NCBI RefSeq assembly: GCF_024281235.1
Contig: NZ_JAHWXY010000006.1
Coordinates: forward strand, 62,001-126,000
Length of the DNA stretch: 64,000 bases
Source of the DNA: Shinella daejeonensis
GTDB taxonomy: Bacteria > Pseudomonadota > Alphaproteobacteria > Rhizobiales > Rhizobiaceae
Direction: 5' to 3'
Every line of letters begins with the position of its first letter. Position 1 is the first letter of the stretch. The translations under genes and the position numbers were made by a program. Under the pieces are notes generated by a model. It was not told where the DNA came from, ran no database searches, and worked only from the letters and a program-made list of their open reading frames with translations. Shown piece after piece: positions 1 through 64,000 of this stretch.

Positions 1-2030
1 GCGGCATCCACCGCCGCGCGATGATCGTTGCCGGCCAATGGCGCGGAAATCTCCGCAGCCTCGGCGTCTCCCGCGTGTCTTCCGGCGGCGGCGTCCTCTT
101 CCTCGAAGGGGTTCTCGTCGTCGCGCAGGTCGACGGCATCTTCACGCAGGGTCGCAAATTCGCCTGCAAATTCCATGACCGGCATTTCAGCGCGCGGCAT
201 CGTCGCCTCGCGGCGACCGAAATTTTCACGCGGCGCATCGAGCTGCTCCAGCCGTCCGGCGATCTGCACCAGCGTCTCGTGCAGCGCATCGAAAGTGCGG
301 GCGGTGCGCTCCTCGCTCGACCGCGTGAAACCTTCCAGCGCGCGCAGGTCTTCGGCAAGCGCCGAGATCGCCTCCAGATCGGAGCCCGTCACATTGCCGG
401 AGGGAGCCGCATGGCGATAGGCGTCCATGACCGTCTCGGCCGCATGGCGGGCGGCCTCGATGATATATTCATCATTGGTCGCCATATAGTCTTCTATGGT
501 CGCCAGCCGATGGTCCACCTCGGACGGCATGGCCCCCGCCGCGGGCGTGCCGATCAGCGTCGAGAGATTGGCGATCTGCGCTTCGAGGCTGCGCAGCGCC
601 TCCTGATCGCTGGCCGGCGCGCTGCCGGTCGCGTCGAGTCGGTCGGCGATCGCCGAGAGACGGCCTTCCAGATGCGAAAAACGCTCCTCCGGAAACGGAC
701 TGCCGAGCGGCGCGTCCAAGGCGTCGATACGGCGGGCGATCCCGTCGAGCCGGTCGGCGAGCTGGTCGTTGACACTGCCCTGATCGAGCGCCTCGATCTT
801 GCGGGAGATGTCGGACAGGTAATAGGCGAGATCGTCACCGAGCGCCGGGGCCTGACGATTTTCCTCCAGCATGCGCGAGAGATCGTCGATGCGCTCTTCC
901 AGCCGCTGGGCCGCCCGTTCCCCGGCAAGCTCCTCGATACGGCTCGACAACGCCTCCAGCCGCTGGCCGATCGCCTGATCCGGCGCGGGGCTGCGAACGA
1001 GCGTATCGAGATGGCCGGCGAGATCGGCGATGCGGTTTTCCAGCCGCTGCAACGCGGCCGCATCGGTGGCGCCGGACTGCTGCATACGGAAGCTGGCGGC
1101 GATGGCGCGGGTGATCTCGTCCAGCCGGGCATCCAGTCCCGCAAACTGCGAGACGAAGCGGCCGCTGTCGGGTTCGGCGCGGCGCGCGAGCGTATCGACG
1201 GCTTCCGCGATCGATTCGATGCGTCCCTCCAGCGCACGGATCGCCGGCGTTGCGCTGACCGCGTTGATCTGCGCCTTCAACTCGTCGAGCCGGTAGGCGA
1301 GCGCGACGAGTTCGTCCTCGCGCCCCTGATCGGAAGCGGAGATCCTTTCTTCCATGCGGCTCCAGCGATCTTCGACGCGGCGAACGGAATCCTCGCGGGC
1401 GAGCCCGTCGAGCACCGATCGTAATTCGTCGAACTCCGTACGCAGGCCATCCGTCTGGGAAGACTGGCGGCCAAGCTGGCTGATGCCGGCCGAGAGGCGA
1501 TGCAGTTCCTCGCGCAGGCCATCGGTATTGCCGCGCCCTTCCGCAAGCTGACGAATGCCGCGGAATTCGTCCCGAAGCGCCTGCATCTCCCGCTCGAGGC
1601 CTTCGGCGATGTCGCTGCGAAGGTCCTGGCGCAACGAAACGAGCGCGTCGGCGATTTCCTTGACCGGCGCTTGCTCATGCCATCCGGCAAGAGCACTCCT
1701 GGCGCTCTGGCTGCTGGCATAATGATCGGACGAGCGCTGGCGCGGCGCCGGGCGCTGCTGGGCGTTGCGGTCGCGCTCGCGGCCACCCTCGATGGCCCGC
1801 TGTCGCTGCACGATCTCCGACACCGGGTCGTTGCCGAGCGGCAGGCTGCGGGCATTCTCGTAGCGGGCGGGCTCGGCAGGCGGCGGGAACCGGTCGTCGT
1901 TGCGCGACCGCATGTCCCGGCTGCCCGCCATCAATCCCTCGATACGGGCTTCCAGCCCCTCGATCGTCCGGTTCAGCGCATCCAGCGAGGACCTTTCACC
2001 ATGCCGTTGCGGGTTTCGCGATCCGTTCAT
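1..2030 (-). CDS. podJ: Polarity/localization factor PodJ, N-terminal part (3' end outside the window)
   Basis: Reading the minus strand from the ATG at 2030 gives one open frame that runs off position 1, so at least 676 residues are present and the C-terminus is missing. A purine-rich ribosome site (GAGGCG) lies just upstream. The N-terminus (MNGSRNPQRHGERSSLDAL) is followed by a long stretch of heptad-like repeats such as RLEERIDDLSRMLEENRQ and RLDGIARRIDALD, typical of an extended coiled coil. PodJ proteins are polar organizers that recruit cell-cycle and pole-development factors; the known protein has a cytoplasmic coiled coil, one membrane span and a periplasmic peptidoglycan-binding end, the last two being outside the window. 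The call rests on the coiled coil plus the neighbouring acyl-CoA dehydrogenase-fadA-fadB order known from rhizobia. Another long coiled-coil protein remains possible. Confidence 0.75.
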   Translation of the reverse strand, partial: MNGSRNPQRHGERSSLDALNRTIEGLEARIEGLMAGSRDMRSRNDDRFPPPAEPARYENARSLPLGNDPVSEIVQRQRAIEGGRERDRNAQQRPAPRQRSSDHYASSQSARSALAGWHEQAPVKEIADALVSLRQDLRSDIAEGLEREMQALRDEFRGIRQLAEGRGNTDGLREELHRLSAGISQLGRQSSQTDGLRTEFDELRSVLDGLAREDSVRRVEDRWSRMEERISASDQGREDELVALAYRLDELKAQINAVSATPAIRALEGRIESIAEAVDTLARRAEPDSGRFVSQFAGLDARLDEITRAIAASFRMQQSGATDAAALQRLENRIADLAGHLDTLVRSPAPDQAIGQRLEALSSRIEELAGERAAQRLEERIDDLSRMLEENRQAPALGDDLAYYLSDISRKIEALDQGSVNDQLADRLDGIARRIDALDAPLGSPFPEERFSHLEGRLSAIADRLDATGSAPASDQEALRSLEAQIANLSTLIGTPAAGAMPSEVDHRLATIEDYMATNDEYIIEAARHAAETVMDAYRHAAPSGNVTGSDLEAISALAEDLRALEGFTRSSEERTARTFDALHETLVQIAGRLEQLDAPRENFGRREATMPRAEMPVMEFAGEFATLREDAVDLRDDENPFEEEDAAAGRHAGDAEAAEISAPLAGNDHRAAVDA

Positions 2031-2483
2031 CTTTCGCCTCGCTTTGGCGACCCTCCGGGTCGCCGGGAGATGGATTAGACGGCGACGCCGCCGGACGGAC
2101 GCCGCATCATTCCTGAAATCCGGCCGGAGGCTTCCGCCGCCCGCCACCTGTCACGCACGACACGGGAAATGCACCGTTCCCGTCTTCCCGGGCTCCGCCG
2201 TCTCAGCCGGCGAAGGGTGGTGCGGATGATTCCCGATCCCATGCCTTCAAACGCCACAATTCATGAAACATGGTAAACAACGCGTTAAACCGGGCGGGAA
2301 TTTTAACGATTTGCTCATAGACTGCCGCATCGACGCACAGGCCGTACGATTGCAGAACACCGGCGGCAGTCCCCCCGGGGTGAAATTTCGGAGAACCATA
2401 TTTGACGTTTACGCACACGTCAGAATTCCATAGGATCGCCTTCAAGGACCGGACATGGCCGGGGAAATGGTGAGGATCGTAAA
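2031..2483. promoter_or_regulatory. Divergent podJ / fad intergenic region
   Basis: This 453-base gap separates the divergent podJ and acyl-CoA dehydrogenase genes and holds no convincing gene. Two dyads are visible. GTTAAA and TTTAAC form an inverted repeat with 12 bases between (2284-2307); TTAA-type halves fit a CtrA-like site, plausible for a polarity gene, but the spacing is not the classical TTAA-N7-TTAA. TGACGT and ACGTCA form a second inverted repeat (2403-2422), described separately. Confidence 0.5.
2402..2422 (+). promoter_or_regulatory. Palindromic operator candidate upstream of the fad operon
   Basis: The perfect inverted repeat TGACGT-N8-ACGTCA lies about 60 bases before the acyl-CoA dehydrogenase start. 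Its left part also reads as a TTGACG -35 hexamer. The internal string ACGTTTACG resembles the sites of MerR-family regulators of branched-chain and fatty-acid catabolism (LiuR type). Assignment to a particular regulator is inference; a related string (TGACGTTTTCG) occurs at 38059 before the nitronate monooxygenase gene. Confidence 0.4.
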
Positions 2484-4280
2484 ATGCCCGTCTACAAAGC
2501 CCCTGTGAGTGACACACTCTTCATCCTGAACGACGTTCTGTCGATCGGTCGCCATAACGATCTTGCCGGCTTTGCCGATCTGTCGAACGACATGCTGGAG
2601 GCGATCGCCGGCGAGGCGGCGAGGCTGGCGGAGCAAGAACTCCTGCCGCTCAATCTTCCCGGCGACAGGCAGGGCTGCACGCGCCGGGACGACGGCACGG
2701 TGAGCGTTCCCGACGGCTTCCGGGACGCCTACGACCTCTATCGCCAGGGCGGCTGGATCGGCCTTGCCGTACCGGAGGAATTCGGCGGCCAGGGCCTGCC
2801 CTACGTGCTGCACACGGCGGTCGGCGAATATATGTCCTCGGCCAATATGTCGCTGATGATGTATCCGGGCCTCACGCAGGGCGCGATCGCCGCCTTTCTC
2901 GCCCACGGATCCGACGCGCAGAAGGCCATGTGGCTGCCGAAGATGGTGGACGGCAGCTGGACCGGCACGATGAACCTCACCGAGCCCCATTGCGGCACCG
3001 ATCTCGGGCTGCTGCGCACCAGGGCAACGCCGCAGGCCGACGGCTCCTACAGGATTTCCGGACAGAAGATCTTCATCTCCGCCGGCGAACACGACATGTC
3101 GGACAACATCGTGCATCTGGTGCTCGCCCGCATCGAGGGCGCGCCGGACGGCACCAAGGGTCTCTCGCTCTTCATCGTGCCGAAATATCTGTTGAAGGAC
3201 GACGGCGCGCCGGGCGAGCGCAACGCCGTTTCCTGCGGCGCGATCGAACACAAGATGGGCATCCACGGCAATGCCACCTGCGTCATGAACTACGACGAGG
3301 CGACGGGCTATCTGATCGGCGTGGAGAACAGGGGTCTCAACGCCATGTTCGTGATGATGAACGAGGCGCGGCTCGGCGTCGGGCTGCAAGGGCTGGCCAT
3401 TGCGGAGGCCGCTTACCAGAACGCCGCCGCCTATGCCCGCGAGCGCTTGCAGGGGCGCGCGCTTTCCGGCGCGAAGAACCCCGCGGACAAGGCGGACCCG
3501 ATCATCGTCCATCCGGACGTGCGCCGCACTCTGATGACCATCCGGGCGTGGACGGAAGGCGGCCGCGCCTTCACCTTGTGGACCGCGCTGCAATCGGACA
3601 TCGCCCGCCGTTCGCCGGACGAAGCGGCAAGACAGGCGGCCGACGACCTGCTCGGCCTGATGACCCCGATCCTCAAGGGTGTCCTGACCGACAAGGGCTT
3701 CGACCACGCCGTGATGGCCCAGCAGGTTTTCGGCGGCCACGGCTATATCGAGGAGCAGGGCATGAGCCAATATGTGCGCGATGCGCGCATCGCCATGATC
3801 TACGAAGGCGCGAACGGCATTCAGGCGCTCGACCTCGTGGGCCGCAAGCTCGGCCTGAACGGCGGCCGCGCCATCATGGCGCTTTTCAAGGAGATCGGCG
3901 ATTTCTGCGAGGAGAACCGCGACGACGAGACGCTCTCCTTCTTCACCAAGCACCTGAAGAAAGGGCTGAACGACCTTCAGGCGGCCACCATGTGGTTCAT
4001 GCAGAACGCGGTCGCCAAACCGGACAATGCAGGCGCAGGATCGACCGATTACATGCATCTCAGCGGCCTCGTCACCGTGGGTTACATGTGGGCGAGAATG
4101 GCGAAAGCCGCCAATCAGGCTCTTGCCGCAGGCAAAAGCGGGCGCGAAGACGATCTGCGGAACAAGCTGATCACGGCGCGCTTCTTCATGGAGCGGCTGA
4201 TGCCGGAGACCGCATTGCGCCGCACGCGTATCGAGGCGGGCGCAGATTCGACGATGGAGCTTCCGGCGGAGGCGTTCTGA
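2484..4280 (+). CDS. Acyl-CoA dehydrogenase (large, about 600-residue class with C-terminal extension)
   Basis: This 598-residue flavoprotein would catalyse the first, alpha-beta dehydrogenation step of acyl-CoA degradation, passing electrons to ETF. The acyl-CoA dehydrogenase N, M and C domains are followed by an extra C-terminal helical domain, which explains its length against about 380 residues in the short-chain class; DmdC-like 3-methylmercaptopropionyl-CoA dehydrogenases share this layout. The segment IYEGANGIQALD, with Glu441 as probable catalytic base, and the FGGHGYIEEQGMSQYVRD segment are clear. The ATG at 2484 follows a GAGG site. It is the first gene of an operon with fadA and fadB (86 and 13 bases between genes), which favours fatty-acid beta-oxidation over the dimethylsulfoniopropionate pathway. 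The exact chain-length preference cannot be read from sequence. Confidence 0.9.
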   Translation: MPVYKAPVSDTLFILNDVLSIGRHNDLAGFADLSNDMLEAIAGEAARLAEQELLPLNLPGDRQGCTRRDDGTVSVPDGFRDAYDLYRQGGWIGLAVPEEFGGQGLPYVLHTAVGEYMSSANMSLMMYPGLTQGAIAAFLAHGSDAQKAMWLPKMVDGSWTGTMNLTEPHCGTDLGLLRTRATPQADGSYRISGQKIFISAGEHDMSDNIVHLVLARIEGAPDGTKGLSLFIVPKYLLKDDGAPGERNAVSCGAIEHKMGIHGNATCVMNYDEATGYLIGVENRGLNAMFVMMNEARLGVGLQGLAIAEAAYQNAAAYARERLQGRALSGAKNPADKADPIIVHPDVRRTLMTIRAWTEGGRAFTLWTALQSDIARRSPDEAARQAADDLLGLMTPILKGVLTDKGFDHAVMAQQVFGGHGYIEEQGMSQYVRDARIAMIYEGANGIQALDLVGRKLGLNGGRAIMALFKEIGDFCEENRDDETLSFFTKHLKKGLNDLQAATMWFMQNAVAKPDNAGAGSTDYMHLSGLVTVGYMWARMAKAANQALAAGKSGREDDLRNKLITARFFMERLMPETALRRTRIEAGADSTMELPAEAF

Positions 4281-4365
4281 CGCCTGCCCGCAGCCGGCCG
4301 GAAGGCGTAGAGTCGCCTCCGGCGCAGATTCGACGGCGCTCACGCGCCTCCAGGGAGAAAGATCA

Positions 4366-5574
<1,209 letters not shown>

Positions 5575-5587
5575 TCCGGAGGAAGAC

Positions 5588-7795
5588 ATGAGCTACGAGA
5601 ACTTCACCATCGAGACCGACGCCGACGGCATCGCGCTCATCACCTGGGACATGCCCGGCAAATCGATGAACGTCTTCACCGCCGCAGTGATGGATGAGCT
5701 GGACGGGATCATCGACACCGTCGCCGCCGATGGCGGGATCAAGGGCGTCGTCATCACCTCCGGCAAATCCTCCTTCTCCGGCGGCGCCGACCTTTCGATG
5801 ATCCAGTCGATGTTCACCTTCCAGCAGGCGGAAAAGGCGAAGGACCCCGCAGGCGCGGCAGAAAAGCTGTTTGCGCTGACGGGCCGGATGAGCGCGCTCT
5901 TCCGCAAGCTTGAAACCTGCGGCAAGCCGTGGGTTTCGGCGATCAACGGCACCTGCATGGGCGGCGCCTTCGAAATGTCGCTGGCCTGCCACGGCCGCGT
6001 CGCCTCGAACGCCGGATCGGTGAAGATCGCGCTGCCCGAGGTCAAGGTCGGCATCTTCCCCGGCGCCGGCGGCACCCAGCGCGTGCCGAGACTCGCCAAT
6101 GCGCAGGACGCCCTCCAGATGATGACCACCGGCCAGTCGCTGACCGGCGCGCGCGCCCGGGCAATGGGGCTCGTCCATCAGGTCGTCGAGCCCGGGCAAC
6201 TGATCCCGGCGGCGAAGCAGATGATCAAGGATGGCCTCAAGCCCGTCCAGCCGTGGGACGAAAAGGGCTTCAAGGCGCCCGGCGGCGGCATCTGGACGCC
6301 GGCCTCCGCCCAGCTCTGGCCGGCCGCGCCGGCGATCCTGCGCCGCGAGACGGCGGGCAACTATCCGGGCGCGCTTGCAATTCTCAAATGCGTCTATGAA
6401 GGCCTTCAGGTGCCCTTCGACACCGGGCTGAGGATCGAGCAGCGCTATTTCACCCATATTCTCCAGACGACCGAAGCCTTCTCGATGATCCGGTCGCTCT
6501 TCATCTCCATGCAGGAACTCGGCAAGGGCGCGCGCCGCCCGGCCGGCCAGCCGAAGGCGGAATTTGGCAAGATCGCCGTGGTCGGCGCGGGCTTCATGGG
6601 AGCCTCCATCGCCTATGTGACGGCGGCCGCCGGCATTCCGGTGGTCCTCATCGACCGCGACCAGGAAGCCGCCGACAAGGGCAGGAGCGTCTCCGCAGGC
6701 CTCGTCGCCGGAGCGGTGGGCAAGGGCCGCCTGACGCAGGAGGACGGCGAAACGCTGCTTTCCCGCATCACGCCCACCGCCGATTATGCGGCACTCGCCG
6801 ACGCCGATCTCGTCATCGAGGCGGTCTTCGAGGACCGCACGGTGAAGAAGGAGGTGACGGAGAAGATCGAGGCGGTGCTGAAGGCGGACGCGATCTTCGC
6901 CTCCAACACATCGACCTTGCCGATCACCGGCCTTGCCGGGAACTCGAAGCGCCCCGGCCAGTTCATCGGGATCCATTTCTTCTCGCCGGTCGAGAAGATG
7001 ATGCTGGTGGAGGTGATCCTCGGCAAGGAGACGGGAGACCGGGCGCTTGCCACCGCGCTCGATTATGTCGCCGCAATCCGCAAGACACCGATCGTCGTCA
7101 ACGATACGCGCGGCTTCTACGTCAACCGCTGCGTCTTCCGCTATATGGCCGAGGCCTACGACATGCTGATCGAAGGCGTGCCGGCGGCGATAATCGAGAA
7201 TGCCGCCCGGATGGCCGGCATGCCGGTCGGCCCGCTGTCGCTCAACGACGAGGTCGCCGTCGACCTCTCCTACAAGATCTTCAAGGCCTCCGTCGCCGAT
7301 CTCGGACCGCAATCGGTCGATCCGCGCCATATGGAGCTGGTGACGAAACTGGTGGAAGGCGAAGGCCGCCTCGGCCGCAAGGCCGGCAAGGGCTTCTACG
7401 ACTACCCGCCGAAGCCGGCGAAGAAGAAGCTGTGGCCCGGCCTGAAGGACCTTTATCCGCAGCAGAAGCCGGAAGACGTGGACATATCGGTTCTCAAGCA
7501 GCGCCTGCTCGTCACCATCGCGCTGGAAGCGGCCCGCACCATGGAGGAAGGCATCGTCACCGATCCGCGCGAGGCCGATGTCGGATCGATCCTCGGCTTC
7601 GGTTTCGCACCCTATACCGGCGGCACGCTCTCCTATATCGACGGCATGGGCGTGCAGGTCTTCACGGATCTCTGCGAGACGCTTGCAGCACGCTACGGCG
7701 AGCACTTCCGGCCGACGCCGCTGCTCAGGGAGATGGCCTCCAGGGGCGAGACCTTCTATGGCCGTTTCGGCGGGACGGGACGCAAGGCGGCCTGA
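5588..7795 (+). CDS. fadB: Bifunctional enoyl-CoA hydratase / 3-hydroxyacyl-CoA dehydrogenase
   Basis: This 735-residue protein joins the two middle steps of beta-oxidation. The N-terminal crotonase domain shows the oxyanion-hole segment [10 protein letters not shown] and the stretch [19 protein letters not shown] followed by [21 protein letters not shown]. The NAD-binding dehydrogenase domain begins near residue 327 with [18 protein letters not shown], a Rossmann GxGxxG motif, followed by the 3HCDH C-terminal domains with the SNTSTLPIT and [15 protein letters not shown] segments. The length agrees with FadB/FadJ-type alpha subunits. It is the last gene of the operon and, with FadA, would form the trifunctional complex. 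Confidence 0.93.
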
Positions 7796-7821
7796 CGGTC
7801 GCCATCGCTTGAACGGCCGGC

Positions 7822-7854
7822 GGGAGCGCCGTCACGACGGTTTCGGCGCTCCTG
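7822..7854. terminator. Hairpin between convergent fadB and kinase genes
   Basis: GGAGCGCCG (from about 7823) can pair with CGGCGCTCC (to about 7853) across a 13-base loop, at the junction where fadB and the minus-strand kinase operon converge. It overlaps the last codons of the kinase gene and lacks a long T-run, so efficient intrinsic termination is uncertain. Confidence 0.35.
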
Positions 7855-8887
7855 CAAGAAAGAAGCGCAATTCGGCCCGGGTCCCGACACGCCGGGGCAC
7901 ATAGTCGAGCGTCGTACCGAGGTTCATCGCCATCGCGCCGATGATCTTCGTGCCGAGCCCGGTGCCCTTCACCGTACCCTGTCCGTTCCAGCCGACGCCA
8001 TCGTCCTCGACCGCAAGGAGCGCGCTTTCTCCGTCGAGGCTGGAAAATGTCACGCAGACCTCCCCGCCTTCCACGTCATAGGCATATTTGAAGGCGTTGG
8101 TCACCAGTTCGGTGACGATGACGCCGAGCGATACGGCGCGGTCGGTGGGCACGCTGAGCGGCTCCAGCCGGCGCGCCAGCCGCACTCTGGTGCCCTCCCC
8201 GCGCATGGAAGCGTCAAGCTCGCTGAGAAGCGTATTGAGATAGGCGGCGGCGTCGACGTTGCGGACGTCTTCCGACGTATAGAGCCGCCGGTGAATGCCG
8301 GCGATGGCGGTGATGCGCGCCTGGGTTTCGGCAAGTGCCGCCTTCACCGTCTCATCCGCAGTCCCCGAAATCTGCAATCTTATCAGAGCGGCGGCCAGCG
8401 CCAGCGAATTGCCGACGCGATGGTTCACCTCGGCCAGCAGCACTTCCGCGCGTTCCTTCGCCTGCTTGATCTCCAGATCGGCCTGCAACTTGGCACGCTT
8501 CAGCGCGGCGGTTTCCAGCGCCTGCCCGACGGCGCTGGCCAACAGCGGCATGAACTCGTCGCCAACCGTCTTGACGACATAGTCGGCCGCACCGGCCTTC
8601 AGCGCCTCGATGGCGACCTGAGCCTCGTTGGAGCCCGTCACATAGACGACCGGCGCCGCCCCCGGCATGCCTACGATCTCCTTGAGGAAGGAAAGCCCCG
8701 TGCCGGATTTCAGGAAATGATCGAGAACGACGACATCCAAGTCGCCATCGGCCAGCATCGCCCGCCCTTCCTCGACATCCTCGGCATGCAGCAGATCGTA
8801 GCCGTAGCGATGAAACACCTTCTGGACGAGACGCGCCAGGATCGGGTCGTCTTCGACATAGAGAACACGCAGGGAGCCGTCCGTCAT
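7832..8887 (-). CDS. Receiver-histidine kinase fusion protein (HisKA_2/HWE-like)
   Basis: The 351-residue product has an N-terminal receiver domain (acidic pair in YVEDD, phospho-acceptor Asp56 in VVVLDHF, conserved Lys in DYVVKT), a short coiled-coil linker, then an H-box [10 protein letters not shown] with His156, and a HATPase domain containing [11 protein letters not shown] and DDGVGWNG. That H-box is typical of the HisKA_2/HWE kinase families abundant in alphaproteobacteria, which often feed general stress or light signalling. No membrane segment is present, so it is cytosolic and probably activated by phosphorylation of its own receiver. Its ATG follows the stop codon of the upstream response regulator with no bases between, indicating translational coupling. 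The output partner is unknown. Confidence 0.88.
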
Positions 8888-9334
8888 CTATTGGGTCTCG
8901 GGTATCTGGATCACGGAGAAGAACAGGCCGAGCTGACGGATCGCATTGGCGAAATTGTCGTATTCGACCGGCTTGGTAATATAGACATTCGCTCCCAGAT
9001 CGTAGCAGCGCTGGATTTCGCGCTCGTCGTCCGTCGTCGTCAGGATGACGATCGGCAGGCGTTTGGTATGCACGTTGGTCTTGATCTTTTGCAGGATATC
9101 GATGCCGGACATGTCCGGCAGATTGAGATCGAGGAGGATCAGCAGGAAGCGGCCGGCACTCACGAGGCCGGAGCGGTCCTCGCCCAGAACGAAATCCAGC
9201 GCGTCCGAACCGTTGGTGAAAGGCACGACCTCGTTGTGCACGCCCGCGCGGCGGATGTTCTTCTCGATGAGGCGCGCGTGACCCTCGTCATCCTCGACCA
9301 TGACGATGGTGACTTCCTTGCCCAAACCATTCAT
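8888..9334 (-). CDS. Single-domain response regulator (Rcp1-like)
   Basis: A 148-residue receiver with no output domain. Asp69 in LLILLDLNLPDMSG is the phospho-acceptor, the acidic pocket is VEDDEGHARLIEKN, and the conserved Lys lies in VYITKPVEYDNF. The family resembles cyanobacterial Rcp1 and rhizobial partners of bacteriophytochrome-like kinases, which act as phosphate shuttles. Its start overlaps the stop of the CHASE3 kinase by four bases (ATGA), and its stop abuts the ATG of the receiver-kinase fusion. This makes it a likely phosphorelay link between the two kinases. Confidence 0.88.
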   Translation of the reverse strand: MNGLGKEVTIVMVEDDEGHARLIEKNIRRAGVHNEVVPFTNGSDALDFVLGEDRSGLVSAGRFLLILLDLNLPDMSGIDILQKIKTNVHTKRLPIVILTTTDDEREIQRCYDLGANVYITKPVEYDNFANAIRQLGLFFSVIQIPETQ

Positions 9335-10827
9335 GTCTGCAAACTCCTGACTATCTTGCTGAGATCGTGCGGGAGAAAAAGCGCGAAAGTCGTGCCCTTC
9401 CCGGGTTCGGATCGAACGGTGATATCGCCGCCGAGATTACGCATCAGCGAGCGCACATGCGCAAGGCCGATCCCTTCGCCCGGCTTGTCCTGCGTGCCGG
9501 AGCGGCGGAAAAGCTCGAATATCCGCTCGTGATCCTCCGGCGCGATGCCGCGGCCGTTATCCGTGAATTCGATGGTGACGCCGGCGCGGCCCCGATTGGC
9601 CGAACGCACGGAAATCCGCAGCGGCCGCCCGGTCGAGCGGTATTTTATGGCATTGTCGAAGAGATTGCCGAAAACCTGCTCCAGCGACAGGCGATCGGAA
9701 ACGACCGACGGCAGGGAGGCGGCGACTTCGATTGCGCCATCGGCCTCGGCCACCTGATGGGCGACCGCGGCGGCGCCCGCCTCGGCCAGCGCCTTGAGAT
9801 CGACGCGCTCGAACCTCAGTTCGCGGCGACCGTCACGGGAAATCTTCAGGATGGCGTTGATGAGCGAATCCATCTTCTTGGTGGAGGAACGGATAAAGCC
9901 GATCGCCTCGGGAAGGTCTTCCTCCGCTGCCCGCCGCGCCTCCAGGATATCGCCCTCGCCCGGTTTCCTGCCGTCAGCGAGCACATAGGCCCGGATCGCA
10001 TCGAGGGAGGCTTGCAACTCGCTGGTGAAGCCCATGATGTTGACGAGCGGCGCACGCAGGTCATGCGTGACGATATAGGCAAAGCGCTGAACCTCCTGAT
10101 TGGCGCGGATCAGCTCCTGCGTACGCTCGTCGACCCGGCGTTCCAGCGAGGTGTTCAGCAGTTCCACTTCCCGCCGTGCGGCGAGAATATCGCGGGTATA
10201 CTGGCCGATAACGACGATGGCGACGGCGATGATGGCGACGAGGGCGATGGCGCCGACGACAGTCGTCCATTGCAACGCCTCGGCCGAACGTAGCGTGTCG
10301 GCGACATTTTCCTGAAGGTTTTCCTCCGCCCCGGAGATGATGGCGGAAAGCCGCGCGCGAAGCTCGTCCATCAGGACGCGCCCGCGGTCATTATGCACGA
10401 TCGCGATGGCTTCCGCCGTCCGTCCCTGTTCGGCGAGGTCCACGGTGTTTGCAAGCTCGACGAGCTTTTCGGACAGAAGCGGGTCGATATCGCCAACCTG
10501 CGCGGCATATTCCGGAAGGGCGGCGGCGTGCGCGTTCAGTTCCTGCCGTTTCTCGGCGATCGCCTGCAACGCCTCGTCGTAGGGTTTGCGGAAAGCCGGA
10601 TCGGTCGTCAGAAGGAAGCCGCGCTGCCCGGTTTCGGCTTCCTGCAACGTGGAGAGAAGGTCCGCGGCGGCGCTGCGCACCAGGCGCACTTCCACCACAT
10701 CGGAAAAAGTGCCGTTCACCTTGTTGGCAAGCCAGAGCGACGCACCGACGATGCCCAGAAGCGCGACCATGCCGGCGATGAGCAGCAAGAGCGTCGAGCG
10801 AACGAAGGCGGCATTCGATATCGGCAT
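9331..10827 (-). CDS. Membrane sensor histidine kinase with CHASE3 domain
   Basis: This 498-residue kinase has a transmembrane helix near residues 11-33, a periplasmic CHASE3-type helical sensor (LQEAETGQRGFLLTTDPAFRKPY in two consecutive parts), a second helix near 188-208, a coiled coil, the H-box FAYIVTHDLRAPL with His255, and a HATPase domain with N-box NLFDNAIKY and G-boxes DNGRGIAPEDH and GEGIGLAHVR. CHASE3 kinases sense unknown extracellular cues. A GGGGGA ribosome site lies just before the ATG. It is the first gene of the three-gene signalling operon and probably its input. The H-box is of the phytochrome-like HisKA class, unlike the downstream fusion kinase. Confidence 0.9.
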   Translation of the reverse strand: MPISNAAFVRSTLLLLIAGMVALLGIVGASLWLANKVNGTFSDVVEVRLVRSAAADLLSTLQEAETGQRGFLLTTDPAFRKPYDEALQAIAEKRQELNAHAAALPEYAAQVGDIDPLLSEKLVELANTVDLAEQGRTAEAIAIVHNDRGRVLMDELRARLSAIISGAEENLQENVADTLRSAEALQWTTVVGAIALVAIIAVAIVVIGQYTRDILAARREVELLNTSLERRVDERTQELIRANQEVQRFAYIVTHDLRAPLVNIMGFTSELQASLDAIRAYVLADGRKPGEGDILEARRAAEEDLPEAIGFIRSSTKKMDSLINAILKISRDGRRELRFERVDLKALAEAGAAAVAHQVAEADGAIEVAASLPSVVSDRLSLEQVFGNLFDNAIKYRSTGRPLRISVRSANRGRAGVTIEFTDNGRGIAPEDHERIFELFRRSGTQDKPGEGIGLAHVRSLMRNLGGDITVRSEPGKGTTFALFLPHDLSKIVRSLQT

Positions 10828-10955
10828 TCCATTCCCCCGCGTCCGGGACGCCTTCGCTGCGCCCGCAACAGACCGACCATATAATGACCGGATCGACTTG
10901 CAACCTGTGCAACCTCATACACCCCGATTTTCCGGCGCTTCGAGGGGTATTTGCG

Positions 10956-11831
10956 TCAGCTGCGCGGCCGCAGCCGGCCGAACCGCTCGCCGGCGACGAT
11001 GATCATGCCCGCCGAGCAGATCAGTACCGCACCGGCCACGACATTCGAACCGGGGATATCGCCCCAGATCAGATATCCAAGGGCGAAGGCCCAGACCAGC
11101 GAGGAATATTCGAAGGGCGCCAGCACGGAGACCGGCGCGCGGCGCATGCCTTCGAAGAGAGCGAACTGCGCCATGCCGGCCAGCACGCCCGTTCCCGCCA
11201 TCAACAGGAACGCCGTCGGCGAGACCGGTTGCCAGACGAGCGGCACAACCAGACCGGTGAGCAGGATGAAGAAGCCGCTGGAGATCGCCATCTGGACCTC
11301 GGTGCGCTCCTGCAACGCCGTCTTGCGCAGAAGCACCGTGGCCGTGGCCCAGAAAGCGGCGGCCTGAAGCGCGAGATAGACCGGCAGCGACAGGGTGAGG
11401 CCGCCAACCGCGCCGCAGGCGATGACGACGCCCGCAAAACCGATGGCGATCGCGCACCAGCGGCTTGCCGGCACCCTTTCCCCGAGAAGAGGGACGGACA
11501 GGATCGTCATCAGAATGGGCGAGGCGTAATAGAGGGTCGTCAGTTCCGCAAGCCCGAGGTCACGGGCGGCGCTGTAGTAACAGAGCCATGCCGAAAGCAG
11601 AAGAAGACTGCGCAGAAAGAGCGGCCGCAGCACCGGCTAGCGCCAGGACGCCACAAGAAGCGGCCGCCGGCCATAGACCGCGCAGAGTGCGAAGATGGTG
11701 ATGCTGCGGATGAACAGGATCTGCCAGACCGGCAGCGCCACCACCAGCCATTTGACCGCGGCATCCTGCAAGGTGAACAGGAAATAGGCGAAGGACGTGA
11801 GCAGGATGCCCGAGGAAACGGTCTTGTACAC
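10956..11831 (-). pseudogene. EamA/DMT-family drug/metabolite transporter interrupted by an in-frame TAG
   Basis: From a GTG at 11831 the frame reads VYKTVSSGILLTSFAYFLF and continues to VVALPVWQILFIRS, then meets a TAG at 11639-11637 (SWR-stop-PVLRPLF). The same frame continues without shift to a natural stop at 10956, giving segments typical of the second EamA repeat (FEYSSLVWAFALGYLIWGD). Joined, the two parts make about 291 residues, the normal length of a ten-helix EamA permease; either part alone is too short. A C-to-T change from a CAG codon is the simplest origin. Options are a recent pseudogene, a sequencing error, or suppression. The GTG start is chosen because upstream codons are charged and non-membrane; no strong ribosome site is seen. 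Confidence 0.7.
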
Positions 11832-12109
11832 GGAAGAGCCCCGCAAGGCCTTGGGGGAAAGCGGCCTCGCTTTCTGATAGCGCACCGCACAGCCGAGGGA
11901 AAGAGGCCGGAAATCCGGGTAGCGTCTGCACGCGCCGTCTTCACGATCCAACGCGAAAGCGTTGTTTCCCCCCGGAAGACGCCTGCGGAAACGACGGCCA
12001 GAAAAAGGAAAATAATCCTTTTCGACTTTACGGCGAAACTGCCGTCGGCTATGCTTGCGACCGATCGGACCGCATGGAACGGTCTGTCGCCTTGGCAGGG
12101 TTTTCGAGG

Positions 12110-12775
12110 ATGCTTTCCCACAACAGGATCTGGGCCGCGATCGACGCCCTCGCCGAACGTCACCGGCTTTCTCCCTCCGGCCTCGCCCGCCGCGCGGGGC
12201 TGGATCCGACATCCTTCAACAAATCGAAGCGGCAGGGCGCCGACGGCCGCCAGCGCTGGCCTTCGACGGAATCGATCGCCAAGGTTCTGGACGCCACCGG
12301 CGCCTCGATCGACGAATTCTTCTCCTTCTTCACGGGGCCGGCCGACGAGACAGCGCTCCCGCAAGGCTCCTTTCCGCCGCAGGCCGGCACCATTCCCCTT
12401 CTCGGCTTTGCCCAGGCGGGCGCCGGCGGTTTCTTCGACGACGGCGGCTTTCCTGCCGGACAAGGCTGGGACGTGGTGGAATTTCCATCCTCCCCGGGCC
12501 GGAAGGCCGGCGTCTACGCGCTGGAAGTCCAGGGCGACAGTATGTTGCCGCTCTATCGCGACGGTGATGTGCTGATCGTCGAACCTGGCGCGCAGGTGCG
12601 CCGGGGCGACCGGGTCGTGGTGAAGACGCGCGAGGGCGAGGTGATGGCCAAGGTTCTCCACCGCCAGGGTCCGCGCACCATCGAACTCCTGTCGCTCAAC
12701 CCGGACCATCCGAACCGCAGTTTCGAAATGCGGGAGATCGACTGGATCGCCCGCATCATCTGGGCCAGCCAGTAG
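12110..12775 (+). CDS. HTH/S24-family LexA-like repressor (self-cleaving type)
   Basis: A 221-residue protein with an N-terminal helix-turn-helix region (LSPSGLARRAGLDPTSFNKSK, given here in two overlapping parts: LSPSGLARRAG and LDPTSFNKSK) and a C-terminal S24 serine-lysine peptidase fold. Ser134 in QGDSMLPLY is the likely nucleophile and Lys171, 37 residues later as in LexA and UmuD, the likely general base. Such proteins include LexA, phage CI-like repressors and stress regulators; the N-terminus is not the winged LexA domain, so it is not the SOS LexA itself. The ATG at 12110 follows GAGG; an ATG at 12074 would add 12 residues. It is divergent from the broken EamA gene and no phage genes lie nearby. 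Confidence 0.8.
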   Translation: MLSHNRIWAAIDALAERHRLSPSGLARRAGLDPTSFNKSKRQGADGRQRWPSTESIAKVLDATGASIDEFFSFFTGPADETALPQGSFPPQAGTIPLLGFAQAGAGGFFDDGGFPAGQGWDVVEFPSSPGRKAGVYALEVQGDSMLPLYRDGDVLIVEPGAQVRRGDRVVVKTREGEVMAKVLHRQGPRTIELLSLNPDHPNRSFEMREIDWIARIIWASQ

Positions 12776-12787
12776 AAACGTCTCCTC

Positions 12788-13666
12788 TTACAGTCCGCCG
12801 TAAAGATCGACCGGGAAGTAACGCAGATAGATTTCCTGCAAGCGTCCGTTTCGCGACAGGGCAAGCAGCGCATGATCGACCGCCTCGGCGATCGCCCGGT
12901 CCTGCTTGCGCAGCATCACGGTCAGCCCTTCGCCGAGAAAGTGCTCGGAAAAATAGGGACCGCCGAAAAGCCGGCAGCAGCCGGCGGCCTGCGTGCCGTT
13001 CGTCCAGAACGCAAGCTGCATGCCGTCCCCGAACACCGCCGCCACCTTTCCCGTCCCGAGGGCGGCGAAGAGGGTTGTCCGGTCCGCAAAGGGCTCGGAC
13101 TTCAACGTCGGGAAAAATGCCGCCATCATCGCCTCATGCGCCGTTCCCGCCAGCACGCCGACCGGTTTTCCCGCCAGATCGGCGACGCCCGCAAGCGCCG
13201 TCTGACGCGGCACCGCAAAGCGGGCCGGAAGACGCATGAAGGGACGGGAAAAGGCGAAGCGCTTGCGCAACGCCTCCGTCACCGCGATGCCGGCCACGAC
13301 CGCCTCGCCGTTACCGTCGGCAAGCGCGGCCTCGATGTCGGAAAAGACCACCGCCTGGATCTGGCATTTGTCCATCATGGCCAGTTCACGGCAGATTTCC
13401 CGCGCCAGATCGACATGAAAGCCGGAGAGCTTCCCGGTCTGGTCGATGAAGTTGAAGGGCGGGAAGTCGACGGTGGTCAGGAACCGCAATCGCAGGACGC
13501 CGGAAAGATCGGGACGGGCGATGCGTTCGCGCGTATCGAACAGGATCGGCAAATCGACGGAAGCCTTTTCGGCGGCGGCGACCGGCAAGGAGAAGATCGT
13601 CATCCAGAACAGACAAAGAGCAAGAAACCCATGAGTTTTAGGGGGTGAAATTGCTATTTGCCACAT
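12788..13666 (-). CDS. Periplasmic amino-acid-type substrate-binding protein (family 3)
   Basis: A 292-residue protein with an N-terminal signal sequence (hydrophobic GFLALCLFWMTIFSLPVAAA) and a solute-binding family 3 domain: LRFLTTVDFPPFNFIDQTGKL, quoted here only to its core VDFPPFNFID, then GFHVDLAREICREL. Family members bind amino acids or opines for ABC transporters or act as sensors. No permease or ATPase gene is adjacent, so it may be an orphan binding protein. The ATG at 13666 has no clear ribosome site; it lies in an AT-rich, poly-C-containing patch shared with the divergent glycosyltransferase promoter. Confidence 0.75.
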   Translation of the reverse strand: MWQIAISPPKTHGFLALCLFWMTIFSLPVAAAEKASVDLPILFDTRERIARPDLSGVLRLRFLTTVDFPPFNFIDQTGKLSGFHVDLAREICRELAMMDKCQIQAVVFSDIEAALADGNGEAVVAGIAVTEALRKRFAFSRPFMRLPARFAVPRQTALAGVADLAGKPVGVLAGTAHEAMMAAFFPTLKSEPFADRTTLFAALGTGKVAAVFGDGMQLAFWTNGTQAAGCCRLFGGPYFSEHFLGEGLTVMLRKQDRAIAEAVDHALLALSRNGRLQEIYLRYFPVDLYGGL

Positions 13667-13725
13667 TACAATCAACTTAGGGTTTTGGGGGGGGACGTAG
13701 CCGCTTGCGCGGCCGCGAAGGCTGC

Positions 13726-15729
13726 ATGCGACCGCGAGAATATCCTCATGACGTCCGCTTGGCCACCGCAATCGGCATCGCCATGCCGGCAGGCGAACCG
13801 CCGCCGCCTGCCTTCGAGGTGCCTCTGCCGTTCATGGCGGAAGCCCGGCTTTTCCGGCGCCTCGGCTTTTCCAAACCGCTGATCTCCAGCCTGCTGTTGC
13901 GCGCGAACCGCAATGGCACATCGCTGGAGGCCGAGCTTCTGGCGGGCGGGCACATGAAGGAGGCGGTCTATTACGAGGCGCTCGCCGAACTGCTCGACCT
14001 GCCCTTCCTTCCCGTTCTCGATGCAGGACTGGTGCAGGATCTGCCGGGAGCCGACAGCCAGCTCGTCGAGCCGCGGCTGGTTCGCCTTCACCATCCCAGC
14101 CGGCCCCCGGTCACCGCCATCGTACCCGAAGCTGTAAACCTCATGACGCTTGCCGGCAGGCTGGAGCGATGTCCGCCGCTTCGCACCGCCCTCGCCATCA
14201 CCACGCCGTCCGCCCTGCGCAAGGCCATCTGGGAGGTCGGGAGCCATCGGCGGCTGCGTGAAACCATCGACGGACTTTTCAAACGGACGCCCGAAGCCAG
14301 CGCCCGCGTCACGCTCTGGGGCCGGCAGGGTTTCTACGCCGGAGTATGGCTTGCCGCGAGCCTCTGCCTGGCGATCCTGCGCCCGGACCTTGCGCTGCTG
14401 TTCACCCACCTCCTGCTGAGCCTGTTCTTCTTCGCGACCTTCTCGATCCGCCTCGAGGCCCTGCGCTCCTATCGGGGAGGCCGGAAATCGCCTCTTCCTC
14501 CCCGTCCCGACAAGCCGAGGCCCGTCTATTCCGTCTTCGTGGCGCTCCACCGCGAGGCGGCGGTGATGCCGCAACTGATCCGTACCCTCAACCGTCTCGA
14601 CTGGCCGCGCTCCCGCCTCGACATCAAGCTGATCTGCGAAGCGGACGACGCGGAGACGCTCGTCGCGCTCGCCGCAATCCCCCTCGGGCCGCAATATGAG
14701 ATCGTCCTTGTGCCGCCCGGCGAACCGCGCACCAAACCCAAGGCGCTGTCCTATGCCCTTGGTGCGGCGCGCGGACAGTTCCTCGCCATTTACGACGCCG
14801 AGGATCGGGTGGAGCCACAACAGCTCGAGGAAGCCTGGCGGACATTCGAAAACGGTCCCGCGGATATCGCCTGCCTCCAGGCTCCCCTCGTCATCACCAA
14901 TCTGCGCAATGGCTGGCTCTGCGCCTTGTTCGGGCTCGAATACGCGGGCCTGTTCCGGGCGCTTCTGCCCCGGCTGGGCGCCGCACGCCTGCCGATGCCG
15001 CTCGGCGGCACCTCCAATCATTTCCGGACCGAGACGCTCAGGGCGGTCGGCGGCTGGGATCCGCACAATGTCACCGAAGATGCGGACCTCGGCCTGCGTC
15101 TCTATCGTCACGGTTACCGCTGCGGCACGATCACCCGCCCCACCTATGAGGACGCGCCGCCAGACGCCCCGGCGTGGATCGGCCAGCGAACCCGATGGTT
15201 CAAGGGCTGGCTCCAGACCTGGCTCGTGCTGACGCGTTCGCCGGCCCGTCTCGTCCGCGAAATGGGGCTATGGCAGGCACTCGTCGCCCAGGTACTGATC
15301 GGCGGCCTTATCCTTTCCGCCTTCTTCCATCCGCTGGTTGTCGTCTATCTGGCGCTTGTCGTCTGGCTCATGCAGCGATCCATGGAGAACGCAAACCTCC
15401 TGACCAGCCTGCTTTTCGCCGTCGACCTCACCAATATCCTCGGGAGCTACGCCATCTTCATCCTGCTCGGCCGCACCGCGATGAGCCCGGCCGAACGCGC
15501 GGCCGTCGGCCACCGGTGGATCTACACGCCCGCCTATTGGCTGCTCATGTCCTATGCCTCCTGGCGCGCGTTGCAGGAACTGCCGGTGAAACCGTTCTTC
15601 TGGAACAAGACGCACCACCAGCCCTCGGGCAAGGACGAAGACCTGCCCATCCCGCCCTCCGGGACCCTGCCCGAAAAGGCCGGCGGACCGGAAAGACCAG
15701 GAAACGAACCGGCAGCCGCGTGGATTTGA
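13726..15729 (+). CDS. Large GT2 glycosyltransferase (cellulose-synthase-like) with N-terminal GspE_N-like domain
   Basis: This protein of about 667 residues carries a processive-type GT2 domain: DAED (Asp357), TEDADLG (Asp452, probable base) and QRTRW (487-491), the D, D, QxxRW set of inner-membrane beta-glycosyltransferases. Hydrophobic segments flank it (LWLAASLCLAIL-type region near residues 205-240 and several helices after 520). Residues about 30-170 resemble the GspE/MshE N-terminal domain (RLGFSKPLISSLLLRAN; ITTPSALRKAIWEV), which in some bacteria binds cyclic-di-GMP. Rhizobial exopolysaccharide glycosyltransferases with this layout exist. The ATG at 13726 follows AAGG; other starts are possible. 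The polymer made is unknown, as no export genes are adjacent. Confidence 0.82.
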   Translation: MRPREYPHDVRLATAIGIAMPAGEPPPPAFEVPLPFMAEARLFRRLGFSKPLISSLLLRANRNGTSLEAELLAGGHMKEAVYYEALAELLDLPFLPVLDAGLVQDLPGADSQLVEPRLVRLHHPSRPPVTAIVPEAVNLMTLAGRLERCPPLRTALAITTPSALRKAIWEVGSHRRLRETIDGLFKRTPEASARVTLWGRQGFYAGVWLAASLCLAILRPDLALLFTHLLLSLFFFATFSIRLEALRSYRGGRKSPLPPRPDKPRPVYSVFVALHREAAVMPQLIRTLNRLDWPRSRLDIKLICEADDAETLVALAAIPLGPQYEIVLVPPGEPRTKPKALSYALGAARGQFLAIYDAEDRVEPQQLEEAWRTFENGPADIACLQAPLVITNLRNGWLCALFGLEYAGLFRALLPRLGAARLPMPLGGTSNHFRTETLRAVGGWDPHNVTEDADLGLRLYRHGYRCGTITRPTYEDAPPDAPAWIGQRTRWFKGWLQTWLVLTRSPARLVREMGLWQALVAQVLIGGLILSAFFHPLVVVYLALVVWLMQRSMENANLLTSLLFAVDLTNILGSYAIFILLGRTAMSPAERAAVGHRWIYTPAYWLLMSYASWRALQELPVKPFFWNKTHHQPSGKDEDLPIPPSGTLPEKAGGPERPGNEPAAAWI

Positions 15730-15781
15730 CGAAGCCGGCGAGCCGTCAACGCAAACCCGATCACGCCGGGATGCATCGGCC

Positions 15782-16480
15782 TCATGAAAGACCGGAGGGG
15801 GCGGCATCCCATGCATGGGCCCGGATCAATCGGGGATCGTCGGCATGTTGCAGCAGCATGCGCTCCACCCGTTGCTGCCAAAGCGTCGCGAACCGGGCCT
15901 CTTCGTCCTTATCCGCCGTCTCCGCCGAAATCCTGGGAAACAGCGCTCTCATTGCGGGATCGGGCGGCACCGCTGCCATATCCAGATCGAGGATGACACC
16001 CTTTCCGGTATCGCGCCGCCGGAGCGCCAGAAGACCGTCGATCGGCGCATCGAATTGCAGAAGGTCCCGGCGCGCGAAGCGGCGGTTCGCCCCGATGCCG
16101 CCGAAGCCGGTCTCAGGCGCTGCCCCGGTCAACAGCGTCGCGACCGCCGCGACGACGCCGGTCGTACCCTCGTCGCGCGCATCGCGCATATGGATCTCGA
16201 TGCCGCCGCGTTCCGGCAACCCGTCACCATACAGACGGGCGAGCCCCTTGCGTATCATGAGATAGGCGCCGGCAACGGTCGGGCAGGAATGTCCCGAGAG
16301 CTTTACGGCGTCGGCATAGCGATAGACGATGACACCGCTCGTCGACGTGCCGAGGACGACGGCCAGCGGCTCGTGCAGCGTGACAACGGGAACCCTGTCG
16401 AAGAACGCGGGAAAGTCCATATGTGTCTCCGCCGCGGTATCCGGCCCGGCTTTCCGGCCTTTTCCCGACATGATGCTCAT
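15782..16480 (-). CDS. FmdE-family protein (formylmethanofuran dehydrogenase subunit E-like)
   Basis: The 232-residue product has the FmdE signature YADAVKLSGHSCPTVAGAY, with His64 and Cys66 as probable metal ligands, followed by GIEIHMRDARDEGTTGVV. FmdE domains occur in methanogen formylmethanofuran dehydrogenase operons but also in many bacteria without that pathway, where the role is unknown and metal or metal-cofactor binding is suspected. The C-terminal zinc-ribbon found in some members is absent. Its ATG overlaps the stop of the upstream small CxC protein by four bases (ATGA), so the two are translationally coupled and probably act together. Expression is probably set by the palindrome at 16700-16722. 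Confidence 0.75.
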   Translation of the reverse strand: MSIMSGKGRKAGPDTAAETHMDFPAFFDRVPVVTLHEPLAVVLGTSTSGVIVYRYADAVKLSGHSCPTVAGAYLMIRKGLARLYGDGLPERGGIEIHMRDARDEGTTGVVAAVATLLTGAAPETGFGGIGANRRFARRDLLQFDAPIDGLLALRRRDTGKGVILDLDMAAVPPDPAMRALFPRISAETADKDEEARFATLWQQRVERMLLQHADDPRLIRAHAWDAAPSGLS

Positions 16481-16680
16481 CCCGTCTCGCCGATGGTCTT
16501 TCCGCCACCGCCCGTCGCGGACTGGCGGCTCCTGCATTCGCAGCCCTCAAGCTCCATGACGACCCAGGCCGGGCAATCGCAAAGCCCCTGGCTGCCGATG
16601 GCGGACATCATCTCGAGACGCTCCATGCGCCCGGCCAATCTCGCCGCTTCCAGGTCAGCGGCTTCGCTTTTCGCAACCAT
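16477..16680 (-). CDS. Small cysteine-motif protein (67 residues), unknown function
   Basis: I do not recognise this family. The protein starts at the ATG at 16680, eight bases after a GAGG site, and ends in an overlap with the FmdE-like gene. It is rich in Ala and Glu at the N-terminus, then carries CDC (Cys34, Cys36), ten residues, and CEC (Cys47, Cys49). Two CxC pairs in 16 residues suggest metal or iron-sulfur binding, but this is inference. The coupling to an FmdE-like protein and the NsrR-like palindrome 20 bases before the start support a real gene. Confidence 0.6.
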   Translation of the reverse strand: MVAKSEAADLEAARLAGRMERLEMMSAIGSQGLCDCPAWVVMELEGCECRSRQSATGGGGKTIGETG

Positions 16681-16699
16681 GACAGCCTCGCGATCCTAA

Positions 16700-16722
16700 A
16701 AGATGCACTCAAGATGTATCTT
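16700..16722 (-). promoter_or_regulatory. NsrR-like inverted repeat upstream of the CxC/FmdE operon
   Basis: AAGATGCA (16700-16707) and TGTATCTT (16715-16722) form a dyad (AAGATRCA) separated by seven bases. This resembles the AAGATGCAT-type halves of NsrR, an Rrf2-family nitric-oxide-sensing repressor. It lies 20 bases before the small protein's ATG, where it would overlap the promoter. Regulation by NsrR is inferred from the motif only; no nsrR gene is in the window. Confidence 0.45.
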
Positions 16723-17221
16723 TGAAAATCGGGAGGCAAGGGAAAAATTGTCGCGCTTGCGCCCGGGCAATGGAGACCGCTGACTTATCCGGGCTCAAGC
16801 GGCTTGAAGGAGCGGCGGTTTTGGCTGGAACATGGCCGGGATGGTCGGCTCTGGCTGTCGGAAGGGACCCCGCAATCGATCATCAAGGTCGCCGTTTAGA
16901 TCTGCCGTTCGGACGTGCATGAGCACGTGAGCAGCGTGGATTGACCGACGCATCTGTTGCTTCTCGACCATCCGCAGATGCCACTTCACCGTCCTGGTGC
17001 CCCTGTCGATGGTCGGAAACGCTTCGAAGGAGCCTGACCGGGATCGTCCCTTCCAGACACCACCCTCACAGGTGCGCCATCCAGCTCCACAAAAGGCGAC
17101 CCTGGCGTTTCTTCCAGGGCGCGCACCTCACGGAGAATCCAGCAGAGACAATGCGACGGCGAGCAGCGTGCCGACCGCAGGCTTCCAGCGCTCGGTGAAC
17201 GTCTGGTCGCTTCGTTTGCCT
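16723..17221. other. Intergenic stretch without recognisable gene
   Basis: About 500 bases contain only short frames in both directions. None shows a convincing start site, domain or codon pattern. The stretch lies between two convergent-independent minus-strand genes and could be the remnant of a decayed gene or mobile element, but I could not match it to any transposase by eye. Confidence 0.4.
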
Positions 17222-17860
17222 TCAGCTGGCTTGACCAAAATGCAGGCCGACGCCGGTGGACTGCTCCATGCGCTCCATGTAGCGCCTGACGTTGGCCGGA
17301 TACTGAACGCCCTTCACGATGCTCAGCATCCGCAGCGACGGGTAAAGCACGAAGTCGTCGGCATCCACATGGTCACGTCCGGCAAGCATGCTATCCAGCT
17401 CTGTCAATTGCACTTCAATGTCGCGGATCAGTTCCGGGCTCTGGCCGAGCAAATCCTCGAACGCCCCGAAATTCTTTGTCTGGCGGCTTTTGAATGCGGC
17501 GCGCGCGGTTTCCGTCGCAAACTCCGGAAGATCCGCACGGGCCAGACGGGGAATGGAAAGATTGAGGATAGGCCGCCACGCTGCGTCGTGCCACAGCTTG
17601 ATCGCGCTGTTTTCTTCCACCGGGATGACGACGGGCGTCCCGTGCAAGCCGTCGACGTAGTGCACGATATCCATGCTCTCGGCCATATGAGTGCCATCGG
17701 CCTTTTCCAGAATAGGCATCGTCTTCTTACCGACCAGGCCGGTGGGAGTGTCGGCATCGTCTTCCAGAACGAAACGCAACTCGACCGGCAGCGACTTTAG
17801 CCCGAAGATCATGCGCGCCCTGGCGCAAAACGGACAATGGTCATAAACATACAATTTCAT
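17222..17860 (-). CDS. grxB: Glutaredoxin 2
   Basis: A 212-residue protein, the size of E. coli GrxB. The N-terminal thioredoxin fold has the active site CPFC (Cys9-Cys12) in MKLYVYDHCPFCARARMIF, the cis-proline region KKTMPILEKADG, and AESMDIVHYVD; the C-terminal helical glutaredoxin-2 domain follows (YPSLRMLSIVKGVQYPANVR). It would reduce glutathione mixed disulfides and protein disulfides in the cytosol. The ATG at 17860 has GGAG ten bases upstream. The SDR gene lies 85 bases upstream on the same strand. Confidence 0.92.
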   Translation of the reverse strand: MKLYVYDHCPFCARARMIFGLKSLPVELRFVLEDDADTPTGLVGKKTMPILEKADGTHMAESMDIVHYVDGLHGTPVVIPVEENSAIKLWHDAAWRPILNLSIPRLARADLPEFATETARAAFKSRQTKNFGAFEDLLGQSPELIRDIEVQLTELDSMLAGRDHVDADDFVLYPSLRMLSIVKGVQYPANVRRYMERMEQSTGVGLHFGQAS

Positions 17861-17945
17861 CAGTAAGGCTCCGTGTAAGTTCGGATTCCGGGTAACGCTC
17901 TCCCGGAATTCATCGGCAATGACGCGGGTCGTGTCCTGGCCGGGC

Positions 17946-18740
17946 TCAGCTTGGACTCTCCACAATGCCACCTTCGACCCGAAGCGCTGCGCCCGTGGTC
18001 GCGCTCGATAGTGGCGAGGCGACATAGACGGCGAGATTGGCGATTTCCTCCGGCTCGGCGAAGCGCCCGATCAGCGTAGACGGACGGTTTTCGGCAAGGA
18101 ACCGGCTTTCGGCCTCGGCCGCGTCAATGCCGCCTTCGCGCGCCAGATCGGCGATGAAGGCGACCGAGCTTTCGGTTCGGGTCGGCCCCGGCAGAACGGC
18201 ATTCGCCGTCACGCCTGTGCCCGCCAGTGCCTTGGCGTAACCACGCGACAGCGCCTGCAACGCCGCCTTCGATACACCGTAATGAATCATCTCGACGGGA
18301 ATGTTCTGCGCCGATTCGCTGGAGATGAAGATCAGCCGGCCCCAGCCGTTTTCCTTCATGACCGGCGCGTAATGGCGCGCCAGTCGTGCGGCGCTGGTCA
18401 CATTGACGTTGAAGATATGCGCCCAGTCGGCATCATCCAGTTCGAAAGCCGGCTTCGCGCCATAGATGCCGAGATTGCTGACAAGGATATCCGCCTGCGG
18501 CACCCTGGCGATCAGTTCCGCCGCGCCTTCCGGCGTGGCGAGGTCGGCGGCGACGCCGGAGACTTTCGCATCCGGCTGCTGCCCGACGATAGCGGACACC
18601 GCCTTGTCGACCGCCGCCTGCGTGCGGCCGGTGACCACCACATCCGCTCCCACACCGGCCAGTCCTTTGGCGATGGCGAAGCCGATGCCGGCGGTCGAGC
18701 CGGTGACGATGGCGCGTTTTTCTGCAAGATCGATTTTCAT
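17946..18740 (-). CDS. SDR-family NAD(P)-dependent oxidoreductase
   Basis: This 264-residue short-chain dehydrogenase has the nucleotide-binding TGSTAGIG (13-20), the NNAG-equivalent VSNLGIYG, the catalytic Ser140/141, Tyr154 and Lys158 (YGVSK), and a C-terminal LPGPTRTES. The substrate is unknown. Two ATGs follow each other at 18743 and 18740; the AAGGAG site is best spaced for the second. The gene directly follows an aldo/keto reductase stump whose TAA overlaps this ribosome site, and a LysR regulator is divergent, so both are probably under its control. Confidence 0.88.
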   Translation of the reverse strand: MKIDLAEKRAIVTGSTAGIGFAIAKGLAGVGADVVVTGRTQAAVDKAVSAIVGQQPDAKVSGVAADLATPEGAAELIARVPQADILVSNLGIYGAKPAFELDDADWAHIFNVNVTSAARLARHYAPVMKENGWGRLIFISSESAQNIPVEMIHYGVSKAALQALSRGYAKALAGTGVTANAVLPGPTRTESSVAFIADLAREGGIDAAEAESRFLAENRPSTLIGRFAEPEEIANLAVYVASPLSSATTGAALRVEGGIVESPS

Positions 18741-18750
18741 CATGGTCTCC

Positions 18751-18906
18751 TTATGCGGCGCTGTCGATCGTCTCGAAGCCGGCGTCGACGAAACGGTCGA
18801 GCAGGTCGAACGAGCGGGCCTTGTCCGCCGTCCAGCCGAAAACATTGCCGCCGAACACCAGCGGCGAGATCGAGAGGCCGGAACGGCCGAGAGGTCTCTT
18901 CGTCAT
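18751..18906 (-). pseudogene. N-terminal stump of an aldo/keto reductase
   Basis: From ATG 18906 the frame gives 51 residues, MTKRPLGRSGLSISPLVFGG continuing to FVDAGFETIDSAA, then TAA. This is the start of an aldo/keto reductase (first beta strands and the catalytic-Asp region, where D-x-A-x-x-Y is expected), but the Tyr and the remaining roughly 270 residues are gone. The next gene begins eight bases later. The simplest reading is a deletion that removed the rest of the gene and joined the SDR gene to this promoter. A functional 51-residue peptide is unlikely. Confidence 0.75.
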
Positions 18907-19010
18907 GGTCGTATTCCTTGTGTGAATTGGTCCATGCCGTATCTAATTACATTGATATGCGCATTAAATAACGGTTTTATTGTTTGATTGGAAATTCAGG
19001 GTGTTCAATC

Positions 19011-19907
19011 ATGGACCGTTTCACCAGCATGCAGGTCTTCGTGAAAGTCGCCGATCTCGGCTCCTTCGCGGCGGCGGCGAATGAACTGAAACTGTCGCCG
19101 GCCATGGTCGCCAAGCATATCCGCACTCTGGAGGAGCGGCTTCAGGTGACGCTGATCCGCCGCACGACCCGGCGGCAGAGCCTGACCGATGTGGGCCTGA
19201 GCTTTCTGGAGCGCTGCCGCTCGATCCTCAGCGAGGTGGAGGCGGCCGAGAACCTTGCGGCCGAAAGCCAGAGCGCGCCGCGCGGGCTTTTGCGGGTCAA
19301 CGCGCCGATGACTTTCGGCAGCACCAGCCTTGCCCGCGCGCTGCCCGACTATCTGCGCGCCCATCCGGACGTCAGCGTCGAGCTGACCATCACCGACCGG
19401 ATGGTCGATCTGGTCGACGAGGGCTTCGACGCGGTGATCCGCATCGGCGAACTTGCCGACACCTCATTGCGGGCGCTGGCGATGACGCCTTATGAAATGG
19501 CGCTGTGCGCCGCGCCCGCCTATCTGGCGGCTCATCCCGCGCCACGGCGTCCCGCCGATCTGGCCAACCACGCCTGCCTGGGTTTCGCTCACTGGGCGCC
19601 CCGCAACCAGTGGAGCTTCGAAGGTCCGGACAAAACGACGGAGACGGTCGAGGTTCACGGCCCCCTCACCGTCAATATCGGGCACGCTTTGCGGATGGCG
19701 GCGCTGGCGGGACTTGGAATCATTCTTCAGCCGCGCATCCTGCTTCAGGACGACATCGACGCTGGGCTTCTGGTTTCGCTCCTGCCGGACTGGCGGCACG
19801 CCGCCCGCCCGATGCATATCCTCACCGCGCCCGACCGGCGCAGAACCCGCAAGCTCGCCAGCTTCGTCGAATTTATCGCCCAGCGCTTCCCGCTGCGTGG
19901 ACAATGA
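19011..19907 (+). CDS. LysR-family transcriptional regulator
   Basis: A 298-residue regulator with the N-terminal winged helix-turn-helix (MQVFVKVADLGSFAAAANEL then LSPAMVAKHIRTLEERL) and a periplasmic-binding-like effector domain (LRVNAPMTFGSTSLARALPD). The ATG at 19011 gives the standard LysR N-terminus MDRFTSMQVFV. It is divergent from the aldo/keto reductase stump-SDR pair with about 100 AT-rich bases between, the usual arrangement in which LysR proteins control the neighbouring operon and themselves. The effector is unknown. Confidence 0.92.
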   Translation: MDRFTSMQVFVKVADLGSFAAAANELKLSPAMVAKHIRTLEERLQVTLIRRTTRRQSLTDVGLSFLERCRSILSEVEAAENLAAESQSAPRGLLRVNAPMTFGSTSLARALPDYLRAHPDVSVELTITDRMVDLVDEGFDAVIRIGELADTSLRALAMTPYEMALCAAPAYLAAHPAPRRPADLANHACLGFAHWAPRNQWSFEGPDKTTETVEVHGPLTVNIGHALRMAALAGLGIILQPRILLQDDIDAGLLVSLLPDWRHAARPMHILTAPDRRRTRKLASFVEFIAQRFPLRGQ

Positions 19908-20094
19908 AACACGCAGAGCGGTCGTGGACCGTTATAGCAAAAGGCTAATATGGTGCGGTATATCCACGCCACGTTAGCCTCAACGACTTCGGCCTGGACA
20001 AGCGCGTCATTGCCGAAATCCTCAGGTGAGAAGATTATTCGCCGTCCCGTCGGACGCAGCGCTGCAACCGAAGCGATTATACGAAAATCCAGGC
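19908..20094. other. Spacer between lysR and tRNA-Gly with a possible gene remnant
   Basis: No complete gene is present. One plus-strand frame (about 19950-20030) reads YGAVYPRHVSLNDFGLDK followed by RVIAEILR and a stop, which looks like the end of a protein but has no start; it could be a gene remnant or chance. Confidence 0.3.
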
Positions 20095-20168
20095 TGGAGC
20101 GGGTAGCGGGAATCGAACCCGCGCGTTCAGCTTGGGAAGCTGGCAGGCTACCATTACATCATACCCGC
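20095..20168 (-). tRNA. tRNA-Gly (anticodon CCC)
   Basis: On the minus strand the acceptor GCGGGTA pairs with TACCCGC before a discriminator T and an encoded CCA; the T arm is GCGGG-TTCGATT-CCCGC and the anticodon loop is TTCCCAA within a CAGC/GCTG stem. The anticodon CCC reads GGG glycine codons. Confidence 0.93.
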
Positions 20169-20245
20169 GAGGAGCGCAGTCATTCAACAGTTCGACGAAG
20201 CTGTCAAGCACCTGGCCCGTAAAGCCGCGCGAGCGGGCATCGGCT

Positions 20246-21355
20246 TCAGGGAGTGCGGAAATGCTTCGACAGCTTCAGGCCCTGCGCCTGATAGTTGGAG
20301 CCGACGCCGGAGCCGTAGAGGCCGGCGGGAGCGTCCAGCATATGCTCGTAGACGAGCCGGCCGACGATCTGCCCGTGCTCGAGGATGAAGGGAACTTCAT
20401 GGCTACGCACCTCCAGCACCGCGCGACTGCCGGAGCCGCCCGCCGCCGCATGGCCGAAGCCGGGGTCGAAGAAGCCCGCATAATGGACGCGGAACTCGCC
20501 GACGAGCGGATCGAAGGGGGTCATCTCCGCCGCATAGCGCGGCGGCACATGCACCGCCTCGCGCGATACGAGAATATAGAATTCGTCCGGGTCGAGGATC
20601 AGTTCGTTGCGTCCGCGGCTGAACAGCGGCTCCCAGAAATCGAAGATATCGTGCTGGTTCTTGCGGTCGACATCGATGACCGACGTATGGCGCTTGCCGC
20701 GGTAGCCGATCAGGCCGTCCTTGCCCGTCCCCTTGAGATCGATGGATAGCGCAATGCCGCCGGCGGAAACATTGGGCGTCTCGCTGGCGACCAGAACATC
20801 GCTGGCATGCAGCGCCAGAAGCCCGGCGTCATCCAGCAGGGCGTTGCCCTTGCGGAAACGGATCTGGGAAAGACGCGAACCGCGGCGCACGACGATCGGG
20901 AAGGTTCGCGGCGAAATCTCGAGATAGAGCGGGCCGGAATAGCCCGGCGGGATCTTGTCGAATTCCTGCGCCCGGTCGGTGATGACCCGGGTGAAGATGT
21001 CGAGCCGGCCGGTGGAGCTCTTCGGATTGGCCGAGGCGGCCAGTTCGGCCGGCAGATCGAGGCTTTCCATCAGCGGCACGACATAGACGCACCCCGTTTC
21101 AAGCACCGCTCCCTCGCTCAGGTCGATGACATGCAGCTTCAGCCGGTCGAGCTTGTCGGAAACAAGGTTCGCCGGCCCCGGAAGGAAGGAGGCGCGGACG
21201 CGGAACGCCCGGGCCCCGAGCCTCAGGTCAAGGCTTGCCGGCTGGATCTGGTCTTCGTCGAGCGGGGCCTCGCTCCTCAGCCGGCCGGCGTCGTGCAAGC
21301 CGCGAATGGCTCGGTCCGCCAGAATTCCCGCATCGCGCGCCGTAGAAACACCCAT
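20246..21355 (-). CDS. dcd: 2'-deoxycytidine 5'-triphosphate deaminase (long, two-domain form)
   Basis: A 369-residue member of the dCTP deaminase/dUTPase superfamily, nearly twice E. coli Dcd because the fold is present twice, as in other alphaproteobacteria. The first half has IQPASLDLRLG, SANPKSSTGRLDIFTRVI and a PLYLEISPRTFPI strand; the second half has the matching LILDPDEFYILVSREAVHVPP and SRAVLEVRSHEVPFILEHGQ (quoted in part). It deaminates dCTP to dUTP for thymidylate supply. Two ATGs adjoin (21358, 21355). It is divergent from metZ and its riboswitch. Confidence 0.87.
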   Translation of the reverse strand: MGVSTARDAGILADRAIRGLHDAGRLRSEAPLDEDQIQPASLDLRLGARAFRVRASFLPGPANLVSDKLDRLKLHVIDLSEGAVLETGCVYVVPLMESLDLPAELAASANPKSSTGRLDIFTRVITDRAQEFDKIPPGYSGPLYLEISPRTFPIVVRRGSRLSQIRFRKGNALLDDAGLLALHASDVLVASETPNVSAGGIALSIDLKGTGKDGLIGYRGKRHTSVIDVDRKNQHDIFDFWEPLFSRGRNELILDPDEFYILVSREAVHVPPRYAAEMTPFDPLVGEFRVHYAGFFDPGFGHAAAGGSGSRAVLEVRSHEVPFILEHGQIVGRLVYEHMLDAPAGLYGSGVGSNYQAQGLKLSKHFRTP

Positions 21356-21439
21356 CATGATACCGCCCCGTCAGAAGGCCGCACAAAACCAAATGCCGGC
21401 AATTGACGCAAGCGCATCCACGCAGTAATGAGCTTTTAT

Positions 21440-21493
21440 CCCGTGGTGATTTGGCCGGCCGGCTTGCAGCCACGTAAAACAAGTAGCTAAAAA
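21440..21493 (+). ncRNA. SAM-II riboswitch (metA/metZ type)
   Basis: The aptamer core matches the SAM-II consensus: GTGGTGATTTGGCCG, then GGCTTGCAGCCAC closing stem P1, then the A-rich AAAACAAGTAGCTAAAAA pseudoknot strand, in which GCTAAA pairs with the loop. SAM-II binds S-adenosylmethionine and represses methionine biosynthesis genes in alphaproteobacteria. It lies 60 bases before metZ. Confidence 0.92.
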
Positions 21494-21536
21494 GGCCGGG
21501 CATCGGACCGGCCTGCTTTTGCGGCCGGTTTTTTTG
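21494..21536 (+). terminator. Expression platform / intrinsic terminator of the SAM-II riboswitch
   Basis: ACCGGCC (21507-21513) pairs with GGCCGGT (21523-21529), followed by seven T residues. An earlier GGCCGG (21494-21499) can instead pair with CCGGCC (21508-21513), which would break the terminator. The alternative stems suggest SAM-dependent transcription termination; which one forms with ligand is inference. Confidence 0.75.
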
Positions 21537-21554
21537 TTCGAAGGCGATGATCAC

Positions 21555-22739
21555 ATGAGCAAGCCCTGGCGCCCCGCCACCCAACTCGTACATGGCGGGA
21601 CCACCCGCTCGCAGCACGGCGAAACCGCCGAAGCGATTTTCCTGACGCAAGGCTTCGTCTACGACACGGCGGAGGCCGCCGAGGCGCGTTTCAAAGGCGA
21701 GACGGACGGCTTCATCTATGCCCGCTACGGCAGCCCCACGAACGACATGTTCGAAAAGCGCATGTGCATGCTGGAAGGGGCGGAAGACGCCCGCGCCACC
21801 GCCTCCGGCATGGCTGCCGTGGCGGCGGCGATCCTCTGCCAGGTCAAGGCCGGCGATCACATCGTCGCTGCGCGCGCCCTCTTCGGCTCCTGCCGCTGGG
21901 TCGTGGAAACGCTCGCGCCGAGATACGGGATCGAATGCACGCTGGTCGACGGTCGCGATCTTGCCAACTGGGAAAAGGCGATCCGCAAGAACACCCGGGT
22001 CTTCTTCCTCGAAAGCCCGACCAATCCGACACTGGAAGTCGTCGATATCGCAGGCGTCGCAAGGCTTGCCGACCAGATCGGCGCGAAGGTGGTGGTCGAC
22101 AACGTCTTCGCCACGCCCCTGTTTCAGAAGCCGCTGGAACTCGGCGCGCATATCGTCGTCTATTCGGCCACCAAGCATATCGACGGACAGGGGCGCTGCC
22201 TCGGCGGCGTCGTCCTTTCCGACAAGGAATGGATCAACACCCATCTCCAGGACTATTTCCGCCATACCGGCCCGGCGATGTCGCCCTTCAATGCCTGGAC
22301 CCTGCTCAAGGGCATCGAGACCTTGCCGCTGCGCGTACGCCAGCAGACGGAAAACGCCAGCCGCATCGCCGATTTCCTCGCCGGGCAGAAACAGGTCGCC
22401 CGCGTGATCTATCCCGGCCGCAGCGATCATCCACAGGCCGACATCATCGCGCGCCAGATGACCGGTGGATCGACGCTGGTCTGCCTCGAACTGAAGGGCG
22501 GCAAGGACGCCGCCTTCGCGCTTCAGAATGCGCTGGACGTGGTGAAGATCTCCAACAATCTGGGCGACGCCAAGAGCCTGATCACCCATCCGGCGACCAC
22601 GACGCACAAGAACCTCGCCGAGGAAGCGCGCGCCGAACTCGGTATCGCCGCCGGCACGCTGCGCTTTTCGGCCGGGATCGAAGACGGCGATGACCTCCTG
22701 GAGGATTTCGCCCGCGCCCTGTCACGGGTTCCCGCCTGA
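21555..22739 (+). CDS. metZ: O-succinylhomoserine sulfhydrylase
   Basis: A 394-residue Cys/Met-metabolism PLP enzyme that would make homocysteine from O-succinyl- or O-acetylhomoserine and sulfide. The PLP lysine is Lys207 in YSATKHIDGQGRCLGG, with the ARYGSPTNDMFEKRM and TRVFFLESPTNPTLEVVDI segments (the latter in part) conserved. The features YRHTGP-like FRHTGPAMSPFNAW and SLGDAKSL-like NNLGDAKSLITHPATTTHKN separate it from MetB. The ATG at 21555 has AAGGCG upstream. Control by the SAM-II riboswitch supports the methionine role. Confidence 0.93.
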   Translation: MSKPWRPATQLVHGGTTRSQHGETAEAIFLTQGFVYDTAEAAEARFKGETDGFIYARYGSPTNDMFEKRMCMLEGAEDARATASGMAAVAAAILCQVKAGDHIVAARALFGSCRWVVETLAPRYGIECTLVDGRDLANWEKAIRKNTRVFFLESPTNPTLEVVDIAGVARLADQIGAKVVVDNVFATPLFQKPLELGAHIVVYSATKHIDGQGRCLGGVVLSDKEWINTHLQDYFRHTGPAMSPFNAWTLLKGIETLPLRVRQQTENASRIADFLAGQKQVARVIYPGRSDHPQADIIARQMTGGSTLVCLELKGGKDAAFALQNALDVVKISNNLGDAKSLITHPATTTHKNLAEEARAELGIAAGTLRFSAGIEDGDDLLEDFARALSRVPA

Positions 22740-22861
22740 GCGACGCGCGATGCGATGACAAGGCAGGCGCTGGCCGGTCTGCGGCCGGCGCTTCAACGGC
22801 CTCTTCTTGACGCAATGAATTGCTGTAGAATGGGGCGAGGCCATCAGTTCAAGGTTTCCGC

Positions 22862-23254
22862 ATGTATCGAGCGCTGACCCGCGACATCGAAGTCACCGTA
22901 GAGCCCTACTACCTGGCCGACCAGTCGGACCCGGAGGACAATCGCTATGTCTGGGGGTATCGTGTCGTCATCGCCAATCACTCCGGGACCGCCGTCCGGC
23001 TGGTGACGCGCTACTGGCACGTCACCGACGAGAACGGGCAGGTCGATGAGGTGACAGGCCCCGGCGTCATCGGCGAGCAGCCGGTGCTGCGGCCCGGCGA
23101 CACCTATGAATATTCTTCCGGCTGTCCGCTCGACACCCCTTCCGGCATCATGTTCGGCCGCTATCGCATGGAGACGGAGGAGGGCGAGGCCTTCGACGTC
23201 GCCATCCCCGCCTTCTCCCTCGATACGCCCGGACAGGTGCGGGTGCTGAACTGA
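22862..23254 (+). CDS. apaG: ApaG (CorD-family) protein
   Basis: A 130-residue beta-sandwich protein of normal length. The conserved segments are [53 protein letters not shown] and a Gly-rich [19 protein letters not shown]. ApaG is widespread; its role is unclear, with suggested links to Mg/Co tolerance and to F-box-like domains in eukaryotes. It follows metZ by about 120 bases with its own start region, and a rhizobial intergenic repeat follows it. Confidence 0.92.
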
Positions 23255-23264
23255 CGGCCGGCTG

Positions 23265-23368
23265 AAGCGGTTCGGGTTTTCACAGGTTCGGCAGAACCGC
23301 TCCATCTCTTTGTATGGGCCGCATTTCCGGACGCAAAACCGTTTCACACGTTTGCTGGAAATGCTCCC
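23265..23368. repeat. RIME-like rhizobial intergenic repeat, full copy
   Basis: The element starts AGCGGTTCGGGTTTTCACAG and has CTCCATCTCTTTGT in the middle, then CATTTCCGGACGCAAAACCG and GCTGGAAATGCTCC at its end. This string is a familiar dispersed palindromic intergenic repeat of Rhizobiaceae. It can fold into paired hairpins and sits between the convergent apaG and hslO genes. A shorter relative lies at 57903. Confidence 0.7.
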
Positions 23369-23380
23369 GGCCCTCGCCCC

Positions 23381-24379
23381 TTACGCGGGCAGGACTTCCG
23401 CCGCCTCGAAGCGATAGGTCGTCGAGCAGAATTCGCAGGTCACGGCGATCTCGTTTTCCGCATCCGCACTCTCTTCGATCTCCTCGCGGGAGAGGCCGGA
23501 AAGCACGCTCTTCAGCTTCTCGCGCGAACAGGAGCAGCAGTCGAAGACCTTCTGCGGCGGATAGACCCGCACGCCGCGCTCGTGGAACAGCCGGAACAGC
23601 AGCCGCTCGATGCCGACGTTGGGATCCGTCAGTTCGTCGGTATCGATCGTTTCGACCATCGCCCGGGCTTCGGCCCAGTTGTCATCCTCGCCAAGGCTGT
23701 GCGCCATCGTCTCGCCGTCGCCGCCGGGAAGATCGGGCTGCCGCATACGTTCCGGGGCGGGCGGCAGGAACTGCGCCACCATGCCGCCGGCCCGCCAGCG
23801 ATGACGCGCCCGGCCGTCCTCGTCGCGGTCGAACAGTTCCGCCACGCCAAGGCGCACCCGGGTCGGAATCTGCTCCGACTGGCGGAAATAGACGCCGGCG
23901 ATTTCCTCCAGCGTGTGACCATCGAGCGGCACGATGCCCTGATAGCGCTGGGTGTGCGGACCCTGATCGATGGTGAAGGCGAGGACGCCCTTGCCGAGCA
24001 GTTCATGCGGCTCGGTGCGTCCTGCCGCCACCGCGCTGTCGAGAGCGGCCTGGTCGAAGCGGGCATAGGCGCGCACGTTCTCCGGCGCGGAGAAATCGGC
24101 CACCAGCAGATCGACCGGGCCATCGCCCTTCGTCTGCACGATCAGCTTGCCCTCGAATTTCAGCGACGTGCCGAGCAGCACCGTCAGGGTGATCGCCTCG
24201 GCCAGCAGGCGGGCGACCGGCGGCGGGTAATCGTGCCGCCCGAGGATACCGTCGAGCATGGGGCCAAGCTGCACGGCGCGACCCCGCACGTCGAGGCCCT
24301 CCACCTGGAACGGCAGGACGTGGTCGTCGCCGGAAAATCCGGGCTCACCGAGCTTGGGGGCGGTCTGTGCTATCGTCAT
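23381..24379 (-). CDS. hslO: Hsp33 redox-regulated chaperone
   Basis: A 332-residue protein, slightly longer than E. coli Hsp33 (about 292), as in other alphaproteobacteria. The N-terminal domain carries DLLVADFSAPENVRAYARFD; the C-terminal zinc-binding redox switch has the CxC (in DCCSCSREK) and CEFC motifs. On oxidation it releases zinc and unfolds to become a holdase. The ATG at 24379 follows AGGGA. It is head-to-tail downstream of argF on the same strand with about 185 bases between. Confidence 0.94.
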   Translation of the reverse strand: MTIAQTAPKLGEPGFSGDDHVLPFQVEGLDVRGRAVQLGPMLDGILGRHDYPPPVARLLAEAITLTVLLGTSLKFEGKLIVQTKGDGPVDLLVADFSAPENVRAYARFDQAALDSAVAAGRTEPHELLGKGVLAFTIDQGPHTQRYQGIVPLDGHTLEEIAGVYFRQSEQIPTRVRLGVAELFDRDEDGRARHRWRAGGMVAQFLPPAPERMRQPDLPGGDGETMAHSLGEDDNWAEARAMVETIDTDELTDPNVGIERLLFRLFHERGVRVYPPQKVFDCCSCSREKLKSVLSGLSREEIEESADAENEIAVTCEFCSTTYRFEAAEVLPA

Positions 24380-24564
24380 GATGTTCCCTGCACGCCGCAA
24401 TGCCGCCGAATCCGATCGGCCGGGCACCCGCGGGCGTTCCAACGTGATTGATGCGCTCCGGGCCGATCATTCCATGGCGACCGGTCGCGCGCCAGAGGCG
24501 GCGCCGGAAGGCGCCTTGCGATGATGCCTAGATCGGAACGGCGGCCGGTCTTTTCAAGAGAGCC

Positions 24565-25476
24565 TCAGACGAGGCCGAAGCACCAGGCGATGATCGACTT
24601 CTGCGCGTGCAGGCGATTTTCCGCCTCGTCGAAGACCACGGACTGCGGACCGTCGATGACCTCGTCCGTCACCTCCTCACCGCGATGAGCCGGCAGGCAA
24701 TGCATGAAAAGCGCGTTCTCATTGGCGCGGGCCATCAGCTCGCCGTTGACCTGATAGGGCTGGAAGATGTTGTGGCCGCGCGCCCGGTGTTCCTGGTTCA
24801 TGGAGACCCAGGTATCGGTAACGACAAGGTCGGCGCCCTCGACGGTTGCCTCGGGATCATGGCCGAGCACGATGTCGCCGCCGTTGTCGCGCGCCCAGTT
24901 GAGGATCCGGTCGTCCGGTTCCGAGCCGAGCGGCACCGCCATCTTCATCCGGTAGCCGAAGCGCGCCGAGCCCTCGACGAAGGAGTGAAGCACGTTGTTG
25001 CCGTCGCCGCTCCAGGCGAACGTACGCCCCCGGGTCGAACCGCGATGCTCCTCGAAGGTCATGATATCCGCCATGATCTGGCAGGGATGGGTGAGATCGG
25101 TGAGCGCATTGATGACCGGGACGGTCGCATGTTCGGCCAGCTCCAGCAGGCGGGAATGATCGGTCGTGCGGATCATGATGGCGTCGACATAGCGCGAAAG
25201 CACCCTGGCCGTATCACCGATGGTCTCCGCGCGGCCGAGCTGCATCTCCGTGCCGGACAGGAAAAGCGTCTCGCCGCCGAGCTGGCGCATGCCGACGTCG
25301 AAGGAGACGCGCGTGCGGGTGGAGGGTTTTTCGAAGATCATCGCCAGCATCTTGCCGGAAAGCGGCCTGCCTTCCGTGCCTGACTTGCGGGCCGCCTTGC
25401 GGGCGTGGGCGTCGTCCATGATGTTGCGGAGATCGTCGGCCGTCACGGCGGAAAGATCAAGAAAATGCTTGGCCAT
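24565..25476 (-). CDS. argF: Ornithine carbamoyltransferase
   Basis: A 303-residue anabolic-type enzyme converting ornithine and carbamoyl phosphate to citrulline. It has the carbamoyl phosphate loop STRTR, HPCQ and the C-terminal [11 protein letters not shown] motif with the catalytic Cys. The ATG at 25476 has AGGA upstream; the preceding codons are not conserved. It lies 72 bases after argD on the same strand, making an argDF arginine unit. Confidence 0.95.
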
Positions 25477-25548
25477 GCTATGTCCTGTCCATCTCGGAAG
25501 CATTTCCGGCGACAACGAGATCGCCCGCAACGCTCCGTTCGTTTGTTT

Positions 25549-26742
25549 TCACGCGGCCTTGCCGGCGGCCGTCAAGGCCGCGGCCGCCCGTTCGAGGCGG
25601 GACAACCCTTCGCGCGCCTCCCCGGCCGTCGTCGTCAGCGGCGGCAACAGACGCAGCACATTGTCGCCGGCCGAGACCGCAAGCAGCTTTTCGGCGCGCA
25701 CGGCCTTCAGCAGATCCGCGACCGGCACCTTCGACTTGACGCCGAGCATCAGTCCTTCCCCGCGAATATCCTCGATGACATCCGGGAAACTGTCCTTGAG
25801 AGCGGCGAGCCCCTGGCGGAAGACCAGCGCCACGTCGCGCACATGATCGAGGAAACCGTCCTCCAGAACGACATCGAGAACCGCGTTACCGACCGCCATC
25901 GCGAGCGGATTGCCGCCATAGGTGGTGCCATGCGTGCCCGCCACCATGCCCGATGCGGCCTCGGCGGTCGCCAGGCAGGCGCCGAGCGGGAAGCCGCCGC
26001 CGATGCCCTTGGCCACCGCCATGATATCCGGCGTGATCCCCGCCCATTCATGGGCGAAAAGGCGGCCGGTGCGGCCAACGCCGGTCTGCACCTCGTCGAG
26101 GATGAGGAGCAGACCGTATTCGTCGCAGAGGCGACGCAGTTCCTGCAAGAATTCCTTCGACACGGGGCGGATGCCGCTTTCGCCCTGCACCGGCTCGATG
26201 AGGATTCCGGCGGTCTCGTCGGTGATCGCATCCTTCACGGCGGCGATATCGCCGAAGGGGATCTGATAGAAACCCGCCGCCTTGGGGCCGAAGCCCTCGA
26301 GATATTTCTCCTGGCCGCCGGCGGCGAGCGTCGCCAGCGTGCGGCCGTGGAAAGCGCCTTCGAACGTGATGATATGGAACTTGCCGGCGTGACCCTTGGA
26401 ATAATGATAGCGACGCGCCGTCTTGATCGCGCATTCGAGCGCTTCTGCGCCGGAATTGGCAAAGAACACCTTATCCGCGAAAGTGGCTTCCACCAACCGC
26501 CTTCCGAGCGTTTCCTGCCCGGGAATGTCGTAGAGGTTGGACAGATGCCAGAGCTTGTCGGCCTGCTCCTTGAGCGCGGCCACCAGATGAGGATGCGCAT
26601 GGCCGAGCGAATTGACGGCGATGCCGGCGGCGAAATCGAGGTATCGCTCGCCACTCTCGTCGATCAGCCAGACGCCCTCCCCGCGCGTGAACCGCAAGGG
26701 AGCACGCAAATAGGTATCATAGAGCGGCGCGGCGTCGACCAT
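25549..26742 (-). CDS. argD: Acetylornithine aminotransferase
   Basis: A 397-residue class III PLP aminotransferase for arginine (and probably lysine) biosynthesis. Conserved parts are [31 protein letters not shown] (Asp binding the pyridine), and the lysine motif [17 protein letters not shown]. The ATG at 26742 gives [20 protein letters not shown]; an ATG 39 bases upstream lacks a ribosome site. It is the first gene of the argD-argF unit and divergent from gcrA. Confidence 0.93.
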
Positions 26743-27166
26743 GGCGCGGGTCCTTCGAAAAATGAAGACTGGATTTTCCATCGGGTGGCTTGACTTTTCC
26801 AGGAGCGGAAAAATCAAAAGCCGCCTTGCGGCGGCATGCCTCACTATCTTCATTTCGCATCGCCCTGTCAACAAAATCGGAAGACGAAAGGCATGAAACT
26901 GCGGCGGATCACGGCCTCGCGCGCTTTTGTGCAAGTGTCGCAAGCGGGGCACACCCGGGCAGCAAGTTGGGGAAAACTCGAAAATCGATTCGGCTCGATT
27001 CCGGCGACTCTTGTCACGGAGTCCCCCGGACTCTAGGTTAGCCTCAATTACTAGACTGCAAGCGGCGGAACTAGTCACCAACAGTACCAAGGCGTTCGGG
27101 CTCCGGATTCCCTCCGGAGCGACGATGAGGGATTCCCCCATTGCGACGCCGCATGGAGACAAAGGC
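26743..27166. promoter_or_regulatory. argD-gcrA divergent region with dense GANTC sites
   Basis: This 424-base gap holds no gene. It contains seven GANTC sites within 149 bases: 26987, 26997, 27006, 27019, 27029, 27106 and 27131. GANTC is the target of the cell-cycle methyltransferase CcrM, and methylated GANTC sites are bound with preference by GcrA. About 0.6 sites would be expected by chance. This supports methylation-dependent autoregulation of gcrA. Confidence 0.7.
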
Positions 27167-27694
27167 ATGAGCTGGACAGACGAGCGCGTCGAAAGACTTA
27201 CGAAACTCTGGAGCGAAGGGCTGAGCGCAAGTCAGATCGCGGCGCAACTGGGCGGCGTCAGCCGCAACGCCGTTATCGGCAAGGTGCATCGTCTCAACCT
27301 CCCGGGCCGCGTCAAGGCCGGTGGCAGCCAGGTCTCCAGCCGGCCGAAGCGCACCCCGCCTGCGCCCGCAAGGCCGGCGGGCTTTTCCGCCCGCCCCGCT
27401 TCCCCGCGTCCCGCCGCCCGTCCGGCGGCCGCAAGGGAGGAGAGCGAGACGAGCCTGACGATCGCAAGCGAGCAGCTGCCGGTCGCCGCCAATGCCAACG
27501 CCGTCGTCGTGCCGATGTCGCGAAAGCTGGAGCTGACACAGCTTACCGAACGCACCTGCAAATGGCCGATCGGCGATCCGCTGAACGAGGATTTCCATTT
27601 CTGCGGCAATGAATCGCCGGACAATTCGCCCTATTGCACCTACCATCAGCGGCTGGCCTACCAGCCTTCGGGCGAACGCCGGCGCGCGCGCTGA
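27167..27694 (+). CDS. gcrA: Cell-cycle transcriptional regulator GcrA
   Basis: A 175-residue GcrA. The N-terminal helix-turn-helix domain is [20 protein letters not shown] followed by [10 protein letters not shown] and [18 protein letters not shown] Pro/Ala/Arg-rich linker follows, then a C-terminal Cys/His region ([22 protein letters not shown]) that binds sigma-70 domain 2. GcrA activates genes at GANTC-methylated promoters with CcrM. The ATG at 27167 follows GGAGA. Its neighbourhood with argDF and phoB is as in rhizobia. Confidence 0.95.
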
Positions 27695-27718
27695 GCCATC
27701 CGCAGCCTTGAAGCGACG

Positions 27719-27741
27719 ACGGGCCTTTCGAGGCCCGTTTT
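27719..27741 (+). terminator. Intrinsic terminator of gcrA
   Basis: ACGGGCCT pairs with AGGCCCGT across a short TTCG loop and is followed by TTTTCGTTT. Confidence 0.85.
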
Positions 27742-27814
27742 CGTTTGCGGATGACCTCTCGCCACGGGCAGACAGCCAAAGGTACGACCGTCAGCCCTCA
27801 CGGGGCAGAAACGC

Positions 27815-27838
27815 AAACAGGCCCCGAAAGGCCTGTTT
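27815..27838 (-). terminator. Intrinsic terminator downstream of phoB
   Basis: AAACAGGCC pairs with GGCCTGTTT around CCGAAA. Reading toward phoB's downstream side the run TTT follows; T-runs on the other side make it possibly bidirectional. Confidence 0.75.
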
Positions 27839-27866
27839 TTCCTTTTTCGGAAGGGAAAGCTTTCCG

Positions 27867-28550
27867 TCAGCTTTCGAGCGAGTAGCCCGCGCCCCGAACC
27901 GTGCGGATGACATCCTGCGTACCGGAGAAATTGAGCGCCTTGCGCAGGCGGCCGACATGCACGTCGACAGTGCGCTCGTCGACATAGATATCATGCCCCC
28001 AGACGCCATCGAGCAGTTGCGCGCGGGAAAACACGCGCCCCGGCGCCGCCATCAGGAATTCAAGCAGGCGGAACTCGGTCGGACCGAGCCGGACCTCGCG
28101 GCTCTTGCGATGGACCCGATGAGTCTCGCGGTCGAGTTCGATGTCGCCGCAACGCAGCACCGTCGACACGACCTCGGGCCGGGCGCGCCGCAGCATCGCC
28201 CGCACGCGCGCCACAAGTTCAGGCGTCGAGAAAGGCTTGACGACATAATCGTCCGCCCCGGTGCTCAGGCCGCGCACGCGCTCGCTTTCCTCACCGCGCG
28301 CCGTTAGCATGATGATCGGCAGGCGCTCAGTTTCCGGCTTCTGGCGCAGCCGCCGACACAGTTCGATCCCGGAAACGCCGGGCAGCATCCAGTCGAGGAT
28401 GAGCAGGTCCGGCACCCGTTCCCGCAGCCGGATTTCGGCCTCGTCACCACTGGCGATCGTGTCGACATCGAAGCCCTCGGCTTCGAGATTGTAGCGCAGC
28501 AGGACGCTCAGCGCCTCTTCATCTTCGACGACAGCAATTCTCGGAACCAT
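27867..28550 (-). CDS. phoB: Phosphate regulon response regulator PhoB
   Basis: A 227-residue OmpR/PhoB-type regulator. The receiver has VVEDEEAL, phospho-acceptor Asp53 in LLILDWMLPG, and Lys in DDYVVKPF. The winged-helix domain has LGPTEFRLLEFLM, GRVFSRAQLLDGVWG and VDVHVGRLRKAL. It binds Pho boxes when phosphate is low. The ATG at 28550 has only a weak ribosome site, but phoU ends 14 bases upstream, so translation may be coupled. It is the last gene of the phoR-pst-phoU-phoB block. Confidence 0.96.
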   Translation of the reverse strand: MVPRIAVVEDEEALSVLLRYNLEAEGFDVDTIASGDEAEIRLRERVPDLLILDWMLPGVSGIELCRRLRQKPETERLPIIMLTARGEESERVRGLSTGADDYVVKPFSTPELVARVRAMLRRARPEVVSTVLRCGDIELDRETHRVHRKSREVRLGPTEFRLLEFLMAAPGRVFSRAQLLDGVWGHDIYVDERTVDVHVGRLRKALNFSGTQDVIRTVRGAGYSLES

Positions 28551-28564
28551 CTTGCTGGCACTCC

Positions 28565-29290
28565 TCACGCCGTTGAATCGGCCACGCCGGCGACCAGCGA
28601 CGTCGTGTTGTCGTCCTTGGGTCGATCGCCCTCGGGCTGCGAGCCGGTCGTCATGTAATAGATCGTCTCGGCGATATTCGTGGCATGGTCGCCGATACGC
28701 TCGATGTTCTTGGCGCAGAACAGCAGATGCGTGCAGGGGGTGATGTTGCGCGGATCCTCCATCATATACGTGAGGAGTTCGCGGAACAGCGAGGTGTAGA
28801 TCGCGTCGATCTCGTCGTCGCGCTCGCGGATCGCCTTCGCCTTCTCGGCCGAGCGGGTGGCGTAGACGTCGAGCACTTCCTTGAGCTGCATCAGCGCGAG
28901 TTCGGCAAGATGTTCCAGACCACGGGCGAGCGCGCGGGGAATGCCGGCGCTCTGCACGGCGAACACGCGCTTTGCGGTGTTCTTGCCGAGGTCGCCGACG
29001 CGCTCCAGTTCGGCGGCGATACGGATCGCGCCCATGATTTCCCGCAGGTCCGCGGCCACCGGCTGACGCCGGGCGATGGTGACGATCGCCTTCTCGTTGA
29101 TCTGCCGCTCGGCTTCGTCGAGGATGACGTCTTCGGAGATGACTTTCTGGGCGAGCGCCGCATCCGTGGAGACAAGCGCACGCACGGAATCGGCCACCAT
29201 CTGTTCGGCGGTGCCGCCCATCTCGGAGATGCGGCGGGTGAGATATTTCAGTTCCTCGTCATAGGCGGAGGCGATGTGGGGGGAATTCAT
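28565..29290 (-). CDS. phoU: Phosphate transport regulator PhoU
   Basis: A 241-residue helical protein made of two PhoU repeats, each a three-helix bundle with metal-binding E/D-x3-D signatures (ERVGDLGKNTAKR and ERIGDHATNIAETIYYM). PhoU links the Pst transporter to PhoR and limits phosphate uptake. The ATG at 29290 gives the usual rhizobial start MNSPHIASAYDEELKYL. It lies 46 bases after pstB in the same operon. Confidence 0.95.
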   Translation of the reverse strand: MNSPHIASAYDEELKYLTRRISEMGGTAEQMVADSVRALVSTDAALAQKVISEDVILDEAERQINEKAIVTIARRQPVAADLREIMGAIRIAAELERVGDLGKNTAKRVFAVQSAGIPRALARGLEHLAELALMQLKEVLDVYATRSAEKAKAIRERDDEIDAIYTSLFRELLTYMMEDPRNITPCTHLLFCAKNIERIGDHATNIAETIYYMTTGSQPEGDRPKDDNTTSLVAGVADSTA

Positions 29291-29336
29291 GGCGTTTTCC
29301 TTCTGCGCTCGGCATTGGCAAGGTCCGGCGTCGGCA

Positions 29337-30152
29337 TCAGCCGAAGCGGCCCATGATATAATCCTGCGTGCGCTGGTCATCCGGATTGGTGAACATCTTG
29401 TCGGTGTCGTTCTCCTCGACGAGATTGCCGAGATGGAACATGGCGGTGCGTTGCGACACGCGGGCAGCCTGCTGCATCGAGTGCGTGACGATGACGATGG
29501 TGAAATTCGCCCGCAGTTCGTGGATCAGTTCCTCGATCTTGGCGGTGGCGATGGGGTCGAGCGCCGAGCAGGGTTCGTCCATCAGGATGACCTCGGGGCT
29601 GACCGCGACCGCGCGGGCGATGCAAAGGCGCTGCTGCTGGCCGCCGGAAAGGCCGGTGCCGGATTCATGCAGGCGATCCTTCACCTCGTTCCACAGGCCG
29701 GCCCGCTGGAGACTGGTTTCGACGACGGCGTCCATATCCGCCTTGGTGCGGGCAAGGCCGTGGATGCGCGGGCCGTAGGACACGTTCTCGTAGATCGATT
29801 TCGGAAACGGGTTCGGCTTCTGGAAGACCATGCCGACGCGGGCGCGCAGTTCCACCACATCGATCGACGGATCGTAGATATCGTCGCCGTCGAGCACGAT
29901 GCGGCCGGTGACGCGGCATCCCTCGATGGTGTCGTTCATGCGGTTCAGCGTCCGCAGGAAGGTCGACTTGCCGCAGCCCGACGGGCCGATCAGTGCGGTT
30001 ACGGTGTTCTCCCGCACCTTGAGGCCGACATCGTAGAGAGCGCGTTTGTCGCCGTAATAGACGGAGACCGCCTCGCCGATCATCTTGTAGGAAATCTCGT
30101 TCATTTTCTTTTCCAGCACTTTCTCGGCTGCCGTTTCGGACATGATGTTCAT
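29337..30152 (-). CDS. pstB: Phosphate ABC transporter ATP-binding protein
   Basis: A 271-residue ATPase. The Walker A motif GPSGCGKST, signature [14 protein letters not shown] and Walker [15 protein letters not shown] are all intact, with the PstB-typical LRTLNRMND after Walker A. It energises phosphate import by PstC/PstA. The ATG at 30152 has AAGGA upstream and gives [20 protein letters not shown]. It follows pstA by 13 bases. Confidence 0.97.
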
Positions 30153-30165
30153 CGGTCTGGTTCCT

Positions 30166-31494
30166 TTACCAACGCCGCTCGAAGCGGCGGCGCAAGAGGA
30201 TTGCGCCAACATTCATGAGGATGAGGAAGATCAGGAGCACGATGATGGCGCCCGAAGTACGCTCGACGAAGGCGCGCTCGGCCTCGTTCGCCCACATGTA
30301 GATCTGCACCGGCAGCGCCGTTGCGGGATCGAGCGGGGTGCCGGGCACATCGGCGACGAAAGCCACCATGCCGATCAGCAGCAACGGCGCGGTTTCGCCG
30401 AGCGCATGGGCAAGCCCGATGATCGTGCCGGTCAGGATCCCGGGCATGGCAAGCGGCAGGACATGGTGGAAAACCGTCTGCATCTTCGAGGCCCCGAGAC
30501 CGAGCGCGGCCGAACGGATCGACGGCGGCACCGCCTTCAGCGCGGCGCGGGTGGCGATGATGATGGTCGGCAGCGTCATCAGCGTCAGCACCAGGCCGCC
30601 GACGATCGCCGCCGAACGCGGCAGGCCGGCGAAATTGATGAAGACGGCAAGCCCGAGAAGACCGTAGACGATGGAGGGAACCGCCGCGAGATTGTTGATA
30701 TTCACCTCGATCAGGTCGGTAAGGCGGTTCTTCGGCGCGAACTCCTCAAGATAGATCGAGGCGGCCACACCGATCGGCAGGGAAAGCACCAGCACGATCA
30801 GCATCATATAGAGCGAACCGATCAGCGCCACGCCGACACCGGCGGCCTCCGGACGGCTGGAGGCGCCGTTGGTGAAGAGGCCGGTGTTGAAATGCTTGGC
30901 GAGCACGCCGCTCTCGGCGAGCTGGTTCATCCAGCCGACCTGCCGGTCCGAAACCTTGCGGTTCTTCTCGTCGACACTGAGGTCGATCTGTCCCTTGAAG
31001 GCCGAGTCGAGATTGCCATGCGCGAGGAACGTCACGTCCCGCGTCGTTCCGATGACCGAAGGATCGGCCACGACGATGTCGCGCAGCTGCGCGCGCACGC
31101 TGTCGGAAATCATGCCGGAGATCTCACGCAGCGTCGCGCGATCGCCTTCCGTCACACCGAGTTGCCGGGCCAGCGCATCGCGGGCGATGATCGGATAGTT
31201 GGCCGTCATCAGCTTCTGCGGATTGGCCGCCCGCTCGTTGTTACGGTCGAGGACCTGTTCGGAGAACTCCACCGGGATGGTGATCATCGACTGCTGGAAG
31301 GCTGTGTACCCCTTGGACACCACCGAAAACAGCAGCAGGAACAGGAACAGGAGGCCAAAGCCGATGGCGGCCATGCCGTAGAGCCGGAAGCGGCGTTCGG
31401 CGGCGTAGCGGCGGCCGAGGCCGATATCGCGTCGCGCCGGCGCTGCGGAAATCCCGATGGCCGTCATCGGCGGGGTGGTGGAAGTCTCGCTCAT
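30166..31494 (-). CDS. pstA: Phosphate ABC transporter permease PstA
   Basis: A 442-residue permease. One transmembrane segment near residues 45-60 is followed by a large periplasmic insertion with DUF3333-like sequence, then the MetI-type transmembrane domain with the coupling loop ([20 protein letters not shown]). The extra N-terminal part makes it longer than E. coli PstA (296). Its ATG overlaps the pstC stop by four bases. It pairs with PstC as the channel. Confidence 0.94.
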
Positions 31495-32975
31495 TCGTAC
31501 TGCTCCCGGTACTTGCGCACGATATAGAGCGCGTAGATATTGAGACAAAGCGTGATCACGAAAAGCGTGATGCCGAGGGCGAAGGCCACCAGCGTCTGCG
31601 GCGAGGTGAATTCCAGGTCGCCGGTCAGCTGGTTGACGATCTTCACCGTGACGGTGGTCATCGGCTCGAAGGGGTTGAGCTGCATGCGCGCGGCGACGCC
31701 GGCGGCGAGCACCACGATCATGGTTTCGCCGATGGCGCGCGAGGCCGTCATCAGGAGCGCGCCGACAATACCGGGAAGTGCGGCGGGCAGCACGACCTTC
31801 TTGATCGTTTCGGAGCGTGTCGCGCCGAGCCCCAGGGAACCATCACGCAACGCCCGCGGCACCGCGGTGATGATATCGTCCGACAGCGACGAGACGTAGG
31901 GGATCAGCATGATGCCCATGACGAAGCCGGCGGTCAGCACGCTCTGCGCCTGAATGAAGCTTGCATAGTTGCCCGTGGCGAGCCCGCTTATCTGGGCGGA
32001 GATATCGCGCAGGAAGGGTCCCACCGTGGCCATGGCGAAGAAGCCGTAGACGATGGTGGGAATGCCCGCCAGAACCTCCAGCAGCGGCTTGACGACCGAG
32101 CGGAAGCCGCGCGAGGCGTATTCCGACATATAGACCGCCGCAAACAGCCCGACGGGAACCGCCACCAGCATGGCGACGAAGCCGATGTAGAGCGTGCCGG
32201 CGAGCAGCGGGACAAGGCCGAACTGGCCGGAAGACCCGGTTGCGCCGGCGGCGGCGAAACGGGGATCCCAGACCGTGCCGAAGAAGAATTCCCATGCCGG
32301 CACGGAATTGAAGAAGTGCGCCGCTTCGGTGAGCATCGAGGCGACGATACCGACCGTCGTCAGGATGGCGATCGACGAAGCCGCCACGAGCCCCCCCAGC
32401 ATCACGCCCTCGACGCGGTTGCGGGCGCGCAGCCGCGGCGCGATGAGCCTGAACGAAAGGAAAGCACCGGCGGCAGCGGCGGCGATCACGAGGACAGCGC
32501 GCCAGAGGCTGCTTGCCACGGTCGCCCGGTCGAGGTCCTGGGCGGACTGCACCATATAGGGCTCCGGCTCGGAGGCCAGGGGAACGCCTTTCGCGGCCAG
32601 CAGCGTGCGGGCCGAAGCACCGTCCTCGGCAAGCGCCCGACGCTCCTCCTGCGTCATGCGCGGCAGGCCGCGGGCGATGGCGGAGATCATGTTGTAACTG
32701 AGGTTCTGCGTCGCCTCGGGCTGCATCTTCACCGATTCCGGGAATCCTGCCCGGATCGTCGACTGGATATAGATCGGGCTTGCGATGCTCCAGGCAAGCA
32801 GCAGCAGGAGAGCGGGGATCATGGCGCATATGGCCACGAAGGAGCCGTAGTAGCCCGGCCGCGAGTGCAGGTTCGACAGTTTGCCGCCGGCAAGCCCGCG
32901 CGCGCGCCAGCTGCCGGCCAGATAACCCGCAACACCTATCGCCGCGACGATTAACAGAAGTAGGGACATGCTCAT
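31491..32975 (-). CDS. pstC: Phosphate ABC transporter permease PstC
   Basis: A 494-residue permease, longer than E. coli PstC (319) because of an N-terminal extension with extra membrane segments (LLLLIVAAIGVAGYLAG and FVAICAMIPALLLLLAW). The coupling region is LGLGATRSETIKKVVLPAAL, with GIMLIPYVSSLSDDII before it. Two in-frame ATGs (32975, 32969) follow a GGGAG site. It forms the phosphate channel with PstA. A strong hairpin at 33060 separates it from pstS. Confidence 0.94.
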   Translation of the reverse strand: MSMSLLLLIVAAIGVAGYLAGSWRARGLAGGKLSNLHSRPGYYGSFVAICAMIPALLLLLAWSIASPIYIQSTIRAGFPESVKMQPEATQNLSYNMISAIARGLPRMTQEERRALAEDGASARTLLAAKGVPLASEPEPYMVQSAQDLDRATVASSLWRAVLVIAAAAAGAFLSFRLIAPRLRARNRVEGVMLGGLVAASSIAILTTVGIVASMLTEAAHFFNSVPAWEFFFGTVWDPRFAAAGATGSSGQFGLVPLLAGTLYIGFVAMLVAVPVGLFAAVYMSEYASRGFRSVVKPLLEVLAGIPTIVYGFFAMATVGPFLRDISAQISGLATGNYASFIQAQSVLTAGFVMGIMLIPYVSSLSDDIITAVPRALRDGSLGLGATRSETIKKVVLPAALPGIVGALLMTASRAIGETMIVVLAAGVAARMQLNPFEPMTTVTVKIVNQLTGDLEFTSPQTLVAFALGITLFVITLCLNIYALYIVRKYREQYE

Positions 32976-33059
32976 GAAGGAGGTCTCCCGGGTCGATCAT
33001 CCCGCCCGATCGTTCGATATGCCCGCCCTGGCCTGACGGGCATGCATATCAAGGGGAAC

Positions 33060-33081
33060 GGCCGGCGCTTTCGCGCCGGCC
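33060..33081 (-). terminator. GC-rich hairpin between pstS and pstC
   Basis: GGCCGGCGC and GCGCCGGCC form a nine-pair perfect stem with a four-base loop, just after the pstS stop. No T-run follows. Such hairpins commonly protect the 3' end of binding-protein mRNA or partly attenuate read-through, giving more PstS than PstC; that role is inferred. Confidence 0.65.
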
Positions 33082-33088
33082 GCAGCCA

Positions 33089-34123
33089 TTACATGGTCTT
33101 GCCACCTTCGAAGGAAGCGCGGATCTCTTCGCGCTCGGCATCCGGAGCGGCGACGAGGCCGTATTCGGCGAGCGGGGAGTCGGGGCCGATCATGTCGTCG
33201 CTCGTGAAGAACTCGACATATTCCTTGAGGCCCGGGATCACGCCGAGATGCGCCTTCTTGACGTAGAAGAACAGCGGGCGGGAAACCGGATATTCGCCGG
33301 AGGCGATGGTCTCGGTCGACGGCGTGACGCCGCTGACGGTGGCGACCTTCAGCTTGTCGGCATTGTTCTCGTAGAAGGACAGGCCGAACACGCCGATACC
33401 GGACTTGTTGGCGTCGATGCGCGCCAGCGTCTCGGTGTAGTCGCCGTCGATGTCGATGGCCAGGCCATCCTTGCGGACGGCGACGCACTTGGCGAACTGT
33501 TCCTTTTCATCGGAAACGGCAGCCTTGATGGCTTCGAGCGCACCGGCGGCTTCACAGCCCTCGGCAAGGATCTTCTCTTCGAAAACTTCGCGCGTGCCGT
33601 GCTTTTCGCCGGGGATATAGGCGGCAATCTCGGCATCGGGAAGCGACGGATTGACTTCCGACCACTTCTTGTGCGGGTTGGCGACGAGCTTGCCGTCGAC
33701 AACGATCTCGGCGGCGAGCGCCTGGTAGAGATCCTTCGGCTCCAGCTTCAGGTCGGCATTGCCGGCGTCGGTGGCGAAGACGATGCCGTCATAGCCGATC
33801 TTGACTTCCTGGATCTCGGTAACGCCGGCCGCCTTGCAGGCGTCGATTTCGCTCGACTTGATGGCGCGCGAAGCATTGGCGATGTCGATGGTATCAGGGC
33901 CGACGCCCTTGCAGAATTCCTTCAGACCACCCGAGGAGCCACCGGATTCGACGATCGGCGTCTTGAAGTCCGGATAGGTCTCGCCGAACGTCTCGGCGAC
34001 GATCTTCGCGTAGGGGAGAACGGTCGAGGAACCGGCAATCTGGATCTGGTCGCGCGCCATGGCCGCGCCACCAAAGGCGACGGAGGCAACGAGCGCGGCG
34101 GCGGTGAGCTTAAGAGTTGTCAT
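33089..34123 (-). CDS. pstS: Periplasmic phosphate-binding protein PstS
   Basis: A 344-residue protein with a signal peptide (LTAAALVASVAFGGAAMA, cleavage near ARD) and phosphate-binding segments IAGSSTVLPYA, VESGGSSGGLKEFC and IDIANASRAI. It captures phosphate for PstCAB. An AT-rich promoter with tandem Pho-box-like units lies 95-140 bases upstream, so it is probably the first gene under PhoB control and leads the pstSCAB-phoU-phoB transcript. Confidence 0.96.
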   Translation of the reverse strand: MTTLKLTAAALVASVAFGGAAMARDQIQIAGSSTVLPYAKIVAETFGETYPDFKTPIVESGGSSGGLKEFCKGVGPDTIDIANASRAIKSSEIDACKAAGVTEIQEVKIGYDGIVFATDAGNADLKLEPKDLYQALAAEIVVDGKLVANPHKKWSEVNPSLPDAEIAAYIPGEKHGTREVFEEKILAEGCEAAGALEAIKAAVSDEKEQFAKCVAVRKDGLAIDIDGDYTETLARIDANKSGIGVFGLSFYENNADKLKVATVSGVTPSTETIASGEYPVSRPLFFYVKKAHLGVIPGLKEYVEFFTSDDMIGPDSPLAEYGLVAAPDAEREEIRASFEGGKTM

Positions 34124-34217
34124 CGGGGTCTCCCAAAGAGGACATGGATGAGCGCCGTCTTGAAGCGCTCTCTTACCGTTAACCGGCGGCTTTTCTCTAG
34201 ACCCCGATCACCCTTGC

Positions 34218-34261
34218 TTTTATGTCATTTCGACGAAACATTTATGACAGCTCAAGTCATT
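34218..34261 (-). promoter_or_regulatory. Pho-box array upstream of pstS
   Basis: On the minus strand four consecutive 11-base units are visible: AATGACTTGAG, CTGTCATAAAT, GTTTCGTCGAA, ATGACATAAAA. PhoB sites are 11-base direct repeats with the consensus CTGTCATAAAT; the second unit is exact and units one and four keep the TGAC core. PhoB would bind here in low phosphate. Confidence 0.72.
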
Positions 34262-34312
34262 GAAATATTTCAACTAAGCCCAAGAATCGGCAGTCAATTC
34301 GAGATATTCATG

Positions 34313-35620
34313 TCAGAATTTGACGGTGAAGACGACGCCCTTGCCCAATTCCGAGCGCACGGCCAGGCGGGCGCGGTGGCGCGTAAGGATATGCTTGACG
34401 ATAGACAGGCCGAGCCCCGTTCCTTTCCGCCAGCGGTTCGTCTCGATATTGACCCGATAAAAACGCTCGGTGATCCGGGGCACGTGTTCGGGCGCAATGC
34501 CGGGGCCGTAGTCGGTGATGCTGACCTCGACCGGCTCCCCGTCTCCGCCCGTCAGCCGGATATCGACGCGCTTGCCGTCCTGCCCGTATTTGCAGCCGTT
34601 CTCCACGAGGTTCTGGAAGACCTCGACCAGTTCGTCGCGGTCCCCCTTCACCGTGACCGGATGGCCGGGCACCGTCAACCGGACCTCGACCCCGAGTTCC
34701 TCGGCAAGCGGCATGAGGGTATCGCGGACATGGGAAAGGATCGGCGCGAGTTCGACGGTCTGTTCCGGCGGAAGGTTGGACTTGATCTCCAGCCGGGAAA
34801 GCGAAAGCAGGTCGTCCACCAGCCGGCTCATGCGGGTCGCCTGTTCATGCATGATCGCCAGAAACCGCTCGTGCGCCGCGGCATCGCCCTTCGCCGGCCC
34901 CTGCAAGGTCTCGATGAAGCCGCGCAGCGACGCAAGCGGCGTACGAAGCTCATGGCTGGCGTTCGCCACGAAGTCCGAACGCATGCGCTGGATGCGCTGG
35001 GCCTGCGATTCGTCGCGAAAGGTCAGCAGCCACAGCGGCTCGGTCGCCGGATCGGCCCAGCGATGGGCGAGCGGCGCGATGCGTACGACATAGACGGTTT
35101 CCGAAGGCAGCCGCTCGGCATGTTCGATCACGCGCGGCACACCGGAGGCGATCGCCTCGCGGATCATATCGAGGATGGCCGGCGCGCGAATGCGCCCGGC
35201 AAGGTCGCTGTTGCGCGCAATGGCCCCGAAGAGCGTTTCGGCCGCCCTGTTGTGCAGCGCGACGGCCTCCCGCCGGTTGATCAGCAGCGCCGGCATGTCA
35301 AGCGCATCGAGGACGGCGGCATAGGGGGCGAGCGGATCGGGCGCCGGGGCGGACGGCGCCTCGTCGCGCACCGGAGCGGCGGAAAAGGCGGTTCTCCCGA
35401 GGCTGGGCCGCCCCATGCGTCGATCCGTGCGGAACAGGCCTGCGGCGACCAGAAGCAGCATCGCGAATGCCACCCAGCCGATATGGACGCCCGCCGCCCA
35501 CATGACGAAGCCGACGAAGGCGGCCGAAGCCACCAGCACCCGCTCGCCCCAGAGCTGCCCCACGATCCAGCCGATCGGCCCACGCCCTTCCGCCACCGCC
35601 GCCATGCTCCTCATAACCAT
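34313..35620 (-). CDS. phoR: Phosphate regulon sensor kinase PhoR
   Basis: A 435-residue kinase with two membrane segments near residues 30-60, a PAS-like region (120-200), the H-box FVANASHELRTPLASL with His223, and a HATPase domain with N-box NLVENGCKYG and G-boxes DYGPGIAPEHV and GTGLGLSIVKH. It phosphorylates PhoB when phosphate is low. The ATG at 35620 follows GGAGG. The gene is upstream of pstS, while phoB is at the far end of the same block. Confidence 0.94.
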   Translation of the reverse strand: MVMRSMAAVAEGRGPIGWIVGQLWGERVLVASAAFVGFVMWAAGVHIGWVAFAMLLLVAAGLFRTDRRMGRPSLGRTAFSAAPVRDEAPSAPAPDPLAPYAAVLDALDMPALLINRREAVALHNRAAETLFGAIARNSDLAGRIRAPAILDMIREAIASGVPRVIEHAERLPSETVYVVRIAPLAHRWADPATEPLWLLTFRDESQAQRIQRMRSDFVANASHELRTPLASLRGFIETLQGPAKGDAAAHERFLAIMHEQATRMSRLVDDLLSLSRLEIKSNLPPEQTVELAPILSHVRDTLMPLAEELGVEVRLTVPGHPVTVKGDRDELVEVFQNLVENGCKYGQDGKRVDIRLTGGDGEPVEVSITDYGPGIAPEHVPRITERFYRVNIETNRWRKGTGLGLSIVKHILTRHRARLAVRSELGKGVVFTVKF

Positions 35621-35764
35621 GTCCGCCTCCGACGAGTCTCCCGATTCTCCATAGATAGCGCGACTTCATGACATGTTTTTCACGACCCGCTTGAATTCGC
35701 AATGCGGTTGTGTCCACCTGCGACTGTCGGCAAGGCACAGCGCAACCTGCAAGGAGGTGGATAG

Positions 35765-36646
35765 ATGGGCGAAAAGGCAGCAAGAGCTGGCGTGGAACTG
35801 GAGATCCGCGGCAAGAAGCGGCTCTTCGATATCGACGACCCGGCACTTCCCGACTGGGTGGCGGAAAAGGCCCTCGGCTCCGACGACTACCCCTACGACA
35901 AGAAACTCTCCAACAAGGAATACGAGCAGACGCTGAAACTGCTCCAGATCGAACTGGTGAAAGTACAGTTCTGGCTGCATGCTACGGGAAAGCGCGTCAT
36001 GGCGGTCTTCGAGGGGCGCGATGCGGCCGGCAAAGGCGGCGCGATCCATGCCACCTCGGCCTATATGAATCCCCGCTCCGCCCGCATCGTGGCGCTGACC
36101 AAACCCACCGAGACCGAGCGCGGCCAATGGTACTTCCAGCGTTATGTCGCCACGTTTCCCACCGCCGGGGAATTCGTGCTCTTCGACCGCTCCTGGTACA
36201 ATCGCGCCGGCGTGGAGCCGGTCATGGGTTTCTGCACGCCGGAACAATATGAGAAGTTCCTGAAGGAAGTGCCGCGCTTCGAGAAGCTGATTGCTGCCGA
36301 AGGCATTCATTTCTTCAAGTTCTGGGTCAATATCGGCCGCGAAATGCAGCTCAAGCGCTTCCACGACCGGCGGCACGATCCGTTGAAGGTCTGGAAGCTC
36401 TCACCGATGGACGTCGCATCGCTCAACAAGTGGGACGATTATACCGAAAAGCGTGACCGCATGCTGCGGGAGACCCATACGCAGCATGCCCCCTGGACCG
36501 TGGTTCGCGGCAACGACAAGCGTCGCGCCCGTCTCAACATCATTCGCCATATGCTGAAGACCCTCGACTATGACGGCAAGGACGAAAAGGCGATCGGCAA
36601 GGTCGACGAGACGATTCTCGGCAGCGGCCCCGACTTCCTGACGTAG
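35765..36646 (+). CDS. ppk2: Polyphosphate kinase 2 (PPK2, single-domain)
   Basis: A 293-residue PPK2 with Walker A-like GRDAAGKGG (84-92), lid region [15 protein letters not shown], and the Walker B-like FDRSWYNR (Asp141). The single-domain class mainly uses polyphosphate to phosphorylate nucleoside diphosphates; some prefer GDP. A near-perfect AAGGAGGTG site precedes the ATG. It is divergent from phoR with 144 bases between, linking polyphosphate use to phosphate control; one TGTCATG half-site in that gap is too weak to call a Pho box. Confidence 0.94.
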
Positions 36647-36649
36647 CCG

Positions 36650-37741
36650 TCACCCGCCGGGAAGGATGCGCACCGCGTAGAGGTCGACGCTCGCGCCGTC
36701 CCCGGCGATGTCGCTGTTGAGCAGCAACTGCCCCGGCTCGCTCGGCGAAAGCGAGCCTTCGAACTCGACCTTGAACAGCACGTCCGACCGGCCGGTGACC
36801 GTGAAGCGATGGCGACCGCAGCCGCCCATCGTGGAAAAGGCGCATTCCACCGAGACTTCCACCGGCTTTTCGCCCGGCGAGCGGAGCGACAGCGCCACTG
36901 TCGAGGCCTTGCCGGCCATTTCGCGCAGGATTTCCGGCGAAACGGAGATGCGGATGGCGCCATCGCGCCCGGGCACCTCGGAGGTCAGCCGCGCGGCGGG
37001 ACGGTCGTTGGCGCTGGCAGGCTCCACGCGTGCGCGCGGACCGGCGGCGAGCGCGGCGATATCACCGGCGGCGAAAACCGGTCGCCAGTCGGAGGAAAAG
37101 CGGTTCTGCGTGTCGAGCGAGCGGGGGCCGTCGCCGTTGCCGGCATAGGGTTGGCCATCGACCGTCGCGCCCGACCCCGCTCCGCCGCCCCGCGTTTCCA
37201 GGAGACCGCTCGATTGCACCCACCAGGCGGCGGTGCCGAAGCCCGCGATCAGCGTGGCGACGACCAGCAGGAAGGAAAAAACGCGGCTTCGGCGCTTGCG
37301 CGCCTTGACGACCCGCTCGGGCCGGATATCCGCTGGCCCGGCTCCTGTGGTTCCGGTCCCGGTGGCTGCGGCCCCGGTGACTGCGGCCCCTGTGACTGCA
37401 GCATGACCGGCGGGCGGACCGCCGGCAGCAAAGCCATCCGCCCGCTCCGGCCGCAGATCCGGGAATGCGCCACCGGCCGCAGGACGAGACGGTGCGGCCA
37501 TGGCGGCGGCCCGCTCCTCCGCCTCGATCCGGTGAATGGCCGCTTCAAGGCGATGACGCTGGGCCGCGACGGTCTCGGGATCGTTGATCTGCTGCTTGCG
37601 CAGGCCTGCTTCCAGCGCATTTCGGGCCGACTGATAGATGCGGGCGCGGACTTCCGGGCTGGCGCGCTCCGAGCGTTCCAACGCATTCCTGATTGCCGTT
37701 TCCAGTCCGCTCACATCCGACCCTTCCGAAGGAGCCGCCAT
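36650..37741 (-). CDS. Single-pass membrane protein with coiled N-terminus and periplasmic domain, unknown function
   Basis: I do not recognise a named family. The 363-residue product has an N-terminal helical region (GLETAIRNALERSERASPEV and a long charged helix, about 5-85), a low-complexity Ala/Gly/Thr linker (repeats of TGAAVTGAAATG, about 110-140), a basic stretch KARKRRSR, one transmembrane helix near 162-180 and a C-terminal domain of about 180 residues with beta-rich sequence (FSTMGGCGRHRFTVTGRSDV). The topology suggests a cytosolic coil and a periplasmic domain. It converges on ppk2 with three bases between stops. No strong ribosome site is seen at the ATG. Confidence 0.7.
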   Translation of the reverse strand: MAAPSEGSDVSGLETAIRNALERSERASPEVRARIYQSARNALEAGLRKQQINDPETVAAQRHRLEAAIHRIEAEERAAAMAAPSRPAAGGAFPDLRPERADGFAAGGPPAGHAAVTGAAVTGAAATGTGTTGAGPADIRPERVVKARKRRSRVFSFLLVVATLIAGFGTAAWWVQSSGLLETRGGGAGSGATVDGQPYAGNGDGPRSLDTQNRFSSDWRPVFAAGDIAALAAGPRARVEPASANDRPAARLTSEVPGRDGAIRISVSPEILREMAGKASTVALSLRSPGEKPVEVSVECAFSTMGGCGRHRFTVTGRSDVLFKVEFEGSLSPSEPGQLLLNSDIAGDGASVDLYAVRILPGG

Positions 37742-38100
37742 AAGGCGGCCACGCAATCCATGTGGAAAGAGCTTTACTTTCCGGCTTTTGTTAGAAATTT
37801 CGTAACGTTTACGAGGAATTTGCGCAAGCCTTTCGGCAATTCCGGACGACACCCGGATGGGGAGAGGCCTTCACCATCCTTCCCGGCCGGCTCTCGCAAG
37901 CGCCGCCGTTACGCTTCGCTGAAGGATCGCCCGACGCCGCGTCACCCGCCATTCTTTCCACAGGCAGAGACGGAGCGACGCCCGTCCGCTCTCTTCGCGC
38001 GGCTGTCCGCGGCACGGCCCGGGCCTCTTTCCACCATCCTCGCGGGCTGCTATCAATCTGACGTTTTCGTAAGCGTAAATTGCCAACCGGACCCCGCCTC
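37742..38100. promoter_or_regulatory. Divergent region before the membrane protein and nitronate monooxygenase genes
   Basis: This 359-base gap has no convincing gene. It contains TAACGTTTACG at 37803 and TGACGTTTTCGTAAGCGTAA at 38059, both sharing the TGACGTTTACG core found before the fad operon (2403). A common MerR-type regulator is possible; this is inference from sequence likeness. Confidence 0.4.
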
Positions 38101-39069
38101 ATGGCTCTGCCCGCGATCCTCAAGGACAAGCTGCGCCTGCCCGTCGTCGGCGCCCCGCTCTTCATCGTCTCCCATCCCGCGCTCACGCTCGCGCAATGCA
38201 AGGCGGGCGTCATCGGGGCTTTCCCGGCCCTGAACGCCCGGCCGCAATCCCAGCTCGACGAATGGCTGGCGGAAATCACCGAGACGCTCGCCGCCCATGA
38301 CGCGCGCCATCCCGAACGCCCGGCCGCACCCTTCGCCGTCAACCAGATCGTCCACCGTTCCAACAAACGCCTGGAACAGGACCTGGCGCTCTGCGAGAAA
38401 TACAAGGTGCCCGTCGTCATCTCCTCGCTCGGCGCGGTGCCCGACGTCAATGCGGCCATCCAGAGCTATGGCGGCATCGTGCTGCATGACGTGATCAACA
38501 ACCGCCACGCCGATTCAGCGATCCGCAAGGGTGCCGACGGGCTGATCGCGGTGGCGGCCGGGGCGGGCGGCCATGCCGGCACGCTTTCACCCTTCGCGCT
38601 CACGCAGGAAATCCGGGCCTGGTTCGATGGGCCGCTGCTTCTTTCCGGCGCGATCGCGACCGGCAGCGCGATCCTCGCCGCCCGGGCGATGGGCGCGGAC
38701 ATGGCCTATATCGGATCGCCCTTCATCGCCACCGATGAGGCGCGCGCAAGCGCGGCCTACAAGCAGATGATCGTCGACAGTTCCGCCGCCGACATCGTCT
38801 ATTCCAGCTATTTTACCGGCATCCACGGCAATTACCTCAAACCGTCGATCGCCGCCGCCGGCCTGGATCCCGACCGGTTGCCGGACGCCGACCCGACAAA
38901 GCTGGACTTCGGCGGGGCGGAGACGGAAGGCGCCAGAGCCTGGAAAGACATCTGGGGATGCGGCCAGGGTATCGGCGCGGTTACCGAAACGGGGTCCGTC
39001 GAAGCGCTCGTCACCCGGCTCGAGCGGGAATATGCCGACGCCCACCGGCGTCTCGTCACCACCGCCTGA
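38101..39069 (+). CDS. Nitronate monooxygenase / 2-nitropropane dioxygenase family
   Basis: A 322-residue TIM-barrel FMN enzyme with the family motifs GAPLFIVSHPALTLAQCKAG, AVNQIVHRSN, GLIAVAAGAGGHAG and the FMN-phosphate region LLLSGAIATGSAILAARAMG (the last three in part). Members oxidise alkyl nitronates such as 3-nitropropionate, but relatives include enoyl-ACP reductases (FabK), so the reaction is not certain. The ATG at 38101 gives MALPAILKDKLRLPVV. It is monocistronic by spacing. Confidence 0.85.
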   Translation: MALPAILKDKLRLPVVGAPLFIVSHPALTLAQCKAGVIGAFPALNARPQSQLDEWLAEITETLAAHDARHPERPAAPFAVNQIVHRSNKRLEQDLALCEKYKVPVVISSLGAVPDVNAAIQSYGGIVLHDVINNRHADSAIRKGADGLIAVAAGAGGHAGTLSPFALTQEIRAWFDGPLLLSGAIATGSAILAARAMGADMAYIGSPFIATDEARASAAYKQMIVDSSAADIVYSSYFTGIHGNYLKPSIAAAGLDPDRLPDADPTKLDFGGAETEGARAWKDIWGCGQGIGAVTETGSVEALVTRLEREYADAHRRLVTTA

Positions 39070-39183
39070 TCCGCCGATGAACGAGGAAAAAGGGACAAAC
39101 CGAAAATCGCCGCTTGAAATCCATGCGCATTGCGGCTATCAGCGCACCCATTCCGGGTGCGGGATCATCCCCTATCCTGTCGG

Positions 39184-39259
39184 GCCGCTTTAGCTCAGTC
39201 GGTAGAGCACATCATTCGTAATGATGGGGTCAGGTGTTCGAGTCACCTAAGCGGCACCA
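39184..39259 (+). tRNA. tRNA-Thr (anticodon CGT)
   Basis: Acceptor GCCGCTT pairs with AAGCGGC, with an encoded CCA. The D arm AGCTCAGTCGGTAGAGC, anticodon arm ATCAT-TCGTAAT-ATGAT and T arm CAGGT-GTTCGAGT-CACCT are regular. The anticodon CGT reads ACG threonine codons. Confidence 0.95.
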
Positions 39260-39337
39260 TTTCCTTCTTCCTTTGATTTCGAGCGTATGACGACCCAGCG
39301 GGCTTTGTGTCGTCTGCCGGCAGCGGGATGACCGAGC

Positions 39338-39366
39338 AATCCCGGTGAGCCGGATTTCACCGGGAT
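39338..39366 (-). terminator. Hairpin downstream of the AI-2E transporter gene
   Basis: ATCCCGGTGA and TCACCGGGAT form a ten-pair inverted repeat just after the transporter stop. No clear T-run follows, so the terminator call is tentative. Confidence 0.45.
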
Positions 39367-39370
39367 CGCT

Positions 39371-40558
39371 CTAGGACGCTTGATCCCGGGGGTCGACCGG
39401 GTGCGGCGGCGGGGACGGGGCTTCGGCTTCCAGTTCCTCGGCGAGCGACAGATCGACTTCGCGGATCCATTCGCGCCAGATGGCGACCAGGAGCGCCATG
39501 AGAACGGGGCCGATGAAGAGGCCGAGGAAGCCCATCGTCTTCACGCCGCCGATGAGGCCGAAGAACGTGGGAAGGAACGGCAGCTTGACGGGGCCGCCCA
39601 CCAGCCGCGGACGCAACGTCTTGTCGACGATGAAAAGCTCGACCGAGCCCCAGGCGAAAAGCGCAAGCCCCGCCGTCGGCGATCCGCTCGAGACGAGGTA
39701 GAGCGAGACCAGCGTGAAGGAGAGCGGCGCGCCGCCGGGGAACAGCGCCATGATGCCGGTCAGCACGCCGAGCGTGACGGCGGAGGGAACGCCGGCCACC
39801 CAATAGGCGATCCCGAGCACGATGCCCTCGCCGATGGCGATCAGCGTCATGCCCGTCACCGTCGCGCTGATCGTCGCCGGCACCACGCGCGAGATGCGCT
39901 CCCAGCGCGAGGGAAGGATGCGCTCGCCGAGGCGGTCGACCTGTCCGGCGAAGGTCTCGCCGTCGCGATAGATGAAGAACAGCGCGATCAGCATGAACAG
40001 CATGGCGAGCAGCAGGCTGAAGGCCTTGCCGCTGGCGGCCAGCGCGACACGGTAGATATTGCCGATATTGGCGCCGCTGACGATCTGCGTCAGTTCCCCG
40101 ATCGCGCCGGGATGATCGAGAAAGCGCGCCCATTGCATATCCAGCCAGCCGCCGATGACCGGCAGGTCGCGGATCCACAGCGGTGTCGGCGCACCCGTGC
40201 GGTTGGTCTCCACCGCCCAGCCGATCCACTCGCGGATCTCGTGAAAGGCATAGGTGGAGGCAATCAGGATCGGTCCGATGATGAAGCCGAGGATCAACAG
40301 GATCGCGATGGTGGCGGCAAGAGTCCGGTTGCCGCCCAGTCGGACGAGCAGCCGGCCGTAAAGCGGCCAGCTCGCAAAGGCGATGACGAGAGCCGCAAGA
40401 ACCGGCACCACGAAGCCGTGAAAGAAATAGATGCCGGCAAGAACGACCAGAACGAGAAGCCAGCGGGCGGCGGTGACGGGCGAAACCAGGGCGACGCTCT
40501 TGGAGCGGGGCAACCCGAAGAACCTGTGTTCGCCCCGACGATCTTCCGAATGCAGCAA
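39371..40558 (-). CDS. AI-2E family transporter (TqsA/YdiK/PerM-like membrane protein)
   Basis: A 395-residue membrane protein with about eight hydrophobic helices, including WLLVLVVLAGIYFFHGFVVP, LAATIAILLILGFIIGPILI and the C-terminal LTGIMALFPGGAPLSFTLVS that bears the family GxxPxxG region. It ends in a charged tail. The family includes autoinducer-2 exporters and Na+/H+ or unknown exporters, so the substrate cannot be given. The start is taken as TTG at 40558, which has GGGAG upstream; no ATG begins the conserved part. It is divergent from fadD. Confidence 0.82.
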   Translation of the reverse strand: MLHSEDRRGEHRFFGLPRSKSVALVSPVTAARWLLVLVVLAGIYFFHGFVVPVLAALVIAFASWPLYGRLLVRLGGNRTLAATIAILLILGFIIGPILIASTYAFHEIREWIGWAVETNRTGAPTPLWIRDLPVIGGWLDMQWARFLDHPGAIGELTQIVSGANIGNIYRVALAASGKAFSLLLAMLFMLIALFFIYRDGETFAGQVDRLGERILPSRWERISRVVPATISATVTGMTLIAIGEGIVLGIAYWVAGVPSAVTLGVLTGIMALFPGGAPLSFTLVSLYLVSSGSPTAGLALFAWGSVELFIVDKTLRPRLVGGPVKLPFLPTFFGLIGGVKTMGFLGLFIGPVLMALLVAIWREWIREVDLSLAEELEAEAPSPPPHPVDPRDQAS

Positions 40559-40850
40559 CCTGTCAACTCCCGTTCAACCCGTCATCACGTCGATGTGCCC
40601 GGCAATCACCAGGTGCCATGAATATCTAACCGGAAAATGCTAACGATATACGGGGATTTTGCGACGCAGGCACCCATCCATCGGCAGGACAGGAAGAAAA
40701 ATGCCTGCCCTGCGCATATTGAACCCCCCGTTCACGGCGATATCCTGTATCCATGCGCTTGATGCCGGGCCGTGAAAACATCATCCTGTCTTCATCGCGG
40801 CGCGGGCGAACCCACCGGTGTCCGCCGCCTGGGAAGCGAGGAGGAAACAG

Positions 40851-42563
40851 ATGTCAGCCAGCGTCGAGGCCGCGCCCGGCATACCCGCAGAACGGTTCTG
40901 GCTGGCGTCCTATCCGCCGGGCATGGCAAGCGAGATCGCGCCGCTCGCACATCCTTCCATCGGCCGCTTCGTGGAAGCCTGTTGCGAGACCTTCGCGGCG
41001 CGTCCCGCCTTCACCAGCATGGGCCGGACGCTGACCTTCCGGCAGTTCGAGGCAGAGACGCGGGCAATCGCCGCATGGCTGCAATCGCGCGGGCTTGAAA
41101 AGGGCGACCGCGTCGCCGTGATGATGCCGAACATCCTGCAGAATCCGGTCATCATCTTCGCCATCCTGCGGGCGGGCCTCGTCGTCGTGAACGTCAACCC
41201 GCTCTACACGCCCCGGGAACTGGAGCACCAGTTGACCGATTCAGGCGCGAAAGCGCTGTTCGTTCTGGAGAACTTCGCCGCCACCGCGGCGCAGGTGGTC
41301 GCGCGCACCGCCGTTCGGCATATCGTCGTCGCCACCATGGGCGATATGCTGGGGCTCAAGGGCGCGATCGTCAATGTCGTCGTTCGCCGGGTGAAGAAGC
41401 TGGTGCCTTCCTGGTCGCTGCCGGGGTACGTTCCCTTCACCCGCGCCCGCGCGGAGGGCATGCGGATGACGCTTCGCGCGCCCGACGTGAGGCCCGGGGA
41501 CACCGCCTTCCTGCAATATACCGGCGGCACCACCGGGATTTCGAAGGGCGCGACCCTCACCCACGCCAACCTCCTGTCGAACATGGAGCAGATCAAGCTG
41601 TGGATCCAGCCGATATTCCAGCGCAGGAACCAGCCGGACCAGCTCGTCTTCGTCTGCGCCCTGCCGCTCTACCATATCTTCGCCCTGACGGTGAACGGGC
41701 TGATGGGCGTCGCGCTCGGCGGCCACAATGTGCTCATCGCCAACCCCCGCGATATTCCCGGCTTCATCAAGGAACTGGGCAGGCATCGCTTCCATGTCTT
41801 TCCCGGCCTCAACACGCTGTTCAACGCGCTGATGAACCATCCACGCTTTTCCACGCTCGACCTTTCCGGCCTGCTTCTGACGATCGGCGGCGGCATGGCG
41901 GTGCAGCGACCGGTGGCCGAGCGATGGCATCGCATGACCGGCTGCGCCGTCACCGAAGGCTACGGCCTTTCGGAAACCTCACCGGTGGCGACGGCCAATC
42001 GTTTCGACCGCGCGGACTTCACCGGCACCATCGGCCTGCCGCTGCCGTCGACGGAGATCAGCATCCTCGACGACGACGGCCATGCGCTGCCGCTTGGCGG
42101 CGTGGGGGAAATCTGCATCCGCGGCCCGCAGGTCATGGCCGGATACTGGCGGCGCGCCGACGAAACGGCAAAGGCCATGACCGCCGACGGCTTCTTCCGT
42201 ACCGGCGACATCGGCTTCATGACCCCGGAGGGCTATACGAAGATCGTCGACCGCAAGAAGGACATGATCCTCGTTTCGGGCTTCAATGTCTTTCCCAACG
42301 AAGTGGAAGAGGTGGCGATGGCGCTGCCGGGCGTGCTCGAATGCGCGGCGATCGGCGTCGCGGACCAGCATTCCGGGGAGGCGGTGAAGCTTTTCGTGGT
42401 GCGCCGGGATCCGGCATTGACGGAAGCGGACATCAAGGCCCATTGCGCCGCAAACCTGACAAACTACAAACGGCCCAAGCATATCGAATTCCGCGACGAA
42501 CTGCCTAAATCCAATGTCGGCAAGATCCTGCGCAAGGAGTTGCGACGGCCGGCAGACGGTTAA
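40851..42563 (+). CDS. fadD: Long-chain fatty acid-CoA ligase
   Basis: A 570-residue ANL adenylating enzyme. The P-loop YTGGTTGISKGA, motif GYGLSETSP and the C-terminal lysine motif LPKSNVGKILRKEL are intact, with DRKKDMILVSGFNVFPNEVE (A8/hinge) before. It activates fatty acids to acyl-CoA with ATP, at the membrane, supplying the fad operon at 2.5-7.8 kb. The ATG at 40851 follows AGGAGG. The length is normal for FadD (about 560). Confidence 0.93.
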   Translation: MSASVEAAPGIPAERFWLASYPPGMASEIAPLAHPSIGRFVEACCETFAARPAFTSMGRTLTFRQFEAETRAIAAWLQSRGLEKGDRVAVMMPNILQNPVIIFAILRAGLVVVNVNPLYTPRELEHQLTDSGAKALFVLENFAATAAQVVARTAVRHIVVATMGDMLGLKGAIVNVVVRRVKKLVPSWSLPGYVPFTRARAEGMRMTLRAPDVRPGDTAFLQYTGGTTGISKGATLTHANLLSNMEQIKLWIQPIFQRRNQPDQLVFVCALPLYHIFALTVNGLMGVALGGHNVLIANPRDIPGFIKELGRHRFHVFPGLNTLFNALMNHPRFSTLDLSGLLLTIGGGMAVQRPVAERWHRMTGCAVTEGYGLSETSPVATANRFDRADFTGTIGLPLPSTEISILDDDGHALPLGGVGEICIRGPQVMAGYWRRADETAKAMTADGFFRTGDIGFMTPEGYTKIVDRKKDMILVSGFNVFPNEVEEVAMALPGVLECAAIGVADQHSGEAVKLFVVRRDPALTEADIKAHCAANLTNYKRPKHIEFRDELPKSNVGKILRKELRRPADG

Positions 42564-42662
42564 ACCGATTTAATTTTTTCGGCGAAACGGATAATCCGGC
42601 CTTGATTTGCGGCGGTCAAAGCGACTAGCTAACCGCCGATCGTCCACCGAAGGAGTATGCCG

Positions 42663-44288
42663 ATGAACGCGCGCATCGAAAAGCTGACATCCACCGTGCG
42701 GGACACCAACGCCACCGACGTGCGCGCCGCTTTTGCGGCCGATCCGGAACGTTTCACCCGCTACAGCCTCACCCTTGACGATTTCCTCTTCGATTACTCG
42801 AAATGCGCGGTGAACGAAGTGGTGCTCGACGGCCTCGAGGCGCTGGCGAAGGAAGCCGGCGTCGAGGCCAAGCGCGACGCCATGTTCGCGGGCGAGATCA
42901 TCAATATCACCGAGGAGCGGGCGGTGCTGCATACGGCGCTGCGCAACCGCGCCAACACGCCGGTCCATGTCGCCGGCCGCGATGTCATGCCCGATATCAA
43001 CGCCGTTCTCGACGCCATGGGATCTTTCGCCGAGGGCATCCGGTCCGCCGCGCTCAAGGGCGCGACGGGCGAGGTGATCACCGATGTCGTCAATATCGGC
43101 ATCGGCGGATCCGATCTCGGACCGGTCATGGCGACGCTGGCGCTCGCGCCCTATCACGATGGCCCCCGCCTGCACTTCGTCTCCAATATCGACGGCGCCC
43201 ATATCGCCGATACGCTCCGGACGCTCGATGCGAAAACGACGCTCTTCATCGTCGCCTCGAAGACCTTCACCACCATCGAGACGATGACCAATGCCGAGAC
43301 GGCGCGCCGCTTCATCGTCGAAAATCTCGGCGAGGCGGCGGTCGGCAATCATTTCTGCGCCGTTTCCACCGCGCTCGACAAGGTGGCGGCCTTCGGCATC
43401 GGCGAAGAGCGCGTGTTCGGCTTCTGGGACTGGGTCGGCGGCCGCTACTCGATCTGGTCGGCCATCGGCCTGCCCTTGATGATCGCCATCGGCAAGCAGA
43501 GATTTTCGGAGTTCCTGGCCGGCGGCCATGCGATCGACAATCACTTCCGGGAAGCGCCGATCCGCCGCAACATCCCGATGCTGCTCGGTCTCCTCGGCTT
43601 TTATCACCGCAACGTGCTCGGCTATCCGTCGCGGGCGATCCTGCCCTACGACCAGCGCCTTTCGCGCTTTCCGGCCTATCTGCAACAGCTCGACATGGAA
43701 TCGAACGGCAAGTCCGTGACGATGGACAGCAAGCCGGTGGAGATGCAGACGGGACCGGTCGTCTGGGGAGAGCCCGGCACCAACGGCCAGCACGCCTTCT
43801 ATCAGCTCATCCACCAGGGCACGACGATCATTCCCGCCGAATTCATGATCGCGGCGAACGGCCACGAGAAGAACCTGCGCCACCAGCATCAGCTGTTGAT
43901 CGCCAACTGCCTTGCCCAGTCGGAAGCGCTGATGAAAGGCCGCTCGCTCGACGAGGCCAGGGCCCAGCTCGCTTCCAAGGGGATGGCGACGGAAAAGGCG
44001 GACAAGATCGCGCCGCATCGCGTCTTCTCCGGCAACCGGCCGTCGATCACCATGGTCTATGACAGCTTGACGCCTTTCGCGCTCGGCCGGCTCATCGCGC
44101 TTTACGAGCACCGGGTCTTTGTCGAGGGCGCCCTCTTCAACATCAATTCCTTCGACCAGTGGGGCGTGGAACTGGGCAAGGAACTGGCAACCGGCCTCCT
44201 GCCGGTGGTGGAGGGCAAGGAGAGCGCGGCAGGGCACGATTCCTCGACGGCCGGCCTCGTCTCCGCGCTGCTGAAGGCGGCGCGATAA
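42663..44288 (+). CDS. pgi: Glucose-6-phosphate isomerase
   Basis: A 541-residue enzyme interconverting glucose 6-phosphate and fructose 6-phosphate. Signature parts are [36 protein letters not shown] (with the SxT phosphate loop), [13 protein letters not shown] and [13 protein letters not shown]. Two in-frame ATGs lie at 42657 and 42663; AAGGAG is correctly spaced only for the second. It is followed by its own terminator. Confidence 0.96.
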
Positions 44289-44298
44289 GCGCCGATCG

Positions 44299-44335
44299 GA
44301 AGCGGCTTTCCCTGCAAGGCCGCTTCTCTTTCTTC
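44299..44335 (+). terminator. Intrinsic terminator of pgi
   Basis: GAAGCGGC (44299-44306) pairs with GCCGCTTC (44319-44326) and is followed by TCTTTCTT. Confidence 0.8.
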
Positions 44336-44409
44336 AGAAGGTTTTCACAGCGTGCGACGCAGAGGGCAAGCGACCGCTCGGGCCCGATGCGATGGGCCTG
44401 TCGGCCTTG

Positions 44410-45339
44410 TCAGCCCAGCTTGATCTCCCGCGCCCATGGCGGGTTGGCCCCGGCGCGCGAGACGGTGATGGCGGCGGCGCGCGCGCCGAGCGTCAGCGCC
44501 CGGGCGATCTGATCTTCCTCAAGCCCGGCGACCTGCTGCTTGGTGAGCAGGTTCTGCATCTTCAGCGCGGCGAGCACGCCGGCGTCGAACGTATCGCCCG
44601 CCCCGACGGTATCGACCACCGTCACGCGCTCGCTCGGCACGACGACCTTGTGACGGGCGGTATAGCCGGCCGCGCCGGCCGCGCCCCGGGTCACGACGAC
44701 AAGCTTCGCGCCATGGTGCAGCCAATGGCGGGCCAGCGTCTCCTCGTCCCCCTCCAGCCCGAACCAGGCGAGGTCCTCGTCGGAAAACTTGACGATATCC
44801 GCCATGGCGGCCATGCGACGGATACGCCCGAGATGCGCCTCCTTGTCCTTGATGAAGCCGGGGCGGATATTGGGATCGAGCGAGATTACCCGTTTCTCAT
44901 GTTCCCGGCGCATCAACGCTTCGTACGTCGAGCCGCAAGGTTCCGGAATGAGGCTGATGGCGCCGAAATGCAGCGCCTCGCAATCGTCGCCGAGTGCGGG
45001 AAGATCGGCCTCGCGAATCATCCGGCCGGCCGTGTTCTCATCGTAGAAGGCATAGGTCGCGTGGCCGTCGACGAGCTTGACGAAGGCGATGGTGGTCGGC
45101 CGCGAAAGCGTGGCGCAATAGCTGTAATCCACCGCGCTTTCGCCAAGCGTCCGGCGCAGGATATCGCCCATCATATCGTCGGAAAGGCCTGTGAAGAAAC
45201 CCGTCGCCACGCCGAGCCGGCCGAGCGCGATCGCCGTGTTGAAGATCGCGCCGCCCGCGTAAGGGGCATAGGCCTCCTCACCCTCCGTCGAGACACGCGG
45301 CAGCATGTCGATCAGGGCTTCACCGCAACACAGGATCAT
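44410..45339 (-). CDS. frk: Carbohydrate kinase, PfkB family (probable fructokinase)
   Basis: A 309-residue PfkB-family sugar kinase with the N-terminal signature GGAIFNTAIALGRLG and the ATP/catalytic motif DTVGAGDTFDAGVLAAL (anion hole GAGD, catalytic Asp). The ISLDPNIRPGFIKDKE and FSDEDLAWFG parts match fructokinases. It would phosphorylate fructose to fructose 6-phosphate, next to pgi, which uses that product. The ATG at 45339 is the first codon of the conserved MILCCGEALIDM. Confidence 0.9.
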   Translation of the reverse strand: MILCCGEALIDMLPRVSTEGEEAYAPYAGGAIFNTAIALGRLGVATGFFTGLSDDMMGDILRRTLGESAVDYSYCATLSRPTTIAFVKLVDGHATYAFYDENTAGRMIREADLPALGDDCEALHFGAISLIPEPCGSTYEALMRREHEKRVISLDPNIRPGFIKDKEAHLGRIRRMAAMADIVKFSDEDLAWFGLEGDEETLARHWLHHGAKLVVVTRGAAGAAGYTARHKVVVPSERVTVVDTVGAGDTFDAGVLAALKMQNLLTKQQVAGLEEDQIARALTLGARAAAITVSRAGANPPWAREIKLG

Positions 45340-45405
45340 CCGCTATCCTCCCCATGGATTTTCAATCGATTTAAACGATCCCGGCCAAAAGCGCCAGCAC
45401 CCTTT

Positions 45406-46104
45406 TCAGGCAACCGGCAGTTCCGCGACGCCGCCATGGGCGGACGACCAGGCGAGGGGATCGTCGAAGAACGCCTCGACGGAGGAAAGCGTCGCCTCGT
45501 CGAACAGCCTGTCGGCACGCGCCACGGCCAGCACGTCGCGCCAGGTGGCGATATGATGCAGCGTCACGCCGCCGTTGGCGTAACGCGCCGCGGCCTGGGC
45601 GAAGATGCCGTAATAGAACAGTGACATGCCGTGCTCGACGATGCCGCCGGCGGCGCGGATCGCGTCGATGAAGGTGAACATGGAGCCGCCGACCGTCACC
45701 AGATCCTCGATGACGAGGACCCGCGCGCCCTCCGGCATGACGCCCTCGATCTGGGCGGCGCGGCCATGGCCCTTGGGCTTCTTGCGGACGTAGATCATCG
45801 GCAGGCCGAGACGGTCGGCCAGAAGCGCAGCAAAGGGAATGCCCGCCGTTTCGCCGCCGGCCACCACGTCGAAACGCTCGAAGCCGGCGCTGCGGGTGAT
45901 CGTGGCCGCAGCGAAATCCATGATCGCCGAACGCACCCGGGGATAGGAGAGCAGCTTGCGGCAGTCCACATAAACCGGGCTCGCCATGCCGGAGGCGAGC
46001 CTGTAGGGCTCATCGGCGCGAAAATGCACCGCCTGGATCTCCCAGAGCATGCGGGCCATCAGCTCCGCCATCACGTTTCTGTCCGGAAAGGAATTGGAAA
46101 ACAT
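45406..46104 (-). CDS. pyrE: Orotate phosphoribosyltransferase
   Basis: A 232-residue PRTase of pyrimidine synthesis, converting orotate and PRPP to OMP. The PRPP loop [18 protein letters not shown], the [18 protein letters not shown] segment and the flexible loop [12 protein letters not shown] are present. GGGAG is spaced correctly for the ATG at 46104 ([15 protein letters not shown]). It lies 66 bases upstream of frk on the same strand. Confidence 0.94.
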
Positions 46105-46204
46105 CGACATCTCCCGCATGACTGACGATGCGTGCGCATAGCAGCAAGAGGCCCGGCTTTCCAGCCGGAGCGCCCGCGCAACCGGCATTTTCGGATCTAT
46201 GCAT

Positions 46205-46236
46205 GTAAAAACCCTCCCCGGCAGCCGGGGAGGGCT
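46205..46236 (-). terminator. Strong intrinsic terminator of the DoxX gene
   Basis: CCCTCCCCGG and CCGGGGAGGG form a ten-pair stem with a three-base loop; on the minus strand TTTTT follows. Confidence 0.85.
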
Positions 46237-46262
46237 TTCATCGGTCCGCGATTTTGCCGGTC

Positions 46263-46691
46263 TCAGGCGGCGGCGCGGCGGGCATCCAGCGACCAGGCGC
46301 CGGGGCCGAAGGCGGCAAGCACGAGGAAACCGCCGGCAATCGTGACGTTCTTCCACATGATCAGGCCGTTGAAGACCGTGAGCAGGCCGTTCGCGCCTTC
46401 CGGAAAATCGGGAATGTTGATCGAACCGCTATGGAAAACGAACGCGGTGAACAGGCAGAACAGGGCAAGCAGCCAGGATGCGATCCGCGTCTGGAAGCCG
46501 AGAAGGATGCAGAGGCCGGCGACGAGTTCGAAAATGCCGGCGAGATAGGCAAGCGCCGTGGCGGCCGGCAGGCCGGCGCCGGCGATCATGCCGGCCGTGC
46601 CGGCCGGATCGATCAGCTTCGGATAGCCTGAGGTGATGAACATCAGGGAAAGCAGGATGCGTCCGACGAGGACGATAAGGTTCTGTTGCAT
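46263..46691 (-). CDS. DoxX family membrane protein
   Basis: A 142-residue protein with four hydrophobic helices, beginning [20 protein letters not shown] and including [20 protein letters not shown], the DoxX signature. The family is linked to quinone or thiosulfate redox and sulfur stress, with no firm function. The ATG at 46691 has CAGGAG upstream. It stands alone, with a strong terminator after it. Confidence 0.88.
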
Positions 46692-46858
46692 GGGATCTCC
46701 TGGGGCGTCAGCGTTTGTAATGATGGGAAAATAGCAGTTTTCCACCGTTGCACTAGACTACCCCCCAGAAGACAGATCGTTCATATTTTCTGAACGATCC
46801 CGGCCGCTCGCATCCTCCGGATGGGGGAGGAAATGCGCAACGCCTTTTTGCGCGACGC

Positions 46859-47893
46859 TTAGCGGATTTCGCCGGCCTGCGGCCCCCAGGTATCGGTCAT
46901 GGCGAAACCTTCGGCCAGCGGATCGGTCGGATCGAGGGCGATCTGGTGCAGGCCGAAGGTCCAGCCGCGGCCGGTGATCGTGGGGATGATGGCCGGGCGT
47001 CCTGCGACGGTCGTTTCCGCCTCCAGCCCGACCTCGAAGCGGGAGCCGATGATCGAGCGCGACTGGAACGTATCGCCCACCTTGACCAGTCCGCGGGCAT
47101 GCAGCGTGGCGAGATTGGCCGAATTGCCGGTGCCGCAGGGCGAACGGTCGACGCGGCCGGGCCACATGGTGGTCGCGGTGCGCACGGTGCCGTCCGGGTC
47201 GCGGTCACGGAACATGACATAGGCGATGCCGTTGATTTCCGGGATTTCCGGATGGACGACGGGCATGGCCTTGTTGATCAGGTCCTTCAGCACCATGCCG
47301 GCGTCGACGAGAGCACGGGCATTGGCCTTCTCGATCTTCGTGCCGATCTGATCGACGTCGACCAGGGCGTAGAAGATGCCGCCATAGCTGATGTCGAAGC
47401 GCACGCGCCCCCAGAGCGGTGTCTCGATCTCGGCGTCGAGCTGGTGCACAAAGGAGGGAACCATGGTGAGCTTCACCTTCTCGCATCGCCCGTCGCGGCA
47501 GGTGGCCGTGGCCTTGACGAGGCCGGCGGCGGTGTCGAGCACGACGACCGTCTCGGGCTCCTTCATCTCCACGATGCCGGTTTCGAGCAGCGCCGTGGTG
47601 ATGCAGATCGAATTGGAGCCGGAAGAGGCATGGGCCTGATCGGCCTGAAGGATGATGAAACCGGCATCCGCCTCGGGCCGCTTGGCCGGCAGGAGCAGGT
47701 TGACCGAGCCCGTTGCTGCCGCGCGCGGCTCCAGGCAGAGGAAACGCCGGAGGCTGTCATCCACCGTATTGATGTAGTTCAGCTGCTCGGCGATCGTATC
47801 GCCGGGGATCTTCGGAACGCCGCCGATGGCGACCTTGCCGACCTCGCCTTCGCAATGAACGTCCAGCAACTGGATCGTGCGTTTCCATCTCAT
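46859..47893 (-). CDS. Proline racemase family enzyme (hydroxyproline epimerase / trans-3-hydroxyproline dehydratase type)
   Basis: A 344-residue member of the proline racemase superfamily. The second catalytic residue is Cys253 in DRSPCGTGNSA, but the first is a serine: SSGSNSICI (Ser91) replaces the MCGHG cysteine. Ser/Cys members are reported to act on hydroxyprolines, as 4-hydroxyproline 2-epimerase and/or trans-3-hydroxy-L-proline dehydratase, while Cys/Cys members are racemases or epimerases. The ATG at 47893 lies behind GGGAG with rather long spacing. No other hydroxyproline catabolic genes are adjacent, so the substrate is uncertain. Confidence 0.85.
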   Translation of the reverse strand: MRWKRTIQLLDVHCEGEVGKVAIGGVPKIPGDTIAEQLNYINTVDDSLRRFLCLEPRAAATGSVNLLLPAKRPEADAGFIILQADQAHASSGSNSICITTALLETGIVEMKEPETVVVLDTAAGLVKATATCRDGRCEKVKLTMVPSFVHQLDAEIETPLWGRVRFDISYGGIFYALVDVDQIGTKIEKANARALVDAGMVLKDLINKAMPVVHPEIPEINGIAYVMFRDRDPDGTVRTATTMWPGRVDRSPCGTGNSANLATLHARGLVKVGDTFQSRSIIGSRFEVGLEAETTVAGRPAIIPTITGRGWTFGLHQIALDPTDPLAEGFAMTDTWGPQAGEIR

Positions 47894-48056
47894 GTCGTGA
47901 TGCTCCCTTGTTGCCGGCAGGCGGCGGTGCATTGCCTGTCGCACAGCCTGATATATCCGATCGAAAGCCGTTCCAACCGCTTTATACAGCCGTTCGGGAC
48001 GATATCGGGACCATGACGCCGTCGCAGAGACGGCCGGCAAGCGTCAGCGGACCGGC

Positions 48057-49313
48057 CTACCGGCCCACCATGCCATCGGCGGTGTTGCCGATGGAGCTGC
48101 CGAAACGGCGCCACTGGTCGTCATAGCCGCGGCGTGTCGCCGGGTCGAAGACGGCGATCGGCGTCGATACGGCGATGCTTGCCGCGCTGCCGACCGTCTG
48201 GGCCGCGCCGAGCGCCACGACGCCGAGCCGGTCACCGAAGCCGATCTCCGAATCCGTCACGGTCTGCCCGTCGATCAACCGGTTGCCGATCAGCCGCACG
48301 ACCTCCGGGCTTTCCGCGAATTTGCCGTGGTTCAGCCGGTCGCCGGATTTGAGTGCGGTGAGGTCGAGCACGGTTATGCCCTGCGCCTCAAGCAGCGATC
48401 GATAGGGTTCCTGCGACGGGTCGATCTGCCCCAGCCGGTCGACATTGCCGGAAAGACGCTTCGAAAGCGTCAGCGCCCGGTCGTCCCGTGAGACGAAGAT
48501 GGTAAACTTCGGCTTATCCTTGCCGAGCGCGTAAAGCTGCTGGCCGAAGACATCGACATCGAGGTCGGGCGACGCCAGGATGACCTGCTCGATCTTCTTC
48601 GGCACGCGGCCGTCGCGGATCGCCATCTGGCGCAACGTCTCGACAGCGAGCCATGTCCCCATGGAATGGGCCATGATGGTGATTTCCCCGACGTCCGGCG
48701 TGTCGATGGCGGCGCGTAGCAGGCTTTCCAGCGCATCACGCGAATAATTCGTGCTTTCCTTGTCGTAGGAATAATCGAAAATGCTGGCGCGGGAGGGCCA
48801 GGTGAAGATGATCGGCGCCGCATCGGTCTTCGAATCATGGACGATCTGGGTGAAACGGTAGACCGCATCCTCGTAGCGGTTGTTGAAACCATGCACGAAG
48901 ACCAGCACCCGCCCGCTCTTCGGCAGATGGCGGTCGAGCCATCCGCGTGCCGCCGGCACGTCCATCGGCTTGACGCTGACGGTTGTGAAATCCTTGAGCG
49001 GATCGGCCGGCAGCCGCGAGGGCCATTGCACCTGGCCGACCTTGCGGTTCTTTTCGGGCGGGACCGATACGACGATGTCGCTCAGCATCAGGCCGGAACC
49101 GCGCTCGCCGGAGAAAAGTACGCCCGGCTCCTCGGACGGCGCGCGGGTGGTGGCGACGAGCAGATCCACCGGGGATGCGCCTGACGCTACCTTTCCGTTG
49201 GGAACCAGCACGCCCTCCGGCCGACCGGCGCAGGATGCGAGCGAAAAGGCCGCCAGCAGAATCATCGCGCAGAACGCGCGCGACGCACCGGGGATCGTCC
49301 TGTCCCGCTTCAT
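48057..49313 (-). CDS. Lipoprotein alpha/beta hydrolase (DUF900 type)
   Basis: A 418-residue protein with a lipoprotein signal: hydrophobic AMILLAAFSLASC with lipobox LASC and Cys28. The hydrolase core has the oxyanion segment VFVHGFNNRYEDAVYRF and the nucleophile elbow MAHSMGTW (Ser217). DUF900 proteins are predicted serine hydrolases of unknown substrate, presumed envelope-anchored. It lies between the racemase-like gene and the GntR regulator and is not clearly in an operon with either. Confidence 0.87.
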   Translation of the reverse strand: MKRDRTIPGASRAFCAMILLAAFSLASCAGRPEGVLVPNGKVASGASPVDLLVATTRAPSEEPGVLFSGERGSGLMLSDIVVSVPPEKNRKVGQVQWPSRLPADPLKDFTTVSVKPMDVPAARGWLDRHLPKSGRVLVFVHGFNNRYEDAVYRFTQIVHDSKTDAAPIIFTWPSRASIFDYSYDKESTNYSRDALESLLRAAIDTPDVGEITIMAHSMGTWLAVETLRQMAIRDGRVPKKIEQVILASPDLDVDVFGQQLYALGKDKPKFTIFVSRDDRALTLSKRLSGNVDRLGQIDPSQEPYRSLLEAQGITVLDLTALKSGDRLNHGKFAESPEVVRLIGNRLIDGQTVTDSEIGFGDRLGVVALGAAQTVGSAASIAVSTPIAVFDPATRRGYDDQWRRFGSSIGNTADGMVGR

Positions 49314-49450
49314 ACGGCCTTCCCTTCATCGGTGCCGGCCGTCATGGCCGGGACATGCTTCTCCTTAGCCGAGCCGGCGGCGGTTTTGAAGGGGAACACC
49401 CGGCATGTCTTGGCGGGATCGGCCGGAAGAATGCGGACGTTGCGCTTCGG

Positions 49451-50182
49451 TCACGCCCCGACGATGCGTTCCCGCCCGACGCGGATGACATGTTCCATGG
49501 CGCGGCGAGCGCCGTCCTCGTCGCGGCGGCGGATTTCCTCGACGATACGCATATGCGACGCAGCCACCTCGCCGACGCGGATACGGTCGGCATTCGGCGA
49601 ACTCAGCTTGAATACGCCGACCAGCGCCGCCTCGATCAGGCTGCCGACCGTGCGCATGAAGGGGTTTGCCGCCGCATCCATGACGCTCAGGTGAAAACGC
49701 AGATCGGCCAGCGCCAGCGTCTCGGGCGTATGGGCGGGATCACCCATCGCTACGGCGAGATGCATCATCCGGCTGATATCCGCCTCCGAGGCGTTGCGCG
49801 CCGCCAGCGCCGCCGCATGGGGCTCGAAGCCCATGCGGATCTCGATCAGATGCAGCAGGAAGGCGGTATCGACCCCGACGGTGAAATGCCAGGTGAGGAT
49901 GTCGGCGTCGAACAGGTTCCACTGGTGCTTCGGCGTCACCCGCGTGCCGATACGCGCTCGCGGCACCACGAGCCCCTTGGCCGCCAGCGTCTTCATCGCC
50001 TCGCGCAGCACGGTGCGCGAAACCCGGAAGCGGGCCTCGAGTTCCGCATCGCCCGGAAGCGTCACGCCCACCGGAAACTCGCCGGCGACGATGGCCTTTC
50101 CAAGCGCACCGACGACCTGCCAATGGCTGGTGCGCCGGTCTGCCTTGCTCAACACCGCCGCCTGCCCCCTACCCGTCCACAT
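49451..50182 (-). CDS. GntR/FadR-family (FCD) transcriptional regulator
   Basis: A regulator of about 243 residues. The winged helix-turn-helix has GEFPVGVTLPGDAELEARF and VSRTVLREAMKTLAAKGLV; the C-terminal FCD domain has RMGFEPHAAALAARNAS, DLRFHLSVMDAAANPFM and a His-rich metal region ASHMRIVEEIRRRDED. FCD regulators often respond to sugar acids or small carboxylates. The ATG at 50182 has no strong ribosome site; a GTG at 50155 with GGGGG upstream is an alternative. It follows the ABC transporter genes on the same strand, so it probably controls them. Confidence 0.87.
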   Translation of the reverse strand: MWTGRGQAAVLSKADRRTSHWQVVGALGKAIVAGEFPVGVTLPGDAELEARFRVSRTVLREAMKTLAAKGLVVPRARIGTRVTPKHQWNLFDADILTWHFTVGVDTAFLLHLIEIRMGFEPHAAALAARNASEADISRMMHLAVAMGDPAHTPETLALADLRFHLSVMDAAANPFMRTVGSLIEAALVGVFKLSSPNADRIRVGEVAASHMRIVEEIRRRDEDGARRAMEHVIRVGRERIVGA

Positions 50183-50208
50183 CACCGTTCGTCCACACGC
50201 GATCTTGC

Positions 50209-51198
50209 CTATGATGCCGCCGGAACGGTTGCAGCGGCCCGCCGGCGGCGATCCGAAATATGGATCAGCCCTTTCTGAAGCAGAATGAAGGCGAAGAGCA
50301 GCAAGCCGATCAGGATCTTCGTCCACCAGCTCGAAAGCGAACCGTCGAAGGTGATATAGGTCTGGATCAGGCCCTGGATGAGAAGGCCGACGAGCGTTCC
50401 CGCGACAAAGCCGGAACCGCCGGTCAGCAGCGTGCCGCCGATGACCACGGCGGCGATCGCATCCAGCTCCACGCCGACCGTGGCGAGCGAATAGCCCGCC
50501 GAGGTATAGAGCGAGAAGACGATGCCCGCGAGCCCGGCCAGGAAGCCGGACAGCGCATAGATCGCCACGGTCGTGCGCCCCACCGGAACGCCCATCAACT
50601 GCGCCGTCGCAATATCGCCGCCCAGCGCATAGACATTCGCGCCGAAGCGGGTGCGATGGGCGATCAGCATGCCGGCCGCGAAGACGGCGAGCATCAATCC
50701 GCCGATCAGCGTGATGCGCCCGCCGCCGGGCAGCTTGTAGTAGAGGCCCTTGAGCGTCGCATAGAAGGGATGCCTGATCGGGATCGAATCGATCGACAGC
50801 ACGAAGGCCATGCCTCGCGCCAGGAACATGCCGGCAAGCGTCACGATGAAAGGCGGCATTTGCAGATGGTGGATGATCGCCCCCATCAGCGCACCGAAGG
50901 CGGTGGTGATGACGAGGGCGAGCCCGAAGGCGGCAAGGGGATGGATCGCCGTCGATTGCAGCAGAACGGCAAGGAAGACGCCGGTGAAGGCGATGACGGC
51001 GCCGACCGAAAGATCGATGCCGCCCGACAGGATGACGAAGGTCATGCCGACCGCCGCGATCCCCAGGAAGGCGTTGTCGGTCAGGAGGTTGCCGATCACC
51101 CGCGTCGACAGCATGTTGGGATATTGCAGGTAGCAGACGAGATAGGCGAGCAGGAAGATCGCAACCGTCGCGGCGAGGGGAAAATAGCGCGGGTTCAT
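50209..51198 (-). CDS. yjfF: Sugar ABC transporter permease YjfF-like
   Basis: A 329-residue BPD_transp_2-type permease with about ten helices, starting MNPRYFPLAATVAIFLLAYL. The motifs GMTFVILSGGIDLSVGAVIA and AVVIGGTLLTGGSGFVAGTL are the family signature. E. coli YjfF pairs with YtfT to import galactofuranose. Its ATG overlaps the ytfT-like stop by four bases. It is the last transporter gene, followed by the GntR regulator. Confidence 0.9.
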   Translation of the reverse strand: MNPRYFPLAATVAIFLLAYLVCYLQYPNMLSTRVIGNLLTDNAFLGIAAVGMTFVILSGGIDLSVGAVIAFTGVFLAVLLQSTAIHPLAAFGLALVITTAFGALMGAIIHHLQMPPFIVTLAGMFLARGMAFVLSIDSIPIRHPFYATLKGLYYKLPGGGRITLIGGLMLAVFAAGMLIAHRTRFGANVYALGGDIATAQLMGVPVGRTTVAIYALSGFLAGLAGIVFSLYTSAGYSLATVGVELDAIAAVVIGGTLLTGGSGFVAGTLVGLLIQGLIQTYITFDGSLSSWWTKILIGLLLFAFILLQKGLIHISDRRRRAAATVPAAS

Positions 51199-52250
51199 TT
51201 CGCCTCCTGTCCGGTTCCGGCCCGGTCGGCGCGATCCTGTCCGGCGCCGTCCGCCGCTCCGCGCGAGCGCGACAGCCATGCGAAAACGGTCCGGGCGCGC
51301 GGCGACTGGATGACAAGGATCAGCACGATGATCGCCGCCTTGATGATGAGATTGAACTCGGGCGGAAAGCCGGACAACAGGATGCCGGTATTGATCGCCT
51401 GGATGATCATCGCGCCGATGAGCGAGGCGGCGATGCTGAAGCGCCCGCCGAGCAACGAGGTGCCGCCGATCACGACCGCGAGAATGGCGTCGAGTTCCAG
51501 CCAGAGACCGGCATTGTTTGCGTCGGCTCCCCGGATATCGGCGGCCGCGATGATGCCGGCGACCGCCGCGCAAAGGCCCGAAAGCATATAGGCGGCGATC
51601 AGCAATACGCCCGTGGAAACGCCGGATAGTGTAGAGGCGCGCCGGTTGATACCGAGCGCCTCGATCAGCATGCCCAGAGCGGTACGCCGCACGAGGAGAG
51701 CGACGACGATCCCGAAGGCCAGCCAGATCACCACCGGCATGGGCAGGCCGAAGAGCGATCCGCTGCCGATGAAGATCAGCCCCGGATCGTTGAAGGTGAG
51801 GATCGCGCCCTCGGTGATGAGCTGGGCGATGCCGCGTCCGGCCACCATCAGCACCAGTGTCGCGATGATCGGCTGGATATCGAGCACGGCCACCAGGACG
51901 CCGTTCCACAGGCCGCAGAGAACGCCCGCGCCGAGCGTGACGAGAAGCGTCACGGCCAGCGAATGCCCGGAGGTGATGCAGGCGGCCGCCACCGCGCCGC
52001 AGATCGCCATGACCGCGCCGACCGAAAGATCGATGCCCTTGGTGGCGATGACCACCGTCATGCCGATCGCCAGCAGCGCCACCGGCGCACCGCGGTTGAG
52101 GATATCGACGAGACTGCCGTAAAGCCGGCCGTTCTGGATCTCCAGCCGGAAGAAGTCCGGAAAGGCGAAGGAAATCATCAGCAGGATGACCGCAAGCGCG
52201 GCCACCTGCGGCAGCAGGCGAAGCACATGAAGGCTGAGAAAGCGGCTCAT
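51195..52250 (-). CDS. ytfT: Sugar ABC transporter permease YtfT-like
   Basis: A 351-residue permease, MSRFLSLHVLRLLPQVAALA at the start, with GMTVVIATKGIDLSVGAVMA and AVVIGGTSLLGGRFSIAASL as signatures. A charged C-terminal tail follows the last helix. It would form the channel with the YjfF-like protein. The ATG overlaps the ATPase stop by four bases, and the stop overlaps the next start, so the transporter genes are strictly coupled. Confidence 0.9.
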   Translation of the reverse strand: MSRFLSLHVLRLLPQVAALAVILLMISFAFPDFFRLEIQNGRLYGSLVDILNRGAPVALLAIGMTVVIATKGIDLSVGAVMAICGAVAAACITSGHSLAVTLLVTLGAGVLCGLWNGVLVAVLDIQPIIATLVLMVAGRGIAQLITEGAILTFNDPGLIFIGSGSLFGLPMPVVIWLAFGIVVALLVRRTALGMLIEALGINRRASTLSGVSTGVLLIAAYMLSGLCAAVAGIIAAADIRGADANNAGLWLELDAILAVVIGGTSLLGGRFSIAASLIGAMIIQAINTGILLSGFPPEFNLIIKAAIIVLILVIQSPRARTVFAWLSRSRGAADGAGQDRADRAGTGQEAK

Positions 52251-53794
52251 GCCTGCGCCCTCTCCGTGGCGGCGATGGCCTCGACGATGGCCGCCGTCGT
52301 CACCCGTTCGCCGCTCAGTTCGGCCACATGGGCACGGTCCCGCAACACGATGACCCGGCTCGAATAGGCCACGAGTTCCTCCAGTTCGGAGGAGATGACG
52401 ATAAGGGACATGCCGTTCTCGCAAAGGGATTCGATGAGACGGATGATTTCCGCATGCGCCCCCACATCGATGCCGCGCGTCGGCTCGTCGAGGATCAGAA
52501 AATCCGGATTGGTGGCAAGCCAGCGGGCGAGGATGACTTTCTGCTGGTTGCCGCCGGAAAGAAGCCGGATCGGCTTTTCCCGGTCGGTGGTGCGGATGTC
52601 GAGCGCCTTGATGTAGTGATCGGCGAGCCGGTCCTGTTCCGCGCGGCCGAGCGGGCGCGCCCAGCCGCGCCGGGCCTGGAGCGCAAGGGCGATATTCTCG
52701 CGCACCGACAGGTCGCCGACGATGCCGTCGACCTTCCGGTCCTCCGGGCAGAAACCGAATTTCTCGCGGATCGCCGCGCGCGGCGAGGACAGATCGAGCC
52801 GCCGGCCGCCGGCCTCCGCCGTGCCGCTGTCGGCGCGCTCCGCCCCGAACAGGATCTCCGCCGTTTCCGTGCGGCCCGAGCCCAGCAGGCCGGCGACGCC
52901 GACCACCTCGCCGGCCCTGACGTCGAGGTCGAAGGGCCGGATGCGGCCGCTGCGGCCATAATTGCGGAAGCGGAAGCGCACCTCGCCGGCCCCCGCGGCG
53001 GCACGGCCGTGGGCATCATCCGCCGCATCCGCGAGTTCGCGGCCGAGCATCATCGCGATAAGGTCGCGGCGTGACAGTCCGGCGGCCTCCTGCGTGCCGA
53101 CGAGGCGGCCGTTGCGCAGCACGGTGATACGGTCGGCAATCTCGTAGACCTGCTCGAGAAAATGCGTGATGAAGACGATGCCGAGACCCCGATCGCGCAG
53201 ACGGCGCACGATGCGGAACAGCATCGCCACCTCATGCGCATCGAGACTGGCGGTCGGCTCGTCGAGGATCAGCACCTTGCCGGAAAGATCGACCGCGCGC
53301 GCGATGGCCACCACCTGCTGCACGGCGACGGAATACCCTGAAAGCCCGGCTGCGACATCGATGTCCAGGTCGTATTGCGCCAGCAGCACCCGGGCGCGGC
53401 GATTCATCTCCCGCGTGTCGACGAGGCCGAAGCGACGCGGTTGCCGGCCGAGAAAGAGGTTTTCCGCGACGGTGAGGTTCGGCAGGAGGTTCACCTCCTG
53501 ATAGACCGTTCCGATGCCCAGGTTCTGCGCCTCCAGCGTATCGCGGGGATCGACCTCCACGCCGTCAAGGACGATGCGGCCGGCATTGCGCCGATAGGCG
53601 CCCGTCAGGCATTTCACGAGCGTGGATTTTCCCGCGCCGTTCTCTCCGAGCAGGGCGTGCACCTCGCCTCGCCGCAAGGAGAAATCGACCTGATCGAGCG
53701 CCTTGGCGCCGGGAAAGCTCTTGTCGATCCCCGTCGCCGCAAGAACAAGAGGATTGTCCGACTGCATGATCGCGACCTGTCTGTCGTTAGCCAT
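52247..53794 (-). CDS. ytfR: Sugar ABC transporter ATP-binding protein YtfR-like (two ABC domains)
   Basis: A tandem ABC ATPase of about 515 residues. The first domain has Walker A GENGAGKST and Walker B KVLILDEPTASLD; the second has the degenerate GLLGSGRTE, an intact LSGGNQQKVILARW signature and FLILDEPTRGIDVGAHAEII. The sequence is close to E. coli YtfR, including GIGTVYQEVNLLPNLTVAEN. Starts at 53794 (MANDRQ) and 53767 (MQSDNP) are both possible. It is energised in the cytosol for the two permeases. Confidence 0.92.
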   Translation of the reverse strand: MANDRQVAIMQSDNPLVLAATGIDKSFPGAKALDQVDFSLRRGEVHALLGENGAGKSTLVKCLTGAYRRNAGRIVLDGVEVDPRDTLEAQNLGIGTVYQEVNLLPNLTVAENLFLGRQPRRFGLVDTREMNRRARVLLAQYDLDIDVAAGLSGYSVAVQQVVAIARAVDLSGKVLILDEPTASLDAHEVAMLFRIVRRLRDRGLGIVFITHFLEQVYEIADRITVLRNGRLVGTQEAAGLSRRDLIAMMLGRELADAADDAHGRAAAGAGEVRFRFRNYGRSGRIRPFDLDVRAGEVVGVAGLLGSGRTETAEILFGAERADSGTAEAGGRRLDLSSPRAAIREKFGFCPEDRKVDGIVGDLSVRENIALALQARRGWARPLGRAEQDRLADHYIKALDIRTTDREKPIRLLSGGNQQKVILARWLATNPDFLILDEPTRGIDVGAHAEIIRLIESLCENGMSLIVISSELEELVAYSSRVIVLRDRAHVAELSGERVTTAAIVEAIAATERAQA

Positions 53795-53901
53795 TCGTCC
53801 CGAAGAAACAGGCGGGGACGAAACGGAAGCCACAACGCCCCTCGCAAGGCGATGCGGCCGGGACGGCCGCCGCGCACCGGGCACGCGGCGGCCTCTCAGG
53901 A

Positions 53902-54864
53902 TCAGTAGCCGAGGCCCTTCTTCTCTTCGTAGACCTTCATCGGATCGTCGGCCTGCGTATAGAGTTTGGATTCGGTCTGGATCCACTTCGGGGGAGCCGT
54001 TCCGTCCTTGCGATAGGCATCGAGGGCGTCGAAGGCGGGGCCTGCCATATTCGGCGTCAGTTCGACCGTGGCATTGGCTTCGCCTGCGGCCATGGCTTCG
54101 AAGATGTCCGGCACCGCATCGATGGAGACGACGAGAATGTCCGTGCCCGGCTTCAGGCCCGCTTCCTTGATCGCCTGAATGGCGCCGACGGCCATGTCGT
54201 CGTTATGGGCGTAAAGCGCACAGATGTTCTTTCCGCCGTCTTCCGCCTTGAGGAAGCTCTCCATGACCTCCTTGCCCTTGGTGCGGGTGAAGTCGCCGGT
54301 CTGGCTGCGGATGATCTTCAGGTTGTCATGGCTTTCCAGCGCCTGCTCGAAACCCTTCTTGCGGTCGATGGCCGGCGAGGAGCCGGTGGTGCCCTGAAGT
54401 TCGACGACATTGCACGGCTTGCCTGCCACCGTATCGGCCAGCCACTGGCCGGCGACGTTGCCCTCATGAACGAGGTCGGAGGTGATGGCCGTCAGATAGA
54501 GATCGTCAGCGGCATCGACGGTACGGTCAAGCAGGACGACGGGAATTTCCGCCTCTTTCGCTTCCTGCAACACCTCGTCCCAGCCGGTCGCGACAACCGG
54601 CGCCAGCAGGATGGCATCCACCCCTTGAGCGATGAAGGACCGCAGGGCCTTGATCTGATTTTCCTGTTTCTGCTGGGCGTCGGCGAACTTCAGGTCGATG
54701 CCGCGCTCTTCGGCCTGCTGCTTGGTCAGCGTCGTCTCGGCGGCGCGCCAGCCGGACTCGGATCCGATCTGCGAGAAGCCGACCGTCATTTCCGCAGCCG
54801 CAGCAGCGCTGAAAAACGAGACGGCAAGAACTGTGGCACCGGCAAGTGCGGCTTTGATTGTCAT
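53902..54864 (-). CDS. ytfQ: Sugar-binding protein YtfQ-like (galactofuranose type)
   Basis: A 320-residue periplasmic protein with a signal peptide (AALAGATVLAVSFFSAAAAA). The mature part MTVGFSQIGSESGWRAAETT, PCNVVELQGTTGSSPAIDRK and ICALYAHNDDMAVGAIQAIK resembles E. coli YtfQ closely. That protein binds galactofuranose; the ligand here is inferred. GGGAGG precedes the ATG, and the AT-rich promoter lies upstream. It is the first gene of ytfQ-R-T-yjfF. Confidence 0.92.
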   Translation of the reverse strand: MTIKAALAGATVLAVSFFSAAAAAEMTVGFSQIGSESGWRAAETTLTKQQAEERGIDLKFADAQQKQENQIKALRSFIAQGVDAILLAPVVATGWDEVLQEAKEAEIPVVLLDRTVDAADDLYLTAITSDLVHEGNVAGQWLADTVAGKPCNVVELQGTTGSSPAIDRKKGFEQALESHDNLKIIRSQTGDFTRTKGKEVMESFLKAEDGGKNICALYAHNDDMAVGAIQAIKEAGLKPGTDILVVSIDAVPDIFEAMAAGEANATVELTPNMAGPAFDALDAYRKDGTAPPKWIQTESKLYTQADDPMKVYEEKKGLGY

Positions 54865-55199
54865 GATGTCCTCCCAAAGAAAGCTGCCGCTCGGCAGCAG
54901 GAGAAAAACATCATATTATATTACTATTGTAAACCGTAAATTTTAGCCGTCTCTTTCCTCGCGGACCAAAGCTCCGGGCCCGGCCGGAACCGTCAAGGGA
55001 ACGCCGATCCGGCCGCGCCGCGCCGCCGGCACATAAACCCGATGAACACTTGCAATAAGGGGATTTCATTGTCTATTAGCGAAAACGCTCGACCGGCAGC
55101 CCGGACAATCCGTTTTTCCGGGAGGGAAAACCGGGCAGATATTCCACAGCGTGACGCTCCGGCACCGGCAAGCTATGGCGAGAGATTGACAGACCGAGT
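54865..55199. promoter_or_regulatory. Divergent region between ytfQ and the GT14 gene
   Basis: No gene is seen. Positions 54911-54945 are strikingly AT-rich (ATATTATATTACTATTGTAA) and probably hold the ytfQ promoter and GntR operator. The rest is GC-rich with no clear element. Confidence 0.45.
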
Positions 55200-56894
55200 A
55201 TGCGAGTCCTTTTTCTGATCCTTGCCCACCATGAGCCGCAGCAACTCGCCGAACTTGCGCAAACTCTGGTATCGGCGGGCAGTAACGCGGAGGCGCTGAT
55301 CCATTTCGACGGCAACGCCCGGCGCGAGGATTTTGAGCTTCTGGAAAAAGCCACCGCCCATTCCGACCGCATCCGGCTCGTGCGGGAGCGCATCGCTTGC
55401 AAATGGGGCGACTACAGCCTCGTGCAAGCCGTCATAAACGGCCTTTGCGATGCGCGCGCATCGTCCCGGGAGTACGATTATGTCGTTCTCCTGAGCGGTT
55501 CCTGCCTGCCATGCCGCCCGATCCGGCAACTGGAGCGCTATCTTCACGAACACAACGGCACGGAATTCATCGAGGCGTGCGATGAAACCTGGATAACCGG
55601 CGGCCTGCGCCGCGAGCGCCACGAGTTCTACTACCCGGTGCCGGCCTCTCCGACCAAAAGCAGGATCGAGAATTCCATCGTCGCCCTGCAACGCCGCCTG
55701 AAAATCAAGCGGAAGGCGCCAGCGGGCCTCGACGTCAAATTCGGCTCCCAATGGTGGGGCCTGACCTGGCAAACATGCCTGAAGCTTCTGGATTTCATGG
55801 CGGAAAATCCGTCAGTCGAAGCCTTCTTCCGCAAGACCTACATACCGGATGAAATGGTCTTCCCGACGATCGTCAACCATCTGGCCGCCCCAAGGGTCGG
55901 CGGTTTCGGGCTGACGTTCTTCCAGTTCACCAATTTCGGCAAACCCGTCACCTTTTACGACGACCACCGGAATTATCCCTTCACGCTCGACAGGTTCTTC
56001 TTTCGCAAGGCCTCCAGCGAAGCGGTGAACCTGCGCCGGACGGCGCTTGCGATAGCGCGCGCGGCAGATGGCGGCGAGGATCTCTCCGGCATCGGACGGC
56101 CGAACACCGATTACCGGATCAGGATCGACGCCCAGATCAACCACCCCGTGCCGGGGCAGATCTTCTACCGCGATCAGTTCTGCGACGTGAACGCCGCGAT
56201 GGTGCGGCGGCTGGCAAGACCCTATGTGATCGTTTGCGGGCCGCCATCGCAGGTCGACACCGTCCTGTCCGCGCTCGATCCCCGAATTTTCGAGACGTTC
56301 GGGCGGCTGTACAAAGCGGGCGATATCGATTTCGGCAAGGGACGGAGCACATTCGGCGGTCTCCGGCGGAACGGCGTCCACATACGCGACATGCATCCCT
56401 TTCTCTTTCTGGTCAGGATTCTTCAGAGAACCGACAAGATCCCCGTATTGTCATGGGCGCCCGGAGATTGCCGCCGGATGCTGGAGGGCGCAATCGACGA
56501 TCCGAATGCCCTGGTCATCTCCCTGCCGCCGATCGGGCGCAGCGCGAAGGAAAGCGCGGACCGGTGGCGACAATCCATATCCGCTCCCTGCCGGCAAGGG
56601 GATGGGAAGCCGTCATCGGATCCGAACGTCACGCAACCGCAGCCCCCCGTCCCCATCCATGCCGCATTGTTGTCAGGCATCGGCGGCCATTACGACGCCC
56701 GCGTGCTGGCATGCCCCCGGCCCCGTGACGCGACACCGGCCGAGATGCAGGCGTGCGCCGACATATACCGCCAGAGCTTCACGAGGCTGAAGCATCGGTC
56801 GTCGGCCTGGCTTACCCATATCCATGAAACGCTGGCGTCGCTGACAGCAGGGGAGACCGGCGACCGACCGGAAAAACATGGAGGAAATCCATGA
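55200..56894 (+). CDS. GT14-type (core-2/I-branching-like) glycosyltransferase with C-terminal extra domain
   Basis: A 564-residue protein. The first about 270 residues match bacterial core-2/I-branching beta-1,6-N-acetylglucosaminyltransferases: MRVLFLILAHHEPQQLAELA, DYVVLLSGSCLPCRPI, FGSQWWGLTWQTC and TYIPDEMVFPTIVNHL. The rest (about 300-500) is a separate domain, with RPYVIVCGPPSQVDTVLSAL resembling the nucleotide-binding start of a transferase, of unknown role. It would add branches to a cell-surface glycan, in the cytosol or at the inner membrane. The stop overlaps the next ATG by four bases. Confidence 0.78.
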   Translation: MRVLFLILAHHEPQQLAELAQTLVSAGSNAEALIHFDGNARREDFELLEKATAHSDRIRLVRERIACKWGDYSLVQAVINGLCDARASSREYDYVVLLSGSCLPCRPIRQLERYLHEHNGTEFIEACDETWITGGLRRERHEFYYPVPASPTKSRIENSIVALQRRLKIKRKAPAGLDVKFGSQWWGLTWQTCLKLLDFMAENPSVEAFFRKTYIPDEMVFPTIVNHLAAPRVGGFGLTFFQFTNFGKPVTFYDDHRNYPFTLDRFFFRKASSEAVNLRRTALAIARAADGGEDLSGIGRPNTDYRIRIDAQINHPVPGQIFYRDQFCDVNAAMVRRLARPYVIVCGPPSQVDTVLSALDPRIFETFGRLYKAGDIDFGKGRSTFGGLRRNGVHIRDMHPFLFLVRILQRTDKIPVLSWAPGDCRRMLEGAIDDPNALVISLPPIGRSAKESADRWRQSISAPCRQGDGKPSSDPNVTQPQPPVPIHAALLSGIGGHYDARVLACPRPRDATPAEMQACADIYRQSFTRLKHRSSAWLTHIHETLASLTAGETGDRPEKHGGNP

Positions 56895-57904
56895 AACTCC
56901 TGAAAAAGATTTCAAAGGAAATCTCCGACTTTTATCTGTACTTCCGGCTTTTCCTCGAAGACCGCCTGGCGGGCCGGAGCCTGACCCTCGTTCAGGACAG
57001 ATTGGGCGCGATAAGGAAACGGGACATTCTTCTCGTCTCGTGCCTGCGGAACGAACGCTTCCGCATGCCGGCCTTCGTCGACTACTATCGCAAGCTGGGC
57101 GTCAGCCATTTCCTGTTCGTGGACAACGACTCCACGGACGGCTTCATGGACTGGGCCGGAACGCAGGAGGACGTGACGGTCTGGCACACCGCGGCAAGCT
57201 ACCGGGATGCGAAATTCGGGATGCTCTGGCTCAACGACATCCTGCGGCGGCATTGCCGCGGCCACTGGTGCGTGGTCGTCGATCCGGACGAATTTCTCGT
57301 CTATCCCTATATGGAGACCCGAAGCCTCGCCGCGCTGACCCAGTTTCTCGACGAGGAAAAACGTCCCTGCATGCATACGCTGATGCTGGACGCCTATGGC
57401 AAGGGCCCGCTGGAGGAAAGCCTCCTTGCGGAAGGGCAGGATCCGTTCGAAGTCTGCCCCTATTTCGACAAGGACGGCTATTTGCAGGTCCCGAGCTGGG
57501 GGCATTCCACCTGGATTCGCGGCGGACCGCGGCTACGCGTGCATTTCGCCGAAAATCCCGACGAGGCGCCGGCGCTCAACAAGGTCCCGCTGATCAAGTG
57601 GCGCTTCCACTATCACTACAATATGTCCATGCATGACGCGCGGCCCTTCTACCTGAACCGCGCCCATCGGATCGGCAACGTATCGACCTCGGGCGTGCTG
57701 TTCCATTTCAAGATGGTTTCCTCCCTCATCGCCAAGGCGGAGGAGGAAAGCCAGCGCAAGGAACACTATGCGGACGGCCGGGAATACGACCGGTATCTGG
57801 CGGCCGAACAGGTTAGCTTCTACGAGCCGGGGATCAGTTGCCGTTACGAGAGGCCCGGACAACTCGTCGCGCTCGGGCTGATGTCTCCCGGGCAATGGTT
57901 CTAG
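56891..57904 (+). CDS. GT2/GT92-like glycosyltransferase
   Basis: A 337-residue enzyme of the Glyco_tranf_2_4 / GT92 (DUF23-like) type. ILLVSCLRNERFRMPAFVDY, HFLFVDNDSTDGFMDW and the metal motif VVVDPDEFLVYP (Asp131-Asp133) are clear, followed by RFHYHYNMSMHDARPFYLNR. The acceptor and sugar are unknown. It is translationally coupled to the GT14 gene, so they probably build one glycan. A shorter RIME-like repeat follows its stop. Confidence 0.82.
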   Translation: MKLLKKISKEISDFYLYFRLFLEDRLAGRSLTLVQDRLGAIRKRDILLVSCLRNERFRMPAFVDYYRKLGVSHFLFVDNDSTDGFMDWAGTQEDVTVWHTAASYRDAKFGMLWLNDILRRHCRGHWCVVVDPDEFLVYPYMETRSLAALTQFLDEEKRPCMHTLMLDAYGKGPLEESLLAEGQDPFEVCPYFDKDGYLQVPSWGHSTWIRGGPRLRVHFAENPDEAPALNKVPLIKWRFHYHYNMSMHDARPFYLNRAHRIGNVSTSGVLFHFKMVSSLIAKAEEESQRKEHYADGREYDRYLAAEQVSFYEPGISCRYERPGQLVALGLMSPGQWF

Positions 57905-57964
57905 AGCGGTTCCGGTTTTCACAGAATCGGTAGAAACCGGTTCCCGTTGCGCCGGAAACGCTCC
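57903..57964. repeat. RIME-like rhizobial intergenic repeat, short copy
   Basis: AGAGCGGTTCCGGTTTTCAC, then AGAATCGGTAGAAACCGG and GCCGGAAACGCTCC. It has both ends of the repeat at 23265 but lacks about 40 central bases. It sits between two convergent genes. Confidence 0.65.
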
Positions 57965-57976
57965 AGCCGCGCCTGC

Positions 57977-58873
57977 CTATCCGGCCAGCAAGGGGCGCTC
58001 AACTTTCGGGGGGATAAGCCAGAGAGCGCTGTCGAGCGCGGCGCAATCCTCCTCATAGGCCTTGCCCAGGCTCTTCCGTTTTTCGTCGGACCAGGGCGCG
58101 AAACCGTCGAATCCTTCGGATTTCAGCAGCTTGTTGCCGATCACATTGATGAGCAGGCCGGCGACATCGGGGCCTTTCTGCGCATCGATCAGGTCAAGCA
58201 CATCGATGGCCATCTGCGAGAAGGATTCCCGTTCCGGCTTGTCCTGGGTTTTCGCCACCACAGGAACCGGGGTTCCGAACGCCATATCCTGCAATATGCG
58301 ATCGGAATGCTCGCGGAAATCTTCATACCGCCAGATTTTCGTTCGATCGGGACGGAGCCCTTTGATAAGCCGGTCGAGAACCGATGGCCACCTCAACGCC
58401 TCGAATCGCAGATGCTCGACGAAAGCGTCGAAAGACAGGAATTTCCGTCTGAAGCGCAGGGTTTCGCAATAGGCTGAGGCGAGGAAGGAATCGTAGGATC
58501 GGATACAGCAGTAAAGCGTGATATCCGCATCGGGGAAAAGCGCCCTCACCCGGCTCAACCTCCCCTTTCCCGTGTCGAAGGGCTCGCCGCTTGCAAGGAT
58601 GCGGGCGCAATTGCCGATCAGGTTCTCGTCCGACAGGATCAACCGGTCGAGGGGACCGTGGGGGACGCCCTCGAAGACCTGCGCCGCGAGATCGCCGATC
58701 CGGAAATCCCCCGGCTCGATGTCCTTGAGGCGCGACGTGAAGGCCTTCCTGAAGGGGTCTCGCGGCATATAATCGATACCGGATTTCATCAGGTCGGGAC
58801 GCGCGACCTCAAGCCGCTTCTGCATGTATGTCGTTGCGGTCTTGTGTACCCCGACGTGAAAATTGATCTTCAT
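57977..58873 (-). CDS. Sulfotransferase-like protein
   Basis: A 298-residue protein. The N-terminus MKINFHVGVHKTATTYMQKR carries HKTATT (residues 10-15), the phosphate-binding 5'-loop of sulfotransferase-like P-loop proteins; LILSDENLIGN and ITLYCCIRSYDSFLASAYCE match the second region (IRxxxxxxxS, PAPS 3'-phosphate). It would transfer sulfate from PAPS to a carbohydrate or lipid. A glycosyltransferase gene is convergent and a second sulfotransferase gene upstream. The ATG at 58873 is favoured by AGG upstream. Confidence 0.72.
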   Translation of the reverse strand: MKINFHVGVHKTATTYMQKRLEVARPDLMKSGIDYMPRDPFRKAFTSRLKDIEPGDFRIGDLAAQVFEGVPHGPLDRLILSDENLIGNCARILASGEPFDTGKGRLSRVRALFPDADITLYCCIRSYDSFLASAYCETLRFRRKFLSFDAFVEHLRFEALRWPSVLDRLIKGLRPDRTKIWRYEDFREHSDRILQDMAFGTPVPVVAKTQDKPERESFSQMAIDVLDLIDAQKGPDVAGLLINVIGNKLLKSEGFDGFAPWSDEKRKSLGKAYEEDCAALDSALWLIPPKVERPLLAG

Positions 58874-59099
58874 CCTATCAACCTTATCGAACCGGTTTCC
58901 CACGCGAGGCATCGCGATGGCCATCACGATCTCCCCGGCGCAGCGGCAGGTTCTACCAGCCGCCTCGAGATATCGGATTTTGCATTGGCATTTGTCGCAA
59001 TATTGTCAACCCGAAAAGGACGCTGCCGGGCGACCCGTTCACGGATTGCGCCAGTCCGGCTTCCGGCTTGCACGGGCGGCCTTTCTCATCGGCTATCGC

Positions 59100-59795
59100 T
59101 CAGATGGAATAGGCGAAGTTCTCCAGATCGGTTGCATAAATCTGCTTGCCGAGATCACGGATACGGTCCGTCAGCACCTCTTCATAGGCGAACTTGCTTT
59201 TCGGGCCTTCGTTGAAACGCGGAAACGGGATCGTCGTGGCGCCGGTACGCTTCATGACGAACTCCATGTCCTGATCCATCGTTTCGACGCGTCCGATGAA
59301 ATCGAGCGTCCTGAACCGCAGCGCATCGTTGATGATCACCGTTTGCGGAATCCAGTGCCAGTCCAGCCGGAAATCGACCGTTTTGCGTTGCGTGTCGCGG
59401 ACGAGATTGAGAAACGCCAGAAAATCCGCCCGACATTCCTCCAGGCTTTCGTTGCGCAGGGAAGCGCCGTATCTGTTCTTCAACAGGACCTGCGCATCGC
59501 CGAATGCATATTGGCTTTGATGCAAGATCTTCTCGTTGAACAGCGAATAGGCCCGCTTCAGCGGATGCCGCACCAGCGTGAATACAAAAGAACGACGAAG
59601 CGCCTCATAGACTTTCGATCTGTTGTTGTCGAAATGAATCAGTCGCGACTGCTCGATCTTATGGATATCGAGAGGCTTTTCCGGGTAACGGCCGTGCTCC
59701 AGATGGTACATCCAGTTCTTGACCGATGTGCATCCGGCTTTCGGGACGCTGAGATAGACGAAATCGAATTTGGAGGATGCTATAAATGCCGGCAT
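59100..59795 (-). CDS. Carbohydrate sulfotransferase (family 2)
   Basis: A 231-residue protein of the sulfotransferase-2 type. The 5'-phosphosulfate loop is SVPKAGCTSVKNWMYHLE (VPKAGCTS, 17-24) and the 3'-phosphate loop is FTLVRHPLKRAYSLFNEK (Arg76 to Ser84), both in canonical order. Such enzymes sulfate sugar chains. The ATG at 59795 has AGGGA and AGGG upstream; the preceding TTG is weaker. Its base composition is noticeably lower in GC than the rest of the window, hinting at surface-polysaccharide genes that move between strains. Confidence 0.82.
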   Translation of the reverse strand: MPAFIASSKFDFVYLSVPKAGCTSVKNWMYHLEHGRYPEKPLDIHKIEQSRLIHFDNNRSKVYEALRRSFVFTLVRHPLKRAYSLFNEKILHQSQYAFGDAQVLLKNRYGASLRNESLEECRADFLAFLNLVRDTQRKTVDFRLDWHWIPQTVIINDALRFRTLDFIGRVETMDQDMEFVMKRTGATTIPFPRFNEGPKSKFAYEEVLTDRIRDLGKQIYATDLENFAYSI

Positions 59796-59933
59796 GCCCT
59801 GTCCCTGTTTTTCAACATCCAATCTGATCGACGACAGAAAGGCAAGTCCCGCAGAACGCCATCCGTTGCATCAATCTTCCCGCTTTCCACGACAAGGCAC
59901 CCACCGGAAACCCGTCGAAGACATCACCACGTT

Positions 59934-60989
59934 TCATTCGCTGCGGGTGGGCGTCCGGCCGCGATATCGGGCCAGCAGTCCGTGGGCGAGATTCTCCTTG
60001 TTGCGCCGATAGAATTTCCGGATCTTCGTCACCTGGACGTCCACGAAGCGGTAAGCTCTATAGAGAGGAAAGGAGCCGAGGCTCGCCACGCGTTCGCGCA
60101 AGCTGCGTTTCGGCGGATCCATCAGGCGATCGTATATCGCAAGCGTCCGGACGATTTCCAGTAGGAAGCGGCCTTCCGAACCTGCCGGAACCCGCCCCCC
60201 GTTATGCAGCGTGGCGAACATCTGCTTGCGGGAATAATTGCGCAACTCTCTCGCATAGTTCACCGCCAGATCCGCCTCGCGCGAGAGGATTTCGGCAATC
60301 CGGCGGTGCTGCCGGATCGCATCGAAGTGCCTTATGTCGGTCGATCGCAGGATCGAACCCGGCCTTTGCCGATACAGCACCAGAACATCGGGAATGACAT
60401 ATATGGATGCGGCGCGCATGATGCATTCGGCATTCCAGACGATATCTTCATAGTAGCAGGTCGGAAAGTTCAGGTTTCCCTGCATTACGAAGCTGCGCGC
60501 ATAGACCTTGTTCCAGGCGACGCCGAAGTTCTGAAGCAAATGCCGGCGTTCGGGTACGCTGTTGCGGGCTCCCTGCTCCAGCCATTTGGTGAATCTGTTC
60601 GGCTCCTTCCGGCCGTCCATGTAAAGGCGCGAGAAATTGATCATCAGTATGTCGGGCGTTTCCCGTCCGATATGGCTTGCGATCACGGGCAGCGCGTCGG
60701 GCGTCAGCAAATCGTCCCCGTCGACAAAGATATAGTAATCGCCCGCGGCCGCTCGCATGCCCTGGTTCCGTCCCTCGCCAAGGCCGAGATTCTCCTTGTT
60801 TTCGATGACGGTGAAAAGATGCGGATGGCGGACCGTCACACGCCGGATCGCGTCGAGCGTTCCGTCGGTCGATGCATTGTAAACGACGATCACCTCATAA
60901 TCGCCCCGGCCCGGAAAAATACAGCTCTCCAGACAGTCTCCGATGAAGGCCTCGATATTATAGGCGACGACGATGATCGAGTATTTCAT
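59934..60989 (-). CDS. GT2 family glycosyltransferase
   Basis: A 351-residue GT-A enzyme. SIIVVAYNIEAFIGDCLESC, VVYNASTDGTLDAI, GLGEGRNQGMRAAAGDYYIF and the metal motif VDGDD (Asp90-Asp92) define GT2. The C-terminal part (CYYEDIVWNAECIMRA then YRQRPGSILRS) resembles capsule and exopolysaccharide transferases. The sugar is unknown. The ATG at 60989 is the start of the domain. The TauE/SafE gene lies 79 bases upstream on the same strand. Confidence 0.88.
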   Translation of the reverse strand: MKYSIIVVAYNIEAFIGDCLESCIFPGRGDYEVIVVYNASTDGTLDAIRRVTVRHPHLFTVIENKENLGLGEGRNQGMRAAAGDYYIFVDGDDLLTPDALPVIASHIGRETPDILMINFSRLYMDGRKEPNRFTKWLEQGARNSVPERRHLLQNFGVAWNKVYARSFVMQGNLNFPTCYYEDIVWNAECIMRAASIYVIPDVLVLYRQRPGSILRSTDIRHFDAIRQHRRIAEILSREADLAVNYARELRNYSRKQMFATLHNGGRVPAGSEGRFLLEIVRTLAIYDRLMDPPKRSLRERVASLGSFPLYRAYRFVDVQVTKIRKFYRRNKENLAHGLLARYRGRTPTRSE

Positions 60990-61068
60990 CTGCCGCAGTC
61001 TCCAGTCACGAACGCCCTCTTTCTGTTCTTCCCCGCCGCGCCGGCCGGAAGGCGGCATTACGCCATAT

Positions 61069-61860
61069 CTAGGAGGCTAGCACGAGTTTCAGGCCGACGA
61101 CCGCAAGAACCAGCGCAAGAACGGGACGGATGAACCGATCGGAAACGGACACCGCGATAAGGCTGCCGATGATGATGCCCGGTATGGAGCCCACCAGCAA
61201 CGATCCGAGCATGCCCCAATCGACGCCGCCCATGACCCAATAGCCGATGCCGCTGATCAGCGTCAGCGGGACGGCATGGGCGATATCGGAGCCGATGATG
61301 TCGGTCAGGCGCAGGCGCGGATAGAGAAACAGCATCAGCGTGACGCCGAGCGCGCCGGCGCCGACCGAGGTCAGCGTCACCAGCGCACCGAGGATGAAGC
61401 CCAGGATGATCGCCGGCCCGGGATAATCCTGAGGCAGGCGCTTCCTCTGCGCCGGCCGCTGCATGCGCCCCATCATCATCACCAGCCTGTCGCGGAACAT
61501 CAAAAGCAGGGACGTCAGCAGAAGCGTACAGCCAAGCGTGGTCATGATCAGGCTGGCGATCCCGTCGTCCGGCTTTCCGGTGGTGGAGATCAGCAGGATC
61601 GTCAGGAGCGCGCCAGGAATGCTTCCCAGGGCCAGAAAGCGCACGATCTTCCAGTTCACGGTCTGTTTGCGGCCATGAACGATCGTACCGACAGATTTGG
61701 TGATGGCCGCATAAAGCAGATCGGTGCCGACGGCGGTAACCGGATGAACGCCGAAGAGCAATACCAGGATCGGCGTCATGAGAGAGCCGCCCCCCACGCC
61801 GGTGATACCGACGAAAGCGCCGACAAACAGACCCGATATCGAGTAGTGCCAATCAATCAA
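61069..61860 (-). CDS. TauE/SafE family sulfite/anion exporter
   Basis: A 263-residue membrane protein with about eight helices. The two repeats show GAFVGITGVGGGSLMTPILV and GFILGALVTLTSVGAGALGV, the family signature. Members export sulfite, sulfoacetate or other organosulfur anions. The start is TTG at 61860, nine bases after the cysQ stop. Its position directly after cysNC-cysQ makes a sulfur-oxyanion export role likely. Confidence 0.87.
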   Translation of the reverse strand: MIDWHYSISGLFVGAFVGITGVGGGSLMTPILVLLFGVHPVTAVGTDLLYAAITKSVGTIVHGRKQTVNWKIVRFLALGSIPGALLTILLISTTGKPDDGIASLIMTTLGCTLLLTSLLLMFRDRLVMMMGRMQRPAQRKRLPQDYPGPAIILGFILGALVTLTSVGAGALGVTLMLFLYPRLRLTDIIGSDIAHAVPLTLISGIGYWVMGGVDWGMLGSLLVGSIPGIIIGSLIAVSVSDRFIRPVLALVLAVVGLKLVLAS

Positions 61861-61869
61861 GGCGTTCGA

Positions 61870-62673
61870 TCACCTGTTCGCCGGCCGTGTCCTGGCGTGC
61901 CCCCAGCAGATGAAGTGCGGATTGGCGAAGTCGGCGTCGTCGGGCTGGTCGATCTTCCCATAGACAAACAGCGATCCGTCCACCTTCACCGTCGCGCCGC
62001 CCGCGGCCCGCAGAACCGCGTCTCCCGCCGCCGTGTCCCATTCCATCGTCCGGCCGAAACGGGGATAGACATCGGCCGCCCCTTCCGCGACAAGGCAGAA
62101 CTTCAGGGAGGAGCCTATGGACGTGTTTTCCTCGATGCCGTTTTCTGCAAGAAACGCCATGGTCTCCGGATTGTTATGCGAGCGGCTCGCCACAGCGACG
62201 AGGCGGCCGGCCGGCGTGCGGCATCCGATCGGCTGCCGTGCGACGACGACGCCGTCTTGCGAGACCGTGAGCTTCTCCGCCCCTGTCTCCGCCCCGACGT
62301 AGGCGACCCCCTGCGCCGGCGCATAGACGACGCCGGCTACCGGGATGCCGTTTTCCACAAGCGCGATATTCACGGTGAAATCCGGCCGGCGGTTGATGAA
62401 CTCCTTGGTCCCGTCGAGCGGATCGACGAGAATGAAGGCGTTTCCGTGAAGCTGCGGCACGCGGCCGGCGGCGACCTCTTCCTCCGCAACGACCGGGATA
62501 TCCGGAAACAGCGCCGCAAGCTCCCTGAGGATCAGCGCTTCGGCCCGCTCGTCGGCCTCGGTCACCGGCGACCGGTCGTCCTTGAAGCCGACGGCGATCT
62601 CGCCATTATAGACGTCCATGATGACGCGGCCGGCGGCGATCGCGATCCGCTCGAAATTTTCCAGAAAATCCAC
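61870..62673 (-). CDS. cysQ: 3'(2'),5'-bisphosphate nucleotidase CysQ
   Basis: A 267-residue inositol-monophosphatase-fold enzyme. The metal motifs are VVAEEEVAAG, VDPLDGTKEFINRRPDF (DPLDGT) and MEWDTAAGDAVLRAAGG. It hydrolyses PAP, the product left after sulfate transfer, to AMP, and so keeps sulfotransferases and PAPS reductase from being inhibited. The start is GTG at 62673, one base after the cysNC stop and with AGGA upstream. Confidence 0.92.
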   Translation of the reverse strand: MDFLENFERIAIAAGRVIMDVYNGEIAVGFKDDRSPVTEADERAEALILRELAALFPDIPVVAEEEVAAGRVPQLHGNAFILVDPLDGTKEFINRRPDFTVNIALVENGIPVAGVVYAPAQGVAYVGAETGAEKLTVSQDGVVVARQPIGCRTPAGRLVAVASRSHNNPETMAFLAENGIEENTSIGSSLKFCLVAEGAADVYPRFGRTMEWDTAAGDAVLRAAGGATVKVDGSLFVYGKIDQPDDADFANPHFICWGHARTRPANR

Positions 62674-62674
62674 G

Positions 62675-64000
62675 TCAGTCCTCACCCTGCTCATGCAGAA
62701 AGTCGACGATCCTGACGGCAAGATCCTGCGGCGTATGGCCAACCGTGTGCAGATGGATTTCCGGGTTTTCCGGCCGTTCATAGGGAGAACTGATGCCGGT
62801 GAAATTCGCGATCTCGCCGGCTGCGGCCTTGCGGTAAAGCCCCTTCGGGTCGCGCTTCGCACATTCCTCGATCGGCGTGTCGACGAAAATCTCGAAGAAT
62901 TCCCCGTCCTCCAGCATCTCGCGAGCAAGGCGACGCTCCGAACGGAACGGCGAGATGAAGGACACCAGCACGATCAGGCCCGCATCCACCATCAGCCTGG
63001 CCACTTCCGCGACACGCCGGATGTTCTCCACCCGGTCTTCCTGGGTGAAGCCGAGGTCCCGGTTGAGGCCATGGCGCACATTGTCGCCGTCCAGCATGTA
63101 GGTATGCCTGCCGCGGGCGTGAAGCAGTTTCTCCACGCCGTTGGCGATCGTCGACTTGCCGGACCCGGAAAAACCGGTGAACCAGAGGACGGCCGGTTTC
63201 TGGTGCTTCAGTTCCGCGCGGGCCTTCTTGTGGACGTCCGTCGCCTGCCATTGCACATTGTCCGCCCGCCGCAGCGCAAAATCGATCATCCCCGCTCCAA
63301 GCGTGGCATTCGAATAGCGGTCGATAATGACGAAATTGCCCGTGGATCGGTTGTGCTTATAGGGATCGAAGGCGATGGGCGCCTGCAACGAGATATTGCA
63401 GACTCCGACGCCGTTCATCGGCAGCGACTTGACGGCTTCCTGGGCGAACGTATTGACGTCGATCTCGTGCTTCAGCGCGGTTATCGTACAATTCACGCTG
63501 TCTGTTTCGGTGCGCAGGATGTAGCTGCGCCCCGGCAGCAGGGGATTGGCGTCGAACCAGATGAGATGCGCCTGCAACTGATCGGTGACCTGCGGAGCGT
63601 CGGCCGGCGCCACGAGCATGTTGCCCCGCGAGACCTCTACCTGGTCTTCGAGGACGAGCGTGACCGCCTGCCCTTCGACCGCCTCGCGAAGATTTCCGCC
63701 ATGGGTGACGATTTCCTTGATCTTCGAGACCTGCCGGGACTTGGCGACCATGACCTCGTCACCGACGGCGATCCGGCCGGAGGAGACCTGGCCGGCGAAG
63801 CCGCGGAAATTCAGGTTCGGGCGATTGACGTATTGCACGGGAAAGCGGAACGGTCTGTCAAGCGCCCCGTCCTCGATCGGCACGCTCTCCAGATGTTCCA
63901 GAAGAGCCGGTCCGTCATACCACGGCATCTGCTCCGACCGGGTCGTGATATTGTCGCCGAAGCGCGCCGATAGCGGGATCGGCAGGATCGTCTCGAAACC
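62675..64000 (-). CDS. cysNC: Bifunctional sulfate adenylyltransferase subunit 1 / APS kinase CysNC (5' part outside the window)
   Basis: The frame is open to position 64000, so the N-terminal GTPase part is missing; 441 residues are present. The first part matches CysN domains 2 and 3 ([40 protein letters not shown]). APS kinase follows, with Walker [32 protein letters not shown] and [14 protein letters not shown]. It makes APS and then PAPS. Similar fusions include NodQ. It is the first seen gene of cysNC-cysQ-tauE; cysD would be expected beyond the window. Confidence 0.94.

Follow-up and report, generated by a model that had tools for sequence, protein, structure and literature searches.

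A putative sulfation module with its own PAPS supply, next to glycosyltransferase and sulfotransferase genes, in Shinella daejeonensis

The window analysed here is a stretch of 64,000 nucleotides from Shinella daejeonensis (contig NZ_JAHWXY010000006.1, positions 62,001 to 126,000 of the forward strand). Its positions 55,200-64,000 encode a GT14-type glycosyltransferase with a GT2-type partner, two sulfotransferase-type proteins, a GT2 glycosyltransferase, a TauE/SafE permease, CysQ and the end of CysNC. As read from the sequence, the families and order of these genes are as follows.

55200..56894, + strand: A, GT14-type glycosyltransferase (Branch PF02485, residues 5-227, E 1.4e-14)
56891..57904, + strand: B, GT2-type glycosyltransferase (Glyco_tranf_2_4 PF13704, E 1.5e-30)
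57977..58873, - strand: C, sulfotransferase-like, of a family without Pfam match (profile comparison)
59100..59822, - strand: D, carbohydrate sulfotransferase (Sulfotransfer_2 PF03567, E 1.3e-26)
59934..60989, - strand: E, GT2 glycosyltransferase (PF00535, E 1.2e-26); start set at 60989, a longer frame begins at 61058
61069..61860, - strand: F, TauE/SafE-type permease (TauE PF01925, E 5.7e-46)
61870..62673, - strand: G, CysQ, 3'(2'),5'-bisphosphate nucleotidase (TIGR01331, E 7.8e-91)
62675..64000, - strand: H, CysNC, ATP sulfurylase large subunit fused to APS kinase (NF004035; C-terminal 441 of 633 aa)

The genes named in the earlier note are real: all are long open frames, and all except C score above the cut-off of a Pfam or curated model. 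The remainder of CysNC and a third sulfotransferase gene lie past the window edge (L015), together with cysD, whose presence there the earlier note had proposed to check; it overlaps cysNC. By family models, genes for ATP sulfurylase and APS kinase thus adjoin sulfotransferase genes, and A, B and E provide the locus with glycan assembly genes. Polymerase, flippase or export genes were not recognised among the frames from window position 55200 to L015:16943. A and B run toward C on the opposite strand and may form a separate unit.

Completed from the contig, CysNC (633 aa, L015:12676-14577) scores 1049.1 bits with NF004035 (cut-off 715), and CysQ 304.1 bits with TIGR01331 (cut-off 228.8). The arrangement of cysNC, cysQ and tauE is as tight as previously described: by start context, cysQ begins with GTG 1 base past the cysNC stop, and F with TTG 9 bases after cysQ. 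Only one APS kinase match was found in the genome, and it lies within this CysNC. A second locus, on another contig, consists of cysH-cysD-cysN, and its CysN has no APS kinase part. Since the CysH encoded there scores as APS reductase (TIGR02055, 259.3 bits, cut-off 235.3), cysteine synthesis should not need PAPS, and the PAPS genes described here are additional to the cysteine route. The proposal that this sulfation module supplies its own PAPS is well supported by the APS kinase match, found in CysNC only, and by the APS reductase of the second locus, and it also agrees with the linkage seen in relatives. APS kinase is present in 141 of 201 relatives. Within the genus, PAPS seems to be dispensable, since at a threshold of E 1e-30 an APS kinase match is missing from 16 of 20 congeners; as 15 first-look candidates were scored per genome and some genomes had more, these absences are not absolute.

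Linkage of sulfotransferase genes with cysNC-cysQ, which the earlier note had made a touchstone of its proposal, does occur in relatives, in the form of a kit. In the congener G006, cysD, cysNC, cysQ and tauE follow each other in the same order (90.6, 84.4, 76.1 and 71.9% identity), and a C-family gene comes next. PF03567 matches lie within 15 kb of APS kinase in 10 of 84 cases, against 0.59 expected (49 genomes with APS kinase), and in 8 against 0.58 when the own genome is excluded; this Poisson comparison takes no account of contig breaks or of relatedness between genomes (G100 and G199 belong to one genus), drops one row (second piece of one G073 frame) and leaves out PF13469, whose list was incomplete. 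Genome G143 carries C-A-B followed by a Sulfotransfer_3 gene and, one gene on, by a second one just under the family cut-off. Three Shinella plasmids combine cysDNC with the GT14/GT2 pair and a sulfotransferase, lying about 20 kb apart in one and about 45-55 kb in another (spacing taken from these two plasmids only). Finally, all four congeners with cysNC have glycan or sulfotransferase-like genes alongside; in G004 and G006 these were assigned by profile, in G009 and G018 by their likeness to G004 and annotated Shinella plasmids. Gene calls in relatives come from a base-composition heuristic and some are misframed; only named matches were relied on, and calls made by eye are flagged.

These data bear on an alternative in which cysDNC-cysQ-tauE assimilates sulfate for cysteine synthesis, while the adjoining sulfotransferase and glycosyltransferase genes are unrelated cargo of the same acquired region. 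Unrelated neighbours are indeed possible in a low-G+C region with mobility genes; moreover, APS kinase is widespread among relatives, and the remaining 74 of the 84 PF03567 matches are more than 15 kb away from it or on another contig. However, with cysH-cysD-cysN and its APS reductase present elsewhere in the genome, cysteine synthesis should gain nothing from an APS kinase, and both the enrichment of PF03567 beside cysNC and the neighbours of cysNC in the four congeners also speak against this alternative. We therefore regard the cysteine operon as improbable.

Two sulfotransferase-like genes had been reported in the window, one with clear 5' and 3' PAPS loops, and this description holds, for C by profile only. 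D scores 94.8 bits with PF03567 (cut-off 22). Its K28, R85 and S93, which we take to be the conserved 5' Lys (K28) and 3' Arg/Ser (R85/S93) of the PAPS site, are invariant over nine aligned sequences, D included. D was matched in 8 of 101 genomes, own included, with 23-31% identity outside the own genome (29% for the best-scoring match). Structure search with the single D sequence gave no match, but the family profile did match. The third sulfotransferase, past cysD, reaches 38.2 bits with PF03567 (cut-off 22).

C reaches the cut-off of no Pfam family. G8, H10, T12, T14, T15, Q18, R125 and S133 are among the columns that do not vary between C and six relatives. For the profile of these seven sequences, hhalign gave 83% (E 8.6e-6) with a set of eight sulfotransferases, the match falling in the region that binds the 3'-phosphate; the alignment covers 112 columns at 12% identity and is in register over R125 and S133. 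Five control sets gave at most 0.6%, and the PF03567 set 9.6%. In G143, Phaeobacter sp. G2 and strain SC52, relatives of C have a sulfotransferase, either Pfam-matched or annotated, no more than 9 kb away. Both the profile match and this proximity oppose the idea that C is another P-loop-type enzyme, with sulfation performed by D and the gene beyond the window only. In favour of that idea are the missing Pfam match, the lack of a sulfotransferase match when the C profile was compared with solved structures, and an AlphaFold2 model from the single sequence that was too poor for library comparison (pLDDT 35.6). Furthermore, the C-family gene of G006 (C16:4912-5850) on its own matches neither of two sulfotransferase sets (1.0% and 0.5%). 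On balance, we find it unlikely that C is a P-loop-type enzyme of another kind. The G006 gene is tied to C by hhalign (96.8%) and hmmsearch (E 2.6e-10 over the full sequence, 1.3e-5 in its best stretch); it was not recovered by the C-family profile search across genomes at 1e-5, whose 34 positive genomes include the profile's own rows G000, G031, G059 and G143. Three designed or fusion proteins returned as structure matches of C (E 0.37 to 1.2) were dismissed.

Protein A, matched in 5 of 201 genomes (own included), scores 54.7 bits with Branch PF02485 (cut-off 23.4), and its C-terminal part displays weak likeness to DUF5927 (E 0.01, below cut-off). A had been thought to be a branching enzyme. 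When profile A3, built from A and nine relatives, was compared with solved structures, xylosyltransferase 1 was matched at E 6.4e-19 and C2GnT structures far more weakly, at E 2.2e-4 and 0.003. Since the closest GT14 structure is xylosyltransferase 1, the assignment of A as a branching beta-1,6-GlcNAc-transferase of C2GnT type is not supported. As a single sequence, A matched neither of these in the structure search, and its predicted structure, made with two relatives, was too poor for library comparison (pLDDT 42.0).

B overlaps A by 4 bases. The label "GT92-like", previously given to B, was dropped, since resemblance to GT92 stays below cut-off (E 0.046) against E 1.5e-30 for Glyco_tranf_2_4. 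Outside Rhodobacterales, each of the 11 A loci opened, the own one among them, has a B-like gene next to A; the opened Rhodobacterales loci have none there.

In Paracoccus and Pseudorhodobacter, all seven records having an A-like match have a D-like match adjoining it (three loci opened). The two families, GT14-DUF5928 and Sulfotransfer_2, are direct, divergent neighbours there; the D-like proteins are 27-30% identical to D, and DUF5928 forms the C-terminal domain of the A-like protein in one region scanned by Pfam. In contrast to the locus described here, the opened regions are devoid of cysDNC, B, C and E. In Paracoccus sp. SMMA_5_TC the pair is placed between rpmF and a histidine-triad gene, and polysaccharide genes are absent from the annotation of the 19 kb opened around it. 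Literature search retrieved neither a published function for the recurring pair nor papers on DUF5927 or DUF5928. The GT14-sulfotransferase partnership is common to our locus and Rhodobacterales. It is conceivable, but in our opinion a long shot, that the pair is an old alphaproteobacterial unit, stand-alone in Paracoccus and joined here to a PAPS kit, that makes a proteoglycan-like product: a glycan, started or extended on a lipid or protein by the xylosyltransferase-like enzyme, would be sulfated by enzymes of the Sulfotransfer_2 and C types, C representing a sulfotransferase family without Pfam model.

Instead of a surface polysaccharide, the sulfated product might be a small glycolipid, a molecule resembling Nod factors, or a glycan linked to protein. 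Consistent with such a product, polymer export genes were not recognised between A and cysD, the SMMA_5_TC pair has no annotated polysaccharide genes around it, and the A profile is closest to the protein-acting xylosyltransferase 1. Nevertheless, capsule or rhamnose genes occur on the Shinella plasmids that carry the A-B pair. Frames resembling O-antigen or ABC-export genes lie near the pair in Pseudochrobactrum, Ochrobactrum, R. tropici and G123; most were recognised by eye in the translations, and a pyruvyl transferase in L017 was identified by Pfam. A surface polysaccharide thus appears the better candidate, while a small or protein-linked product retains perhaps a modest chance.

Cobetia marina is a marine bacterium of another class. 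In strain KMM 1449, the structure of a sulfated capsule has been established; in its cluster of about 70 genes, as here, an operon with fused cysN/cysC, cysD and cysQ is accompanied by sulfotransferases and glycosyltransferases (PMC11766843). This operon also includes a sulfate permease gene, of a family not stated in the accessible text, F being of TauE type; the cluster differs in its kps export, kpsSC and wcb operons, and a GT14-type enzyme is not mentioned in that text. In Vibrio sp. KMM 8419, second copies of cysC, cysN and cysD are similarly embedded in a polysaccharide cluster with three sulfotransferase genes, and the authors consider PAPS genes with sulfotransferases a hallmark of sulfated polysaccharide synthesis (PMC11641403); that cluster differs in its 80 genes, ABC export and cysC named apart from cysN. 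Rhizobial NodPQ likewise provides sulfate activation besides CysDN, with PAPS for sulfation and a CysH that prefers APS. The sulfation that depends on it involves NodH and, in S. meliloti and M. loti, also surface polysaccharides, and an M. loti nodPQ mutant did not make sulfated polysaccharide; unlike here, a GT14-GT2 pair and a TauE gene are not mentioned for nodPQ systems in the portion of the paper at hand (PMC6192434). The earlier note did not recognise its gene combination as described. That has to be amended, as kits of PAPS genes and sulfotransferases are published for sulfated capsules (PMC11766843, PMC11641403). The full set turned up in none of the 200 other genomes examined, 4 of which have A. 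The locus is a new example of this published class, which unites PAPS genes, sulfotransferases and glycan genes.

F scores 157.5 bits with PF01925 (cut-off 32.6). Its relatives occur in 18 of 201 genomes. One, 72% identical, has the same position in the G006 operon; beyond this and the own genome, 13 genomes have them on a contig different from that of APS kinase or 577 kb or more from it, and 3 have no APS kinase match, so that the TauE link rests on two congeners. An exporter role had been suggested for F. Its place beside cysQ and the sulfate permease in the published Cobetia operon (PMC11766843) make sulfate import likelier.

Taken together, we consider it likely that the region is an acquired sulfation module. 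CysD and CysNC would form APS and then PAPS in the cytoplasm. From PAPS, D, C and the sulfotransferase beyond the window may transfer sulfate to a sugar of a common acceptor, presumably a surface glycan assembled with GT14-type A, its partner B and the GT2 enzyme E. Leftover PAP would be hydrolysed by CysQ, and the TauE-type permease would most likely bring sulfate into the cell.

To our knowledge, few alphaproteobacteria other than legume symbionts have sulfated glycans that are known chemically. The locus offers a Rhizobiaceae case in which PAPS synthesis is genetically separate from cysteine synthesis, and deletion of cysNC should therefore abolish all sulfated glycans without causing auxotrophy. 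The recurring GT14-sulfotransferase pair and the sulfotransferase-like family without Pfam match could both be useful toward making sulfated sugars.

The module probably sits on acquired DNA. Between about C34:116 kb and 155 kb the G+C content is low, and this stretch holds genes for relaxase, T4SS coupling protein, resolvase and integrase. The end of tRNA-Arg is repeated (14 bases) at C34:145,705 and 154,565, with the integrase in between. The data did not bear out an integrase-bounded island around the whole module: a search near the left edge of the low-G+C region gave no third copy, so the module is outside the small integrase element. The tRNA-Arg repeat lies about 150 bases before the integrase, and it is this place that distinguishes it from 14 other repeats of 14-15 bases, which look like chance.

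The genome under study (4.66 Mb in 37 contigs, with the window at C34:62001-126000) carries a convergent set of genes, among them the following (L015 is the opened locus that extends beyond the window edge):

55200-56894, plus strand: A, GT14-type (Branch) gene
56891-57904, plus strand: B, Glyco_tranf_2_4 gene
L015:12676-14577, minus strand: cysNC, 633 aa
L015:14577-15476, minus strand: cysD, beyond the window
L015:16002-16943, minus strand: J, third sulfotransferase gene, beyond the window

A and B overlap by 4 bases. On the minus strand, the order toward A is J, cysD, cysNC, cysQ, tauE, E (GT2), D (sulfotransferase) and C (sulfotransferase-like). The cysD gene, which the earlier note supposed might lie just outside the window, is indeed found there and overlaps cysNC; cysQ follows cysNC after 1 base and tauE follows cysQ after 9 bases. 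These genes, cysD through tauE, are predicted to form a tight operon. Beyond tauE the gaps widen, with 79 bases separating it from the probable start of E, then 111 between E and D and 226 between D and C, so E, D and C only probably belong to it.

We asked how PAPS, the sulfate donor made by CysD and CysNC, relates to cysteine synthesis. Search with CysNC revealed a single further CysN in this genome, 49% identical and comprising the ATP sulfurylase part only. It is accompanied by cysD, with cysH just upstream. Scored against TIGR02055 (APS reductase), this CysH is above the cut-off (259.3 versus 235.3), and against TIGR02057 (PAPS reductase) it is below (145.3 versus 254.2); it also passes NF002537, a broad model that bears the name phosphoadenylyl-sulfate reductase (253.1, cut-off 154). 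The APS kinase part as query has matches in 141 of 201 genomes, and within this genus in only 5 of 21. Because CysH resembles APS reductases and APS kinase is this infrequent in the genus, PAPS is probably dispensable for cysteine in this genome. The proposal that the module has its own PAPS supply is thereby strengthened: the second cysN locus lacks an APS kinase part and its CysH scores as an APS reductase. Two more Sulfotransfer_3 genes of the genome (L116/L117; C31:429541-430188 and C11:95667-96326) would rely on PAPS from the module.

D matches Sulfotransfer_2 (PF03567) with 94.8 bits, and a nine-sequence profile including it matches heparan sulfate 6-O-sulfotransferase 3 (5.1e-7). J matches the same family with 38.2 bits; its relative in Paroceanicella (41.5% identical) is located near glf, pyruvyl transferase and rfbC genes. 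For C, comparison with Pfam gave nothing above cut-off. A profile of C and six relatives, whose common columns include G8, H10, T12, T14, T15, Q18, R125 and S133, was aligned by hhalign with a set of eight sulfotransferases (chosen by Pfam match or annotation) at 83% (E 8.6e-6, 112 columns), versus 9.6% for a PF03567 set and 0.1-0.6% for control sets (APS kinase, CysQ, CysD, TauE, B). As a yardstick, these two accepted sulfotransferase sets reach 47.6% against each other. The C-family gene of the congener G006 scores 96.8% to C, yet only 1.0 and 0.5% to the two sulfotransferase sets. On balance, C is likely a sulfotransferase. In the genome G031 (L090:3101-6284), a C-type gene adjoins frames resembling, by eye, a CMP-sialic-acid-type synthetase and a NeuB-type synthase, with cysDNC about 15 kb off.

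Linkage of sulfotransferase genes to cysNC, which the earlier note proposed to look for in relatives, is conserved in kind, while the complete gene set is absent from all other 200 genomes examined. PF03567 matches lie within 15 kb of APS kinase 10 times versus 0.59 expected (84 matches, 49 APS-kinase genomes); with the own genome left out, 8 versus 0.58. G006 shares the order cysD-cysNC-cysQ-tauE (identities 90.6, 84.4, 76.1 and 71.9%), and its C-family gene comes next. In the congener G004, a Capsule_synth gene and a large glycosyltransferase come after cysNC, as do, by eye, frames with similar starts in G009 and G018, where A-B is found on the cysNC contig about 13 kb and 31 kb away, respectively. 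In Shinella sp. HZN7, about 32 kb of the 100.6 kb plasmid pShin-11 takes in A-B, cysDNC, a sulfotransferase and genes for capsule and rhamnose. On the plasmid of Shinella sp. WSC3-e (143.6 kb), the neighbours of cysDNC are rhamnose genes and a capsule gene; A-B, together with a sulfotransferase, lies about 45-55 kb from it round the circle. The WSD5-1 plasmid, almost equally long, likewise carries cysDNC as well as A-B accompanied by a sulfotransferase. In G143, of another genus, C, A, B and a Sulfotransfer_3 gene are consecutive, a second Sulfotransfer_3-like gene stands one gene further (26.1 bits, just below the cut-off of 27), and cysNC is on a different contig. Directly next to A stands a B-like gene in the own locus, L017, L018, G009, G018, G143, G123, HZN7, WSC3-e, WSD5-1 (for the last two from annotation) and R. 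tropici; G018, WSC3-e and WSD5-1 are close kin in this count, the A proteins of G018 and WSC3-e being nearly identical. The kit is kept in kind, with sulfotransferases differing each time.

Counts of the individual genes weigh against the module. With the own genome counted, A is present in 5 of 201 genomes, D in 8 of 101 (the others at 23-31% identity) and C, as single sequence, in 3 of 101; the C profile finds 34 of 201, four of its own rows included. Relatives of the TauE/SafE permease F were found in 18 of 201 genomes. Setting aside the own genome and G006, the APS kinase is on a different contig or 577 kb or more away in 13 of these, and 3 give no APS kinase match.

Between about 116 kb and 155 kb of C34, G+C is 0.45-0.63, down from about 0.65. 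To the right of the module there are genes for a relaxase, a T4SS coupling protein, a resolvase and an integrase; the last of these sits in a stretch, about 9 kb long, that is flanked by 14-base repeats at tRNA-Arg, and the module is outside it. This stretch (L124:5705-14578, C34:145705-154578) is possibly a small integrated element, one repeat being in tRNA-Arg itself and the second copy of this tRNA end about 150 bases ahead of the tyrosine integrase gene. Against plasmid records, DNA of window 44000-64000 finds its best matches in Shinella (84.5% over 5.5 kb), where the aligned part encodes a sugar ABC transporter to the left of the module. Together with the likeness of the A proteins of G018 and WSC3-e, this makes the genome probably a Shinella. 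The transporter (49473-54943) is probably unrelated to the module; on a Shinella plasmid the matching genes carry a galactofuranose transporter annotation (ytfQ, ytfR, yjfF).

Both xylosyltransferases and branching GlcNAc-transferases fall in the Branch family. A profile built from A and nine relatives matches xylosyltransferase 1 (6.4e-19) better than C2GnT (2.2e-4), so the former description of A as a branching enzyme is unsupported. Glu218, invariant in all ten rows, aligns with the catalytic Glu, which stands in the motif PDE in C2GnT and PAE in xylosyltransferase. The C-terminal part of A bears weak likeness to DUF5927, and that of a Paracoccus A-like protein contains DUF5928; literature search retrieved no paper on either domain.

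The module belongs to an already known kind of system, as three precedents indicate. Passages of PMC11766843 describe for Cobetia marina KMM 1449 a sulfated capsule of established structure and a capsule cluster with an operon of cysN/cysC, cysD, cysQ and sulfate permease. Authors working on Vibrio sp. KMM 8419 regard, in part of PMC11641403, PAPS genes with sulfotransferases as hallmark of sulfated polysaccharide synthesis. For rhizobia, a portion of PMC6192434 states that nodPQ serves sulfated Nod factors and polysaccharides and that CysH prefers APS. The part without published match in the literature searched is the GT14-sulfotransferase pair, of which no account was found there.

This pair recurs in Rhodobacterales. 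A-like and D-like matches are at most 200 bases apart in all seven Paracoccus/Pseudorhodobacter plasmid records that have an A-like match (among the best 20 of 27 A-like records); three of these loci were opened and the others judged from match coordinates. D-like plasmid records number ten; three of them, from Gloeothece, Octadecabacter and P. pantotrophus (H89), fall outside the best 20 of 27 A-like records. B was found beside the pair in none of the loci opened. In L128:8031-10572, L174 and L175, the Sulfotransfer_2 and GT14-type genes are a divergent pair; in L128 the GT14 bears a DUF5928 domain and the pair is flanked by rpmF and a histidine-triad gene.
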